Source: Meghimatium bilineatum
Taxonomy: Eukaryota; Mollusca; Gastropoda; Stylommatophora; Philomycidae
Assembly: GCA_034231615.1 (NCBI GenBank)
Contig: CM067298.1
Span: 34,540,127-34,604,126, forward strand
Length of the DNA: 64,000 nucleotides
Direction of reading: 5' to 3'
The notes beneath the pieces are model-generated. The model saw only the letters and a list, made by a program, of their open reading frames with translations. It had not been told where the DNA came from and did not search any database. Position numbers and translations under genes: made by a program. Shown here piece by piece: positions 1 through 64,000 of the stretch (positions within the stretch are counted from its first letter, which is position 1; the number at the start of each line of letters is the position of its first letter).

Positions 1-720
1 TAATACCACTACCTGCATCATCTGAAAAAGTGTTCGTTGCGGCATCTCTGCAGATGTCATGATTTTTACTGCACTGGGACTATCCTTAGCTTTCAGAATG
101 ACATTGTCCACATGTTTCGTGAAAGATAGACTTCGATCAAAAGTGATGCCTAGATATTTCATAGTCTTCCTGTCAATGTTGATGCCCATGCAGGTGTCTG
201 CTGGTACTGTGTCTGTGACTATGTTATTGTTCAGCGAGAACCAGCGATCTTTGCCGACTTGGTGTGATTGATGACTGCCTTGTAGTCAGTACACCAGAGC
301 TACAAATGTTATAGATTACTCTGGGCGCCATCAATCATGTCTCTTTTGTTTCTGCCGTGCTTGTACAAAAAGAAGTCATCCGCATATGTTAGCATGCTGT
401 CAGGCTCAGCCTCCTGAAGCTGCGCTATTTTGTATGTGTAGACGTTAAAGAGTACAGGTGATAGTGGCGATCCCTGTTGCAACCCAGGTGCTATAGTTCT
501 GATTTATTATTTCCAGAATCGCAATCTCCGATCCACAGGACTGGACATTAGCACCATTGCTATCCATCGAATTATCCACGAGTCGATGCTGAGTTCATTT
601 AGCAAATGTATCAGCTGGCCAAAGCTGACTCTGTTGTAAGCATTTTCTATGTTGATCTAACGTAGTAAATGCATGCATTTAAAGTTAAAAAGTTAAATTC
701 TAAAATATTAAAGTTAATCT
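1..720 (-). mobile_element. LINE reverse transcriptase fragment (broken)
   Basis: Read on the minus strand, this stretch encodes reverse transcriptase blocks: an INIENAYNRVSFGQL segment near 650-600, LQQGSPLSPVLFNVYTYK near 490-430, and the catalytic YADD at about 386-375. The thumb part (KYLGITFDRSLSFTKHVD) follows towards position 100. Stops and frame changes interrupt it. The motif order and spacing are those of a non-LTR retrotransposon. It probably belongs with the RNase H-bearing LINE whose 3' parts occur near 12090-12960 and 62960-63590, but that link is inferred. The copy runs off the left edge. Confidence 0.8.
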
Positions 721-1458
721 ATTATAAAGTCGGCTCGGTATCAGAGTTGATTATGGCACGGGAGAAGGTCACCAACCGAGTTAATTGACTACACAAGAGA
801 CAAACATTATCGCCTACGCCATTCGGCATGGCACTTGATTGATTGACAAAGTGTAGTGATACTTTACAAACGCTCTGTATATTTGAAGTGTAAGTTTGTT
901 TAAATGTGAGTATTACTTCTCAATAAAACTTCACCGAGTACTCAATATCAGATATCAAGGAAGAATATATTGTATAGGTTGTCTCCCTTTGTGGAATGTC
1001 GTTCTCACTGCCACTACAAGCTGTCTCGATTACTCAGTGCTAGATTTTTTTTTAATGTTTAATATCCTGTGTCCATCGACATTCTGAGAAGCCTCTTTTT
1101 TTATTTTTCCTGAAACCTGTCCTTCTAAGACTAGTTTTTCTAAGTCATTCTGTCACTTTACATGTCTTAGATATGTTAGATTGCTTTTTATGGTTTTCAA
1201 ATATCAATATTCTTTAAATTCAAGTTATTGTGGTTTTTTTTCTGTAGGGGTGTGAGTTGGGCTTTTATCTGTCCTTGATTTTTTTAGGTCCTTTCTATAA
1301 CGTTTCATTGCACATACCGATATTATATTTTCCGTTGTTAGTGGTATTGCCCAAGCGTCTTCGAAAATGTAAGTTCATAATGATTGCAACTTTGTTTTTC
1401 TGTTTGTCTCTTTTATGTCCTATGTGTCCTTTTCATCTATGTTGCTTTTCTGTAGAGC
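721..1458. other. No gene seen; AT-rich spacer
   Basis: No convincing coding exon, RNA gene or complete repeat is visible. Short T-runs and low-complexity sequence dominate, and the short open frames have no recognisable motif. It may lie in an intron of the lengsin-like gene, whose later exons must be further left. Confidence 0.5.
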
Positions 1459-1650
1459 CAATCTCCTTAAGTTTTCTATTGAACAATCTCCTTTAGTTTC
1501 TACTCAACAATCTCCTTTAGCATTCTATTGAACAATCTCCTTTAGTTTCTACTCAACAATCTCCTTAAGTTTTCTATTGAACAATCTCCTTTAGTTTCTA
1601 CTCAACAATCTCCTTTAGTATTCTATTGAACAATCTCCTTTAGTTTCATT
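1459..1650. repeat. Tandem repeat, about 25 bp half-units alternating in a 49 bp unit
   Basis: About eight half-units, each opening CAATCTCCTTWAG, alternate between a version ending TTCTATTGAA and one ending TTCTACTCAA. This gives a higher-order unit of about 49 bp. It looks like a minisatellite with no coding meaning. Confidence 0.85.
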
Positions 1651-2028
1651 TGAAAAAATTTTCAGTTCATTAAATTAAGGGAATATGTGTCCGCTATCCA
1701 AATTTTTTATATTATGCGTAATTTCATAAAGCTTCCATGACTTGAAATTAAAGCAACACAGCTTCTGCTGCCAATGAATCAATTTGCGCGCAACGAATTT
1801 ATGGAACACAATTCCCCCCCCCCCCCCCCGACCACTTCCTTTTTTGTCTTTTGTTAATAGTAATTTGAGACATAAATTCTTTTATGTTGACATTCATTAT
1901 TTTGGTCTTCCTTCCTTTGAGAACAATATTTTGGCTGATTTTGAATATGTTATGTAGAACCCTAATCCAATGTACTTGAACAGGTCTAATTTTCATCATT
2001 ATCACCGTTTCGTTTTCTAGTTACTCAC
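1651..2028. other. Intronic sequence with a C-tract
   Basis: A run of more than ten C residues sits near 1815-1830. No glutamine-synthetase-like coding sequence is recognisable here. The minus-strand open frame at 1799-2005 has no family motif and is not called a gene. Confidence 0.4.
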
Positions 2029-2205
2029 CTGACAATTCTCTAGAACATTAGTAGAACCCCATTTGTCCACGTGACCAAAGTACTTTTTGCTCTGAGATTC
2101 TCGTATGTTAAATTCGATTTCAAATGCAGATTTTATGGTTAGTCCGAGCTCAGTCCGGAGTCGTTCCACTTGTATTTCTGCTGCTGTTCGTGGTGTCGAT
2201 GTGTC
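2029..2205 (-). CDS. Lengsin-like gene, coding exon 4
   Basis: The acceptor TTCTTGTGCAG| and donor CAG|GTGAGT bound 59 whole codons. This is the start of the catalytic-type domain, with the clearest family match (PRTAAEIQVERLRTELGL, then FEIEFNI). Confidence 0.8.
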
Positions 2206-4462
2206 CTGCACAAGAATGTTCATTCAATAAAAAGTAATAGTTTCACGAGGCAATGGCATTGTAAAATTATAACAGTTTTTAACAATTTTCTTTTGGATGG
2301 GGGTTGATTAATATTACAATGCAACAGATTGTATATATATATTATAATATTAGTATATTACATAAGAATTTGTTTAATATATAGTTATGACATCCCAAAG
2401 TAACATGCACTGGAGAAGAATAATTGCATATCTTTTTCTTCCAAGTTCATTCTCAAACTCCTTCATATTATCAGGATATAGTCCGGAGAACGGAATTCGT
2501 TGTGTCATTGTTTACAGTATAGTTGTGATATCTGCGCCTTTTCACCTGACACATATTTCAATATACTTCTGGATCACTGTGACTTTATGTGGGATGAGAC
2601 AGCCAACTCCACCCCAAAACGTCGTTAATCGCCTCGTGCGACATTCATGGAAGGTAAATAGTGTTTCTATTATTTGCTCCCCTTTCAGGTCTCGGCAACA
2701 ACTCTTTTTTTAATTCTTGTCTCAATCTCTCTTTCTCTCGTCGTCTGTAAAAATGCTTCAAAGATAGTTACACTCCTGAAAATATTACATATTTACATTT
2801 CTGAAAAATATGACATCTGAATATATTACTCACCAGTAGACCATCCATATTTTCCAAAGCACAAGTAACTTCGCAAACCTTGTATTTATCTTGACCCATT
2901 TTTGAACATGGTTTAAGAGTATCTACCAATGGCTTCAGATACTTGTTGCCATAGTTACAATTCTCTCCAAAATCTGCATGCACAGTAATATCACCACGGA
3001 TACCAAAAAAGCATAAACCTGTCAACAGTTACAGTGTCATTTAGTCACTTCACTATTAAGTGTACATAAACAATAGAAAGCTGAAAGTGTCAACAGTAAC
3101 AGTGTCATTTAGTCACATCACTATTAAGTGTACATAAACAATAGAAAGCTGAAAGCCCATAGTTAATGAAGGTTGGGAATTGGCTCCCCACCACCAACCC
3201 CCCCCCCCCCACCCCCACCCCTCCAGTTTGAGTCAGAACTAAAACTTGAGAAATTAAACTGCCTATTATATTGCCAGACTTCTTGACAATTTAATGTCAG
3301 ATAATTGAATATCTACAGTCTAATCATACTTTACGGGTAACGGAATCCATTTCTTATTTTCATTGAATACAAATGCTATAGATTTATTTTTAATACCAGA
3401 ATATATTAAAGAATTAATCAAACCAGGTGGTAGTTCAATTTTAACATGTTTTAGCTACATTTAATTTAGAACAATAATATCCATCTTTTTTTACCTTTCT
3501 TAGTGAACCCATCAACATTTTCTAAATCATCATCTAGATTCAAAGAATAATTACGCAAAGACTGAATTGTTGTAGAAGAATCATCACACACAGATCCAAA
3601 AATATCTACATGCATTTTTATAGGAATGAATTTAATATTGATTGAAAGTTATTATCATTAGATACTTCTTTTAAAGTGTCAGCGCCCATGTCTGACATTG
3701 ATAGCAGAGTGTTATAAAATACTGTTTATCATCTGTCTCTTGACTTCCATCGTGATCTTTTGGTTGAGCAGTAATGGTGATAACCTGTATGTCACTAAGT
3801 TTACTTTCTGACATCTTGTCTCAATCTCTCATATTGTCTAATTTTCCGTTGTTTGTGAATTATACTTCCCAGGTATTTAAATTCAGAGCTTTGTTTCACT
3901 TTAGTTTTGTTTATTGCTATCTTCACTGGATTTGGTGACTTGCTGTAGTATTATTTACTTCTTAAAATGATGCGTATGTATGCGCGTTTGTGTTGAAGGA
4001 ACCCGAAAGGGGAGCAATGATAAATAACACTGTATAATTTTCATGCATGTCGTAATAAGCGACTAAGGAGGTTACCGTGTGGAGTCGGCTGAAGCATCCC
4101 ATATAGGGTTTAAGTGACCCAGAAGCAATGCTAAAGTCGGATGTGTCAGGACGAACGGTCCAGATATTACTGTAACGCTATAAAAATGGCAATGCGTTCA
4201 ATTCTCAGTACTACATATTGTTGACCTGCAGATGTTTGAGAATGAACGCAGAAGAATAATATTTATGAACATATAGCAACATATTATGAAAGCGACAACA
4301 ATAACATGAAAATAAATATTGCTCACCGCCGTAGAGTCCCAGCCCATTTTTGAGAATCCCTGGCATTCTCTGTTTAGACATCATGCGACCTTTAGCGTCA
4401 CCGTGAACATCATGTATCAGCAATTTAACAAAGTCAAAGTCATCAATAGATGGAGACTTCAT
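2029..4462 (-). CDS. Lengsin-like / glutamine synthetase-fold protein, 5' four exons (partial)
   Basis: Four coding exons join in phase: 4462-4327, 3605-3495, 2973-2834 and 2205-2029 (136+111+140+177 bp, 188 codons). The ATG at 4462 has A at -3 (ACAATGAAG); the frame stays open a little further upstream. Exon 1 carries FVKLLIHDVHGDAKGR, the N-terminal beta-grasp of the glutamine synthetase family (compare lengsin FIRFEATDLHGVSRSK). Exon 3 carries YLKPLVDTLKP, where the family has PDLSTLKPLPW, so the usual Trp is missing. Exon 4 carries STPRTAAEIQVERL then SAFEIEFNI, matching lengsin SPRYIAKRQL...SAFIYDF. The Glu-x-Glu (E158, E160) that binds metal in true synthetases is kept. Lengsins of this fold lack synthetase activity; whether this protein is active cannot be said. 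The donor after exon 4 (CAG|GTGAGT) means the gene continues beyond the left edge. Confidence 0.75.
2431..2706 (-). repeat. SINE-like family A copy
   Basis: Matches the window's family A consensus from the end reading TTCTCAAACTCC through CCTTCATATTATCAGGATATAG to GCTCCCCTTTC. The family's sense strand is defined by its terminal GAA-rich tail, so this copy is antisense to the plus strand. It lies in intron 3 of the lengsin-like gene and is clearly diverged. Confidence 0.8.
2834..2973 (-). CDS. Lengsin-like gene, coding exon 3
   Basis: The acceptor GCATGCAG| starts in phase 1 and the donor CTG|GTGAGT ends in phase 0. The exon encodes FGENCNYGNKYLKPLVDTL and onward to KYKVCEVTCALENMDG, aligning with the PDLSTL...V-C-D region of the family. 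Confidence 0.7.
3021..3156. repeat. 68 bp tandem duplication
   Basis: Two nearly identical adjacent 68 bp units, each starting GTCAACAG and ending GCTGAAAG (3021-3088 and 3089-3156). They lie just outside exon 3 of the lengsin-like gene, in intron 2, and are probably recent given the few differences. Confidence 0.9.
3495..3605 (-). CDS. Lengsin-like gene, coding exon 2
   Basis: 111 bp flanked by ATGTAG| and G|GTAAAA, phase 1 at both ends, so it fits between exons 1 and 3 with or without skipping. It encodes 37 residues including SVCDDSSTTIQSLRNYSL. I recognise no domain in it. The assignment rests on splice signals and phase; the acceptor has a weak pyrimidine tract. Confidence 0.55.
3990..4255 (+). 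repeat. SINE-like family A copy
   Basis: Sense orientation: GAAGGAACCCGAAAGGGGAGC at the head, GTCGTAATAAGCGACTAAGGAGG, then TTTGAGAATGAACGCAGAAG at the tail. It lies in intron 1 of the lengsin-like gene. Confidence 0.85.
4327..4462 (-). CDS. Lengsin-like gene, coding exon 1
   Basis: Encodes residues 1-45 and ends in phase 1 (GGC G|GTGAGC). The DVHGDAKGR block identifies the glutamine synthetase N-terminal domain. Confidence 0.75.
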
Positions 4463-4884
4463 TGTGGCAGTTCTTCTAGCGCTGGAGTACAAATGAGTAC
4501 AATCTTTCAGACAACTCTTGTACTGGTGTGTGGTAGTACGTGTATGCTATTATCAGATGTGTGTTAAGTATATCAGTTGCATGAACATCTTTCGAGATAC
4601 TTTGTTTTAGTTTCAGGTTGCAGAATTCAACCGACATGAATAGTCGGTCTAACATGCACAAGCCCGAAGATAATTGGGTGACAGTGGAGTTTATAAACCC
4701 TTTCCGTTAGGATGTTGGAACGTGACATATTGAACTAGGAAGATGACCAAATATAGGACTAACCTAACCCCTCCTCCTTTTTTCCTTAATTATTTTCAAA
4801 AGAAAATGTAATTAAAAACACCCACGCAAACGAAGAAATGTCATTGTTTAGATAACAACGCCTCTATATTCATAAATAATGCAA

Positions 4885-5090
4885 CCAGCCATACATGTCA
4901 TAGGAGGCAACTAAGGAGAGTTGGAGCTTAGGTTTGCTACCGAATCCCGTAGTAGGTCCAAGTGGCACAAGTCCTACTGAAGTCAGATCTGCTTGTGACA
5001 ACGAAGACATCACAGCCATACTGTAACCAAATATGCACTCCGTTGTTACATCACAAGCTGCTACAAGGAAGGACTTTACGAACTAACACA
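4885..5090 (+). repeat. Degraded SINE-like family A copy
   Basis: Weaker match to the family body: CATGTCATAGGAGGCAAC, then ACTAAGGAG, a GAAGTCAGAT block and a diverged 3' half. It is upstream of the lengsin-like start codon. Confidence 0.5.
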
Positions 5091-5389
5091 GAATAAAAAG
5101 AGGGAAGTATAAGAAGAATAAGACGCATACCTGATCAACAACCCATTGATTTTGTTGTTGTTACAACTGACTGCATACTCTTAGTGGAACAAGTATTCGA
5201 TTATTAGTATTGTTGAAAGTGGAAGCATCACTAATACATCCAATTGCATTACCTACACAATGTAAACGATAGACTTCAAAACATGAGAAAGTTCGTGCGA
5301 GTTATTTGTGAGCCAGGCATACTGTGGTGTTCTACCTAAAATGAAAGTGATCTACTTAGACGCAGTTATAGCTTGAAAAATGGTAATAT

Positions 5390-5790
5390 AGTTTTGCTAA
5401 TTACTGGGGGAAAACACAAATCGACGTATCGTCCAATAGGCCTTTATCAAGATTACACGCATATATATATTAAAAAACAACGAGCAGAAACGACACACTG
5501 ACGATCACTTGGTCTAACAAAATGTTGAAATGACCAGAAGGATTGATATTAGGTCAGTGTTGACACAAACAGGAAATATGCAAAAATACATCCAATTACA
5601 TGTGAAAACGAGACAAATACGGAATAACGTGATATCATCCATACGTCTGGCGCTCACTGATTCCACCCGAAAGGATTAAGAGTGCCAAATGCATATATAT
5701 GAGTTATCAAGCGCGTTACGAGTCGTTCGTTAGAGAGGCACACCTTAATGACCGTCACCTGAATATCGTGGACGTCCGATGGTCTGTGCC
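5390..5790. repeat. Dispersed repeat family C
   Basis: Shares a colinear pattern with 55095-55450: GTTTTGCTAAT, then a CGAC-containing block followed by AGGCCTTTATCAAG, an AACGA-rich stretch, and GATATCATCCATAC. The wording (GGTCGAAAC...AAGGCCT on the reverse) resembles the region just 3' of some Penelope-like retroelements, but I see no coding part here. Confidence 0.6.
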
Positions 5791-6629
5791 ATTGAAGTGG
5801 ACGTCGACAGGATAACTCAAACGATATTTTATACTGTATAGGTGTTAGCAAAATGGATCCACAAGTTCAGTAATAGACGCACCAATATATATGTCACTGT
5901 GGAGCGCTTTATAGACAACGGCATAGATTACGCTGCGAGACACACATGAGAAACTCTCTTCAATGGTCTTTAAGTATGTGACATGTTTCATATATGCCAC
6001 TGCAAAGTTATGTGATAATATCCACATCAAATTAATTTAGAGTTTTTCTTATGTCTGCTGTTATGTTGTCGGAGCTTGCAGCCTTTCCATATTTTATTTA
6101 TTTTATTGCATTTTTCTACTTCTGCTTTCTGTATTGTTGGTCCTTTATTGTTGTGATTTGTAGGTTTTTTTTTGTTCCGTTGGTCGTCAAACAATTAATT
6201 AGGACTTAGATACAACTGTCTTAATTAATTAGAATTGACAATGTTTCATGAAACAAGAGCATTACAGGTGATTCAACAAAGGAGGAGGCAAAAAACACAA
6301 TATATTCTACAGAATAACCTACTGTACCATAACAGAAAATAAAAACTGTGTTCATCTGAAACTTTCCTGAAATTTACAAGATCTTCCTTCTCCTCTTTTC
6401 TTGTCTACAACTATAAAAATTGTTCAGATACTACCCCCCCCCCCCCCTCCCGCACCCCAATTGTTGACGCAATTTATGGACAGCCCCTACGGTTTTTGTT
6501 GTACCCATAATTCAATATTTTGCTCTGATGATATTACGTCACATTTCAATTTCATCTTATGTCATTTTGTCATATTTTACACATTTTATTCTTCGCAAAC
6601 CAAATTTTGGGGAAATTATTTCCCGAGTT
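5791..6629. other. No gene seen
   Basis: AT-rich sequence with a C-tract at about 6424-6438. The open frames here are short and lack family motifs. Confidence 0.4.
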
Positions 6630-7160
6630 ATACATTTTCTAACTCGGTATAATAACTTAATCATACATTTTCTAACTTGGTATTATAACTTAATCATACA
6701 TTTTCTAACTTGGTATAATAACTTAATCATACATTTTCTAACTTGGTATAATAACTTAATCATACATTTTCTAACTTGGTATAATAACTTAATCATACAT
6801 TTTCTAACTTTGTATAATAACTTAATCATACATTTTCTAACTTGGTATAATAACTCAATCATACATTTTTTAATTTGGTATAGTAACTTAATCATACATT
6901 TTCTATCTTGGTATAATAACTTAATCATACATTTTCTAACTTGGTATAATAACTTAATCATACATTTTCTAACTTGGTATAATAACTCAATCATACATTT
7001 TTTAATTTGGTATAGTAATTTAATCATACATTTTCTAACTTGGTATAATAACTCAATCATACATTTTTTAATTTGGTATAGTAACTTAATCATACATTTT
7101 CTATCTTGGTATAATAACTTAATCATACATTTTCTAACTTGGTATAATAACTTAATCGTC
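6630..7160. repeat. 33 bp minisatellite, about 16 copies
   Basis: The unit is roughly ATACATTTTCTAACTTGG plus TATAATAACTTAATC. A variant with TTTTTAATTTGG/TATAGTAA recurs at intervals, so there is a higher-order pattern. The period is a multiple of three and the unit lacks stops in some frames, so long frames appear on both strands (IIHFLTWYNNL or KCMIKLLYQVR repeats). These are treated as by-products, not proteins. Confidence 0.95.
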
Positions 7161-7480
7161 AAGAACGAACATAAGGTTTCCCGTTTGTAGATTCTGATAG
7201 TAAATACACTTTGATGTCATTTTTCTTCTTCCGTGATCTATTTGAGTTATACATCTAATCATGAACAAAACCCTCATGCATAATTGTTACATTAATTAAC
7301 TTACAAAGTCGGAACAGCTGGCGGTATATGCTTACTGAACCATATCTGGCAAAGTTATAATTTATACCAATATGAGAATTAGAGCAAAACGGTTATGTTA
7401 GAAAAAATTTGACAAGTTAATAGTTAGAAATGTTTTCATATAACAGCGAAGGCATATGATTTAGCGTATAGTAGTGATGA
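7161..7480. other. No gene seen
   Basis: Spacer between the minisatellite and a LINE fragment, with nothing recognisable on either strand. Confidence 0.4.
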
Positions 7481-8570
7481 AAGCGATGTACCAGGATACA
7501 AGGAAATCGGTAAACATATGGTGTTTCAACTGTTCAGGTGCATTGTTGATGTTGCTACTATTTCTGCGTCTGGAAACCAAACTTAATATATACCTCGCAG
7601 TCATTCTGCCTTCGCTGCTACACGCAGCTGAACCCTATTTGTATAAGCTAGGCATGTAAGGCAACTTTAATTCTTTTCACCTGCTGTGCTGAGAAAACTT
7701 CTTGGTGTGCGTTGGTAGGATCCAATTCCAGACACGGAGATTATCGAAATAAACGAACATAGACAGCATCTATGTTGACCTGCCCTCACTCAACTTCGTT
7801 TGGTCGGTCATGTTGTCTGTATTTCCTAAGAGAGTGTTCTACTGTGAATTGTGTGCAGGTAATAGTTCTAGCTGAGGTCAGAAGTAATTCTTCAAGCACT
7901 ACTTGAAGACACATCTCAAGCATTGCAGGATTAAGCCACACTCTTGGGAAATCACAGTTCTTCACCGTCCACTCTGGAACAGTCGGATCAGAGCGGGTAT
8001 GACAATGTCTGAACAGAGTAAAACATTACATGCTATTCAAAAGAGTTATATGTAGATAGAGAATGAGGTCCGACAAGAGAGTGAGGGCGATGCTTTGCAC
8101 AACTCTTCCTCACTTTAATCAAAATCCCCAGTGCAAGTCATTTTCACATTCACGAAAATTCACCCGAAGGGAAAAGCTTTTCCCACTTACTCTAGGAGCA
8201 TGGAATGTTCACATCATCACCTGCAAAGATAATGCTCCATGGTGAGCTGCAGAAGGGCATACAATCTCAAGGTGCCCAAAAGAAGAGCTAGAAAGACACA
8301 CTAAAGACCTTTCTAAAAGCTTTTGAAATAGACCAAGATACATGGGATGAACTTGCACAAAAAAGAGCTACATGTCAATCTACAGTCAGAAAATGCGCAG
8401 CATCTTGTGAAGTCCAACAGCTCAACACTGTTGATAGAAAGTCACTGGTATGCAAAAAACCGTCTACAGTGGTCATTACATGCCCGAAATGTCCAAGACT
8501 ATTTGCGGCGGAAAAGGGCTTATTAACCATTTACGAACTAATAATCAAGGACATAATACTAACTGAATTT
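7480..8570 (+). mobile_element. LINE 3' part, zinc-finger type (broken)
   Basis: Reads KLNIYLAVILPSLLHAAEP near 7590-7640 (family: TKLKVYRAVVLPSLLY-CE), then PIPDTEI and a GHVV motif near 7710-7815, typical of LINE reverse transcriptase C-termini. Near 8240-8400 are GELQKGIQSQG-like and W-DELAQK-like blocks. Near 8478-8520 a C-x2-C finger (ITCPKCPRLFAAEKG) matches the C-terminal finger of the LINE at 42735-43215. Several stops and frame changes are present, and 7860-8040 may be a second fragment. Confidence 0.7.
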
Positions 8571-8870
8571 TCAAAAGTGGATGTAACAAATGGTCATCAT
8601 CACTTGTGATGGACGAACAACAAATTCAAAAGAGCCAAACACGTAAGGACAGATAAGACTGTATTCTCTCAGCTCATGGGTTCTAAATTCCTGTTCACAT
8701 TGCAATCCTTCAGAGTACGAACTGGACTGATAAACTTGCAATCCTTCAGAGTACGAACTGGACTCATAAACTATCTGAGGACTCACAAACAAATCAAACT
8801 AAACTTGATCTTTCTTAATAATGTGCGCATCTTCTCTTGCGACCGAGGAACACCATCATAATCATCATTT
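8571..8870 (+). mobile_element. LINE zinc-finger tail fragment with 36 bp duplication
   Basis: The frame reading SFRVRTGLIN then YLRTHK resembles the LINE C-terminal finger (family: F-A-R-I-G-L-I-S-H-L-R-T-H). The segment encoding LQSFRVRTGLIN is tandemly duplicated at 8700-8735 and 8736-8771. Confidence 0.55.
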
Positions 8871-9055
8871 CTTCGTTTTCTCTAGCAGAACTTCTAACAT
8901 TTAACTTCGTAGCTAATATTTAGCTTCGTAGTTGTAGCTATTCGAACGTATGTTCGCTTTATTCTGTTTACATCATGATGTCTGCAATAGCTGCCTCCTC
9001 CATCTAAAACAGATCACGACTGCAATAGTTATCCGCTTTTATTTATCAGATCATG

Positions 9056-9290
9056 ACTGAAATAGATGCCCGCGTCCATCTATATTTTCACGGAATGATT
9101 TGCTGCGATATCTGCAGCTTTCATCGTGACACATTCTACTTCAACATGGTTACTGGGTCACTGAGGGACAACCAATTTCACTCCATAACCTCCGTCGTCG
9201 CCTCTTACGATATGCTTCTTACGAAGGTAAGCAGTGTCGGTATTCTTTGTTCCCATTTCGAGACCGGGGAACACACAGGCGTAAGCAATA
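9056..9290 (-). repeat. SINE-like family A copy, partial
   Basis: Contains CCTCCGTCGTCGCCTCTTAC, GAAGGTAAGCAGTG and GAACACACAGGCG, the 5' half of the family read in reverse. The other half is degraded. Confidence 0.7.
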
Positions 9291-9294
9291 GTTA

Positions 9295-9961
9295 AAGATA
9301 GGAGAAGATGGAAGAGGTTTATTAAGAACCTATTTTCACAGGGAGTGAAAGGTGAATAGACAGATGTACTGGTATGAAATTAACAGAAGAATAACATGGA
9401 AAAAGCAAGCAAACATCACCCCCTTACATTATGTATTACAGTGAAAACGCTGCTACTTGTATAGAGGCAAAGAATGTGAATTGAAAACAGTACCAAAACA
9501 TAATCATTGCCACAGAATGAATTACATACACAGATTAAATACACAGAACATAGAAATGGGGGAAGCAATTAGGGGCCTACACATTCGTAGATGTAACTTA
9601 AATGTTAATAACTGGTACACCTTGGGGGGGGGGAGAGAATAACGCTGTAACATGCACTAATTGCATTGTTACGCATACTGGGAATTAGACATGAATATTT
9701 CTTCACAAACGTAAGTTACATGGTCGACCTTGACAAGGTTGAAACTTTTATGAGAATAACTCCATTGTTCACTACTAACATTTTATTACATTACGTTGCT
9801 TAAATTGACTTAAAACTATCCGTATTGAATATCCTGCATATGTCCAAGTTTGAGGCAAAATAAAATATGATTTAAATGCTTTATTCCAATGTGCTTTTTA
9901 TAAGTCTTTTATATGTCAAACCCGTTTGTCTGCAGAGCTATTCCACAATCAGTATTTTGTG
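9295..9961. other. No gene seen
   Basis: AT-rich; a G-run near 9626-9634. No recognised gene or repeat. Confidence 0.4.
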
Positions 9962-11568
9962 ACATGGATCAGGGTTGCAATAATGACCTTTTTAAATACC
10001 AAATCCGACCAATTTGGCTTTTTTAAAGTGTGCTTGGCATCGTGATAATTTTTGTGGATTTTGGCATTTTTATATGGGTTCAAAATTAGTAATAAGTAAT
10101 GCAAAAGTAACTTTGTAATATATATTTCTTTACGCTAAAACGAAATTCCAATATGCCTGTGTTTTTGTTAGAGTATAAATTTAATAGTGACATTTTTGCA
10201 GATTAAATATTGACTTTGTGGACGTCTGTTGTTAAGTTGATAGAGACACCGACAAGGCAAAAGGTCAAGCATTAAGGACCTTGGTTAGTTTTCAAATAGG
10301 TGGCCTTTTTTAAAGTGCGAACACCTATTGCAATGTACGTCTGGCCTACTAGTGAATGGATACAGACGTCCTCCATTCAATAGACGTGATAAAACACTTA
10401 ATGTATTAGTTCCCATTGCCGAAGTCGAATGTGTCATGTCATTGACGTAATAGACACAAATCAAACAGAAATACACCGCATTTCTATTATCTGGACTATA
10501 CACTGCTGAAATCTAGTGAGGCCATTGTCCTACTTCAAGATAGATTCGGTTGTTTATTAAAACGAACACAAAATAACATTGACTGGCAAGTTTCCATAAC
10601 ATTTACTGATTAAATATTGACTGGAAATTATCATGAAATCGAGCTAGTATGACCAAACACTACTACATTACTGTGATGTCCAGAAAATGTTAGTCATATA
10701 AGTCATAGGCAAACATACATTTTATCTGGACACATTTTGTTGTTGAATAAATAAACCAGACACATTACTTTAAAATAAGCCTGCGTTATGAACGATTTAA
10801 TATCGGGCATTCACTTTAACAGTTAATTAAATTAAAACAACGGGTGTTTTAAAATAAAACGGATATTAAAATAAAATGCTATTGTTTGATGTGGCAAAAG
10901 GCTTTCATCTGATATTAATTATTACTGTCGTCAGTGAAAATTAATTTAAATTATCGAAGTGTAATTGGAAGAGTGGAATTCTTATTCTGAGGTCATATGT
11001 TCATTAAATCGAAGCGTATCCATGTTTTTAGTATAATTCTGTATTCGGAGTCGATGACTGACATAGGGGAAAGGAAAAGTCCGCCATTCGCGTTCATTGC
11101 TACATAAAATAAAATGGAAAACCTTAAATAAAAATGTGTCATCTCAAATGGTTGTTTTAAATGGAAAGCAGAGAAGTATCAGTGAAATGCATCAAGCATT
11201 TAAGAAGCTTTAAACTTTGTCCCTTACGTGCTTGATAACCCCAGTTATTAATGCTGTAGTTGAGAGAATTATTTTCCTAGTGACCTCAGTGAAAAAAAGG
11301 CAAGAAACACGATGCAACTGAATTTACATAATGCGATTGTAAGGATAAGGGCAAAACGTTTACTTTCAAATGCATGCTGTAATGACTTCCATCCAACGGA
11401 AAATGTTTAAAAAAACTTTACTCCTGATAAGGTTTATGCTGAATGACCTACTTTGTTAAGTGAAGAGGACAATAATGAGATGGAGTGGAATTTTTCATCT
11501 GATGTGTGACGTCTAGTGTAAATTAGTTTGGCATTTTTATGAATAAATCTGGCAACCCTGACATGGAT
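9962..11568. mobile_element. hAT-like non-autonomous DNA transposon, 1.59 kb
   Basis: The element spans 9970-11560 between identical 8 bp target duplications ACATGGAT (9962-9969 and 11561-11568). The ends are CAGGGTTGC and, on the other strand, CAGGGTTGC again, so the terminal inverted repeat is at least 9 bp. An 8 bp duplication with CAGGG ends is typical of hAT elements. I see no transposase reading frame. A family B SINE copy lies inside at about 10400-10550. Confidence 0.75.
10400..10550 (+). repeat. SINE-like family B copy inside the hAT-like element
   Basis: Sense orientation: CGAAGTCGAATGTGTCATG, ATAGACACAAATCAAACAG, ATTATCTGGACTATACACTG and GAAATCTAGTGAGGCC match the family B body. 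It must have inserted after the hAT-like element, or been carried by it. Confidence 0.65.
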
Positions 11569-11629
11569 CGCTTTCGTCTATATCTTTCTTATCTTTAAGC
11601 ACCACAAGATAGCGAATGCTGAATACAGG

Positions 11630-11800
11630 GTAATGTGGTTTTGTTAATCACAAGAAACACACATGAAAATACATAAATCGATGTTGCGACCAAAATGCGT
11701 TTATCAAGAGCATATCATAGCACAGAACATGTACAGGCAGACTTGTTCAGTCGTTTAAATATTTTCAATATTAAAAAAGATCGAACTCAAGACAATCAGT
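11630..11800. repeat. Repeat family C fragment
   Basis: GTTTTGTTAATCACAAG, ATCGATGTTGCGACCAAAAT and GCGTTTATCAAGAGC match the first 100 bp of the family C copy at 55095. Confidence 0.6.
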
Positions 11801-12089
11801 AATGTTTGGGGAAAACGTGGACGTCATTTAATGATTAACAAAGCATCTTCAGTAAAACAACATTGATATAACCAATTATTGGTTTATCAATTGGTTAGGA
11901 CCTATTGGTTATAAGCCGACATCAATGCACTCCTGGCAGTTGTGTACGGTCTGCCCTAGTAGATGACGAAGGTTATGCATACTGTGCATTATGCATACGG
12001 CTCCTGTGACCCTCTGGTTTAACATTGTTCTCGTTTCTCACTGCATATGTCCTGTTCTACTACTACCACACTTAAGACTGAATTCTTCC
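11800..12089. other. No gene seen
   Basis: Spacer with a short inverted motif (ACCAATTATTGGTTTATC...TTGGT near 11870-11895) but no recognisable gene. Confidence 0.35.
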
Positions 12090-12960
12090 AATCCAGGCCT
12101 TGGTGTTTCATCAATGGAGTTGTCCGCATCCAGGAAGCGCTCATAAGGCAGTTTCAGTACATCCCCTTATCCATTGTCAACGTCCCGTCTATCGGTGCCT
12201 GCGAGTGACAGTCTGTCTGCTCCTTCATTACCACAAACAACGACATGTCTTGGGTAGTAAAACCATGCGATGCCTCGAAGGTTGGATGTAGCTATAGATG
12301 CCGTCAAACCATGTCGATATAGGTCATTCTGGATTTTTAGCATCGTCTGACACAAAAATTGCTTTGGTGATTGAGGTTCCAGAGATCCGTTTGAAGATAG
12401 CAGTGGCAGCCTCGACTTACATCCTCATGTAGCTGTTCCGTACAATCCACTTTTCTCAGCAGCGACTCTACCACCGTAGCCAGCTGTGAGGCCCCAGTCA
12501 GATTTCTTACCAGGACGCACAGATTCATCGGTGAGCACGATGTCATCATCTCCAAAGTTATTAGCAATCAGCTGATCAATTTCTAGGTTTTCTTTTCCAT
12601 TTCCTTAATGTCTAAACTCTCTTCCAAGAGTGATAATTACTTTGTGAAAGTCTATCATGGTATGATCGATTGGACGCCATTCGTCTCCTTTTGGTAAGGT
12701 TGAAACTGTGGATACTTCTTCTATAGTTCTTTCAACATACCTCATTCATGACATGCCGCGCTTAATTCTTGCTACCTGTATGCCTTTGATATACTTGTGG
12801 AGTATGTTTCTCTAGTCTGCAATGACGGGCAGGATTGTTTTAGTTTGAGGAAAAGCATGCCGAGAACGTAATGAGAGAAGTTCAAGCATATGTATCATTT
12901 TCACGATGGGGGTACTACTGTTGCAGTCGAGGACTATCAGCATTCCCTCATTCTGCACAT
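12090..12960 (-). mobile_element. LINE RNase H region (broken)
   Basis: From right to left on the minus strand: a connecting stretch with LELLSLRSRHAFPQTK and ARIKRGMS, then an RNase H start (DDDIVLTDESVRPGKKSDWG) near 12555-12500. Next come LKIQNDLYRHGLTASIATSN near 12345-12290 and the His/Asn motif VVVCGNEGADRLS near 12240-12200, which normally reads GHSGVRGNERAD. The first Asp is present; several stops and frame changes are present too. Confidence 0.75.
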
Positions 12961-13639
12961 ATTATAGACGCTATAAATCAAGTGTCATGCAAATTGGCAT
13001 AGGCGATCATGTTTCTCCACATCACTCTTACTCTTGTGCTGTTTCTAAGTTCAGTTGGTGACATTCTCTCATGCCACAGTGACAATTCGTCCAGCAGCTT
13101 CTCTTTTTTCTTCCTCTGTCTAACCTCCTTTTTATCTTTCCGGTGGTTACTAAATGTTGCGGGTCTCTACTCTACTCTACTCATCAAACGTCCTAAAAAT
13201 CGTGTCTTCTTCTAATGTTTGCTTTAATCTCTTTACATCAGCATCTCTGACAGTGAAACATTAATTTTCTGGGATTTCCTTAGAATTATTTTTTTGATTT
13301 TTTTAATTTTTTTAGAATGTCCATAGAATTGTTCTCATTCTTTTTTTTTTCTTCATCATACATTGATAATGAATATAGCAAATGGAAGCAATAAGGCCTT
13401 ATCTTAAAATTCATAAAAGCATAATAAAAATCAATCTATTCAATTCGATCCAACCGGCTCTTAAGTGCCAATTTGTCTGTGTTGTGTTCTATATTTATGT
13501 TACCCAAAGTACTTCCGCACCAGCGCATTTACTCGTAAGTTTTATTGTGACTGTGTTTGAATTGCTGATCTATTGTGTCCGTGTTATTAAAATACAGAAT
13601 CCGCCAATGTATCAGGATTGTTGTTGATTCTGTGTCATG
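12961..13639. other. No gene seen
   Basis: T-rich sequence with pyrimidine tracts. The short open frames carry no family motif. Confidence 0.35.
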
Positions 13640-13745
13640 TCACGATATTAAACTATCTAACATTTTCTCACGCTGTCATAAGGCTCTGTTTCCTTCAGTC
13701 TTTCCCGTTGTAACTATGTTCTCCCCCAACCTGCCTCACAGCTTT
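13640..13745. repeat. Dispersed repeat, second copy at 35325-35425
   Basis: TTAAACTATCTAACATTTTC, TCACGCTGTCA, a TTCAGTCTTT block and CCTGCCTCACA are colinear with TTAAACTACCTAATATTTTC, CATAATGCCA and CCTTCCTGTCTCATA at 35325-35425. The family is unknown. Confidence 0.5.
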
Positions 13746-13967
13746 TCCCTTATCTAAAGATTTGTCTGTTTCTGATATTAGTAAGTAACCCCCATTTCAT
13801 ATTTGATTCCTTCAGAACCTCCTCATCACACTGTAGTGTTTCTTTCTGCCCATGGCCCTCTCATCGGTCTTCTTTTACAGAACCACATTCCTATGATCTC
13901 TCTCATCTTCCTCTGCTTATTAATTGTCCAAAACTTTCATCCATGTGCATATTCAGATCCCATCAAA

Positions 13968-14095
13968 AATGTACACTCTTTTCATGGATAGTACAAATGT
14001 ACACTCTTTTCATGGATAGTAAAAAAGTACACTCTTTTCATGGATAGTAAAAAAGTACACTCTTTTCATGGATAGTAAAATTGTACACACTTTTT
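13968..14095. repeat. 28 bp tandem repeat, about 4.5 copies
   Basis: The unit TGTACACTCTTTTCATGG plus ATAGTAAAAA is repeated, with the last copy degraded. A simple minisatellite. Confidence 0.9.
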
Positions 14096-14264
14096 TTCAT
14101 TGAGTAAATTAGTAGATTCTAACGTTATTCGTGCACCATGCAATGTTGTCCAAATAATCACAATCGGTGCTAGGAGTAATGTTCACTCGGATCCAGAAAT
14201 GTATAATAAGATAAACTGTTGCTTGTGTGCATTTAAGTGAAGTTTTTTGCATATATCATCAAAC

Positions 14265-14415
14265 TCGTGCTCGATCTCTCTTGTTGCAGAATTATTGAAT
14301 ACTAGATTTCCGTAGGATGTAGTCCATAGAATCTAAATGCGTTGTGCCGTCATTTTAATTGCACCAGTGGTCCGGCAAATCCGTCTTTGGCGTAATGCAT
14401 GTTCAATGTCTTATC
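14265..14415 (-). repeat. SINE-like family B copy
   Basis: Reads TCAAACTCGTGCTCGATC, TCTTGTTGCAG, TAGATTTCCGTAGGATGTAG, GCGTTGTGCCGTCATTTTAA and CCGTCTTTGGCG, the reverse of family B. Diverged. Confidence 0.7.
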
Positions 14416-15139
14416 TATGGACCACCGTTGTAATCGGTTTGCTGCGATATATAATTACAATGTCCTTTTTTCGGTCTTGGTTGTATGATTACCTGAACCA
14501 AGACCTCCATTATTTTTATGGTCACATCCAGTGACATTCAGTGCTTTGAATTGGAACTAGTTATTTTCATAATGAGCTTTACGGGTAATAAAAATATTCT
14601 AGCTTTTTTGTGTGACCTGAACAGCAACCTCCATTATATTTATAGTTCTGATATAAGCAAAATGGACTTGCCGTTTGAAGAGAGTTGCCTCAACAAACTA
14701 GAAGTAATTTTGTATTTAAGGAAAAATGTAAAAACACCAAAGATTTCAATATCGAATATACTGGCGCAAGCCCGTAGATAAGGGAAACTGGGGCTTTGAA
14801 TGTTCAATTCCCTTCCCCCCCCTTCCCGCACCCCCCATTTTTTATATTAGAAAATCAGAACATTAATTTTAGTGCTTGGAATTTAGCCAAAAGTTGGATA
14901 ACCCCTGCCCTCCTGCTACAGGGACTGTTCGCAAAAAAAGTCATCAACTTTCACATGAAAAAGAGTGGATTACTCACGAACATAGGCTAATTATTTTTTT
15001 TTGGTGCACTAAGTAAAAACGTGTATACGACCCTGTACTAGCGAAATGTCTACGCACACAGTTCTGCGTGATTAATCCAGTGTATGTGATATATATTATT
15101 TTCTTGTTATTGGTATGTTTCTTTAAATACGGATAAGAC
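14416..15139. other. No firm gene; includes a C-rich repeat (family F)
   Basis: A plus-strand frame at 14575-14781 (MSFTGNKNILAFLCDL onward) has no recognised domain. About 14800-14900 matches a dispersed repeat with a C-tract followed by GGAATTTAGCCAAAAG, also present near 48740-48790 and 54350-54430. Confidence 0.4.
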
Positions 15140-16300
15140 ATATTGTGGATCCAATGTTTAGTACAGAACATTTCGGGTTTAGAAAAGAAATATGGTGTAC
15201 AGATGCAAAATTGTATCTACGACAAATTAATGACAAGACAATAAAATACACAAACCAAATGAATATTGCTTTTATAGATCAAGAGAAAGATTTCGCCCGA
15301 AAAGATAAAGAGCTACTCTGGAGTATTCTAGAAAACTATGGAATAGAAGGACCATTATTAGAATGTGTAGCAGCCATATACAGAGATAGTGAAAGTGCTT
15401 GTGAGGACAAGTGTTATTTTGTTATTAGAACCATTTCATGACGCAAAACATCTATAGTTTGACAAATGTGTGTCTTATCACCAATATGGTTTATTATTTA
15501 TATGAATAATATTACAAAAACATTAAAAACACCACTAGACACTTACGATTCAAATGAAATAATCGAACTACTCTTTCCTGACAGTCAGTACCCACTCCAC
15601 AATTCAAATGAAGAGATGCAAGATCACATAAACCTACTCAACGAAAGCTGTCTAAATCACAACATCAAGACTAATACAGAAAAAAAACAAAGTAATGTCT
15701 ATATAAAGAGCATCAACATATGCATACAATCAACATAAAGATAAGTGATGAATTACTGAAACATGTGCAGGAATTTAAATATCTTGGGAACATTTTTACA
15801 AACGACGAAAGATTGGACAGAGATCGAGATAAAAATTCAAAAAGCTAACTACGTAAATTATGAACTTAACCACTCTTGACACACAAATTTAACATAATGG
15901 AAACCAAAGGACAAATCATAAATTCAATTTTAATAGCAGTAGTGCGTTATCAATGTCAGACATGGACACTAACTAAAGAACAAGAGAGAAAGTTTAACCG
16001 TGTGAAATAAGATGTCTAGGAAAAACAGAAAACAAGAAGAGGACATATGAGGAATGAAGAGAGTTACAATAACTGTTGGACCAAGGTCTGTGGTCAAATA
16101 TATTGAAAACAAAAGACTGAAATGGTACGGTCACTTAATGAAAATGAACCCTTATTGGCCAGCAGCTAGATCAAATAACATGAAATTGGAAATAGCAAGA
16201 TACAGAGGAAGAAGGTGGATCGAAGAATTTACCAACATTCTCAAACATTACAATATTATACTGAATATCAAGCGACCAAGTCTCATTAGCCATTAGTGAG
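15140..16300 (+). mobile_element. LINE reverse transcriptase fragment (broken)
   Basis: HFGFRKEIWCTDAKLYLRQI opens the finger domain at about 15167-15226, followed by MNIAFIDQEKDFARKDKELL (family: FIDFEKAFDRV, so the catalytic-region Asp is kept). Then come CVLSPIWFIIYMNNI and a degraded palm (ELLFPDSQY where ELLFADD is expected). The thumb reads EFKYLGNIF. The C-terminus at 16054-16290 reads RLKWYGHLMKM and RYRGRRWIEEF. There are several stops. A related 3' piece lies at 54170-54315. Confidence 0.8.
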
Positions 16301-16530
16301 ACTAATGTGGATGATGATTTCTTTTCAATGGCTAGGATTAAAGATCAGGGATTGAAATGTGGTGTTGCTAGAAGTGAACATTTTGGAGGGCGCAGAAGAA
16401 TGAGGATCAACCAGGATAGGACCGGTACTGTCAGCAGGAGTGTAATGGCGGATACACTCAAGGAGATATCGGAGCAACTATGGACGTGTCCAGTTTGCAG
16501 TGATAATGATCCGACGACTAACTAACTAGC
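16300..16530 (+). mobile_element. LINE C-terminal fragment (RNase H type)
   Basis: Encodes RRMRINQDRTGTVSRSV then SEQLWTCPVCSDNDPTTN before a stop. The same tail recurs at 56475-56545 and, diverged, at 63500-63590 downstream of an RNase H domain. The paired cysteines (CPVC) suggest a knuckle. Confidence 0.6.
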
Positions 16531-16664
16531 TATCATCGACCAAACGTGCCATATCCCCAAAACAGGTCGTCATTCAATCCCGCGATACCTTACAGAAAAA
16601 AAATAGAGAAAATACAGTAGATAGATAAACAATTAAATTCAAGTAGGAAGATTGAGAATAAATG

Positions 16665-16870
16665 AAAATAGTTCTTACAGCTGACGGGAATGGAGCCAGC
16701 TCCGTTCTAGCGGCGGAATCGAATCGCCTTGCAACTCAAGTAAACAGGTTTTCCGTAACTGAACCACATCCCTAAAAAAAGAATGTGATCTCGTCAAGAC
16801 ATTCAACCTGTGCACTCAAGTCACTGAGAACTGACCACTCGAGACAAGGACTATTACAACAACATCGAAC
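16665..16870 (-). repeat. SINE family D copy, 5'-truncated
   Basis: Reverse complement of the body seen at 18500-18735: TTACAGCTGACGGGAAT, CTTGCAACTCAAGTAAACAG and GAGACAAGGACTATTACAAC. Confidence 0.75.
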
Positions 16871-16989
16871 ATGAGTATTGAAGTATCCTCAGGAACACAA
16901 ACATAGAACATATATATTAGTACTACAATTACCTGAAGGCATTCTTGTAAACATAAATGACATAGAGACAGTACAATGTTGCTTCAAAT

Positions 16990-17115
16990 AATAGCTTATA
17001 CAAGTAAATTTAAGTAGGAAGCATGAGGATAAATGAAAATAATTCTTATTGTTGGCGGGAATTGAAACAGATCCGTTCTAGCGGCACCGAATCTTCTTTC
17101 AACTCAAGTAAATTG
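16990..17115 (-). repeat. SINE family D fragment
   Basis: A shorter minus-strand copy of the family D 3' half (GGCGGGAATTGAA, CGTTCTAGCGGCACCGAATC). Confidence 0.6.
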
Positions 17116-17144
17116 TAGCATTAATATATATGTTGCATGTTTGT

Positions 17145-17400
17145 GTTCCTGATGACACTTCAAAACTTGTACTGGATGTTTGTTATTGTTGTAATAGTCC
17201 TTGTCTCGATTGGTCCGTTCTCCGTGACTTGATTACACAGGTTGAATGTCTTGAGGAGATCACATATTTTTGGAGGGATGTGGTTCAAGTACGGAAAACC
17301 TGTTTACGTGAGTTGCAAGGCAATTCTGTGCAGCTAGAATTGACCTGCTTCAATTCCCGTTAGCTGTAAGAATTAGATAGATATATTAGACGCACAATAA
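17145..17400 (+). repeat. SINE family D copy, 5'-truncated
   Basis: Matches 18510-18737 across TGTACTGGATGTTTG(T), TTGTCTCGATTGG, TTTTTGGAGGGATGTGG and TAAGAATTAGATAGATATAT, with the same 3' end (TTAGACGCAC). The tRNA-like head is missing. Confidence 0.8.
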
Positions 17401-17439
17401 ATTATTTCAAAGTAGAATGTCTTTATCAATTTCCTCCAC

Positions 17440-17715
17440 CCTTATGTTGCCGGGTCCCGAAAGGGGAGCAAAGAATAGCAACACTGTTTACCTTCCACGC
17501 ATGTCGTAAAAGGCGACTAAGGAGGTTATGGGATGGAGTTGGCTGTCCCACCACATATAGGGTCAGTGACCCAAAGCCATGCTGAAGTCGGATGTGTGAG
17601 GCCGAAATACGCAGATATCGCAGCAATGCTGTAAACCATGACACAACGCATTCCGTTCTCCGGACTACATCCTGCTAATCTGCAGGAGTTTGAGAACGAA
17701 CGCAGAAGAAGAAGA
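17440..17715 (+). repeat. SINE-like family A copy, well preserved
   Basis: Full-length sense copy: TTGCCGGGTCCCGAAAGGGG, GTCGTAAAAGGCGACTAAGG, CATGCTGAAGTCGGATGTGT, CTCCGGACTACATCCTGC and a tail of GAACGCAGAAGAAGAAGAAG. It is one of the best references for the family. Confidence 0.9.
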
Positions 17716-18434
17716 AGATCAATTTCTTATAAAATAAGCAAATTATTAACCTATGAAAATCTCTCACCTGATAAAATATGAACGTGCTAGTATTTTTAAC
17801 CGTCTCGTTCAAGTATCAACCAAGATGAAATGCCGAATGAACGCGGAATAATTCTTCAACTACCACTGAAACTCTGACACGTAATGTGTGTCATTATAAT
17901 CTCGTCACAACCCACCTTCCCCAGTGTAGAACAAAAATGTCGCGTTTACTGAGGTGTGGTAAAATGTGGTGAGGTGTAGTGTTTTTTTGTTTGTTTGTTT
18001 TTTTTAAACCTGACGGCAGCGGTAAATATATACAATAATATTGAAAATACCAAGAAGCTTTAAAAAGTTACCAGAATTAGTGTATTATTATTATTAAATG
18101 AGTAATAATATAATTATCTACGCCACATTTCCTTCAAAGTAGTTAGGTCTCCTTGGCGATTGGTCACGGTTAGATAATATTCATGCGATTACTAGCACGG
18201 TGTCACCGTGACGAGAAATCCTTCAAGGTCTAAATCTTCATGCAGAATTCTTTGGTCACTGTGGCACGATTATTTAATATGAATCTCTATATGTGGGCAG
18301 ATGTTTGTGTAATTATGTGTACGTATTCAAATGTGAACCCATGTTTATGTGGATGCATTTACATGCTTGTGCATTTATATGTGCGTACTTTCATACTTCT
18401 ATGTATTTTTTTAATATGTGAATATACATATATT
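17716..18434. other. No gene seen
   Basis: AT-rich sequence with T-runs. The short frames have no family motif. Confidence 0.4.
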
Positions 18435-18737
18435 GGGAGTCGCGTAACGCAGTGGTTAGCACACTGGTTTCGCATATGAGTGGTCCTGGGTTCATTCCCC
18501 AGTTGAGGCTTTGTACTGGATGTTTGTTGTTGTTGTAATAGTACTTGTCTCGATTGGCCCGTTCTCAGTGACTTGATTACACAGGTTGAATGTCTTGAGA
18601 TCACATCTTTTTGGAGGGATGTAGTTCAAGTACTGAAAACCTGTTTACATGAGTTGTAAGGCAATTCGGTGCCACTAGAGTTGACGTGGTTCAATTCCCG
18701 TTAGCTGTAAGAATTAGATAGATATATTAGACGCACG
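18435..18737 (+). mobile_element. tRNA-derived SINE (family D), full-length
   Basis: The head reads like a tRNA: an A-box TAACGCAGTGG at 18445-18455 and a B-box GGTTCATTCCC at 18489-18499, 34 bp apart, which is normal pol III promoter spacing. A body of about 240 bp follows, ending in an AT-rich tail (GATAGATATATTAGACGCAC). Three other copies in this window lack the head, as expected for 5'-truncated retroposed copies. Confidence 0.8.
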
Positions 18738-18849
18738 AATGTATTGAATGTTTTTCAGATTGCAACGGCGCCCAGGTCACCCAGCCAGGGTACGGATTAA
18801 TCTGGAAAGTAAAGACTGGGATGGAGAGGAGATGGCTAACGCCCTCATT

Positions 18850-19620
18850 TGCAGAGTCTTGTTTCCATTTAGAAAAAGGTTTTGTTTTTCGCTATGTTCT
18901 TTAATGGAGTTTATGGGGTGTTCGAGACCTGCTTGACATGTGTGCTAATAATCTTGTATCGTCAACATATCTTAGTTCTGGTATCTCGTGACCTCCAATG
19001 TTAAGGGGGTCGAAGTTATTTCTCTGTTGTTAATTTCTTTCATTCCTCATTATGTTCTCTGCATACATGTTGAAGAGATATGGTGATAGGAAACATCCTT
19101 GTCTGGCTCCTTTTTCCACGATGAATCAGATGTTTCGATATTTACTCTCACGGCTGCTTGCTGGTCTTGATATAATGTTTTAATCAGGCGGATTATGTGT
19201 AGTGGAAAACCCATGTCATTCATGATATTTCAAAGTTTTTGATGTTGTACACATTCGAGTGCTTTGGTGTAGTCAATAAAGCATGTGTAGATGTCGACAT
19301 TAAACTCTCTCTAATCTATGATGTGAAAATATGGTCCCTGGTGCCTCTGCACGGTCTGGAAACCTGACTGCTTCATTAAACTCTTCTTCCAGGTTATGTT
19401 ATAATCATTTCATGATGATACCAAGTAGTATTTTGCTGGCATGACTAATCAGTGCAATGGTTTTTTTCAGCAGTTATATTATCACACCTTAGAGATTTCA
19501 CTCTCTTTATGCTTTAATGACCCATCTGACTTCATCTAAACTGGGTTCTGGTTCTATTTCACTGTTAATATGTGTGTTATTATCAGTGTTTTTGTGGATT
19601 TCCTTATACATTTCCGTACA
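18850..19620 (-). mobile_element. LINE reverse transcriptase fragment (broken)
   Basis: On the minus strand: FIDYTKALECVQHQKL near 19285-19235, GFPLHIIRLIKTLYQDQQA, GCFLSPYLFNMYAENIMRN near 19110-19055, and the palm PELRYVDDT near 18980-18955 (YVDD instead of YADD). EKQNLFLNGNKT comes after. It resembles the better-kept copy at 44198-45049. Multiple stops. Confidence 0.75.
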
Positions 19621-19789
19621 GTCGAAGTGACAGCTGTATTATTTCTTGTGAGCACAAATGGAAGTCTAGTTCAATGTTTCAGGACTATTCGCATGGAATA
19701 TGTTGTTGTTTTATTTTTGTATGTGTTAGAGATCTCGGTGTAGCCATGTGAATTTCCTGATACAACACTGAGACAGGATTACCAAACCG

Positions 19790-19978
19790 TGAGTGGGAAC
19801 ACAATGGCTCATAGTAAAATGAAGAGTTTTCTGAAGACAAATACTAGTCATATTAACAACGAAGGGGAAAAAAACATATTAAATTTGCTAAAATCAACAT
19901 CTGTAAAATTTAAAAATAAAATAAAACAAGATCTGATAAGTGAAATGAAAAGGAGAAATATCAACATACTAGGACTAG
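19790..19978 (+). mobile_element. LINE start segment, interrupted by an LTR
   Basis: Encodes MKRRNINILGL, the usual opening of an apurinic-type endonuclease domain (E-x-x-R-x-x-I-x-x-L-G-L). It stops at the LTR inserted at 19979 and resumes at 20761. Confidence 0.6.
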
Positions 19979-20756
19979 TGTAACAGTATATACGGGTGCA
20001 TATACCATGTACCATACTCTCTTTCTTGGTTGTAACATGTGGCGATGATATAGATACAACAGTATTATATCTACCATATGGCGATGACGAGTGATTAAGA
20101 GCAATATATACGTTACGTAGCAGGTGTAGCATGTATCTGGTGTAGCAGGTTAAGAAATACATCAGTTATCGCTCTCTCTCTTAACTCCAGGTGATATCAT
20201 AGCATAAAACAATATCTTGACTCCAACGTTTACATATGAATGGAAACTTTATTTTACACATTGGGACTTTTCCAATATAAAAGATACACATAAAGCATAA
20301 CATCAACGCTTCAGTACAGTAGGACTTATCCAATATTCCGGGACCTACCCTGTAGAAATACTGAGTCCACTTCGGACCCCCAGTTCCGAGCTAGACCTCC
20401 TTCTTCTCCCGAATCCAAAAACTGACTGTCTCCAAATCTCAAAACTCATTCCCTCACAATCCCACTAACTATCCCCCTACCTACTTCAAAGACTTCCCAT
20501 CTCGTTCGGCGATTTCTCTGCGTAGTTTGGCCCCTTTGTAATACATGGGCCATTAACATTTCATGTCAGGCGGTCAAGATACAGTGTCTGATAGCAATTC
20601 CCGTTAATTGCTACGGTCTGCTTTTTCAGTAGTCTTAATGTTTGCCGGTCTGTCCACTTTCCTATTCCTCAAAAGAATGTATGGGACGCTCTGGTCTCAA
20701 ATTACGGTAGGACTCAAGAGGGGGGGGGGGATTTCCGACACAGGTGACCTGTCACA
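19979..20756. mobile_element. Probable solo LTR of an LTR retrotransposon
   Basis: A 778 bp block begins TGTAACAG, ends TGTCACA and is flanked by CTAG on both sides (19975-19978 and 20757-20760), a 4 bp target duplication. A TATAAAAG motif lies at about 20276. No internal coding region or second LTR accompanies it, so it looks like a solo LTR left by recombination. A 4 bp duplication fits Gypsy-type elements, but the family is not identified. A fossil. Confidence 0.5.
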
Positions 20757-20760
20757 CTAG

Positions 20761-22141
20761 CAGGTACGAGAATTAAAGACATGGGCTGTAAGAAACTATA
20801 TCACAATTACACGTTCCTATACCGTGGAATTGATCCATCGAAAGTAAAGCACGGGGTGGGCTTTTTCGTAGACCCGATTTCGCTAAGAACATAGTTCAAG
20901 CTACACATCATAATGAACGATCAATGTCTGTCACCATTACAATAGACCATGTAAACACAGGCTTTATTCGGGCTTATGCCCCATGTAACACACCAAACAA
21001 CGAAAACGAAAGAGAGGAATTTTTGAGGATGTAAACAGATTAAAAAATAACAGCGACAATGAAGATGACCTATATGTTTTGGGAGATTTCAACGAACATC
21101 TTGGCGCAAATTGAGAAGGAATAGAGGAATATAAAGGACCTTTCGGCAACACAAGAAACAAGATTAATAAGAAAGGTTATAAACTAATAAATACATGCAT
21201 CCATGTACAACCTATTTATAAGGAAAACTTTCTTTAAACATAGACAGTCGCAAGTGTACACATGGCATAAATTGAACAGCTTGGAATGCACGATCCTTAT
21301 AGATTTTATACTAAAAAAAAAGAATCAATATACGAAAAATAACAGACGCACGAGTAATACCTAACATGTGTACAGACATTGGCCATAAGGCAGTAATAAT
21401 AACATTCAGAACAAACAGAGCGAAAAATAACATGCACACGAAAAGCACAAAGCACCAAGGGCAACTAGATATGCAGAAATTACAAGAACAAAACATGCAC
21501 TAAAATATATCCAGAAAGTTAAGGACGAATTCGCAAAGCTACCAGAAAACACCCAGCACATAGAAGAAGAATGGAAATATTTCAAAAATGTCATCATACA
21601 AACAGCAGAAAATTAAAAAAACATGCAGATATAAAAAACCATAAAGGTACGAAATCACAAATAACAGCATGGTTGACAGAAGAGGTAAAGAACGCAACGA
21701 AAGTTAAAAAATCAAAAATACAAGATATGGGCAACAAGCAAAATGCATGAAGATTATTAAGCATACAAGAAAACAAAGAATAACACCAAAAAATCTGCAA
21801 ATCTGCAAAAATTAAGTCATGGCAAGAATATGGAGAAATGTTTAACAAGGATAGACAAAACGAACCAAAGATGTTCTACAAGAAAGTACAAAACATGAGA
21901 AGTAAGAAACACACGAACCAAAAGAAATAATCAACGATGGACATGGCAACATACTAAATAAGACCCAAGAAATCATGAGAAAATGGAAAAATTACTTCAA
22001 TCGACTGTTAAACTTAAAGGAAGAAGTGATTATAAAAATAAATACAATAGAAGATCTAGAACCATACAACCTGAAATCCAAAATTGAAGATGCAGTTAAA
22101 CAAGCAATACATTTTTAAAAACCTGGAATAGACAGTATACA
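20761..22141 (+). mobile_element. LINE endonuclease and connector (broken)
   Basis: Endonuclease blocks: VKHGVGFFVDP near 20850, GFIRAYAPCNTP near 20960, and LYVLGDFNEHLGAN near 21070-21112 (GDFN is the catalytic Asp/Asn motif). ITDARVIPNMCTDIGHKAVI follows near 21330-21400 (the His of the S-D-H motif region). A lysine-rich connector leads to PGIDSIHIE, the start of reverse transcriptase, where a SINE-like element interrupts it at 22149. Many stops are present. Confidence 0.75.
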
Positions 22142-22332
22142 TATAGAAACTACGCATGTGGTTGCGTCTGTGGGTCTCACCAATGGCCCACTAGACATAC
22201 CACCCATGCAACAGAAAACCTTAGTGGATGACATGCCGTTATATTGAGGTTATCTTCTTAGAGAAGCTTCATGGCATGTCATCTATACAACTATGCTTTT
22301 ATTCTGTTGTTGAAATGTGTTTCATGTTTACC

Positions 22333-22429
<97 letters not shown>

Positions 22430-22861
22430 CCTCTGTGGTTGGGAGGGTGCCAGACATGTACTGTGCAGCACTAGGGAGGAGGAAACTGACAGTACTGTTT
22501 GTTTCCTATGGCTGAAACCCATCATAGAGGCACAGTGACCCAGGACGTGATAATCCTTTTGACTTGAACATTTAGTTGCATGCCTGGAGCAATAAAGAAG
22601 TTCGGCATAACCAGTAGTCAATTTGTGGCGGGGAATGAGCACAGTGAACCCTATCTTGGCTACAGTGGCTAGGAGCAGTGCATGGCTTGAAACCTACCTT
22701 CCTGGAGGTGTGATAGTTATTCTCTGGCTCTGTCCTGGGGTGGGCGGAAAATCCACAGACTTCCCAGCAATATACTGCCATTTAATGGCATTAGGTCAAA
22801 GGGCATGAGCCCATGGACCGCTGGATCAGCAACCAACCAACCAACCAACCAACCTATAGAA
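22142..22861 (+). mobile_element. SINE-like family E element with AACC tail and TA microsatellite
   Basis: The element at 22149-22854 (706 bp) is flanked by 7 bp duplications TATAGAA (22142-22148 and 22855-22861). It ends in about six AACC repeats (22831-22854), and its last 60 bp (GGTCAAAGGGCATGAGCCCA) recur in reverse at 63928-64000. It contains an uninterrupted TA run at about 22334-22424. No coding capacity is evident; the retroposition class is inferred from the tail and duplication. Confidence 0.75.
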
Positions 22862-23560
22862 CTAATCAAAATGCTAACAGTAACAGGTATAAAGTGGCTA
22901 CACAGACTGTTCAATGTTATATGGAAGACACAAAAGACACCACAGGAGTGGAATACAGCGGTGATTGTTCTCATCTGGAAGAAAAATGGCAGTAAGAGAG
23001 ACTGCACTAAGTATAGAGTCATATCACTCTTAAGCCACATAGGAAACATCATTTGCAAGATGCTAGAGATACGTATGCGCACATATATAGAACCACTGCT
23101 CAACAACACACAATTGGGCTTTCATAAAAAAAAATGGAAAAGATATAATCTTTGCCCTCAAATAACTTTCAGAAAGAGCAACAGAACATAACCAAGACTT
23201 ATATCTGTCTTCCGTGTACCAAGAGAAAGCTTTTGATAGAGTGGATAGACCACAATTATGGATAACACTACAGACTGGAGTTCTCCAACATCTGATAGAC
23301 CTATGTCAGAGCATATACGCCAATAATCAATGCGCAGTAAGTACAAGCACAGGTACATCCGATAATTTCAAAATTTACTCGGGGTTGAGACAGGGATGTG
23401 TACTATCCCCTATTGTTCATAACATACATACATCATATCTGCAAAATACCAAGACATTGGAAGAAAACAATCTGAAGGATAAGTTAAACGAATTGCTATT
23501 TGCAGACGACTAAGCACAAGCAGCATCATCAGAAGAGCAACCATAAACAAAGCAACAACA
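22856..23560 (+). mobile_element. LINE reverse transcriptase core (broken)
   Basis: Continues the element from 22141: ELIKMLTVTGIKWLHRLFN, PQEWNTAVIVLIWKKNG, CTKYRVISLLSHIGNIICKM, QLGFHKKK, then ESF-RVDRPQL. GLRQGCVLSPIVHNI follows at about 23382-23426 and ELLFADD at 23492-23513. Stops and frame changes are present. It is interrupted near 23560 by a second LINE. Confidence 0.8.
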
Positions 23561-24910
23561 AAAAGCCAGGAGGAAGTTAGCTATCCTGAGAAAACTAAAT
23601 GGAACCACATGGGGAGCCAGTGGGAATATACTCCGTAAAGTGTACCAGCAAGGCATGAGACCACACCTGGAATATGGTTCAGTTGCGTGGTGTCCTGCAT
23701 CAAACACCACATTACAAGATCTAGATAAAGTTCAAAACCAGGGGCTTAGGATAATGATGGGAGCAATGAAATCAACACCCATAGTAGAGATGCAGAAAAT
23801 TGGAAGAATACAAACACTTGGTGAACGCAGAGACACAAATGTGCTAATTCAAGCAGAAAAGTTTCAGTGTATGCCAAGTCATCCAATGAAGGAAAGATTT
23901 CAAAATCTAGCAATGAGGCGACTGAAAAGAAGCAGCTTTATCCACCAATCTAAACAACTCCGTAGACAGCTCCTTAAGGTCTGTATCAAAACAAACCCCT
24001 TGGATAGAAAGGCATGGAATACCAATATACATTCAGACCCACTTTAAATGAATACTAAGCGAGGACGAACAGAACAGTGTGCAGCGAAGGACAGTCACCC
24101 TCAGTTTCCTGAACGAGGAATATCCACAAGACATATGGGTCAGAGTAGCAAAGAATGCAGTGAGGAATGGATGTGCAGGTGTATATATAGAATATCCACA
24201 CAAACCTAGAGATACGATCTGAACACCAACATGGAAATTCTACAATAACTATGATACAGAAATCCAAGCAATTATGGTGGCAACTGAAAAACTGATGAAC
24301 TTCAATCATGGCCCACACCCCGTGGTATTCCTGACAGATGCAAGGTCAGTGCTTCAAGCTCTCCAGTCTGGACAACTAGCATGCTTGCAAAAACTACTTC
24401 ATGAACTGTCTTACCAGTATAAGTAAACCTTGCAGTAGATACCCTCTCACTGTGGAATACCAGGAAATAGAAAATCAGACCAACTAGCTAAGGAAGGTCC
24501 TGCCGAAGATGTACCAATCACCTACCATCAGAATAAAACAGATGATCAAGTCAATAAGAATGCTACAAATACCACCACAAGATGACTATCACATTATGAA
24601 CAGATCAGAACAAGTTGTAATTCTACGCCTCAGAACGGAGCACAATCGAATCCGCAGCCACATGTACACAAAATTCAAGATTGGCAACGCAGCCATGTGT
24701 ACTTGTGGACAGGCAGCACTTAGTGCCAAACATATACTTCAAGAGTGTTCTACGTATGAAACACTGAGGCAGACATATTGGCCAGAGGAAACAGAAGATT
24801 TCATCACTGGAATCAAAGTTGTATGTGCCACTGTATGAACTACAAAAGACAGTGTGTTTTATTCAGAAGACAGAATTACAGATATAGACATGTTTCAAGT
24901 GAACGAAAGA
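23560..24910 (+). mobile_element. Second LINE inserted: RT C-terminus plus RNase H
   Basis: KLAILRKLNGTTWGASGNIL opens it, then GMRPHLEYGSVAWCPASN and GLRIMMGAMKSTPIVEMQKI (23640-23800) in a 135-codon open frame. RNase H follows: AGVYIEY near 24176, FYNNYDTEIQAIMVATEKLM near 24240-24300, VVFLTDARSVLQALQSG near 24322-24372, and PSHCGIPGNRKSDQLAKEG near 24445-24497. A Cys/His tail reads MCTCGQAALSAKHILQEC (24695-24750). It is 5'-truncated, with a few breaks. The same family occurs in reverse at 32960-34360. Confidence 0.75.
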
Positions 24911-25690
24911 AGAAGGAGATCAACTGCAAAGACAAATAGACAAATCACATCAACCATGCCAAACCTTTAACTAGAAGATAAATATAAACAAACCGTAGTA
25001 ATGAAGATAGGAAGAACATAAAAAAACACCAATAGGGCCTATATAAATTGGAAACAACAGACTTAAGCAAGTGACAGAATTCACATACCTAGGAATAACA
25101 GACGGCAAGAGCAGCAAAGAAATACGCAATAGATGTAGCAAAACATACCAAGCCATAGGGCAAATGACACCAATGTGTCAATGACACAAAAATGTAGATT
25201 TAAGATTGTAGATTCAAAGATTTCAGAAATGTAGACTTATAGATTTGAATCAAGATTTAAACACAAAAGTAACACTGTTAAAAACGATGCCAACGCTGTG
25301 CTACCTATGCCAAACATGGACGACGACAGCACAAGACAAACGTAAACTTGTGACAGCTAAAATGGCATGCTTACGCAGAATCCTAGGAATATCGCTAACA
25401 GAGTCAGGTATGAGGACATTAGCTAAAGCACAAGCACCACTCCAATCTTGGAATATATCAAGAGACAACAGATCAAATGGTTTGTGCACATCGGCAAACA
25501 CCATCAGACAGCAAGTTATGCTACACAGATACAATGAAGGCAGACCTAGAGGCTGACCACGAAAATGATGCACCACCGAAATAAAAGAAGCGACAAAATT
25601 CCACAATATACTCAGCACACACAAGGGTCATCTCCAGAGAACTCTTCTATCCCTGATGCTGAAAGGCAACAAAGGGTTTAGTGAATAGAT
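24910..25690 (+). mobile_element. First LINE resumes: RT C-terminal part (broken)
   Basis: After the inserted LINE the first element continues with KQTVVMKIGRT, EFTYLGITDGKSSKEIR (25080-25130), LLKTMPTLCYLCQTWTTTAQ (25269-25328) and KRQQIKWF-H, ending with LLYPLRRK-like remnants near 25650 and a short GATA repeat at 25684-25699. The same C-terminus is found in reverse at 46565-47085. Confidence 0.7.
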
Positions 25691-25699
25691 AGATAGATA

Positions 25700-26345
25700 T
25701 CCTTACAATATTCTTTCAATCGTTCCAGGATATCTTTTTTATATGTCAATTTGTTACCATGTTTGTATTGAATGATGTTTAATTCTGACTTGAAATCGCA
25801 TGTCAAAGTTATCTCTTTGAATATACTGTAACTTCTTCCTTGTTTGTTCATCTCCTCTATCTTGCTGCAGGTCTCCAGTATATATTTGTGTTTGTCCTGT
25901 CTTGTTTTCTTTCTTATTTTCTTGGTGATTTCTTTGTATTTACGGAGACTTGTCTGTAATTCATTGCTTTCATTTGTCTTCTTTCTTCAATTAGTTTGTT
26001 TCATTGAGATGTAGCCTTTTTTTCTTGGTAACTTTTCTGGGTATAAGATTTTGTGCTGTAGAAACAAGAATATCTCTTGCATAGTTGGCTAGTTCATCAG
26101 GTGTTAATTCTTCTTGTACTGCCAGAAGTATTTCAAATTTGGTGTGAACTTCGATGTTGTATTCTGCTGATATGTTACTAATGTCAAAAAGGGTGGGTCT
26201 AGCACCTTATATAACCTTTATTTTTACATCCGCCATGAGAAGTTCGTGTCTGTGTCACAGTCGGCACTCTTAAGGGTCTTGGCGCATTGAATGCTTGATC
26301 ACCATCTGTTTTGGATTAATATGTAGTCTATTTAATTTGTTTATC
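25700..26345 (-). mobile_element. LINE connector fragment (broken)
   Basis: On the minus strand it reads IQCAKTLKSADCDTDTNF (end of an endonuclease domain) near 26300-26240, then a lysine-rich connector (LPRKKGYISMKQTN, LRKYKEITKKIRKKTRQDK) and YSIFKEITLTCDFK. No intact frame. Confidence 0.6.
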
Positions 26346-26420
26346 TTGCCATCTGATATATATATTTATATATATATATTTAAGGCTTCCACATGGAATA
26401 TATATATATATATATATATT
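26346..26420. repeat. TA/TATA microsatellite
   Basis: Interrupted TA-rich tracts at about 26357-26380 and 26398-26420. Confidence 0.85.
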
Positions 26421-26699
26421 TCTTAGGAAGAAATTTTAAACATTATGCTGTTTAGTAATAGCCTCAGTCTTGTTGAAGGACGATATGACCAACATTGAGC
26501 TACTCACTAAATGTAGTTCTTTTGTATTTCCTTCCTTTTGTAGTTTTATCATGTATAAGAATAGAAACAAATCAAGTTGAGATTCTGAGAATTTGATATT
26601 AATGGTGAAACTAGTACATCTGAATAGGATACATACTGTTTGGATGATTCGTTTGATCCACTGTTATAAATAACCTTAAAGTTGACTTTTATAGAAAAG

Positions 26700-27245
26700 A
26701 AATGTATGTATTACCCTTTTGTGTCTTGCAGACGGTCATTTAGCAATAAGAAGAAGCAATCATTGAATATTTCTCAGGCATGGTGACTTTTTAAGCGATA
26801 ATATCACAGCAACCTGAACAATGCTGTTCCCGCACGCAGGTTCTGCCTCTAGACATCCCGAGTTTCAGCCATGTTTTCTCATTTTTTGGATTCCATGTGG
26901 AAGCCTTTCATTGAGGATTTACAGATGTCTTTATACCTCAGCATTGGTCTACCGCTGATTTGATGGCTTTCAGCCAGCTCCCCTTAGTACTTGTTTTAGG
27001 ATACAGCAGTTTGTCATTCTGCAGACATGACCCAGCCAATGCAATCTATTTATATTGAGTATTTCCATGGCAGATGGTAGCTGAGTGCAGCGCAACACTT
27101 TCATGTTGGTGATTTTGTCATGCCATTTAACGCTTAAGTACTTGTGGAGACATTTTAGATGAAAGATGTTAAGTTTCCTCCGATGTTTGGTGTTGGTAGT
27201 CTATGTTTCAGATTAGTAGTATAGTGTACTCTGCAGAGAACACTA
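26700..27245 (-). mobile_element. LINE 3' fragment (broken)
   Basis: The minus strand gives LKCLHKYLSVKWHDKITNMK near 27170-27110, then an L-W-x-G-H-V-x-R-M-like block (LHWLGHVCRMT) near 27045-27010 and RPMLRYKDICKSSMKGF near 26960-26910. These are reverse transcriptase C-terminal blocks. Several breaks. Confidence 0.65.
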
Positions 27246-27319
27246 AAAGAAATATAAGTCACTAAGAATAAAATCATAAACAAGAAACATATAAAGACAA
27301 TACGTAATTCAATTTCTTC

Positions 27320-27600
27320 TTCTTCTGTGTTGTCAAACTCTTACTATTTCACAGGATGTAGTCTGGAGAACACAATATGTTGCGTCATGGTTTACAGCTT
27401 TTAAACTATATCTGCGTCTTTTTGCCAGACACATCCAACTTTAGCATGGCTTTTGGGTCACTTGCCCTTTTATCGAATGGGACAGCTAACTCCATCCCAT
27501 AATCTCCTTAGTCACCTCTTACAATATGTATGGATGGTAAAATGTGTTGCTATCTTTGCTCCCCTTTTGAGCCCTGGCAACACATGGGTGCAATTGAATA
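27320..27600 (-). repeat. SINE-like family A copy
   Basis: From TTCTTCTTCTGTGTTGTCAA through GGATGTAGTCTGGAGAACAC and GCCAGACACATCCAACTTTA to GAGCCCTGGCAACACA. Confidence 0.85.
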
Positions 27601-28224
27601 CATTTATGCACATAACCCAAAAAACGGCAGAGTAGGAATGAAAAATATTTCCTTTAATAACCCTCATAATTCTGATGATTCTTTTGATGTTGGCAATTAA
27701 AAAATAAATTTGAATTTGAATTATGACATACACAAGTTCTAATTTCATAAAAGATTTTAAACACAAAAATTGTATTTTTTACTAGTCACATTTAATCCAC
27801 ATCCATGAATGCACAAACTATAGGATTATATCTGTGCTATAAGTCTCTTCTACTTCTGTGTGCACGTACATACATTTACGATATAGTTGCATTGTATATG
27901 TTTTTTATGTGTATAGCTGTTGAGCCTGTTAATTTCTATGCTGTTTTTTTTTTATGTTAAGCATGTTAGTGTAAGATTTATATGTCTGACAGAATAGTAG
28001 TGTGAAGTGCCTAATGCAAGAATAATTTGAATCAATAAACAATCAATAGAAGAATGTACCGGTATATCTTTCATCAACTACAAATTCATAGAATATAAAC
28101 AATATCTGCTTAAAACGATGAAATGTGTTTTTAAAATGAGAAATGTTCCTTCTTTTTAAACAGGAAAAATGAAAGAAATATGCATAAAAAACATATTAAG
28201 TAACAATTATTGAATATTGTTTGC
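27601..28224. other. No gene seen
   Basis: AT-rich spacer; open frames short and unsupported. Confidence 0.4.
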
Positions 28225-28500
28225 ACTTCAGGTCATTTGCAACATAATTTTTGAAAGTGAGTCATGTCTCGTTACATGTCCAAACCAAACAAGTAAGTTC
28301 ATGTTGTTTCACCACTGCCTAAAGTGGTTCTTGAAAACCTGCAAGTTCGTTTATTTGCTGCCAGATGAATATATTTGTCTTGTGTTCTATATAACTAATT
28401 CTTAACAAATGTCTATAGCACTTCTTTTCAAAGGCCTGAATCATTTTTTTCTATGCACTAAGTGTCCAGTTTTCAAATCCATATAAAAGTATACTTAGAA
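28225..28500 (-). mobile_element. LINE RT C-terminal fragment (broken)
   Basis: The minus strand reads LVLSILLYGFENWTLSA (family: [11 protein letters not shown]), then IQAFEKKCYRHLLRISYIEH, KTNIFIWQQIN and VVKQHELTCLVWTC. This is a typical non-LTR retrotransposon C-terminus. Confidence 0.75.
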
Positions 28501-29534
28501 CTAATGAATAGATTGATCTTTACTGTAATACTGATCTTACTTTTCCAAATCATATTCAACCTTGTTTTTGTTGAGAATAAAGACCAATCTTACAAGTCAT
28601 TGTATAGACTATTAATGTATTTTTTTTATTGAAATAAATATTGCAGCTTAAATCTAGAATGAAGATCATAGCACTAGTTGGTAAATTGTTCTTATTTTAC
28701 GGTCACTGCGCTATAAATAGCACAATGTTTTCATGTTTAAGCAGACGACGTCACGGGGATCCGCGACAAAACTAATCACAGTGACGCGTGCAGTGACTTC
28801 ACATCCTGCCGACCGCCAAGCGATTGTAAGCCGTTGTGCTATAAATCATATAGATTCACCCTTACACGAGAATTATTAGAGAATTAATTATTAATTCTAA
28901 ACACTGATTCTAACCCTTCTCCCCCCTCCTAAAACTATCTATGAACTACCGGTAATTCTAATTCTTTTAACCCCCCCTTTACCAAAAGCTATGGTACAAG
29001 ATTGTCATTCCGCCAGGATCATCATTCTTATCATGTTAGGAAATACCTCAAAACTAGGTCAAATTTCACTGTGACCGTAGATACGCTATTAAAATTATTA
29101 AATGATAAACATTGCTATGTACATGCATAATGTATGCACATGTCTCTGGCCAATGCAGATCTGCTTGCCCGAAACAGAGAGGTGTTCAGAGTATGCACGA
29201 CGAAGACAATGTTCTGGAAAGAATATGTTACTTGATATATTTGTACATCCATATAGAATTCTATAAGTAGACTACATTTCCAAATATTCTTTCTTTTAAC
29301 AGCCTACTCTAGATTCCATAATAAGTGATAGTGCAGTAAAGCTATACACCAGAGCAAAATATTAAAAAATTAAGTAATGGGTTTCACTGATCACAAATTC
29401 AGATGAATTTATTTGTTTCAACCAAAAAGTTGTATCATGAAAAGACTACAAAACATAAAATGGACAGACCACAGCCCTCTCCCAGTAAATGATGCAACAG
29501 TTAGGAATAAATTTCCAGACACAAATATACCTTC
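28501..29534. other. No gene seen; small CpG-rich patch
   Basis: AT-rich, except 28740-28835, where CpG is unusually dense (GACGACGTCACGGGGATCCG, CAGTGACGCGTGCAGTGAC, CCGACCGCCAAGCG) and GCTATAAAT occurs on both sides. No coding frame follows on either strand, so neither promoter nor repeat can be decided. Confidence 0.35.
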
Positions 29535-29700
29535 GTCTTCCTCCTCATTCATTCTCAAACTCATGTTGGATCTTCTTGTAGTAGGACAATGGTCTTACTA
29601 TATTTCCAGCAGGATATAGTTGAAATAATGGAAATGTGTTGTGTCGCTGTTTTATTTGTGCCAATGGCCAGACACCCCCATCTTTGGAGGAATACGCCCA
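29535..29700 (-). repeat. SINE-like family B copy
   Basis: TTCATTCTCAAACTCATG, GTAGTAGGACAATGGTC, TTTCCAGCAGGATATAG, GTTGTGTCGCTGTTTTATTT and GACACCCCCATCTTTGGAGG match family B in reverse. Confidence 0.8.
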
Positions 29701-30169
29701 TATTAAAAGATCATGAAAAAAAAAGAAACAAGTATAGTGACAAAATGAATGGGAATACAAAATAAATAATTTACATATAGGAATGGCTCAAGTTAAGTCA
29801 GAAACATCATAAGGTATCATATTCATATAGGCCCCCATATAACAAGTATAACAATTAATGGAACACTAATGGCAGTGACTTTTATGACACAGACACTTAT
29901 CTAGTTCCTTTTATTTTGTGTCTTATCACAGACCTGGGACTGATCTTATTTTCATGGAAATGGTGACTTGCTTTTTATTAATGTAGGATTAGAGCCTACA
30001 AAATAAATCTACTTACACCATAAAGGTATGTGCCACCCATAGTTACTAATTTTAAGATGAAAAGAGGAAACACTCTAAAGCTACTAATTTTGTGTCTGCT
30101 AGCTGTGGAAATTATGACTGATGACGCATCTATCTAAGCTGCTGTAAGGATGATTTGATATTAAGTATG
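29701..30169. other. No gene seen
   Basis: AT-rich spacer downstream of the bisphosphatase gene. Its poly(A) site may lie between 30300 and 31100, but I could not place it. Confidence 0.35.
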
Positions 30170-30250
30170 GCACAACAGAATTGGACCTTTGTGGAGCAGA
30201 ATGAGGAATGTGTTTAACCAATGAGCCATGTAGCCAACAGTACCCATACT
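30170..30250 (-). mobile_element. tRNA-like SINE head (probable)
   Basis: The minus strand reads TGGCTCATTGG (A-box match) then GGTCCAATTC (B-box-like) about 30 bp on. A second such piece, with GATTCAATCT on the minus strand, lies near 30630-30660. This suggests decayed tRNA-derived SINEs; no family name is assigned. Confidence 0.4.
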
Positions 30251-31102
30251 CTTTGACATTCATGGGAGAAACTCAGCACCTATGAGTTTGCCCAGAGTAC
30301 AATGATGTCTTTTCATAACTAAAAACAACATTTTATTAGGTAATTTAGAGTAAAAATAATTTCACATTCATACCTTGCATCTGTCAAACTCCCAAATCAC
30401 TTAATAAATCAAACACCTGCATTACCCTATAAGTAAGATATTGACATCTTGAATGCTCTGATATGTTTTTATTTTTAAAAATATTTCGTTACTGCATGTT
30501 TTCTTGTGAAGGGAATGCAGAGAGGCTTTCGATAGACTGTGGAAAAAAGGCTGCTTTGCCATAGCAGATGCTGTGATATGTACAGGAAGGATTTTGATTT
30601 TACCTCAGAAAGAACAAATCCTGTCCCAACCGTAGATTGAATCTGGGACCTCAAGAGTCTAAGAATGGCTATAATTAATCATAAATTCCATGTAAATGAA
30701 CTAAGAAATATACAAGGTATTAACTTTAAATACATTCTGCAGACTACTGCATATTCATATCCCCATTATCAAGATAGAACATTAAAAATTATCTATTATT
30801 GTCAGAAACTAGTGTCCAATAGTAAGCCTAAAGTGTTAAAATAAGCACCTCAAATGACTGATGTAATAAAGATACTAAAACTAGTTAAAGTTAAAAATGA
30901 TAATTTCAAGGCACATATTTAAAATTTCCACTCTGGATTTTTTTTACACATAAATTTATGCAACTTTATACAAGATGGAAGAACATGAGGCTATAGTCAT
31001 GATAAATTGTCCAAGTATTTTTGTGACAGAGCAAGGAATACAGAACTTTAACATATGACCCCCCAGATCTAACATGATCAAATTTAAAGACAAATTTAAG
31101 CT

Positions 31103-31291
31103 TTAAGATGAATGTTTCTTATAAATATCCCACAATTCTTGAACATCTTCCTTAGAACCCATGAATACAGCACATCTCTCATGAATACTCTTTGGAACTA
31201 TGTCAAGGATTCTCTGTTTTCCATCTATGGCCAATCCACCTGCCTGTTCTACAATGTAAGACATGGGGTTGCCTTCATACATCAACCGTAG
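31103..31291 (-). CDS. FBP1: FBPase coding exon 7 and stop
   Basis: The acceptor TTTTATAG| begins [19 protein letters not shown]; the end KKHSS and TAA stop at 31105-31103 match the usual C-terminus (human KHSA). Confidence 0.97.
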
Positions 31292-34200
31292 CTATAAAAG
31301 TAAAAAATATTAAATCAATAAATATATTTTATTTTAATATCACATGTAATATTAATCATTAAAAACAATAGCATTAAAAACACTTAATAACAGCTAACAG
31401 TAGCTATAAAGTGGACAGATAATTTCTGTTCTGCAGATTAAAAATGAGTGCATATTTATCTCCTCATAGGCGCGAATTGCGTATTGGTGGTCGTGTCTCT
31501 CCTCGGTCTGTATGCACCTAGAGTGTCAGGAAGTAGGACTCTATTTTCCAAATCAAAGGCCAGTCTTCTAGCGATTATCCTCTCCAGCACCTTGCTGTAA
31601 ACATTTTATAAGGTGATGATATAACTCTTGATGTTGGAGGTGTCTTTGCCTGGCTTTGCCAGGGGGAGAAGGTAGCGTGTAGACACTCTTCTGGTATGAG
31701 TCCTGTTTTCAGACTTGAGTTTAAATCATCAACAATTGTTTTAAGCCGGTTGTCTGCAATATCTTTCAGGAGGCTGTAACGTATTCTGTCGGGTCTTGTT
31801 GTACCATCTGATGTTTTCTTATTGTTCTCTTTTACATCCTCCAATGAGATCAGTTCCTCACCAGCAACATCGCTTCTTACCAGCGATTCTGTTATTGGCC
31901 ATTGTAGTCTTACATTCATCAATATTGCTCTGATCTGATTACTGGAGATATCTGCTGAAGAAAGCACTCCCCTCTGCGGATAGTATAAGCCCAGACTCGT
32001 TCTTCAAGCACAAGTTGTATTTTGTGTCAGTTATTCTATTCATTGCCTTATGTAATTTCCAAAATTTGTATAGGGCACTGTCAGCTGCAACATCTTATGC
32101 AAAGTTATCCCAGCGTTCTTTCTTGGCTTCCTTTGCAATTTGTTTAAAGGCTTCAGTGGTCTTCTTCATAGTAATCTCTAACTATTTTTTACTTTCCATG
32201 GTGACTTGTGTCTGTTGTCTCTTATGTTACCACTCCCTGATACTTTGCTTCTTCTTTACCCATGCAGACTCTTATCTCTTCAGTCCACCATGGGGGTTGT
32301 ATGTTTGATATATAATATAGTTGATTTTATTGAAAAATACATAGATAATGTTATTGTTATTGACAAACTAGTGCAAGTTATTGCATCCTGTTGATATTTA
32401 GTGTTTTAAATTCAGAAAAGTTAATTCCGTCCAAATGAGAAACATAATTCAGGAGGCAAAGAGTTAATAAGTACATCTGTACTGCTTTTACTTTACATAA
32501 TTAAACATACCTTATAAAATATATTTATGAATGATTTAAAGAGAATAGAAAAAAAAACTACAGGCTATAGTCTAACCTTTCCCTTAGGAGCTTCAGATGT
32601 TGCAGGATACATAAAAATACCTCCATAACAGATTGTACGATGGACATCAGCAACCATGGATCCAATATACCGAGCTCCATATGGTGACTTTCCATCCTAA
32701 TAGAAATCAAAAACTTGATGAGTTCTCATTTCTTGTTTAGCAGTTGAATAAAATATACAAAAAATGCAAGAGTAACTTTATTTGGAGTGTGTGAATAGAT
32801 CTATAAAGTATTTCTTAAACATATCAAATGATGCTGCTTCTGATGCTATTGTTGTTGTCAATATTCAATTGCTGCTGAATTGATCTACTCATAGCAGCCA
32901 AGGGTACCTGTAAAACTTTTTCCTGGCAGTTGAGAGAGAAGGACACTTCATGAAGTGTTTAGTCGCTCAATGTGAACAGTGTCCACACATTGGTTGTTGA
33001 CTGGGGCTGATGTTGTTTAAATGGATATTTATTCTGGCATGTCCTGTTCAAAACTAAATGAAAAATAATTGATTTCTACAGCAGAGTTTATTTATTTTGT
33101 CATTGTCTTTTGATCGAATCAATTCACTATTTACATTTTAACCAGTCTGCCTATTTTATTAGCTTATCTATTCAGTCAGATTTTCCTTGTGTTGTTTCTG
33201 AAAATCTGTTAGCTTGTAATACTGCAACTCCTTTTTTTTCCTTTTTTTTTGAGGCACATTTCTTCATGAGTTTGTGTGCTGCCTCATTTCCTGATATAAC
33301 ATTATGGCCATGGATCCATTGTAGAGTTACACCAATAGGATTCACTGCAAAGCGAATTAAACTGATGAAATGTGTTGTGATGGGGTTCTACACTGCTCTT
33401 CCTAATTGCCTTAAGAATTTATAATGTTTTGCTCTTCCTAAGCAATAGATATCCTGATTTACATATAAGCTCTGCTTTAAGTGCTTTCAAAACAGACATA
33501 GAATCTGCAAATAAAACTATGATTATTTTTGTTCCCTGAGTTGTTGTGTACTATTGGTGTACCAATTCAATGACTCTTGATAGCCTCAGCGACAACTTCA
33601 TAATTTGAACTATTTTTACCACAAAAGTAACATAGGTAGATCCATCAGGGTAAAGAATAGATGCCACATCCTGCAAAACATGTGGTCTTATAAGTCATGC
33701 CATTAATGTAATCATGGATTGCTGATACTGTGTAGTCACTTATGGTCGATAGGGCCAACGTATTCGAGAATGTGGGTAGTGTTCCTAAGTTGGCTGCTAA
33801 ATCTATTTATTTTGCTTGAAAAGTTACTTCTTTTTAGTGTTCATTCTCAAACTCCTGCTGGATCTCTCTTGTAGCAGAACAATGGTTCTACTTGTTTTCC
33901 AGCAGGATATAGTCCAGAGATTAGATATGCATTGTGTTGCTGTTTTATTTGTACCAATGGCTGACACATCAGTCTTCAGCTAAGAAAGTTAGTTGATACA
34001 GTATAAGCTTTCCCAATGAGGCAGTCCATGGTGTTTGTTTTGTAGCTTCTTTTTTGGTAGATGATGTTTATCATTTTCCTCTTTGACTATATCCAAAAAA
34101 AAAGATATTGTCTTTTTTTTCCAAGTATCCATAAGTATTTTGTTTGGGTGTCATTATTTTGTCTCTTATACGTCTCTACAGCTTCCATCAGTGCTCTGTT

Positions 34201-34368
34201 CCATTTGATATCCATCAGTTCTATATATGCCCACAAATTAGTCCTAGAACTTTACTCTGCACCCGATTCAGAGATGAGATGGTGAAGTTATTCACTATTG
34301 TCTGGAGAGGAACACAATCCATTGCCAAACTTACACAGCTGAGATACAGTTGGCTAGGCTGTTCCTCC

Positions 34369-34465
<97 letters not shown>

Positions 34466-37400
34466 TCTGGGTCTTTCTCAGATAACGATGCTACCATATT
34501 TACGAAAAGTAAAACGAAAAAAAAAAGATAAACGGAAGGCCCATTTGTGTTCTTCATTTTTTTAAGGAGCATTTCCCTTGGATATGTTTATCCAGCAATG
34601 GGTGGATCTATATTTTTATATCACAGAATCAATATATCATCACAACTGAGATTTTCGTGAAATGCAGGCACTTCCAGTAAATCCTTCCTCCAGTGTAGTA
34701 GGACAAAGTAATAGGATGTCCTTGTCCATATCTTTGCATCCAGGAGCACTCCTCGCAACTGTAACATGCATACTGCATCTTTATTGGTCAAAGGCAAGTT
34801 CAACAAACTTATGGTAGCCATTTTGTAACTAGGATGGAGCTGGCAGAGGGATATCACAAATATTCGTGAAAGTTGGCCCGTTATCTGGTAAAGAACTTAT
34901 CTCTTTTTACTACTACAATTTTAAAATATGAAGCTTCAAATTATAGAGAGAAAAAAATTAGATGGTGACAGACATGGTTCAAAATCTCCCCATCCACCTG
35001 TTACAGAGTTATTTATTGATTGGTAAATGCATGCAGACACATCTCTCCACCTTCCAAAAATGTAATTTTGACTATTTTAATGTTTTATAATTTCATAGTA
35101 GAATTTGGATACAGTTGATTGAAACACAGGTATAACATAAACAAATTGCACAGAATACACATTCCTCAGCGAACAGAAATACTGAATAATACACAGACTA
35201 TTAGGCATTAATGCTGTTAGTTGACAAACATTATCATCAAGTGCCATGCTGACTGATATGAATCCACAATTATCTATTTCTAGTATCTTGTATTAGGATA
35301 AATGTTGACTATTTATCATGCTACAGTGTTAAACTACCTAATATTTTCTCATAATGCCATCCTTGACTGCTTTGAATCTTTTTCTTTTAATTATGTTCTT
35401 CATACCTTCCTGTCTCATAAACAATCCAAAAAGTAAAAATCATCTCTTTCTTATATTGTTTATGGTACAGTACAAGTAGACACCACCACATGTTTAACCT
35501 TAAGCACACTCACATGAAGTGCGTTCGACAACAGTTTACACTGTATAAGATAGCCGCAGTCTAGTGTATAAGTCCCACAAAGGCCCTGTTGCTAGGTCCT
35601 CTGTAATCAGTAAAAGAAACCACATCTTTAAAATTATGGTTACCAGATTATTTGAAATCTGGCAAGTTATTCAATTGACTTCCTTTTTTCTGCAAGTTTA
35701 GTGGCAACATGGACTGAATGTCATTGAAATTTTTGCAATCTGTTGACAATTTCAAACCAGAGCAGCACCATGAAAGTGAATTGGGTTTTATAGACTTTTG
35801 TTTTATTGTTTTTCAGTAAAATCATTATGGATTATGATTCAGATGATGTCTTCTTGAGAGGTAAGTTGTTTTCACACTTGAAAATACATTAGACCACAAG
35901 GTTTCGAATATTTTGAGGCTGTTTATATATATTAACTGTTTTGGAGAGCTTCAGTTTTGGACTAGATCTAGCTTTCGAGAACAATTTTATGACAACCCCA
36001 TAAGCTTATTCATTTTCCCCAGTGAAATTATGACAATTTGACCATAAATACTGTCGAATTAGGTCTGTATCACACTGTTGCCCTTCCAAGAAATTTCCCC
36101 AAAAAAGTCAGATTTTTCTTTCTTTTTTTTCCTTATTATTTGTTTGTTTTTAATGAAAAAATGTCTTTATGACTTTCTCACAAATTTTGTATCACACACA
36201 CACACACAAAACATACACCAATATATGCAGAATTCTTCTTCTTCAGCATTCATTCTCAAACTCCTGCTGAATCTCCCTTGTAGCAGGACCATGGTTCTAC
36301 TAGATTTCCAGCAGGATGTAGCCCAGAGAATGGAAATGTATTGTGTCACTGTTTTATTTGTGCCAATGGCCCGACACATCCATCTTTGGCAGGATGCAGA
36401 ATTCAATTCTTTATTTATATGTGCAAATATTATTTAAATAGCTCTAACGACAAAAAAGTTATCGCATTTTCACAACAGGCACCCACTATTACACAACATT
36501 TTCAAAAAAGAATCCGGCTACAGTAGAGAAATTACGTAATTGTAAACTAGTGTGCTTAATGTTAATTATTTCCCTTGTCTATGTTTGTAAATTTCATGTT
36601 CATCATTTAATAATTAAAATATTTATTTATTTAGGGTTGGAGTTAGGGTTAGTTATGTAAAACACAACTATACTAACCAAAACCTAAAATAAATGCATAT
36701 TTAAATTATTAAATGATAAACATGAAATTCACAAGCATAGACAAGGGAAATAACTTGACTATGTGGTGGTGTCTACTTGCAATATACCTTATTTACCTTT
36801 ACTACATTAAATGCAATTTATGTAACTTGCCCCAGCGTTTTTCGTAGTACAACCGGAAGTGGGTTTATATTTGTGCAGATGAAATGGAGAAGGTTAAGTA
36901 ATATGAGAAAGAGGCAATGTTTATTTTGATAACCATAAATAATAAATAAACATAAAGATTGTGATCTCAGATGAAACATTGGTAATCATCCACTAATAAG
37001 AGTCAAAACTTCTATGGTCGGGGTCTTTGTTACCTCTAATATTTTATGATAGTGTGTCCTGACATAACCTAATTGGACTTTGTTGTCCGCTGGTAGAATG
37101 GGGCATGATTCTCCAAAAGAGACTCATTAACTACCTACAAATAAGCGTCAACTACCATTATAACTTGGTACGGATCAACGAAACATTTATGTAATAACAG
37201 AAATTTGCTATACACAGCACTAACAATAAAGAATTAATATAATTGAGGATTTTGAAAAGAGTTGTTAGGGAAATAGGAAAATAAGTTGTAAAAGAATGCT
37301 CTTTATAGGAATTGAACTGCATACAGCTTCGATGACTTATTTGTAAATCAGATGATAAGTAAGTTTGATACTGTTCCATTTATCTGATACCAATTTATTT

Positions 37401-40400
37401 TGCAACTTTAGTCAATACACTCAAGTTAAGAGTTAGCAAAAATATCAAAGAAATATTAAATATTATATATACCTTTGGTCTTTTCTTGCTGTTAACATAT
37501 TCTCTTGTTGCATCATCCCAAAACATGTCATAACCTTCATTCAGTGAGTAGATCTTGCCACGAGGTTTGATTCGCATGTTTTTTTCTGTTAACAAGAACT
37601 CTCCAATCGACTGAATGGGATACCAACGATTTTTTACATTTAGAAAATTATTGTTATATGTACAATAAATACTATGGTTTTAAAACTAAATACATACTGT
37701 ACAAAACTAAAGTGTTGTCAATAGCTCTTTTCAGTTCAGCATTTAGACATTAATCCGTCACACATATTCCTTCACACATCTGTACTGAGGTGCACAGGTA
37801 TATGCATTTCACAAGTGCAATCCAAGAATTATATAATCAAGATCCTAAAAGTACCTATTCATGCTGCACCCTGGAAACAGATTTCTGTGAAGTTTGTGAT
37901 TGGCTAACACTTTATGAGTCGTACCTAGGGAGTGCAGACCAAGGTGGAATGAGAACTGTTTGCGCAAGGCAAAGAATCTCTCTGAATAGAACCTCAATCC
38001 CCAGAGCTAAAACACTGTTGCAGCATAATGTAAGACGACAATCCTGTACTGCCGGGTTGTCGTGTGCAAAAGCTCACAAAGGAAAAAACAGTGAGCTAGT
38101 CTGTGGGAATAAAGGCAGATCTATTGAGTAACTGTGAAGGTAGCACAGCGTCATGTGCAAGATTAAGTGAAAAAATTGAAACAATAACAAAAGAAATGTT
38201 CATGCCTGAGAGCAACTTTCAACCATCTTTTGACAGCAGGTTGTGTGGAAAAGTAAAGGCAGGATATCATACAGTCCCACTACAAAGAAAATGTTGGTAG
38301 AAGCTATTACTTGGATGAGATGCTCACAATGTTGGTGAAAAAAACCTCAGCTAAGAAGGAGAACTAACCCTATTCAAACTTTGCTGTTAGAGATTTCCTA
38401 TACTGGAACCAGATTACAGTCAAGATAAGGGTCAGTGTCCAGGAAAACAAAGGGAATGGCATCTAATTATATGAGACAAGTTCATTGGCAATGGAATACA
38501 TACAAGATATAATCAAATGAAGTCTAAATCCCTGCTCAGTGTCTCCCTAAGAAACTTCTACAAAGGGACACAATTTTCCTGCAAAGTCCAATGACACAAT
38601 GGGTGATAAACTGTCACAGTGTAGAGCATATTCTCACTCATTTGCCTGATGACAGAAAGGAAGACTGTCACAGACTATGAAAGCTTGCCTAAAATAAAAG
38701 CATGCCAAAATAAGGTGTGCTGGGTTAGAAGGCGCAAATAATGCAGCACTGCTGTAAACCAGTGCACAACATACTTCAAGCTCCCTGGGAGAAATTACAC
38801 AATTCATGCTTGTTATCAGAGAACGAACATAGTTGAAAATAGATATGTGCTGCATTTTTTTATTGACATCCTCTTCTTCATTTTGTTTAATTTTGCTATT
38901 TGCTATCTCCATAGATTATGTATAATGCACACAAAAAACACTGACCGGATCATACATAAATCCATTGACACCCTGTCCAAGTGACAGAACCACCATTGTA
39001 GCACTGCCATACAGAGCATATCCTGCACACACCATGTTCTTTCCCTGTTGCAGTACATCAGTGACTGAACATGGTCCATCAGATGTCTGCAATTCAAAAG
39101 ATTGTTTAAATAAACAGGATGTATTAAAATCAAAATGTTTAATAAACTCCAAAATCTATATAAAAATTATTATGAAAAGATATTTTGAATGCAGAACATA
39201 AACATGATAAAAATCACAATCTAGAATTATGAAGAGAACTGAAATTACTTTTTAGCTTCATTATGGGTAAATGTGTCCACACATTCCAACTTTTTAATAT
39301 TAGGCTTGGTTTCATACAGCTTCTGAGACGCGGAGATAAAAAGCACACAGAATCCGCTACCAATAATTCAATCTGTGTGCAACACACTGAGAGCCCCCAC
39401 CCCCCAAAAGGGTCTCCCAGGTGAAGGGGAGCCTTCCTGTATGTTGTGCACAGATTCATGGATGCTGCATTGTATGTGCATTTAGCGAATGTTTGTTTCA
39501 TTAAAAAATGTATGGTTTATTTCGTTAAAAATGTGGACACATCTCCCAGTAATGTATCACATTTGACATCATAATTTAAATATAGAGACAAATATTAAGA
39601 CAAAACATCAAACCAGCCAATCTTTAATTTTCACTTACTAGATAAATCATCTTAGTCATATCAATGTAACCCTTACTTTATAGCTGTAAACCTTCTTGCT
39701 ATTTTGGGGGATAAACATGCAACTATCATTGCTACAACCAATATGTGTGCAAAAAAATTATGGTTTAAATTTAGAAGAAGCAAGCATGAAAAATGTGATA
39801 CTTATTGGATTATTCATCATTACATCTCTGCTGATGAAGATATATTATGTATTCTAATTAGAATCTAGTAGAGCCTATAACTTTTTAATCTTCTTCCTCT
39901 TCAGCATTCATTCTCAAACTCCCGCTGGACCTATCTTGTAGCAGGACGTAGTCCAGAGAATGGAAATGTGTTGTGTCGCCATTTTATTTGCACCATAGGC
40001 CCGACACATTCATCTTTGGCGGGGTTTTCAATATGACTCTTAAAGTTTTGGCTTCAGGTCTACACAATATCAAAGAGACCTCTAAACAAAATCATGTGTA
40101 AAGAGCCACATAATAAATATTTTTCATTATTAATTTATTCAAAGACTATAATTTATAACTAAAATATAGTAAATGCATCGACTTTATAAGGTTATTTCTA
40201 TTTTTGTGAGATTTCTGGGCTTTGTGATTCTTTGTAAAGGTTTCCATCTCAAATGGATGACAGGTAGGCCTATGTTGCTGGTGAGACTTTTAGCATTTCG
40301 TTCCTTCTAAAACAAAGCAAATAGCAGAAAACAACCAATTTAGTACATGTTACTAGTGTGTCCTCTATCTTTGAACTTCTACTATGCCTGTGTGGTGTCG

Positions 40401-43400
40401 TAGTTCAAAGGGGAGCAAAGAATAGCAAAACTGTGATCTACCATGCATGTCATAAGAGTCAACTAAGGAGGTTTAGGTTAGAATTGTGTGTCCCATAATT
40501 TCGGTCAAAGTAATCCAAGTCATGCTGAAGTTGGATGAGTCAGGCCAAAATTAGCAAATATCACAGCCAAGATGTAAACCATGACAGCACATTACATTCA
40601 TGAGATTACATCTTGCTAACAAGCAGGAGTTCAAGAATGAACAAAACACGAAAATTTGACGATGACATCATACAGTTAATCAGCACCCTATTACCATCAG
40701 CAGAACACTCTTGGTATCCTGAGCAACACCTGTGACAACATGATAATGGCACTTTTTTTTCTTAAAATTTCAGTTACAAATACTTCAGGTTTTCATATGA
40801 ACTCACCTCACATATCGATCTTCATAGACTTTTACCTATCTTTTACATTTCTTACAATTACAGTATTTCTGACATTGATGATGTACTAATAAATCTTCAG
40901 AAATGTGACACTTATGATGATAAAAAAATCATAGAACTATATCTTACTTTTCTGTAAATGCCAAATATTGATCCAATAGAAACCAAGCAGTCAATGTTTG
41001 AGGAGCCATCTAAAGGATCGAAGCATACAATGTATTTTCCCTGTAAAAACAAATAAGCAAAAAATCTTCATTCTGAAGAAATATTAATAAGAATATATAG
41101 CAACAAAAATAATCTTGACAGCATATTTATAAAATGAAATATTTATGCTAATTTCAGCAAAAACAGTTGACATTGCAGAGAATATAACAGAGCAGTCGAA
41201 CACATTGAAGCCTACACGAAAAGTATATTATGTTTGAGTATAAACAAAAACATTAACTGAATAAATACAAGAGTGATAAATTTACACTCCCTCTGGGTAC
41301 TATTATCATCATCATTTTAATATATGATACATTCCTCTAATTTTAATCAAGCCAATATTCTTCTTCTTCTGCGTTCGTTCTCAAACTCCTGCAGATTAGC
41401 AGGATGTAGTCTGGAGAATGGAATGTGTTGTGTCATAGTTTACAGCACTGCTGCGATATCTGCGCCTTTCGGCCTGACACATCCGACTTCAGCATGGCTT
41501 TGGGTCACTGACCCTATATGGGATGAGACAGCAAACTCCATCCCTTAACCTCCTTATTTGCCTTTTACGACATGCGTGGAAGGTAAACAGTGTTGCTATT
41601 CTTTGCTCCCCTTTCGGGCCCCAGCAACACACAGGCGAAGCCAATATTATCTGGGTAAGTTAAATGTCATTTAATCTAATCTATATAGAACATATATTAT
41701 TTTATAATATTGCTGCATACAGTGTAAGAGAAATCTAATATTTGACTTCCACTGTTGCTGTTGTTGATTCAATCCCTAGGAACTTTGATCGATTACCTCA
41801 AACTAATGTGGTCTCAAGAGTCTTATTCCATATCCAGAGAATGCAAACTCTCAGCAGTGTGCAATACTTTGCCACAGTCTCCAACCCATAAGGGGTGAAT
41901 TCTAGGAGTGTCATTGCTATTTTACCTTTCAGTAATATGCTGAGTTGGAGTCATGAATTTCAGTTCCCGTGCCAAGCATTTTTTCCTGTCAGAGATGTTC
42001 AAAGTATCCAATCTCTGGGCCATGATCACTAAGATGGGTGGGGCAGCCAGTTATGCATTCCTCACCATCCAAATAAACTCTTCAATTGTGCATAGCCAAC
42101 ATGTTTTCCTGATTCTGGGCTGACTCAGAGAAATGTCACATTCTGCACAGAATTGCTTTTCATCAAACCCCATGTGTTACCTTTTATTAGCCAGAGCACT
42201 ATGTACATGTTGGCAGCTAGGACCATGGTCATATGGGTGGAGCTCAGCATGGTGTAAAATTCTGGGTTCACTGAATGTTATACCACAAAGGGAAACAATT
42301 GTAAAGATGAAATATTGTGATACTTCAACAAGAGGAAAGATTCAGTATATTGGCATGTCATCTAATGAGAGTTTCCTATTGCGTAACGGCTGGTCTGATG
42401 GACAAACAGTAAGATCTTACCCATATGGCTTTGAACTGTTATATTTTTCTTTAATTATCATTAATTATATCAATATAAGAATGATTCTGAATGAAATTTT
42501 TAATAAGTCTACATTACTTCTAGCATGATTTTGCTGTACTACAGTGTGAATTCTGTGAGTTATTTTTCATATTCAGATGTGTAGTACATGACATAGGCTA
42601 TTTATTTATTTCAATTACACTTGTTTCTGTTTAGCAAACTGTTTTGTTTGGTTTGATTACATTTATTTTTTAAACCAACTTGGCATAAAACTCACATGGA
42701 CTGAGAATTTAAACATACTCAGATTTTTGTCTGAGAAAAGTTATGAACATCAGATGGCAAGACAAGATTCCAGATACCACTGTCTTTGACAAATCTGGTA
42801 TCCCCAGAATTGACACTATCCCGATGCAGACACAGATTCAATGGGCACGTCATTTGGTACGTATGCCAGACCATCGCCAGCCAAAGATACTTCTTTATGG
42901 TGAGCTGGAGAAGGGTAAACAATCTGAAGGTAGCCAAAAAAAGTTCTACAAAGACTTGTTAAAGACCTCACTGAAAATTTTTGAAATAAACCAAGACACA
43001 TGGGAAGATTTTGCACAAAATAGGTCTACAAGGCAGTCTACAGTCAAAAGAAGCGCATCATATTGTTAAAAGAGGAGAAATGCTGCAGTCCAACAGTAAA
43101 GAGTAGCTAGAAAGTCATGCATAGATCAAAATCCGCCTACAGTGGTCATTCCATGTCCGAACTGTCCAAGAACATTTACAGCTCAAATAGGGCTCATTAG
43201 CTATCTATGAACTATTAATTAAGCATGGGCATAATCACTTGTGATGGATGAACATACTTCTCATGATGATTCCTATAAAGCGGCCATTTCAATTACTTAT
43301 TGACCAAGTTTGTAGATCGGCTGTGAATGGTTTTTTTAATATAATTTTTCTAAGTATTCATGTTACGTTATGTGAATAACAAACATAATAATTCAAGTAA

Positions 43401-46400
43401 CATGTCCAAACTAAAATAACAAATTTTTGGATAATCTATAATTGGATAACCTAATCCAGTTTGATTGCAAATTGTTGTGTATAAATATTGTAAGTATAAA
43501 TTTCATGCCACAAAAGAATAGGCACTATCCTTGTTTTATACATTACTGACTATTTTTCTTTAATTAAATATTAAAGTTATTATTTAACTCAAATAAAACA
43601 GTCCTATTCTCATTTTCTCCTTTCATTTATGTTTCTTCTTCTTCTGCATTCATTCTCAAACTCCTGCATATTAGTGGAATGTAGCCTGAAGAAAGGAATG
43701 CATGTGCATGGTTTACAGTTTAGCTGTGATATCTCTTCATTTCAGCCTGACATGTCAGACTTCAGCATGGGTTGGGACAGCAAACTCCACCCTAGAACCT
43801 CCTTAGTCACCTCCTATGACATGATAGGCAGATAACAGTGCTGTATTCTTTATTCCCCTCTTGGGTCCCAGAAGCAAACGGGGGTCATTTTTGTTTCCGA
43901 CACTTGCCCATGTGTTGCCTGGAGCCCGAGAGGGAGCAAAGAATAACAACATTTACTTTCCATGCATGTCGTAAGAGATGACTAAGGAGGTTATGGGATG
44001 AAGTTAACTGTCCCATTCCATAAATGGTCAAAGTGACCCAAAGCTATGCTGAAGACAGATGTCAGGACAAAAGGTGCAGATATTACAGCAATAATGTAAA
44101 TCATGACACAATGCATTCCATTATCCAGACTACATCCTGCTAATCTGCAGTCTGAGAATGAAGGCAGAAGAGGAAGTTTAAAACAATATATAATATGTCA
44201 TGTGACGTATTCCTTCCAGAACGTTGTCTTCCCAATGAACTCTCTGAACCTCTCTCTGTCTTGGGCGATGTGGCTTGCATTTTCTAGCGATGTATTCATG
44301 TTATCTTTAATGTTGTCAGTCCATCGTCTTCTTGGTCTGCCCCTTCTCCTCTTTCCAGGTACTCTTCCCTCCATTATTTGTCTTTCTCAACAGTTATGTC
44401 TCTTTATATGACCAAACAGGCGTAGTTTTCTTTTTGTTATTGTGTTTAGTAACCAACACTCTGGAATATTCAGTGTGTTTATAATATCTGAGTTTCTGAT
44501 TTTATCCTTCCATGATATTCTAAGTATCTTTCTGTAGCATTTCAGCTCGAAGGCGTTGATCTTCTTTGCCGCTGTTTTACTTAGAGTCCATGTTTCACAG
44601 CCGTATGTTGCAACCGGAAAAATAAAAGTTCGTAACATTAGCACTTTCGTTTCTATTTTGTTGTTTTTCCATATGTTTTTCAGCCGTGTTATTTTGCAAT
44701 ATGCCATTGCCAATCTCTTCCTTATTTCTGCCATGCAGTCTCCTGCACTGTTGATGTTTGCTCCTAAGTATTCAAACTTATCCACACATTCTATCTCGGT
44801 ATTGTCAATTCTGATTTTTGGTTGTTGTGTTGTTATATCTGTTGACATGATTTTTGTTTTCTGCGTGTTTAAATACAAATTTTGTGCTTCGCTATATTTC
44901 TTTGTGTTCTTGATTAGTTGTTCCAATCCCTTTATATCGTTTGAAAGAAGTACTGTGTCATCTGCGTAGCGTAGTTCCGGGATTAGGAATCCACCTATGT
45001 TTAAAGCGTGGTAGTCAGTGTTGTGTATGTCTTCTCTCACGTTCCTCATTATACCTCATTATATATTATTATAATATAATATATTATAATTTAAATATAT
45101 TTATATGTAACATGCCACAATAATGTGATGTGTATAACAAAATATTGTTCCACAAATAAATTCTGACAATATATTATAAACATTTTGTATCAAATAAGTT
45201 TACAAATACCGCAATTTCATTTTCCTGAACTGAAAGGACCAAGACATTTAAAAATTAGCCATCAAACTGTATCCAGAACCATTACTGAATTTAGCAAAGC
45301 ATACTTTGTACTTGTCCTCTATTTCAATGACATGTTCATTCTCCTCTGACACCAATATACAGCAGGTATATGATGACCTCAACATGTTGATAAACAGATC
45401 ATTTGACAGAACATCCAGTTTCTTGACCGTATCACCAGTAGCATTTGATGAACCTGATATGCCATACCTTCAAAAGAAAAACATTAATGAATTTTCTATA
45501 ACTCATTCAATTTGCTTCAATAGAAATACAGCACATTCACTGGTTAATTATTGCAGAATGCTTTAATTAAAGAATTCAATGGTTTTATGGTTCTTTTTCC
45601 TTCTATATTCACTCTTAAAAAAACAGTATGATTTTCTGTAAATTTTAGTGGGAGAGTGTGAAAATGTTGTGCTGCTAGTTTTACAGCAAAAACTATACTA
45701 TTTGTGTCTTTCAGCCCAGCACATCTGATTTCATCATGATGTAATGTTTGTTTCTGCAGAAGACCAGTTTTCATGACAAAAAAGCTATACACCCATATCA
45801 ACACTGCCTTGCCAGTGTTGCCACTAACAGCTGAAAAATAGGATACTACCTAACAATAAAATATTAAATTTATGCTTTCTGTAATAGAGAATATTTCTCA
45901 ATTTTTACGAAACGTATTTAAATGAAAAAATTGAAAATAAATAATTACCAAAAAACTTCTTTTATACTACTAGGTATCCTGCCACAGATTTTAACAATAA
46001 TTTCTTACATAAAACTTTCTGTCTATTTGAGATCATTTTGTTTGTTTTATAGTGTAGCTCCTTGCAGTCAGATTCTATGTCGCACCTCCTGATGAGTGGG
46101 CAGCCTATAGGGTCTGGAAGCCTATTCTACATATACAATGGACAGCCTCTAGGGTCTAAGAGTCTATTCTATATATACAATCCAGAATCCACATATACAA
46201 TCAAGAGTAGTCTATGTGACAGATTTTACTGATATAGCTATGCTCAGAGTTGACTGTTGAATAGTTGTTCTTTCAGGACACAGAAGATGTTACATATGGT
46301 TAAAATGTTGTCGGTTATGTTGATTGAGCCACTGTTTCCTATACGGATGATTTATTATTGATTTAATTTCATTATCCAAGGTAGGACGTTCTTGTTGAAC

Positions 46401-49400
46401 TTGCTTGCTATTAGATTTTGCAAATCTCTTCAGCTTTTTCTCTACCCAAAATGTCACAGTATGATGGGTTTCACTGGATCAAAACTTTCATTTTTTGTGA
46501 AAGAATGTACAACAAATCTCACAGTGTCTCTTTCTAGTCAATTTTTAGGTGAGCATGACTAGTCTATCAATCTATATGTTGTGGCCCACAATTGCCTTGC
46601 GGCGTAGGGGGTAGAAGAGTTCTCTGGAGATGGCCTTCTTGTGTGTTGTTTGTAAGCTTGTTCCCATGGCCTCTTTTATTTCTGTGATCCATGTTTTACA
46701 TGGTCTGCCTCTGGCTTTATAGCCGTGATGTCTATGTGTCATGGCCATATTTGGCATGCTGCCTGTTGGTAGTCTGGAAGTGTGTGAACACCACTTGATC
46801 TGTTGTCTCTTGGTGTGTTCCAATACTGGTATTATTTTTGTTATCTGTCTGATGTTATTATTTCGAATTCTATCTCTAATGACACTCCGAGTATTCTTCG
46901 TCGTCATTTCTGCTGTCACTAATTTTCTTTTGTCTTGCACTGTCATTGTCCAGGTTAAGCACTGGTAGCACAGTGATGGGATAATAATAGTCTTGTATAA
47001 TGCAACTTTAGTGTCTATGTTTACATTTTTGTTCTTAAAAATATGTGTAATCTGCCGTAGGATCTGGTATGTTTTGTTTCATCTATTTTGTATCACATGG
47101 CTAGTATCACAAATAAAGCAGCGACGTTGTCAATACAACATCCAGGTGAAAATCTAGTAGGGCTAGTGTCCTGCTATAAGAGAAATCCCGCAAGAGTTTG
47201 AGAACAAATAGGAAAAAATAATATATATATATTCTTTATTTCTGATTTATATATATATATATATATATAGGCCTATATATTATATATATATTTAATATAA
47301 ATTAGAAATAAAGAATAGAATAAGGCATGCAGAGACAGCATTCAAACCAATTAAGGACAATATATCTACAAATCATTTATTATAGAAACCAGAGATTTCT
47401 TCTGAGCAATAATTTGTGACACAAAAATGAATCATGGCCAATAAATGAACAGGATCTCCAAAGGTCACAAAATGATGCTTATAAAAAAGATTAACTGCTA
47501 TAGAGATAAGTATTTGATACATGAAGAAGTTCACTATCAATATAATAAAGAAACAATTATAATTTTGTTCTCATGTCATGAGAATAATGATATTTATAAA
47601 ACATTATAAGGAAGAAGATCATGATAAACCCCACAAATATATGATTGCAGCTATTTTCTAGGCAATATTTACATTTAATAGTTTGCCACTGTTTATCTGA
47701 ACTATTCAGCTGACCAGCTTCGTGCAGCTGAGTTTGTTAAAGTTGGATTCTGGGATGCTATAACTCCATGTCACAAAGTGAACACATAGCAACAGACACA
47801 AAAACAATGAGGATGGCAGAAAGAGACAATTCTGGACAGCCTAACTTCAGGGTATGGAAAATGTACAATTGTTTGCATAAGGAATCCTCTTAAAAATTCT
47901 GCATGTGAGACTGACATCTACTGTTCTTCACTAGATATTCTTTGAAAATGTGTTCAATTCATCCTTACTTTATCTCTAGCTGTTCCTCTGTTTAATTATT
48001 ACTAGTTCTCTTCAATTTTGTAAACGTATGTATTTTTTATCATTTTGCTGTCATCTGATAAACAAGTACCTCTTATGGTGTGGTACATTACTATCAACCA
48101 TAGATGTTTGATATTTCTTCTTCTGTGTTAGTTCTCAAGCTCCTGCAGATTAGCAGGATGTAGTCTTGAAAACAGAATGCGTTGTGTCATGGTTTACAGC
48201 AATGCTCTGATATCCGCTCCTTTCGGTCTGACATCCGACTTCAGCATGGCTTTGGGTCACTGACCCTATATGGGATGGGACAGCAAATTTAATCACATAA
48301 CCTCCTTAGTCACCTCTAACGACATGCATGGAAGGTAAACAGTATTGCTATTCTTTTCTCGTGCCTCAGCAACACACAGGTGAGATGTTTTATCAATTAC
48401 TACATATCAGAGCTTTCGACCATTCAAAAATAGTGGAGGTCACAGTTTTGGCTGGCCTAATCTGGTCATGACACCCCCCCCCCCTCCAGTATGTATTTGT
48501 TATTATTTCCTGCTGTAATCTGATACAAAGTGAGCAAAACGTATTCCTATATCTAAATGACCGCATGCGAGAGGTCTGATGGTTATCATCAATGACTCAC
48601 CAGCAGACCAACAACCATGCAACAGCAAATTCCTATATGAACTATATATGCCACTTTATAGTGAGGTTTTCCTTTCCTCTAGTGGAAGTTGCACAATTAA
48701 ACTCATAATTATTGGCGGGAGGTGGGTTCAGAACATGACTCTTAGTACTATGAATTTAGCCAAAGGGCTTGTAAACCCTCCTCCCTAACGATTTTCCAAG
48801 AAAAACACCAGAAAGTTCACGGAAATGTAGGAAATATACTTAAAAATTAACTACCTGGTAAAAAGATTTTTGTCTTCTATTTTTAGGTAAAACCTCAACC
48901 ACCACCTTATTGAAGACATATCCACGACCCTGTGCACAGTAGGCCTACTTAATTTTATACAGTACATCTATACAATAATGTTTTGTCCTCCTCCTAGTAG
49001 GGGTGCACCATCGAAAATGACAGTAGGATGCTTTTTCTCAACTGCACACAACTAAAAGTAGGCGTCCTCTGTATATGAAATAAAACTCATACTTTAGTTA
49101 TAGTGAGATCTTATATTCTGTTGTTAAACTTACTTTCAATATGTTTTATTATGTATCATTAAAGATGTCCTATACATATACAAGTCTACAAGAACCACCA
49201 GGGACGGATTTAGACTTGATAGGGCCCTAAGCTATTTGAGTTATGGGGCCCTTTAACAATTAACTCTTTCCGGACCAATCGCCAGTATACTGGCTTTATA
49301 CTGTGGGTCTACAGGACCAATCGCCAGTATACTGGCTTTGATTTGATCAACGTCTTAGATCGATCATATATTGATCAGTTATATTTCGTTTTGCCCAGTT

Positions 49401-52400
49401 CAAGTTTTTATGTTAACCTCTGAACATCCGGGAAAGATCCTCTTCCGTTTTACAACCGGTACCGAAACACATGTGGTGTGTACAAGAAGATTTGTGATCG
49501 ACATATTCTGTAACTTTTATTTCTGAAAAAAATGGCAACGCCCACTTCTTCTAGATACAGTGCAGAACAAGCTATGGTTATGTTTCAGAGCTTGCTAGTT
49601 AGTGAATCTGATAATGATGATTCCGATAGTGATTATAGGCCTAGTGACTTGTCGAAAGGTAAGAAACCAAAGCAAACTGGTGTAGGTTTTATAAAAAATT
49701 TAACAGCTTGCATCAGATCAAGTAATGTTAGTTCCTCTGAAGAAGCATCTAATAGTAGTGATGAATCTACTGATTCAGAGGATTTAGCTGGTACTTCTAG
49801 GCCTACTAATGCTACAAGTAGGCCTATGAATCATACTTCCACAGATCGACAAGGTAGGCCTAGGACTGATGCTGTGTGGCGTGAAGCCCTAGAAGGAGAG
49901 AGTATAGGAGTGTCTCACTTCAGACAGATACATTCTGGCTGCAAACTTGGCCTTCCTGAAAATGCCTCACCTCTCCAGTGTTTACTATCCTTGATGACAG
50001 AACCAATAATTGACAATCTAATAGCCAATGTAAACTCTTATGCCCAGCAGAAATTGGAAATGAATACACCTCGAAGGAAATATTCTACTTATTCAAAATG
50101 GACTGCGCTCGACCGAAATATTTTTATGAAGTTTCTCGCCACCCTGATAAACATGGGTTTGGACCCCAAACATTCCATAAAAGATTTTTGGTCTACAAAA
50201 ACACACAGAAGTAGCCCCTGGTTTGGATCAATTTTCAGCAGGACCAAATTTTTATTGATTTACCAATCAATGCTTCATGCGGCTGGAGCTGATGCACAGG
50301 GTAAAATTAAAATAGAGCCGTTCATAAATGAATTAGTTGCAAGCTTTCAGAATGCATTCTATCCTTCTGAAAACATATGTATAGATGAGATGGTTATAGG
50401 CCACAAGGGAAGGTTTAGGCACAAGCAATATAATGCAAACAAGCCAAAAAAATATCATATAAAATCATACGGACTCTGCGACTCCATCACCGGATATGTT
50501 TTCAACCTGCTGGTATATTTTGGTGTGGACACGACATACAGGCTGGAAACTGATACAAAGTCTACCCATGCTGTCAAAATTTTTGACAAACTACTAGAAG
50601 GCATCACAGGACATCACCATTTGTTTGCTGACAGGTATTATTCGTCCTTACCTCTTGTCCAGTTTCTGCGGCAGAGAAATCACCATTATACTGGAACTCT
50701 CAATGCGAACAGACGAGGGTTTCCACAAGAAATGAAGAATAAGAAAATAGCTGTCAATCAACCAAAATGGTTCATAAATGATGAAGATAAAGTTATGTGT
50801 GTCAGCTGGAGAGATAAAAAATCGAAGAAACCTTGCCAACTGGTAACAACATGTGGAAGCGCAACATGTGAAATTAGAATTGAGGGTAGGAGCGAAGTCT
50901 GGAAACCATCACCCATTCATAATTACAATATGTCAATGAATGGATGTGATAGAGTAGATCAGATGATTTCATATTATGGAAACCACACAAGAAAAACAGT
51001 AAAGTGGTGGAAAAAAGTATTTATGTGGGTGTTGGAAATAACACAACTCAACGCCCACATTTTATACACACTTAGCCGCCCTTGCGCAGAGAAGCCTATG
51101 CCCCTTTCAAACTTCAAGGACATATTGATAGAGGAGCTATGTAGTTTATTTGAATTAGAGGCACCTAATAACATTGATGCTGCTTTATTGTCCAAGCCAG
51201 GAAGAAAAACAGTAAATACAGAGCTTGAAAGGTATCAGGGAACCACCCATCTCATTGACTCCGGTGGAAAAGACAGGCAATGTGCTCATTGTGCTACTAA
51301 GCAAATACGAAAGCGCAGTAGCTACTACTGCATAGGATGTTCACATAAGCCACATCTGTGTGCTAAATCATGCTTTAGGGAATATCACACAAGATGATCT
51401 CATTTGTAACAAATAAAAACTTGTAAATAATAAAGCCGTGACTGGATGTAAATATTTTCATATTTTTATTGCTTCTGATGTCATTCAGAAAAATGTACAT
51501 AACTTTAACATTTATTGATATTTATTCATCAACTAAACTGCATAATGAAGAAAAATGGATATATTTGTGTAAATATTCTTGAAAAATGGATATCAACAAT
51601 GATAATCATGGACAAGTATGGATACATTTGGGTAAGTCACAATATTTATACTAATAAATTAACATTTTCATTTTATTTTTGTGTGTTTTACTAACTCTAA
51701 CCTTGTGAAGTAATCAAATATCATCAATGTACTTATATATTCATATTCTGTATCCATTCCCCTTTCCAATGATATATTACACATACACTATTTATCAATA
51801 TTAGTATGTCAAGTGATACAATGAAGAACACATGTAAGGAAATTTTTCTACCCCTAAATATTTTCATATTTTTATTGCTTCTGGTGTCATTCAGAAAAAT
51901 TAACATAACTTTAACATTTATTGATAGAAATTCATCAAATAAAATGCATAATTAAGAGAATTGAATATACTTGTGTAAACATTCTTGACAAATGGATATA
52001 ATCAATGATAAGTATGGATACATTTGGGTAAGTCACAATATTTATACTAATAAATTAATATTTTCATTTTATTTTTGTGTGTTTTACTAACTCTAACCTT
52101 GTGAAGTAATCAAATATCATCAATGTACTTATATATTCATATTCTGTATCCATTCCCCTTTCCAATGATATATTACACATATACTATTTATCAATATTAG
52201 TATGTCAAGTGATACAATGAAGAACACATGTAAGGAAATTTTTCTACCCCTGAAATATTTTCATATTTTTATTGCTTCTGGTGTCATTCAGAAAAATTAA
52301 CATAACTTTAACATTTATTGATAGAAATTCATCAAATAAAATGCATAATTAAGAGAATTGAATATACTTGTGTAAACATTCTTGACAAATGGATATAATC

Positions 52401-53760
52401 AATGATAAGTATGGACACATTTGGGTAAGTCACAATATTTATACTAATAAATTTACATTTTCATTTTCTTTTTTTGTGTTTTAATAACTCTAATCTTGTG
52501 AAGTAATCAAATATCATCAATGTACTTATATATTCATATTCTGTATCCATTCCCCTTTCCAATGATATATTACACATACACTATTTATCAATATTAGTAT
52601 GTCAAGGGATACAATGAAGAACACATGTAAGGAAATTTTTCTACACTTAAAATTTACTCTGGTCCAAACCTAAAAATACTCAGGTCCTGAAAGAGTTAAG
52701 AATATATAGATAGTGAAATTAAAAAAATTTGGGGGAACCAAGAAAGTGGGGGCCCTAAGATATAGTTTGTTTAGCTTATAGGAAAATCCTATACTGAGAA
52801 CCACTGCTTTCAATAGTGAAAGAACGAAAACTTGCATGGTTTTGACATGTAGGCCTATGCAGACATGATTCCTTGTCAAAAACAATACTGCAGGGAACCA
52901 TCAAGTATTGAAGAGCAGAGTGGGAAATGAAAAAATGAACAGAGAAAATCTTGACTGAACAAGGCAAACAATATGTTTCCCCGCTCATCCTCATCGTTTA
53001 TGATATAGTCTAAATCACTTGAGAACTGTGCTGAAGAATCCTCAATGTGGTGCCTCTATGACCCTGACGGGTTACGGGATATTAGAATATGACCATTAAA
53101 ATCTGGAAGTAAATCAATTAAATCTACTTGTACTAATTCTATTCAATTTGGGTGCAATGAGCATGCACAGCTTGCGTGGGTTATGGCAAATAAGACTGAT
53201 AGTGGTAGTGACTTAGTGACTCGTCGTCATCGGTGCGTGACATTGGTTATTACAATAACTTGTTAAAATTGAAATAAGAGATTAAAACCACTTTTTGTGA
53301 GGAGGGTGAGTGGGAAATGATACTTTCAACCACGAACGAGAGTCTACCTTTGTTTTATCAATGCGTATGAACATTTAAGTCATTACACAATGTGAACGAC
53401 CGAAGCTTCATCTCTTACACAAAATAAACAATGACTTAACAATAACAGACTTGGCTAGAACACGCTGCTTAGTACTAGGTTATGCCTACTAGTACTATGC
53501 TAATCCTAATTTTCAATACTTGATATTATATTATTATGAAAAACAAAGAAAAGCGACAACTTTTTCTCCATTTATTCAGATACTTACAGATGATGAATTC
53601 CTGCTTTTCGCACTGCAGATGATATGGCTTTTATTGCCGTAAGGATTGCATTCAACAGCTGAGTGAGGTCACCTGTAGCAGCTGGGTACTTTCGCTGTTC
53701 TTCCAAGACAAACCTTGTCAAAGTTATGCAATCTGTGTCTAGTGCTTGCTCGCCAGACAT
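31103..53760 (-). CDS. FBP1: Fructose-1,6-bisphosphatase (complete, 7 coding exons)
   Basis: Hydrolyses fructose 1,6-bisphosphate to fructose 6-phosphate in the cytosol, the committed step of gluconeogenesis; vertebrate orthologues are homotetramers inhibited by AMP. Exons: 53760-53588, 45467-45305, 41040-40948, 39086-38946, 37610-37473, 32696-32577 and 31291-31103. All junctions are GT-AG and phases match, giving 338 residues, the length of human FBP1. Visible landmarks: [20 protein letters not shown] (about 33-52), [10 protein letters not shown] (73-82), VSEE with metal-binding Glu99/Glu100, the signature [11 protein letters not shown] (119-129; Asp120 and Asp123), [16 protein letters not shown] (about 241-256), and [10 protein letters not shown] (277-286). 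No key residue is missing, so it should be functional. Introns are large (about 1.3-8.1 kb) and packed with transposons, including piggyBac in intron 1. The gene symbol follows vertebrate naming. No promoter motif could be identified. Confidence 0.97.
31440..32310 (-). mobile_element. LINE fragment in FBPase intron 6 (broken)
   Basis: The minus strand reads [14 protein letters not shown] near 32300, then [35 protein letters not shown] and [20 protein letters not shown] (31850-31670). This is the connector and N-terminal finger of a LINE reverse transcriptase. Part is open for 130 codons; the rest has stops. Confidence 0.75.
32577..32696 (-). CDS. FBP1: FBPase coding exon 6
   Basis: The acceptor TTTCTATTAG| and donor AAG|GTTAGA bound 40 codons, including [20 protein letters not shown]. 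Confidence 0.97.
32960..34370 (-). mobile_element. LINE with RNase H in FBPase intron 5 (broken)
   Basis: The minus strand: [18 protein letters not shown] and [17 protein letters not shown] near 34350-34230 (the same family as GLRIMMGAMKST at 23740). RNase H blocks follow: [17 protein letters not shown] near 33520-33460 and [19 protein letters not shown] near 33320-33260. A family B SINE copy sits inside it at 33836-33990. Confidence 0.7.
33836..33990 (-). repeat. SINE-like family B copy
   Basis: GTTCATTCTCAAACTCCTGC, TAGCAGAACAATGGTTC, TTTCCAGCAGGATATAG and GTACCAATGGCTGACACATC match the family, inside the intron 5 LINE. Confidence 0.85.
34371..34460. repeat. TA microsatellite
   Basis: Nearly pure TA run of about 90 bp with two AATAT interruptions, in FBPase intron 5. 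Confidence 0.95.
34461..36229. other. FBPase intron 5 interior, no exon seen
   Basis: Contains a minus-strand open frame at 34857-34621 with no recognised motif, the dispersed repeat copy at 35325-35425 (partner 13640-13745), and at 35467-35495 a short match (AGTACAAGTAGACACCACCA) to the MITE terminus also seen at 36760 and 63745. Confidence 0.45.
36235..36400 (-). repeat. SINE-like family B copy, well preserved
   Basis: TTCTTCTTCAGCATTCATTC, AACTCCTGCTGAATCTCCC, TTGTAGCAGGACCATGG, TTTCCAGCAGGATGTAGCCC and CCCGACACATCCATCTTTGG: a good reference for family B. Confidence 0.88.
36560..36785. mobile_element. Fold-back MITE with TTAGGG-like centre
   Basis: The left arm (TTTCCCTTGTCTATGTTTGT through ATAATTAAAATATTTATT) is the reverse complement of the right arm (AAATTATTAAATGATAAAC through ACAAGCATAGACAAGGG). 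The arms of about 75 bp surround a centre with TTAGGGTTGGAGTTAGGG. The right terminus ends GTGGTGTCTACTTG. A second copy is at 63743-63925. Confidence 0.8.
36786..37472. other. FBPase intron 5, upstream part, no exon seen
   Basis: AT-rich intron with no recognised repeat. Confidence 0.4.
37473..37610 (-). CDS. FBP1: FBPase coding exon 5
   Basis: The acceptor CCCATTCAG| and donor AAG|GTATAT bound 46 codons, including [20 protein letters not shown]. Confidence 0.97.
37611..38945. other. FBPase intron 4
   Basis: Open frames at 37790-38300 on the plus strand have no recognised motif and do not fit the bisphosphatase. A degraded family A SINE lies at 38680-38835. Confidence 0.5.
38680..38835 (+). 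repeat. Degraded SINE-like family A copy, 3' half
   Basis: AAGCATGCCAAAATAAGG, GGCGCAAATAATGCAGCAC, TGCTGTAAACCAGTGCACA and a diverged tail ending AGAGAACGAAC. Confidence 0.55.
38946..39086 (-). CDS. FBP1: FBPase coding exon 4
   Basis: The acceptor TTTTGAATTGCAG| and donor CCG|GTCAGT bound 47 codons, including [20 protein letters not shown]. Confidence 0.97.
39893..40022 (-). repeat. SINE-like family B copy with internal deletion
   Basis: TTCAGCATTCATTCTCAAAC and CTATCTTGTAGCAGGACG, then directly TAGTCCAGAGAATGGAAATG. The segment with the TAGATTTCCAGCAGG block is missing relative to the copy at 36235. Confidence 0.8.
40390..40645 (+). repeat. SINE-like family A copy in FBPase intron 3
   Basis: GTAGTTCAAAGGGGAGCAAAG, GTCATAAGAGTCAACTAAGG, CATGCTGAAGTTGGATGAGT and a tail reading CAGGAGTTCAAGAATGAAC. 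Confidence 0.8.
40948..41040 (-). CDS. FBP1: FBPase coding exon 3 (active-site signature)
   Basis: The acceptor TTTTTACAG| and donor AAA|GTAAGA bound exactly 31 codons: [20 protein letters not shown] and onward to FGIYRK. Confidence 0.98.
41357..41640 (-). repeat. SINE-like family A copy, well preserved
   Basis: TTCTTCTTCTTCTGCGTTCG, ACTCCTGCAGATTAGCAGG, ATATCTGCGCCTTTCGGCCT, CTTTGGGTCACTGACCC and TTCGGGCCCCAGCAACACAC. Close to the copy at 17440 in reverse; lies in FBPase intron 2. Confidence 0.9.
41641..42734. other. FBPase intron 2 interior, no exon seen
   Basis: A 131-codon plus-strand frame (42133-42528) has no recognised motif. No repeat family identified. Confidence 0.4.
42735..43260 (+). 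mobile_element. LINE 3' end, zinc-finger type
   Basis: A 108-codon open frame reads [60 protein letters not shown] and [19 protein letters not shown]. After a stop the frame continues with [18 protein letters not shown] (43152-43205), the C-terminal C2H2-like finger of this LINE type. It is closely related to the fragment at 7480-8570 and 5'-truncated. Confidence 0.85.
43261..43629. other. FBPase intron 2, no exon seen
   Basis: AT-rich sequence 3' of the LINE. No further features. Confidence 0.4.
43630..43885 (-). repeat. SINE-like family A copy (left half of an inverted pair)
   Basis: TTCTTCTTCTTCTGCATTC, AAACTCCTGCATATTAGTGG, CTTCAGCATGGGTTGGGACA and CCCCTCTTGGGTCCCAGAAG. Faces the copy at 43910 head to head. 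Confidence 0.8.
43910..44172 (+). repeat. SINE-like family A copy (right half of an inverted pair)
   Basis: GTGTTGCCTGGAGCCCGAG, GTCGTAAGAGATGACTAAGG, GCTATGCTGAAGACAGATG and a tail TCTGAGAATGAAGGCAGAAG. Confidence 0.85.
44198..45049 (-). mobile_element. LINE reverse transcriptase C-terminal half, one stop
   Basis: The best-preserved LINE coding segment here. It reads [19 protein letters not shown] (catalytic YADD at about 44972-44961), [63 protein letters not shown] and [11 protein letters not shown]. One in-frame TGA at 44389-44387 interrupts it; the frame then continues with [20 protein letters not shown] to its natural stop at 44200-44198. 5'-truncated in an AT-rich tract. It resembles 18850-19620. 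Sits in FBPase intron 2, same strand as the gene. Confidence 0.88.
45305..45467 (-). CDS. FBP1: FBPase coding exon 2
   Basis: The acceptor TTTTGAAG| supplies one base to complete Leu58; the donor is AAA|GTATGC. Encodes [20 protein letters not shown] through [16 protein letters not shown]. Confidence 0.97.
46065..46215. repeat. Short imperfect tandem repeat
   Basis: CAGCCTATAGGGTCTGGAAG / CTATTCTACATATACAATGG and CAGCCTCTAGGGTCTAAGAG / CTATTCTATATATACAATCC repeat with a period near 44 bp, plus a partial third unit. Confidence 0.65.
46565..47085 (-). mobile_element. LINE RT C-terminus (broken)
   Basis: Minus strand: [20 protein letters not shown], then [20 protein letters not shown], a 124-codon open frame with [16 protein letters not shown] and [20 protein letters not shown], ending [12 protein letters not shown]. 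Same family as 24910-25690 on the other strand. Lies in FBPase intron 1. Confidence 0.8.
47130..47212 (+). repeat. SINE-like family B fragment (3' end)
   Basis: GAAAATCTAGTAGGGCTAG, TGTCCTGCTATAAGAGAAAT and CCGCAAGAGTTTGAGAAC match the 3' end of family B in sense orientation. Confidence 0.7.
47220..47295. repeat. TA microsatellite and short palindrome
   Basis: Interrupted TA runs, with flanks TTCTTTATTTCTGATTTA / TAAATTAGAAATAAAGAA forming an inverted repeat from about 47230 to 47315, so this may be a small fold-back element. Confidence 0.6.
47320..48114. other. FBPase intron 1 sequence, no exon seen
   Basis: AT-rich; no recognised coding or repeat signal. Confidence 0.4.
48115..48385 (-). 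repeat. SINE-like family A copy
   Basis: TTCTTCTTCTGTGTTAGTTC, CTCCTGCAGATTAGCAGG, CTTCAGCATGGCTTTGGGTC and GCCTCAGCAACACACAGGTG. Confidence 0.88.
48470..48960. repeat. C-tract-associated dispersed repeat (family F)
   Basis: GAACATGACTCTTAGTACTA then TGAATTTAGCCAAAGGGC (48730-48770) matches GAACATGACTTTTAGTGCTA then TGAATTTAGCCACAAGG at 54353-54386 and GGAATTTAGCCAAAAG at 14878. All are near long C runs; here the C run is at 48474-48487. Confidence 0.55.
49194..49259. mobile_element. Left remnant of an older hAT-like repeat (probable)
   Basis: CAGGGACGGATTTAGACTTG followed by GGGCCCTAAG looks like the end of a hAT-type repeat, cut by the piggyBac insertion. The possible other end is at 52700-52808. 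Confidence 0.35.
49264..49276 (+). repeat. piggyBac left terminal inverted repeat
   Basis: CTCTTTCCGGACC directly after TTAA; pairs with 52683-52695. Confidence 0.9.
49272..49339. promoter_or_regulatory. piggyBac subterminal repeated palindrome (probable transposase site)
   Basis: A 26 bp segment occurs twice, at 49272-49297 and 49314-49339, 42 bp apart. Each holds the perfect palindrome GCCAGTATACTGGC (49281-49294 and 49323-49336) preceded by GGACCAATC. The first copy overlaps the terminal inverted repeat. At the right end only GGTCC recurs (52661 and 52683), without the palindrome. A binding role is inferred from position. Confidence 0.7.
49532..51397 (+). CDS. piggyBac transposase, intact, 621 aa
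   Basis: Cuts and pastes the element at TTAA by hairpin chemistry in the nucleus (family knowledge). The start ATG at 49532 has AAAAAAATGG context. Residues 20-95 are an acidic, Ser-rich tail ([12 protein letters not shown]). The DDE_Tnp_1_7 domain runs from about 140 to 510. Likely catalytic residues are Asp285 ([14 protein letters not shown]), Asp367 ([10 protein letters not shown]) and Asp473 with Asp476 (GCDRVDQM), matching D268, D346, D447 and D450 of the moth enzyme. At 584-619 a Cys/His-rich finger (C584, C587, C600, C603, H608, C610, C614, H619) matches the DNA-end-binding domain. No stop or frameshift occurs. A poly(A) signal AATAAA follows at 51412. Antisense to the host gene. Probably functional, judged by sequence only. 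Confidence 0.96.
   Translation: MATPTSSRYSAEQAMVMFQSLLVSESDNDDSDSDYRPSDLSKGKKPKQTGVGFIKNLTACIRSSNVSSSEEASNSSDESTDSEDLAGTSRPTNATSRPMNHTSTDRQGRPRTDAVWREALEGESIGVSHFRQIHSGCKLGLPENASPLQCLLSLMTEPIIDNLIANVNSYAQQKLEMNTPRRKYSTYSKWTALDRNIFMKFLATLINMGLDPKHSIKDFWSTKTHRSSPWFGSIFSRTKFLLIYQSMLHAAGADAQGKIKIEPFINELVASFQNAFYPSENICIDEMVIGHKGRFRHKQYNANKPKKYHIKSYGLCDSITGYVFNLLVYFGVDTTYRLETDTKSTHAVKIFDKLLEGITGHHHLFADRYYSSLPLVQFLRQRNHHYTGTLNANRRGFPQEMKNKKIAVNQPKWFINDEDKVMCVSWRDKKSKKPCQLVTTCGSATCEIRIEGRSEVWKPSPIHNYNMSMNGCDRVDQMISYYGNHTRKTVKWWKKVFMWVLEITQLNAHILYTLSRPCAEKPMPLSNFKDILIEELCSLFELEAPNNIDAALLSKPGRKTVNTELERYQGTTHLIDSGGKDRQCAHCATKQIRKRSSYYCIGCSHKPHLCAKSCFREYHTR
51412..51417 (+). terminator. Transposase poly(A) signal
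   Basis: AATAAA 15 bp after the TGA stop; a second AATAAA occurs near 51429. Confidence 0.6.
51451..52650. repeat. Three tandem copies of a 400 bp unit inside piggyBac
   Basis: Copies begin AATATTTTCATATTTTTATT at 51451, 51857 and 52254 (periods 406 and 397 bp) and end near AAGGAAATTTTTCTAC. Copies 2 and 3 are nearly identical; copy 1 differs by small indels. Non-coding, between the transposase gene and the right end. Confidence 0.93.
52683..52695 (-). repeat. piggyBac right terminal inverted repeat
   Basis: GGTCCTGAAAGAG followed by TTAA; pairs with 49264-49276. Confidence 0.9.
52700..52808. mobile_element. Right remnant of an older hAT-like repeat (probable)
   Basis: GGGGGCCCTAAG echoes GGGCCCTAAG on the left of piggyBac, and ACTGAGAACCACTG reads in reverse CAGTGGTTCTCAGT, a hAT-type end. 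The two outer ends differ, so the pairing is uncertain. Confidence 0.35.
52809..53587. other. FBPase intron 1, 5' part, no further exon seen
   Basis: AT-rich intron with no recognised repeat or motif; the open frames are unsupported. Confidence 0.4.
53588..53760 (-). CDS. FBP1: FBPase coding exon 1
   Basis: Starts ATG TCT GGC GAG and ends CAT CT|GTAAGT, phase 2; encodes residues 1-57 plus two bases. It contains the N-terminal region that forms the AMP site in vertebrate enzymes ([17 protein letters not shown]). Confidence 0.97.
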
Positions 53761-54169
53761 TTTAATGATTTAGAAATGTTTTCTGTTCTTTTTTACAGAT
53801 AAAAGTGAATGTGATTATGGTTATAACTGGACGCGGATAAACAACACACTGACCGATTTCTGAAACTTCTTGTTATACGCAGTTAGACCTATGAACCCGA
53901 CAACAGCCTTGAACCTTGAGTGTGCTTTTTATTTTTTTAAACCCAAGTCAGCGTTTCAACACTGACTTCATGGCTGTATTAATTGGTACGCTGGTTCGTT
54001 ACAAGCAACAAGTAAACTGTTATACTGACCGCGATTTATTACAATATTATAATGTAGAAACTTCAGTACTATGCGTTGCTCGATTTGCATACCAATAAAG
54101 GCGTTGAGACCCGACTTTGTCCTTTCGTATTTTTAATTGTCATTTATTCTGATGAATAAACCCTTATGT
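53761..54169. other. FBPase upstream region
   Basis: Expected to hold the 5' UTR and promoter. I cannot identify a confident TATA box or initiator; an A/T tract on the minus strand lies about 170 bp upstream of the ATG. A further non-coding exon cannot be excluded. Confidence 0.35.
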
Positions 54170-54315
54170 CAGAAGCAAGAGCATACAACATGAAAATGAA
54201 AACAGCAAAAGAGAAAGATGAAGGCCAAGAAGAAGGTGGATTGAAGGAGTTATCAACGTTCTGAGACATGCCAATATTACTGCATATCATATCAAGCGAC
54301 CAAATGTGCACTACG
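54170..54315 (+). mobile_element. LINE 3' fragment
   Basis: The codons for AYNMKMKTAKEK, then KVDEGVIN-like and HIKRPN, align with the C-terminus of the LINE at 16160-16290 (NNMKLEIARY, RWIEEFTNI, NIKRPS). Frame changes are present. Confidence 0.5.
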
Positions 54316-54329
54316 TTTTCAACACCCTA

Positions 54330-54610
54330 CCCCACCTACCCCAACAAATCGGAACATGACTTTTAGTGCTATGAATTTAGCCACAAGGTTCGTAAAAAAA
54401 AATAGAAAACACCAACACCCCCCCCCCTTGCCATCCCTAGCAAGTTTCCATATTAAAGAAACGAAAAGAAGTAGAAGAAGTAGATACACCCGAAAACTCA
54501 GGAATCACATTTTTTATGTAACACCCCTCCTGGAGAAGAACATAGGTCTATCTACGGCCCTGCCACTTCGGCTTACGGCAAAAGCAGAGAAAAACAATAG
54601 ATAGAGAGAT
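54330..54610. repeat. Dispersed repeat family F copy
   Basis: GGAACATGACTTTTAGTGCT then ATGAATTTAGCCACAAGG, followed by a C run at 54418-54428, colinear with the copy at 48730. Confidence 0.5.
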
Positions 54611-54763
54611 ATCCTGATAGAATGAAGGTTTCATGATGGACAGTTGTTGAAAGAACTGTTCCTCGTTAAAAAGTAACTTTATTCCCCCAACAAAAGTGTT
54701 CAAAATATGTGCTGATATATGCATGCCTGTTAACTTTCAGAGAAACAGAATTGTATTTCAACT

Positions 54764-54942
<179 letters not shown>

Positions 54943-55049
54943 CTTTCTATAAATCTGAAAATTGCGTAGTGTGCTGAAAGGGGGCGTGCTGAAGCTGCTT
55001 CATAATCGCATGATGGAGATGGACGCTGCGATTTATAACACATATAAGC

Positions 55050-55094
55050 AACTTCTTCTTCTGCCTTGGTTCTCTAACTTCTGCAGATTAGTAG
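55050..55094 (-). repeat. SINE-like family A tail fragment
   Basis: CTTCTTCTTCTGCCTTGGTT and CTTCTGCAGATTAGTAG match only the tail end of family A. Confidence 0.6.
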
Positions 55095-55450
55095 AATAAT
55101 GAAGTTTTGCTAATCACTGGAGACATACATAATAACATACACGTATCGATGTTTCGACCAAAAGGCCTTTTATTAAGTCTACATTCACGACACAAAAAAA
55201 CGACGAGAAAGAACGGCACTATTGACGATCAAATGTCAGCGTGATAACCCGGAATGGATAAAACTAGAAGGTCCGAAACAACATAAACATAAGATAGACA
55301 AAACACACTCAAATATCAAGACAACATAGAAATGACGAAGCGGCATATGATATCATCCATACTGCTGACGGAGCACTGATCTCAAAAAGTTTCAAAAGGA
55401 CTCAACATCGAATATGTTAGTCACGTAAATAGATATGATAGTTTATAGAT
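55095..55450. repeat. Repeat family C copy, longest
   Basis: AGTTTTGCTAATCACTGGAG, GTATCGATGTTTCGACC, AAAAGGCCTTTTATTAAG and GATATCATCCATACTGCTG are colinear with 5390-5790 and partly with 11630-11800. On the reverse strand GGTCGAAACATCG recalls the tails of Penelope-like elements. Confidence 0.65.
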
Positions 55451-55899
55451 TCTAATTTACTATAGGGCCCTATGCAATAGCTCCTAAGCTCAGAGAATAT
55501 CAAATCAAAAGCTATCGTAGCCAAATTGTAAAATACGATGATGAACAGCGACAAAGAGAAAATTATTGCTTCAAACTAAATGATGTTAGTTGAAAGCAGT
55601 GTTTAGAAAAAATAGACTTCAGTAGACATTGTTCCAAAAATTGACTTTTTGCAGTGCTATCATATCCTCTTTAGAATACCATCAACCAAACATTTTCTTG
55701 TGTAGTGATTTTATCGGCAATAATTACACACAGTAGTTTTTAATTGCTTTCCGATCGGTCCTGATGCACAATTGCCTACGGTGATATTTAAACCCGGTAC
55801 CTTGGCCATCACAGATGTGCTCTGTATTACATCGTCACATGGCCGGAGATGAGAGAAGATAAACTAATTGACTTACAAACTTAACACGTTTTTTTTATG

Positions 55900-56440
55900 T
55901 GAAAAAAAGGAAATTCGGCGATTAAAGACAAACATTACAAAGTCCTTTGGAGCTTCAAATAACGTGTTAAAGTGTTTTTCTTATTGCTCGGATGGCAGAT
56001 GTGGTCCATTCTTAGACGAACAATCCTCAATTTTGCCTGCAGATCCAAGATGGTTGCCAATCTCTGATTTAGACGGATTAACAAATGCATCTACATTAGT
56101 CCCCTATGCGGTTTAGCTCACATTGTAATTTCTTGAAGTACATCTCTCGATTTCTACCCCACCTATTCACCAACGTATCATCAGCATAAGAAAGTATACT
56201 GTACTACCAGACCCTGTGATCTGTCGGCTTGTAATGTTCTGGTGGACATAAGCAATACTAGAGACAGAGAGTACATCTGTGGAAATCCAGAACATATGAC
56301 TGTTGGTACAAATATTAAACGGCCACATTCAAGAACCGCATATCTATGAGGCAGGACTGCAGCAACGTTGCTAATGATAGTGGGATTTATTTTCTGAACC
56401 AACGGCGGTATATTCAGAGTATTCCCATAGAAACTACGTC
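55900..56440 (-). mobile_element. LINE reverse transcriptase fragment (broken)
   Basis: The minus strand carries SILSYADDTLVNRW at about 56203-56162, then KKLQCELNRIGD and WQPSWICRQN. This is the catalytic palm and following helix of a LINE. Many stops. Confidence 0.6.
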
Positions 56441-56474
56441 TCGTTTAACAGATGGTGACCGATATTATTCTGAT

Positions 56475-56545
56475 ATGACTCAGGGAGAGATCGGAGCAAC
56501 TATGGACGTGTCCAGTTTGCAGTGATAATGATCTGATGACTAACT
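56475..56545 (+). mobile_element. LINE C-terminal tail fragment
   Basis: RERSEQLWTCPVCSDND then a stop and ACTAACTAACTAGCTAAC, nearly identical to 16450-16530. Confidence 0.75.
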
Positions 56546-56811
56546 AACTAGCTAACTATTATGCTGATAGTTACCGTAGTACGTTGATTTTTTCTTGTAC
56601 TACTCCTTAATCGACATCCTCTATTATCTCTCCTCGTCCAAAAGAAGTTTGCAATGGGAATTCAAAACGTCCCCCTTCCCTTTCCTTGCTAAGTGACATT
56701 TGTCCTGCCGGATGAACGTGCTCTTTGAACCAGACTGTCAGCACTTACATTACCCTGAGCCTCGTGTGACCAGGACAAAATTTTCACATGAGTCCTTGCA
56801 GTAGTCTCCTT

Positions 56812-57075
56812 ATGCACTCCTTTTCAAGCTCTTGCAATTAGCAGCATGTAGTCGGAGAACAGAATGCGTTTTGTCATCATTTACACATTTGCTGCGATAT
56901 CTGCGCCTTTCGTCCTGACAGATCCGACTTCACATGGTTTCTGGTTACTTTCACCCTGTATGGGATGGAAAAGTCAACTCCACCACATAAACTACTATTC
57001 CACATCTTACAACATGCATGGAAGGTAAATATCGTTGCTATTCTTTGTCCACATTTCGAGCATCGGTAATAACGG
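56812..57075 (-). repeat. SINE-like family A copy
   Basis: CTCCTTTTCAAGCTCTTGCA, TTAGCAGCATGTAGTCGG, ATATCTGCGCCTTTCGTCCT and CATGCATGGAAGGTAAATAT. Confidence 0.8.
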
Positions 57076-57234
57076 GTACGTGCGGCGGGAGTGAAACTGC
57101 TACACTTATTCATTGTGCAGCTATCTATTATTAATCTCGCTGATCATGGATTGGTAGTCTAACATAAAACGTCCCTTATTGTCACTGTTTCAGTGAAACG
57201 TTTTAGGGTCCTCGTACCTGCCTCGTTACCCTAA

Positions 57235-57330
57235 AGGAGCGCGGTAGCCTAGTTGATATTAAGCTTGCTTGCTTTCACCGTGTTACAGCGTGCCAGGTTC
57301 TCAACCCTTCCGGACCCCACAAAAATCCGG
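57235..57330 (+). mobile_element. tRNA-like SINE head (second family)
   Basis: A-box TAGCCTAGTTG (57245-57255) and B-box GGTTCTCAACCC (57296-57307) sit about 40 bp apart after CGCG, like a tRNA-derived pol III promoter. The head differs from family D. The downstream frame at 57397-57603 has no known motif. Confidence 0.5.
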
Positions 57331-57714
57331 GTTGTGATTTCTCGCTTAGCACGACCATTTATTTACAGCTGCAAATGAGTATCTGACGCATGCATTATGG
57401 AAGGTGAAGACAGCAAGGAAGAGAACTTGGCGATCCCACTTAATAGTTGCTGCGGTTTAGAAGAGTCTTCATCCCCGATGACAGGTTGCTGCCACGGGAC
57501 CTACATTTACTTTTACCGTCTCGATCTTCTTTGTCCTACTCTAGGTTGTCGTAATGTTCGAATCTCACAATTCAGAATGATTTTACCTCTTAGAACGAAA
57601 TAGATTCCACCGTCTGATCTTAAATTTCCTCCAAAAATATGTGTATATTAAAACATCAAACGTTCAGGCTTGTCTGTTATCACTTGTTAAATCAGTTGTT
57701 TGAACCTTTAAACC
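57331..57714. other. No gene seen
   Basis: Possibly the body of the preceding SINE. Nothing else recognised. Confidence 0.35.
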
Positions 57715-58500
57715 GTATCTACTGGATTGTCTATCTACAAACCATGATGCAATGACATACTCAAACCCTCATATACTTAATTGTCTATAAACCATGTTGT
57801 GTAAAACATGTTGTAATGACATATTAAAGCATTATTTACTAGATTGTCTATAAACCATGTTGTATAAATGTGTAAACAATGTTGTATAAATGTGTAAACC
57901 ATGTTGTATAAATGTGTAAATCATGTTGTATAAATGTGTAAACCATGTTGTATAAATGTGTAAACAATGTTGTATAAATGTGTAAACCATGTTGTATAAA
58001 TGTGTAAACCATGTTGTATAAATGTGTAAACCATGTTGTATAAATGTGTAAACAATGTTGTATAAATGTGTAAACAATGTTGTATAAATGTGTAAACCAT
58101 GTTGTATAAATGTGTAAACCATGTTGTATAAATGTGTAAATCATGTTGTATAAATATTTAAACCATGTTGTATAAATGTTTAAACCATGTTGTATAAATG
58201 TGTAAACCATGTTGTATAAATGTGTAAACCATGTTGTATAAACTATGTTGCAATGACATACCCAAGCCCTTATCTACTGGATTGTCTATAAACCATGTTC
58301 TATAAATGTGTAAACCATGTTGTATAAATATGTAAACCATATTGTAAAAACTATGTCTTAATGACATACTAAAACTCTTATCTACTGTATTGTCTATAAA
58401 CCATGTTGTATAAATGTGTAAACCATGTTGTAATGACATACTAAAACGCTTATCAATTGGATTCTATAAACCATGTAATGACATACTCAAAAGACTAGTC
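57715..58500. repeat. 22 bp minisatellite within a larger duplicated unit
   Basis: The core 57853-58246 is about 18 copies of ATGTTGTATAAATGTGTAAA plus CC, with CCATG/CAATG variants. It is flanked on both sides by units reading TCTACTGGATTGTCTATAAA, then ATGACATACTCAAA and CCCT, seen near 57715, 57780, 58270, 58380 and 58450. So the array grew inside an older unit of 80-120 bp. Confidence 0.93.
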
Positions 58501-58889
58501 CGACATGATTGAAGTTTAACATTTATTCCTAATGTTCTAATATTCTGTAAGTATGATTTTTTTTCTCTAGCTAAAGTTCTGATGTCCATGGCCCACTTTT
58601 TCTGTATGGGTACAGCTAGCTAGATAACTGCATGCTTATTGTGTTTACTTGGTAATGTAATCTTTGAAGGTCAAGATGGATAATCTGTGGAAAAAATGAT
58701 TTGTGAACTTATGTTTTGGGGGAATGTTTTCTGTGAGCGCATTTATTTCTTCAATCATAGTCATCTAGGAAGCCATGATATAGTGTTCGTGACATACATC
58801 ATTAAAGAACAATTGCGCAATTGTTATCTTTCGTTTTGATCATATGAACGAATGGCAGAAAGCAAGGAAGTTTCGGTGTTTTTTAAAAT
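58501..58889. other. No gene seen
   Basis: AT-rich spacer without recognised features. Confidence 0.4.
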
Positions 58890-59125
58890 TATAAAATGGG
58901 CATGACAGCCGCAAGACAGGAGGACAGAAGAAGCGTTTTAAAGACATTCTTAAGACATCACAGACATTTCAAAATAGACATAAATTCATGGGAGAATCTT
59001 GCACAAGTCATATCCAACTGGAGTCGCAGAATAAAAAGTAGTGCGACAGCTTTAGAGAACCTCATACACACTGATGTGCAACAAAAAGGTGCTAGAATAA
59101 AGGCAAGAATTGCTCAATAAGACAC
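58890..59125 (+). mobile_element. LINE 3' fragment
   Basis: A 74-codon frame reads SVLKTFLRHHRHFKIDINSW, ENLAQVISNWSRRIKSSATA and EN-L-H. This matches the KD-LK...D-x-SWE-LAQDR-x-WR block of zinc-finger-type LINEs (compare [14 protein letters not shown] at 42998). Confidence 0.7.
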
Positions 59126-60149
59126 TCACTCCTCCCACATATGACCAGATTGTGGTAGACAATTTTAAGTACGTATATAACTCAGTCACAGTCCGGCACA
59201 CCGCAGACATCATCATTTTAACATCATCCCAGTTGGTCATCGTCGACTTCGACGGACGAACATCATTTATATACTTGGAGTCGCCTTGGTTATTTTTGGC
59301 ATGCGATTCGAAATATGTAAATAGTGACCAACCGAAATAATATATTCAGTTGGAAGGTCTATAATCCCAAAGGTCTTGTCTTTGCTTAGAGAAGGGTGTG
59401 CCTACGTTTAGTGTAATAGGGGAATCCCCGAGAAATCCCCCCCCCCCCCCCAATCATTAATTTCATTGGCTGTTGTATTATTTTACTTCCCCTTTGTAAA
59501 ATATGGTGGCTTTCAAAGTCAACATATAGAGACTAATACAATACCAGGTAATTTACCTATTGTATCTAAAAGGGAGTTTTTAGTGATAGACTAAAAGTTA
59601 TTAATCTTGCCAGCAACCAGGTTGATAGAAATAGAATCCGCTATTAAACTTTGAAAAGGGCCTAAGACTTATTTAAAAAAAAATTAGCAATTGATGATTG
59701 AGACCAAAAAAATATTGGACGGCTCATCGCCAAGAAGATGTACAGTCTGTATTCATGAAAAGTAAGATGATTTTTAAGTCTTATTATATAGGCCTACCTT
59801 AATATTAACATTACTATATGAGCCTAATATTAGTTTTCAGTGACAGAAAACATATAATTACAACTAACAAATGTTACATGTAGCGATAGATACGAGGCAC
59901 TGACTGACTATATTTGACCGAATGTGAGTATGAAATTGAAAGTATTATTATTATTTTTCTGACAAGTCTCGTTAATACGTAATCGTTTACATACAATTTT
60001 GGTTTGTGAACACGTTAATATAACATCACACGGGGTTATACCCATTATTATTATTATATTATTATTGTCCCAATCTTACTATCGATAATAGGTAGTAACA
60101 AGGTCCATAATACTAAATCAAATCTAATCCAACAGACGAAACTGGGAAC
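59126..60149. other. No gene seen; C-tract at 59438-59452
   Basis: AT-rich spacer. The open frame at 59110-59340 lacks any recognised domain. Confidence 0.4.
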
Positions 60150-60228
60150 AACACTCAAATGAAGTTTTGCATTTGATTGAAATGTCAATTTTTTGTGTGT
60201 TACCAGTGATTAATAACAAAACTTCTAC
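60150..60228. repeat. Short palindromic relative of repeat family C
   Basis: Starts GAAGTTTTGC and ends GTGATTAATAACAAAACTTC, so the ends are inverted copies of the family C terminus (AGTTTTGCTAATCAC) with only about 50 bp between. Confidence 0.5.
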
Positions 60229-60640
60229 TTAAACGCTAAATTAAAATTACGCAATTTATCTTCTGCCACTTAGGGCCTAATTCTTTTTCGAAAATTTGCG
60301 TTATGTATCTTGATGCATTCACGTTTTTGCTTTTAGACTTTAGATATTTCTTGTAAATAATTTTTGTACATGTAAATAAAGAATTGAATAGGCATGCAGC
60401 AATTATGTGTGTAATTTATTTTTTTGTATGTATGATTCAAGAGGTGTGAGAAAGTGGTAAAGACATTTTTTCACAAAACAACCAAACAAATGATTTACAA
60501 AATGCCAATGGGGTGCAAAAAATCTTGCAATGTTCTCATGCAGATCCAGGGTTAGCTGGTAACCAAGATCCTAAAAGAATATCTTCTTGGTGCACATTGA
60601 AAACAGAAATACAGCTATTTTTCTGTTTTCCTGGCCAACA
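60229..60640. other. No gene seen
   Basis: AT-rich. The sequence just before 60650 may belong to the coding-like stretch that follows. Confidence 0.35.
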
Positions 60641-60649
60641 CTTTTAGGC

Positions 60650-61735
60650 TTGTGTCCATGGATGTGGAGGCTGTAGATGGAATGAGAATACCCAGCAAAG
60701 AGACAGTCAATATCTTCAAGACCTCTATGGTACCATATTCAACAGCACTGTCAGCACACAGTGATGTAAGGCACCTGTGCATTCCGCCTCTGTCACCAAA
60801 ACAAGTAGAAATATTGGAGGGGCAGCCAGTGTCAATTTCTAGATATTGTATTAGTCTCCTGCTAAGATATGGTGATCCTTTGAGTAAACCCCAATTCTGG
60901 AACAGACAACACATACTAGAGGGCAGTGTAGGGTTACCATAATTGTTAGATGGAAAAATACGACGTTTCGACGTGCGCCTTTAAATCCAGTGCATCCTTA
61001 TTGTAGGGTTACCATAATTGTCAGATGGAAAAAGAGGATACGCAAAATTTTCCTCAAATATGGCCAATATTAAGTGTTGCACAAATAAAATTAAAGTTAA
61101 ACTACATAAAATATTGTTCTTATTTAATTATAAACTTGTATTAACTGAGTGTTAACTGAGTTTCAGCATTTTTTAAATATTATTTTTTAAATTTAAGTTC
61201 ATTCTTCAATTCAATAATTAATTACTTAATAATTATTACTAACGAACTCACGTTACCGTCTGCTATGCGCAATGCGTTATGTTTACGAAAAATTTTAATG
61301 GCTAACGGAACCAGAAGTTCTGATGGCTAATGTTAATATTGAGCTACCGGTAAATATAGCTGTCGTGCGTGTTTATTTCACTATACATAATAGATTTAAG
61401 TATATAACACAGAAAAGTAAGTAAGAAAGTATCGATCCATCGGGGATGGACGGATGGTCAGGGACGGAGAAAAACCCGGACAAAAGCCATTTTTCTGGAA
61501 AGCCGCCCGGACAGGAGCATAAAAAGAGGACGTGTCCGGGAAAACCCGGACGTATGGTAACCCTAGGGCAGTGTTGTGTATGTGAATCGATATAGTGGCA
61601 ATGAAGCTACAATCGTCCAGCTCGAGACTGACTGGCGGAAATGCTGTTCATGCTCGAGAACACACAGAAGCCGACATGTACCACCACAATTGACTCCATT
61701 AAAAGTAGGAGTCATGACTCAGGTGTTAGATACAT
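60650..61735 (+). other. Unidentified coding-like stretch, split by a MITE
   Basis: Two stretches with coding-like composition lie either side of the MITE at 60930-61564: 60652-60929 (with MRIPSKETVNIFKTSMVPYS and SISRYCISLLLRYGDP) and 61575-61735 (with NRYSGNEATIVQLETDWRK and THRSRHVPPQLTPLKV). I do not recognise the family. It could be a host retrocopy, part of a host exon or part of an old mobile element; the interruption shows it is not functional as it stands. Confidence 0.45.
60920..61574. mobile_element. MITE with AGGGTTACCATA ends
   Basis: The element at 60930-61564 (635 bp) has ends AGGGTTACCATA and TATGGTAACCCT and is flanked by 10 bp copies of AGGGCAGTGT (60920-60929 and 61565-61574). 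The left terminus recurs at 61015 in the same orientation, about 85 bp in. The right end is GC-rich (AGAGGACGTGTCCGGG, AAAACCCGGACG). A duplication of 8-10 bp fits hAT or Mutator-like elements; the superfamily is undecided. Confidence 0.75.
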
Positions 61736-62435
61736 CATCTTGAGCATGCACTCCAGAGTATGGAAAAAGCTTTGAATACAGCTCCCCATTGTACACAGGA
61801 CAAGCATTGGACAAATGCTGAGAGCGCATTAATTCAAATATGTGACCAAAGCAGTGTTGAGACCCAGGCTCTGGTTGCTGTAGACAACAGGAGGGGAATG
61901 CAAGTCACCTTCTTCTTCTTTCATTTGCTAATAATGTCTATATCTGCAGTGTTGTTTCTTGTATAAATTGGACAGTGTTTTCCATTTCTTGTTTTGTACC
62001 ATAAAGTTTAACATTCATTGGTGTATCAGAAGGCCAGTATGTGCATCTTAATGTATCATAGTTTGCTCAAAATTTGTTGCGAATCCGCCCATTATTCAAT
62101 ATTGCAAATCTGCTCATTATTCAATATAATCAAATAAATAGCATTTGAATATAGTTTCCTTTAGTTAAAACTTGTATTGAGGGGTAAATTTTCTTGAACA
62201 CACTACAATACCTTCATAAAAATCATCAATGTTTGAATGGAAACACTAAAGAAGAAATAAGAGTATATGTTTTACAGGAAATTAAATATTTAGCATTGTT
62301 GTTTATATTTCAAACAGACTGCTAATAAAATATTGTTTCATAATAAAGTTTAGTTTCACTGTGTTCAAACTACTGATTACAGTTATATTTACATATGTGT
62401 ACTATAATATTTTATCTGTATTTGAAAAGATACAA
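61736..62435. other. No gene seen; probable 5' flank of the death-domain gene
   Basis: AT-rich; no promoter motif recognised. Confidence 0.35.
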
Positions 62436-62581
62436 ATGGCGGATTTAGCAGCTATTGGCAACCTTTATTTACATGAAATTCCTGGTAATCTGTACTTGAC
62501 ACTTCGTGAGCATCTAGATGTGGATGAAGATAATTGTGGCTGGAGAGCACTTTTTGCTGTATTGGATGAAGACTATGAATT
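62436..62581 (+). CDS. First coding exon of a probable death-domain protein (partial)
   Basis: ATG at 62436 (ACAAATGGCGG) opens 48 codons plus two bases, ending GAC TAT GAA TT|GTAAGA, a strong donor in phase 2. The peptide starts MADLAAIGNLYLHEIPGNLY and continues LTLREHLDVDEDNCGWRALF, AVLDEDYE. A hydrophobic start, a -P-x-x-x-x-x-L-x-x-x-L- helix, then the W-R-x-L-A-x-x-L helix is the pattern of N-terminal death domains in IRAK- or MyD88-type adaptors of Toll/IL-1 signalling. That identity is an inference from one exon; no later exon is visible before the window ends. A LINE fragment at 62960 lies in what would be intron 1. Confidence 0.45.
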
Positions 62582-62959
62582 GTAAGAAAACTATCTCACA
62601 TTGTCTGCTGCTATTTGTTTATGTTCATTGTCATATCATGCTGTTCCCATCAAATCTTTCTCTATATTCTTCCTTTCTTATTTTCATTGGAAATTAGAAT
62701 CATTTGTATGCAAAACTAAACTTATGTTGAGTTACCATTTAACATCACTTCATGTGTATATCTTGCCTCCTGTACTGAACCAGTTGTACTGAAGCAATTA
62801 AACCTGTATTCATATGAATTTTGTGGTCAAAAATATTTATTGATACTTTCAAGTTATTGTAGACTTGAATGTGGTTGCATTTCTATATAAAATTTGATGA
62901 AGCATATCTTCTACATACTTGAATAGATCCCTTCTAAATCTGTCAACCATCATCAATGT

Positions 62960-63590
62960 TGTGCTTGGGCTTTTTCTGCGTGGTTCAGTGGAAAACTGCC
63001 AAAGACTACAGCTGTGCCTTCACTATTACAATGAGCAGTCTTATAATGGAGATAAAGGCAGTGGTGGAGGCACTGTCATGGCTGATGTCAAAGGACTATT
63101 GTCATGCATGTATACTTAGTGACTCAATGAATTTGCTCCACATCAATGGGTGGAGTTATTGACACAATCTATGACCAGAAAGATTACCTGATATGGTGCC
63201 AGGACATGCAGGTTTTGAGGGTAATGAGCGATGTGGTACACTGGCAAGCATGGTCACAGTGTTAATAATACATCAATGTTATGATTTGACATACCCGTAG
63301 TTAATGGGTTAAGGCACCGCATCTGCTCCTCAGATTTTCTAAAGTGTGAATCATAGTCGCTCTCAAGACTTCGTGAGATTGGTGTAAAGTTCGATAAAGT
63401 GAGACTGCTATAAGTACTAGCCTAAATATCAGAACAGCCCATAAGGAGAAACATAATACAGATACAAGAAGACTGATAAATCAGCATCAAACTTTAACTG
63501 TCAGTGTCTATACTCTGATGGATGTATAAAGGAGGTGATCTGAGCACATATGGACTTGTCTGGTGCACACTAATGATAACCTGCACTTAA
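62960..63590 (+). mobile_element. LINE RNase H fragment (broken)
   Basis: SLIMEIKAVVEALSWLMSKD then ACILSDSMNLLHIN (63030-63150) are the middle RNase H blocks with Glu and the second Asp. PGHAGFEGNERCGTLAS (63200-63248) is the His/Asn block. A degraded tail follows (LREIGVKF near 63370, IWTCLVHTNDN-like near 63550) as in 16300-16530. Several breaks. Confidence 0.75.
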
Positions 63591-63742
63591 AGCTTATCTA
63601 CTCTATAAACCCGTCAGGTTCATATGGGTACCACATCGGATACATCAACATACAGAGTACTCCAGCAATTTATATCTCAAGAACTAGACACAATAGCATC
63701 CATCGTTCAAACCGGAGAACACAAGTTTCTGTGGAAAAATCT

Positions 63743-63927
63743 TGAGTACAGTACAAGTAGATACCACCACATAGTCAAGTTATTTCCCTTGTATATGTTT
63801 GTGAATTTCACTTCATCATTTAATAATTTAAATATTTATTTACTTTAGGGTTTGGGTTAGGGTTAGGATAGTTATGTTTTACAACCTTCATGTTTTACTA
63901 ACTCCAACCTTAAATAAATAAATATTT
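63743..63927. mobile_element. Fold-back MITE copy, cut by a SINE-like element
   Basis: Begins CAAGTAGATACCACCACATA, TTTCCCTTGTATATGTTTGT, then the TTTAGGGTTTGGGTTAGGGT centre and the start of the second arm, and is broken by family E at 63928. Same family as 36560-36785. Confidence 0.75.
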
Positions 63928-64000
63928 GGTTGGTTGGTTGGTTGCTGATCCAGCAGTCCATGGGCTCATGCCCTTTGACCTAATGTCATTAAATGACATT
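63928..64000 (-). mobile_element. SINE-like family E copy, 3' end (partial)
   Basis: GGTTGGTTGGTTGGTT then GCTGATCCAGCAGTCCATGG and GGCTCATGCCCTTTGACC are the reverse complement of 22780-22854. The copy runs off the right edge. Confidence 0.85.

What the first reader, a model, noticed from the sequence alone, without database searches (positions are those of the whole stretch)
49260..52699. Intact, possibly young piggyBac element in a bisphosphatase intron
The 621-codon transposase is uninterrupted, the three catalytic Asp positions and the C-terminal Cys/His finger are all present, TTAA duplications are exact, and the terminal repeats differ by one base. Almost every other element in the window is broken, so this one stands out as potentially recent or still mobile.
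Basis: partly seen in the sequence, partly recalled or inferred. Interest (0 to 1): 0.7.

Follow-up and report, generated by a model that had tools for sequence, protein, structure and literature searches.

The report
Young, intact piggyBac transposon family
The window holds one complete copy of a jumping gene of the piggyBac type that has very recently multiplied in this animal's genome and probably can still move; this is a good new example of a well-known kind of element rather than a new kind.

Summary
Confirmed. Window 49260-52699 is a complete 3,440-bp piggyBac element: TTAA at both ends, an open 621-codon DDD transposase, a C-terminal zinc finger and 13-bp inverted repeats with one mismatch. 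It lies antisense in the 8,120-bp first intron of a fructose-1,6-bisphosphatase gene.

The own assembly (1.61 Gb) decided it. Of 76 listed protein matches, 32 are full-length frames without a stop (99-100% identity). I read the window copy and the 20 next-ranked in full: all 21 frames are open, the left 40 bp are identical in all 21, TTAA stands on both sides in 20, and flanks differ. Mean difference is 0.184% over 2,189 bp, nearly star-like. The repeat mismatch is shared by the family, so it is not decay. "Young" is shown for the family; "still mobile" is likely but not shown, for want of RNA or a second individual.

Two further features: the left end has two identical 26-bp modules 42 bp apart, spaced much like piggyBat's transposase sites, with no palindrome on the right end; and a 3' tandem array varies from 1 to 5 units between near-identical copies, with hybrid units that indicate unequal exchange. 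New member of a known kind.

The parts
49260..52699 (+). complete piggyBac element, both TTAA included
   Evidence: 20 other complete copies read from the same assembly
49260..49263 (.). left TTAA target site
49264..49276 (+). left terminal inverted repeat, 13 bp
   Evidence: left 40 bp identical in 21 of 21 copies
49272..49297 (+). left-end module 1: GGACC motif (LE bp 9-13) and 14-bp perfect palindrome (LE bp 18-31)
   Evidence: predicted transposase site by analogy with piggyBat and piggyBac
49314..49339 (+). left-end module 2, identical to module 1, 42 bp inward
49532..51397 (+). transposase ORF, 621 aa; DDD = D285, D367, D473; C-terminal zinc finger from about aa 573
51412..51434 (+). two AATAAA polyadenylation-like signals just after the stop
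51449..52655 (+). 3' tandem array, three units of about 397-407 bp; 1 to 5 units in other copies
52683..52695 (-). right terminal inverted repeat, 13 bp; GGACC at RE bp 9-13 and again at 31-35, no palindrome
52696..52699 (.). right TTAA target site
45468..53587 (-). intron 1 of the host fructose-1,6-bisphosphatase gene, which holds the element antisense

Best explanation
This is a full-length, autonomous piggyBac DNA transposon, one of several dozen near-identical copies from a very recent burst. Shown: structure, copy number, independent insertions (for the 21 copies read) and near-identity. Inferred from the solved piggyBac and piggyBat complexes: the 621-aa transposase binds the left end as dimers, with the core on the GGACC motif and the paired C-terminal zinc fingers on each palindrome. 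It pairs this end with the palindrome-free right end, cuts at TTAA, and joins the element to another TTAA without leaving a scar. The two-module left end suggests a piggyBat-like assembly of two dimers on an asymmetric end pair. Copies multiply by cut-and-paste with repair from a sister or homologue, or by transposition during replication. The changing number of 3' array units, with hybrid units, fits unequal exchange or template switching, perhaps during such repair.
For: Pfam DDE_Tnp_1_7 E = 2.9e-67. Best solved relatives are piggyBat 9c0f, E = 3.1e-43, and piggyBac 6x67, E = 5.4e-24. Of the 76 matches listed from the own assembly, 32 are full-length open frames without a stop (99-100% identity) and 45 are at 98% or more (my count of the rows). 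21 complete copies: frame open in 21 of 21, left 40 bp identical in 21 of 21, right 40 bp in 19 of 21, TTAA on both sides in 20 of 21. Mean pairwise difference 4.02 in 2,189 bp, largest 8, six of 210 pairs identical; 33 singletons and three shared sites, so nearly star-like. The 300-bp flanks show only local repeat similarity between copies, no shared insertion site among the 21. Left-end motif and palindrome at bp 9-31 and 51-73, against piggyBat motifs at bp 11-16, 55-60 and 99-104 with a palindrome three bp after each and none on the right end. Array of 1, 2, 3 or 5 units in 1, 9, 10 and 1 of the 21 copies, with first/last-type hybrid units.
Against: No excision, insertion polymorphism or transcript was observed. 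The 20 comparison copies are rows 2-21 by protein score, which favours young copies and few replacement changes. CpG observed/expected in the CDS (0.40) is below the window mean (0.54); 79 of 118 window stretches are at or above it, so it gives no sign of youth. Other near-identical copies are already broken: seven of the 39 full-length matches at 96-100% have a stop, and of the three copies found only by their left end, L043 is interrupted by a LINE and L044 and L045 stop at codons 317 and 364, by frameshift as I read it. L040 has CTAG in place of the right TTAA.
Confidence: 0.9

Rival explanations
1. The family burst very recently but is now silent or suppressed, for example by piRNA or by lost expression, so the intact frames are only too young to have decayed.
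For: No activity data exist here. With 0.07% private change per copy intact frames are expected even without further activity: the ORF clock gives about 0.8-3.6 disabling events per 1% divergence, by the indel rate assumed.
Against: Pairs of copies without any difference (six of 210) and a shared variant that splits the copies 9 to 12, hence at least two source copies, place activity very near the present.
Confidence: 0.3
2. A single old copy kept open by host use (a domesticated transposase).
For: The frame is open and the coding singletons show fewer replacements than neutral (14 of 27, 20.3 expected, P = 0.0075), though the choice of copies by protein score biases this.
Against: There are dozens of near-identical copies; the 21 read in full have intact ends, 20 of them with TTAA on both sides.
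Confidence: 0.01
3. The copies arose mainly by duplication of host DNA (segmental or satellite) rather than by transposition.
For: Two of the 32 intact matches, on C22 and 4.7 kb apart, share flanks at 99.0% over 4.6 kb inside a satellite-like repeat, so that pair is a duplication.
Against: The 21 copies read in full have different flanks, and 20 of 21 have TTAA on both sides.
Confidence: 0.02

Closest known systems
piggyBat (Myotis lucifugus; 9c0f)
   Same: DDD core and cross-brace type finger; repeated short motif plus palindrome on the left end at nearly the same distances; no palindrome on the right end
   Different: 30% protein identity; different motif letters; two perfect identical modules instead of three imperfect ones; a 3' tandem array of 1-5 units
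piggyBac (Trichoplusia ni; 6x67/6x68)
   Same: TTAA target, equivalents of D268/D346/D447, palindrome at bp 17-33 of the left end against 18-31 here
   Different: piggyBac has the palindromic internal repeat on both ends; lower protein score
intact piggyBac families of beetles and of small animal genomes (PMC12732532, PMC10813416)
   Same: intact copies with TTAA, single ORF, transposases mostly of 500-725 aa, divergence near zero in the beetles (abstract of the first; part 1 of section 3 of the second)
   Different: the host here is an unnamed animal; those families were not compared sequence by sequence

Membership tests
piggyBac superfamily | DDE_Tnp_1_7 transposase domain | tested here: met
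   E = 2.9e-67, 227.9 bits against a cut-off of 22.4
piggyBac superfamily | catalytic DDD triad | tested here: met
   D285, D367, D473 aligned to D268, D346, D447
piggyBac superfamily | TTAA target-site duplication | tested here: met
   20 of 21 copies read in full
piggyBac superfamily | short terminal inverted repeats | tested here: met
   12 of 13 bp outside TTAA
piggyBac superfamily | one of the usual tip motifs (CCCTT, CACTA, CCCTC, CCCAT in PMC10813416) | tested here: inconclusive
   the tip is CTCTT, one base from CCCTT
piggyBac superfamily | C-terminal cysteine-rich domain | tested here: met
   zf-Tnp_2, just above its cut-off; C584, C587, C600, C603, H608, C614, H619 shared with piggyBat
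piggyBac superfamily | seamless excision and TTAA integration in an assay | not testable with these tools
   needs an experiment
piggyBat-like end architecture | repeated motif+palindrome modules on the left end only | tested here: met
   two modules at the left end; no other match to the palindrome within two mismatches in the window
piggyBat-like end architecture | binding of the palindrome by the zinc-finger dimer | not testable with these tools
   inferred from passages of papers only
currently active element | insertion polymorphism or transcripts | not testable with these tools
   one assembly, no reads

The most novel reading that the evidence does not exclude
The family is moving now, and its burst followed a rebuilding of its left end. 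The three older relatives read at 7-9% divergence share a different tip (CTCATTG) and have imperfect, unequal palindromes. The young copies have two identical perfect ones, in the two-module number that was best in piggyBat. If so, a change in transposase-site architecture, not in the enzyme alone, released the family, and the 3' array records rounds of copying by unequal exchange.
Probability: 0.2. Interest if true: 0.7.

Novelty: new member of a known kind. Interest (0 to 1): 0.45.

Why it matters
A natural family with dozens of near-identical copies, 32 of them listed with an open frame, is a live case of a transposon burst and a candidate gene-transfer tool. Its simple left end, two identical perfect palindromic modules, lets the asymmetric two-dimer assembly described for piggyBat be tested in a distant relative. 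The array shows that repeat number can change faster than point mutations accumulate during a burst.

Tried and rejected
Relatives outside the own genome: none confirmed in viral contigs or genome contigs, and no exact 19-base piece of the left-end module in either. By their descriptions these collections hold viral, bacterial and archaeal DNA, so this says nothing about other animals. A search of the paper library for four tip and palindrome strings gave two papers on unrelated subjects (listing only); two wider piggyBac searches and one with cockroach and locust gave listings from which five papers were opened. Structure prediction without relatives failed (mean pLDDT 34.3), so no fold search was run. 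Rfam and tRNA scans of the window found nothing. The 3' array was considered as a clock (3.0-6.8% between the window's units) and rejected: its units differ far more than the copies do and they recombine. No other piggyBac end pair was found in the window; TTAACTCTTT near 32458-32468 (minus strand) has no partner of that pattern on the other strand. The three left-end hits without a listed protein match (C23, C12, C7) were thought to be short non-autonomous copies; two are about full length (3,043 and 3,035 bp) with a broken frame, and one is interrupted by a LINE. Values not used because the script set them wrongly: the open-frame values of the C22 pair (L041), and the array count of 0 for L038 (one search finds one unit).

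Full report
Observation. The sequence at 49260-52699 is as described: TTAA on both sides, a 13-bp terminal inverted repeat with one mismatch, and an open 621-codon frame at 49532-51397. Order-1 random sequences of the window's length reach at most 254 codons in 100 trials. The host gene is fructose-1,6-bisphosphatase on the minus strand. Five coding pieces were found by motif and a sixth by eye among the open frames. Pfam confirms five of the six above its cut-off; the sixth (37398-37679) matches below it (16.9 bits, cut-off 27). Exon 1 ends at 53588 before GTAAGT and exon 2 begins at 45467, so the element sits antisense in intron 1. No other open frame in the window exceeds 240 codons, and of ten other frames scanned four match part of a reverse transcriptase, which fits the remark that the other elements are broken.

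What it is. Pfam gives DDE_Tnp_1_7 (E = 2.9e-67) and zf-Tnp_2. The nearest solved proteins are piggyBat (E = 3.1e-43) and piggyBac (E = 5.4e-24). The catalytic Asp residues are D285, D367 and D473. Seven Cys/His positions of the finger are shared with piggyBat; H573 is a candidate for the eighth (position; the role is inference). The first 110 residues hold eight S/T-x-x-D/E motifs (4.7 on average in shuffles, 113 of 2,000 shuffles reach eight), a weak excess. Removal of such N-terminal sites raises activity of piggyBac and piggyBat (passages of PMC11707139).

Is it young? The assembly that holds the window has 1.61 Gb in 32 contigs. The protein search scored 71 of 3,359 first candidates and listed 76 matches; five of the 76 are second pieces of a copy already listed. 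By my count of its rows, 39 matches run over all 621 residues at 96-100% identity; 32 of these have no stop (all at 99-100%) and seven have one or two. 45 of 76 rows are at 98% or more; the other 31 lie at 76-97%, and 25 of them contain stops. Counts are lower bounds: the left-end and right-end searches each scored 40 candidates, all hits at 99-100%, and the left-end search brought in three copies that the protein list lacks. I read the window copy and rows 2-21 in full. All 21 frames are open; the left 40 bp are identical in 21 of 21; the right 40 bp in 19 of 21; TTAA stands on both sides in 20 of 21, the exception being L040, whose right end reads CTAG. In the 2,189 bp before the array the mean pairwise difference is 4.02 bases (0.184%), the largest is 8, and six of 210 pairs are identical. 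There are 33 singletons and three shared sites, one of which splits the copies 9 to 12. The window copy has three private changes. Private change per copy is 0.072%. Because these copies were picked by protein score, the low divergence and the shortage of replacement changes (14 of 27 coding singletons, 20.3 expected, P = 0.0075) are both biased towards what was found. Flanks of 300 bp showed only local repeat similarity, so these insertions are separate. Two of the 32 intact matches, on C22, share flanks and are a later duplication in a satellite-like repeat. The independent ORF clock allows at most about 0.8-3.7% neutral divergence, depending on the indel rate assumed, and agrees. Low CpG in the CDS gives no support for youth.

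An older layer. I read parts of six of the lower-ranked copies. L047 and L049 differ from the window copy by 2.0% and 1.8% in the coding part; L047 has both modules (one mismatch in the second palindrome), L049 one module only, as if 42 bp were lost by exchange between the modules. L048 differs by 1.4% with three gaps and lacks the tip. L050, L051 and L052 differ by 6.7%, 9.3% and 6.7% and carry stops. Their tips share CTCATTG in place of CTCTTTC, and their palindromes are imperfect and unlike each other. The family has thus been in this genome for some time, or came in more than once; these data do not decide. Between the window and L052 the changes by codon position are 36, 26 and 60, which suggests selection on the transposase while the lineages were active; the other old copies show this less (36, 33, 45 and 50, 40, 56).

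How it works. In piggyBac the core grips the tip region and a zinc-finger dimer binds a palindrome at bp 17-33 of the left end (passages of PMC7351741). In piggyBat a short motif at bp 11-16, 55-60 and 99-104 is followed three bp later by an imperfect palindrome, and the right end has none (passages of PMC11707139). Deleting the third pair raised activity about six-fold, and keeping only the first pair lowered it. A preprint describes two dimers that join unlike ends (passages of PMC13405395). Here GGACC stands at bp 9-13 and 51-55, the 14-bp perfect palindrome at bp 18-31 and 60-73, and the right end has GGACC at bp 9-13 and 31-35 without a palindrome. In 100 shuffles of the window the palindrome, two mismatches allowed, never reached two matches. 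A similar layout with unrelated motif letters makes a piggyBat-like, asymmetric two-dimer assembly the likeliest mechanism. This step is inference.

The 3' array. The 21 copies have one (1), two (9), three (10) or five (1) units of about 400 bp. Sorting the units by shared variants shows hybrids. The middle unit of three-unit arrays begins like the last unit and ends like a first unit, with different break points in the two lineages. The single unit of L038 begins mostly like the first and ends like the last, as the reciprocal product would. This is what unequal exchange or template switching leaves, and by this reading three-unit arrays arose at least twice. Two- and three-unit arrays occur on both sides of the 9-to-12 split. 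The array therefore changes faster than point mutations accumulate and cannot date the insertion.

What remains open. Presence or absence in other individuals and transcription could not be tested. No search reached other animals' genomes, so horizontal transfer was not tested.

Verdict. Recent, intact piggyBac families are reported in many beetles (abstract of PMC12732532) and in other animals (part 1 of section 3 of PMC10813416), so this is a new member of a known kind.

Noticed in passing
L043 (G000:C23:41900100-41903700), minus strand: A LINE-type retrotransposon with a long open frame (at least 764 codons, endonuclease and reverse transcriptase; cut by the end of the stretch) interrupts another young copy of this element at its base 1101, so that LINE is also recent.
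   Followed up: partly
L041 and L046 (G000:C22:67532000-67543000): Two one-unit-length copies with near-identical flanks lie 4.7 kb apart in a satellite-like repeat; they differ by 6 of 2,647 bases and look like a tandem duplication after insertion.
   Followed up: partly
L049 coordinates 471-700: An older copy lacks 42 bp at the left end and so one module, as expected from exchange between the two 26-bp direct repeats.
   Followed up: partly
window 49190-49259 and 52700-52790: By eye, GGGCCCTAAG-like stretches on both sides suggest that the element lies within another repeat; no other copy of these stretches was found in the window, and the genome was not searched for it.
   Followed up: partly
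window 48728-48775: A 48-bp piece of the left flank recurs at 54349-54396 (85%) and in part at 14855-14891 (84%).
   Followed up: no
window 6468-7216 and 57835-58463: Long repetitive stretches that give repetitive open frames in several frames.
   Followed up: no
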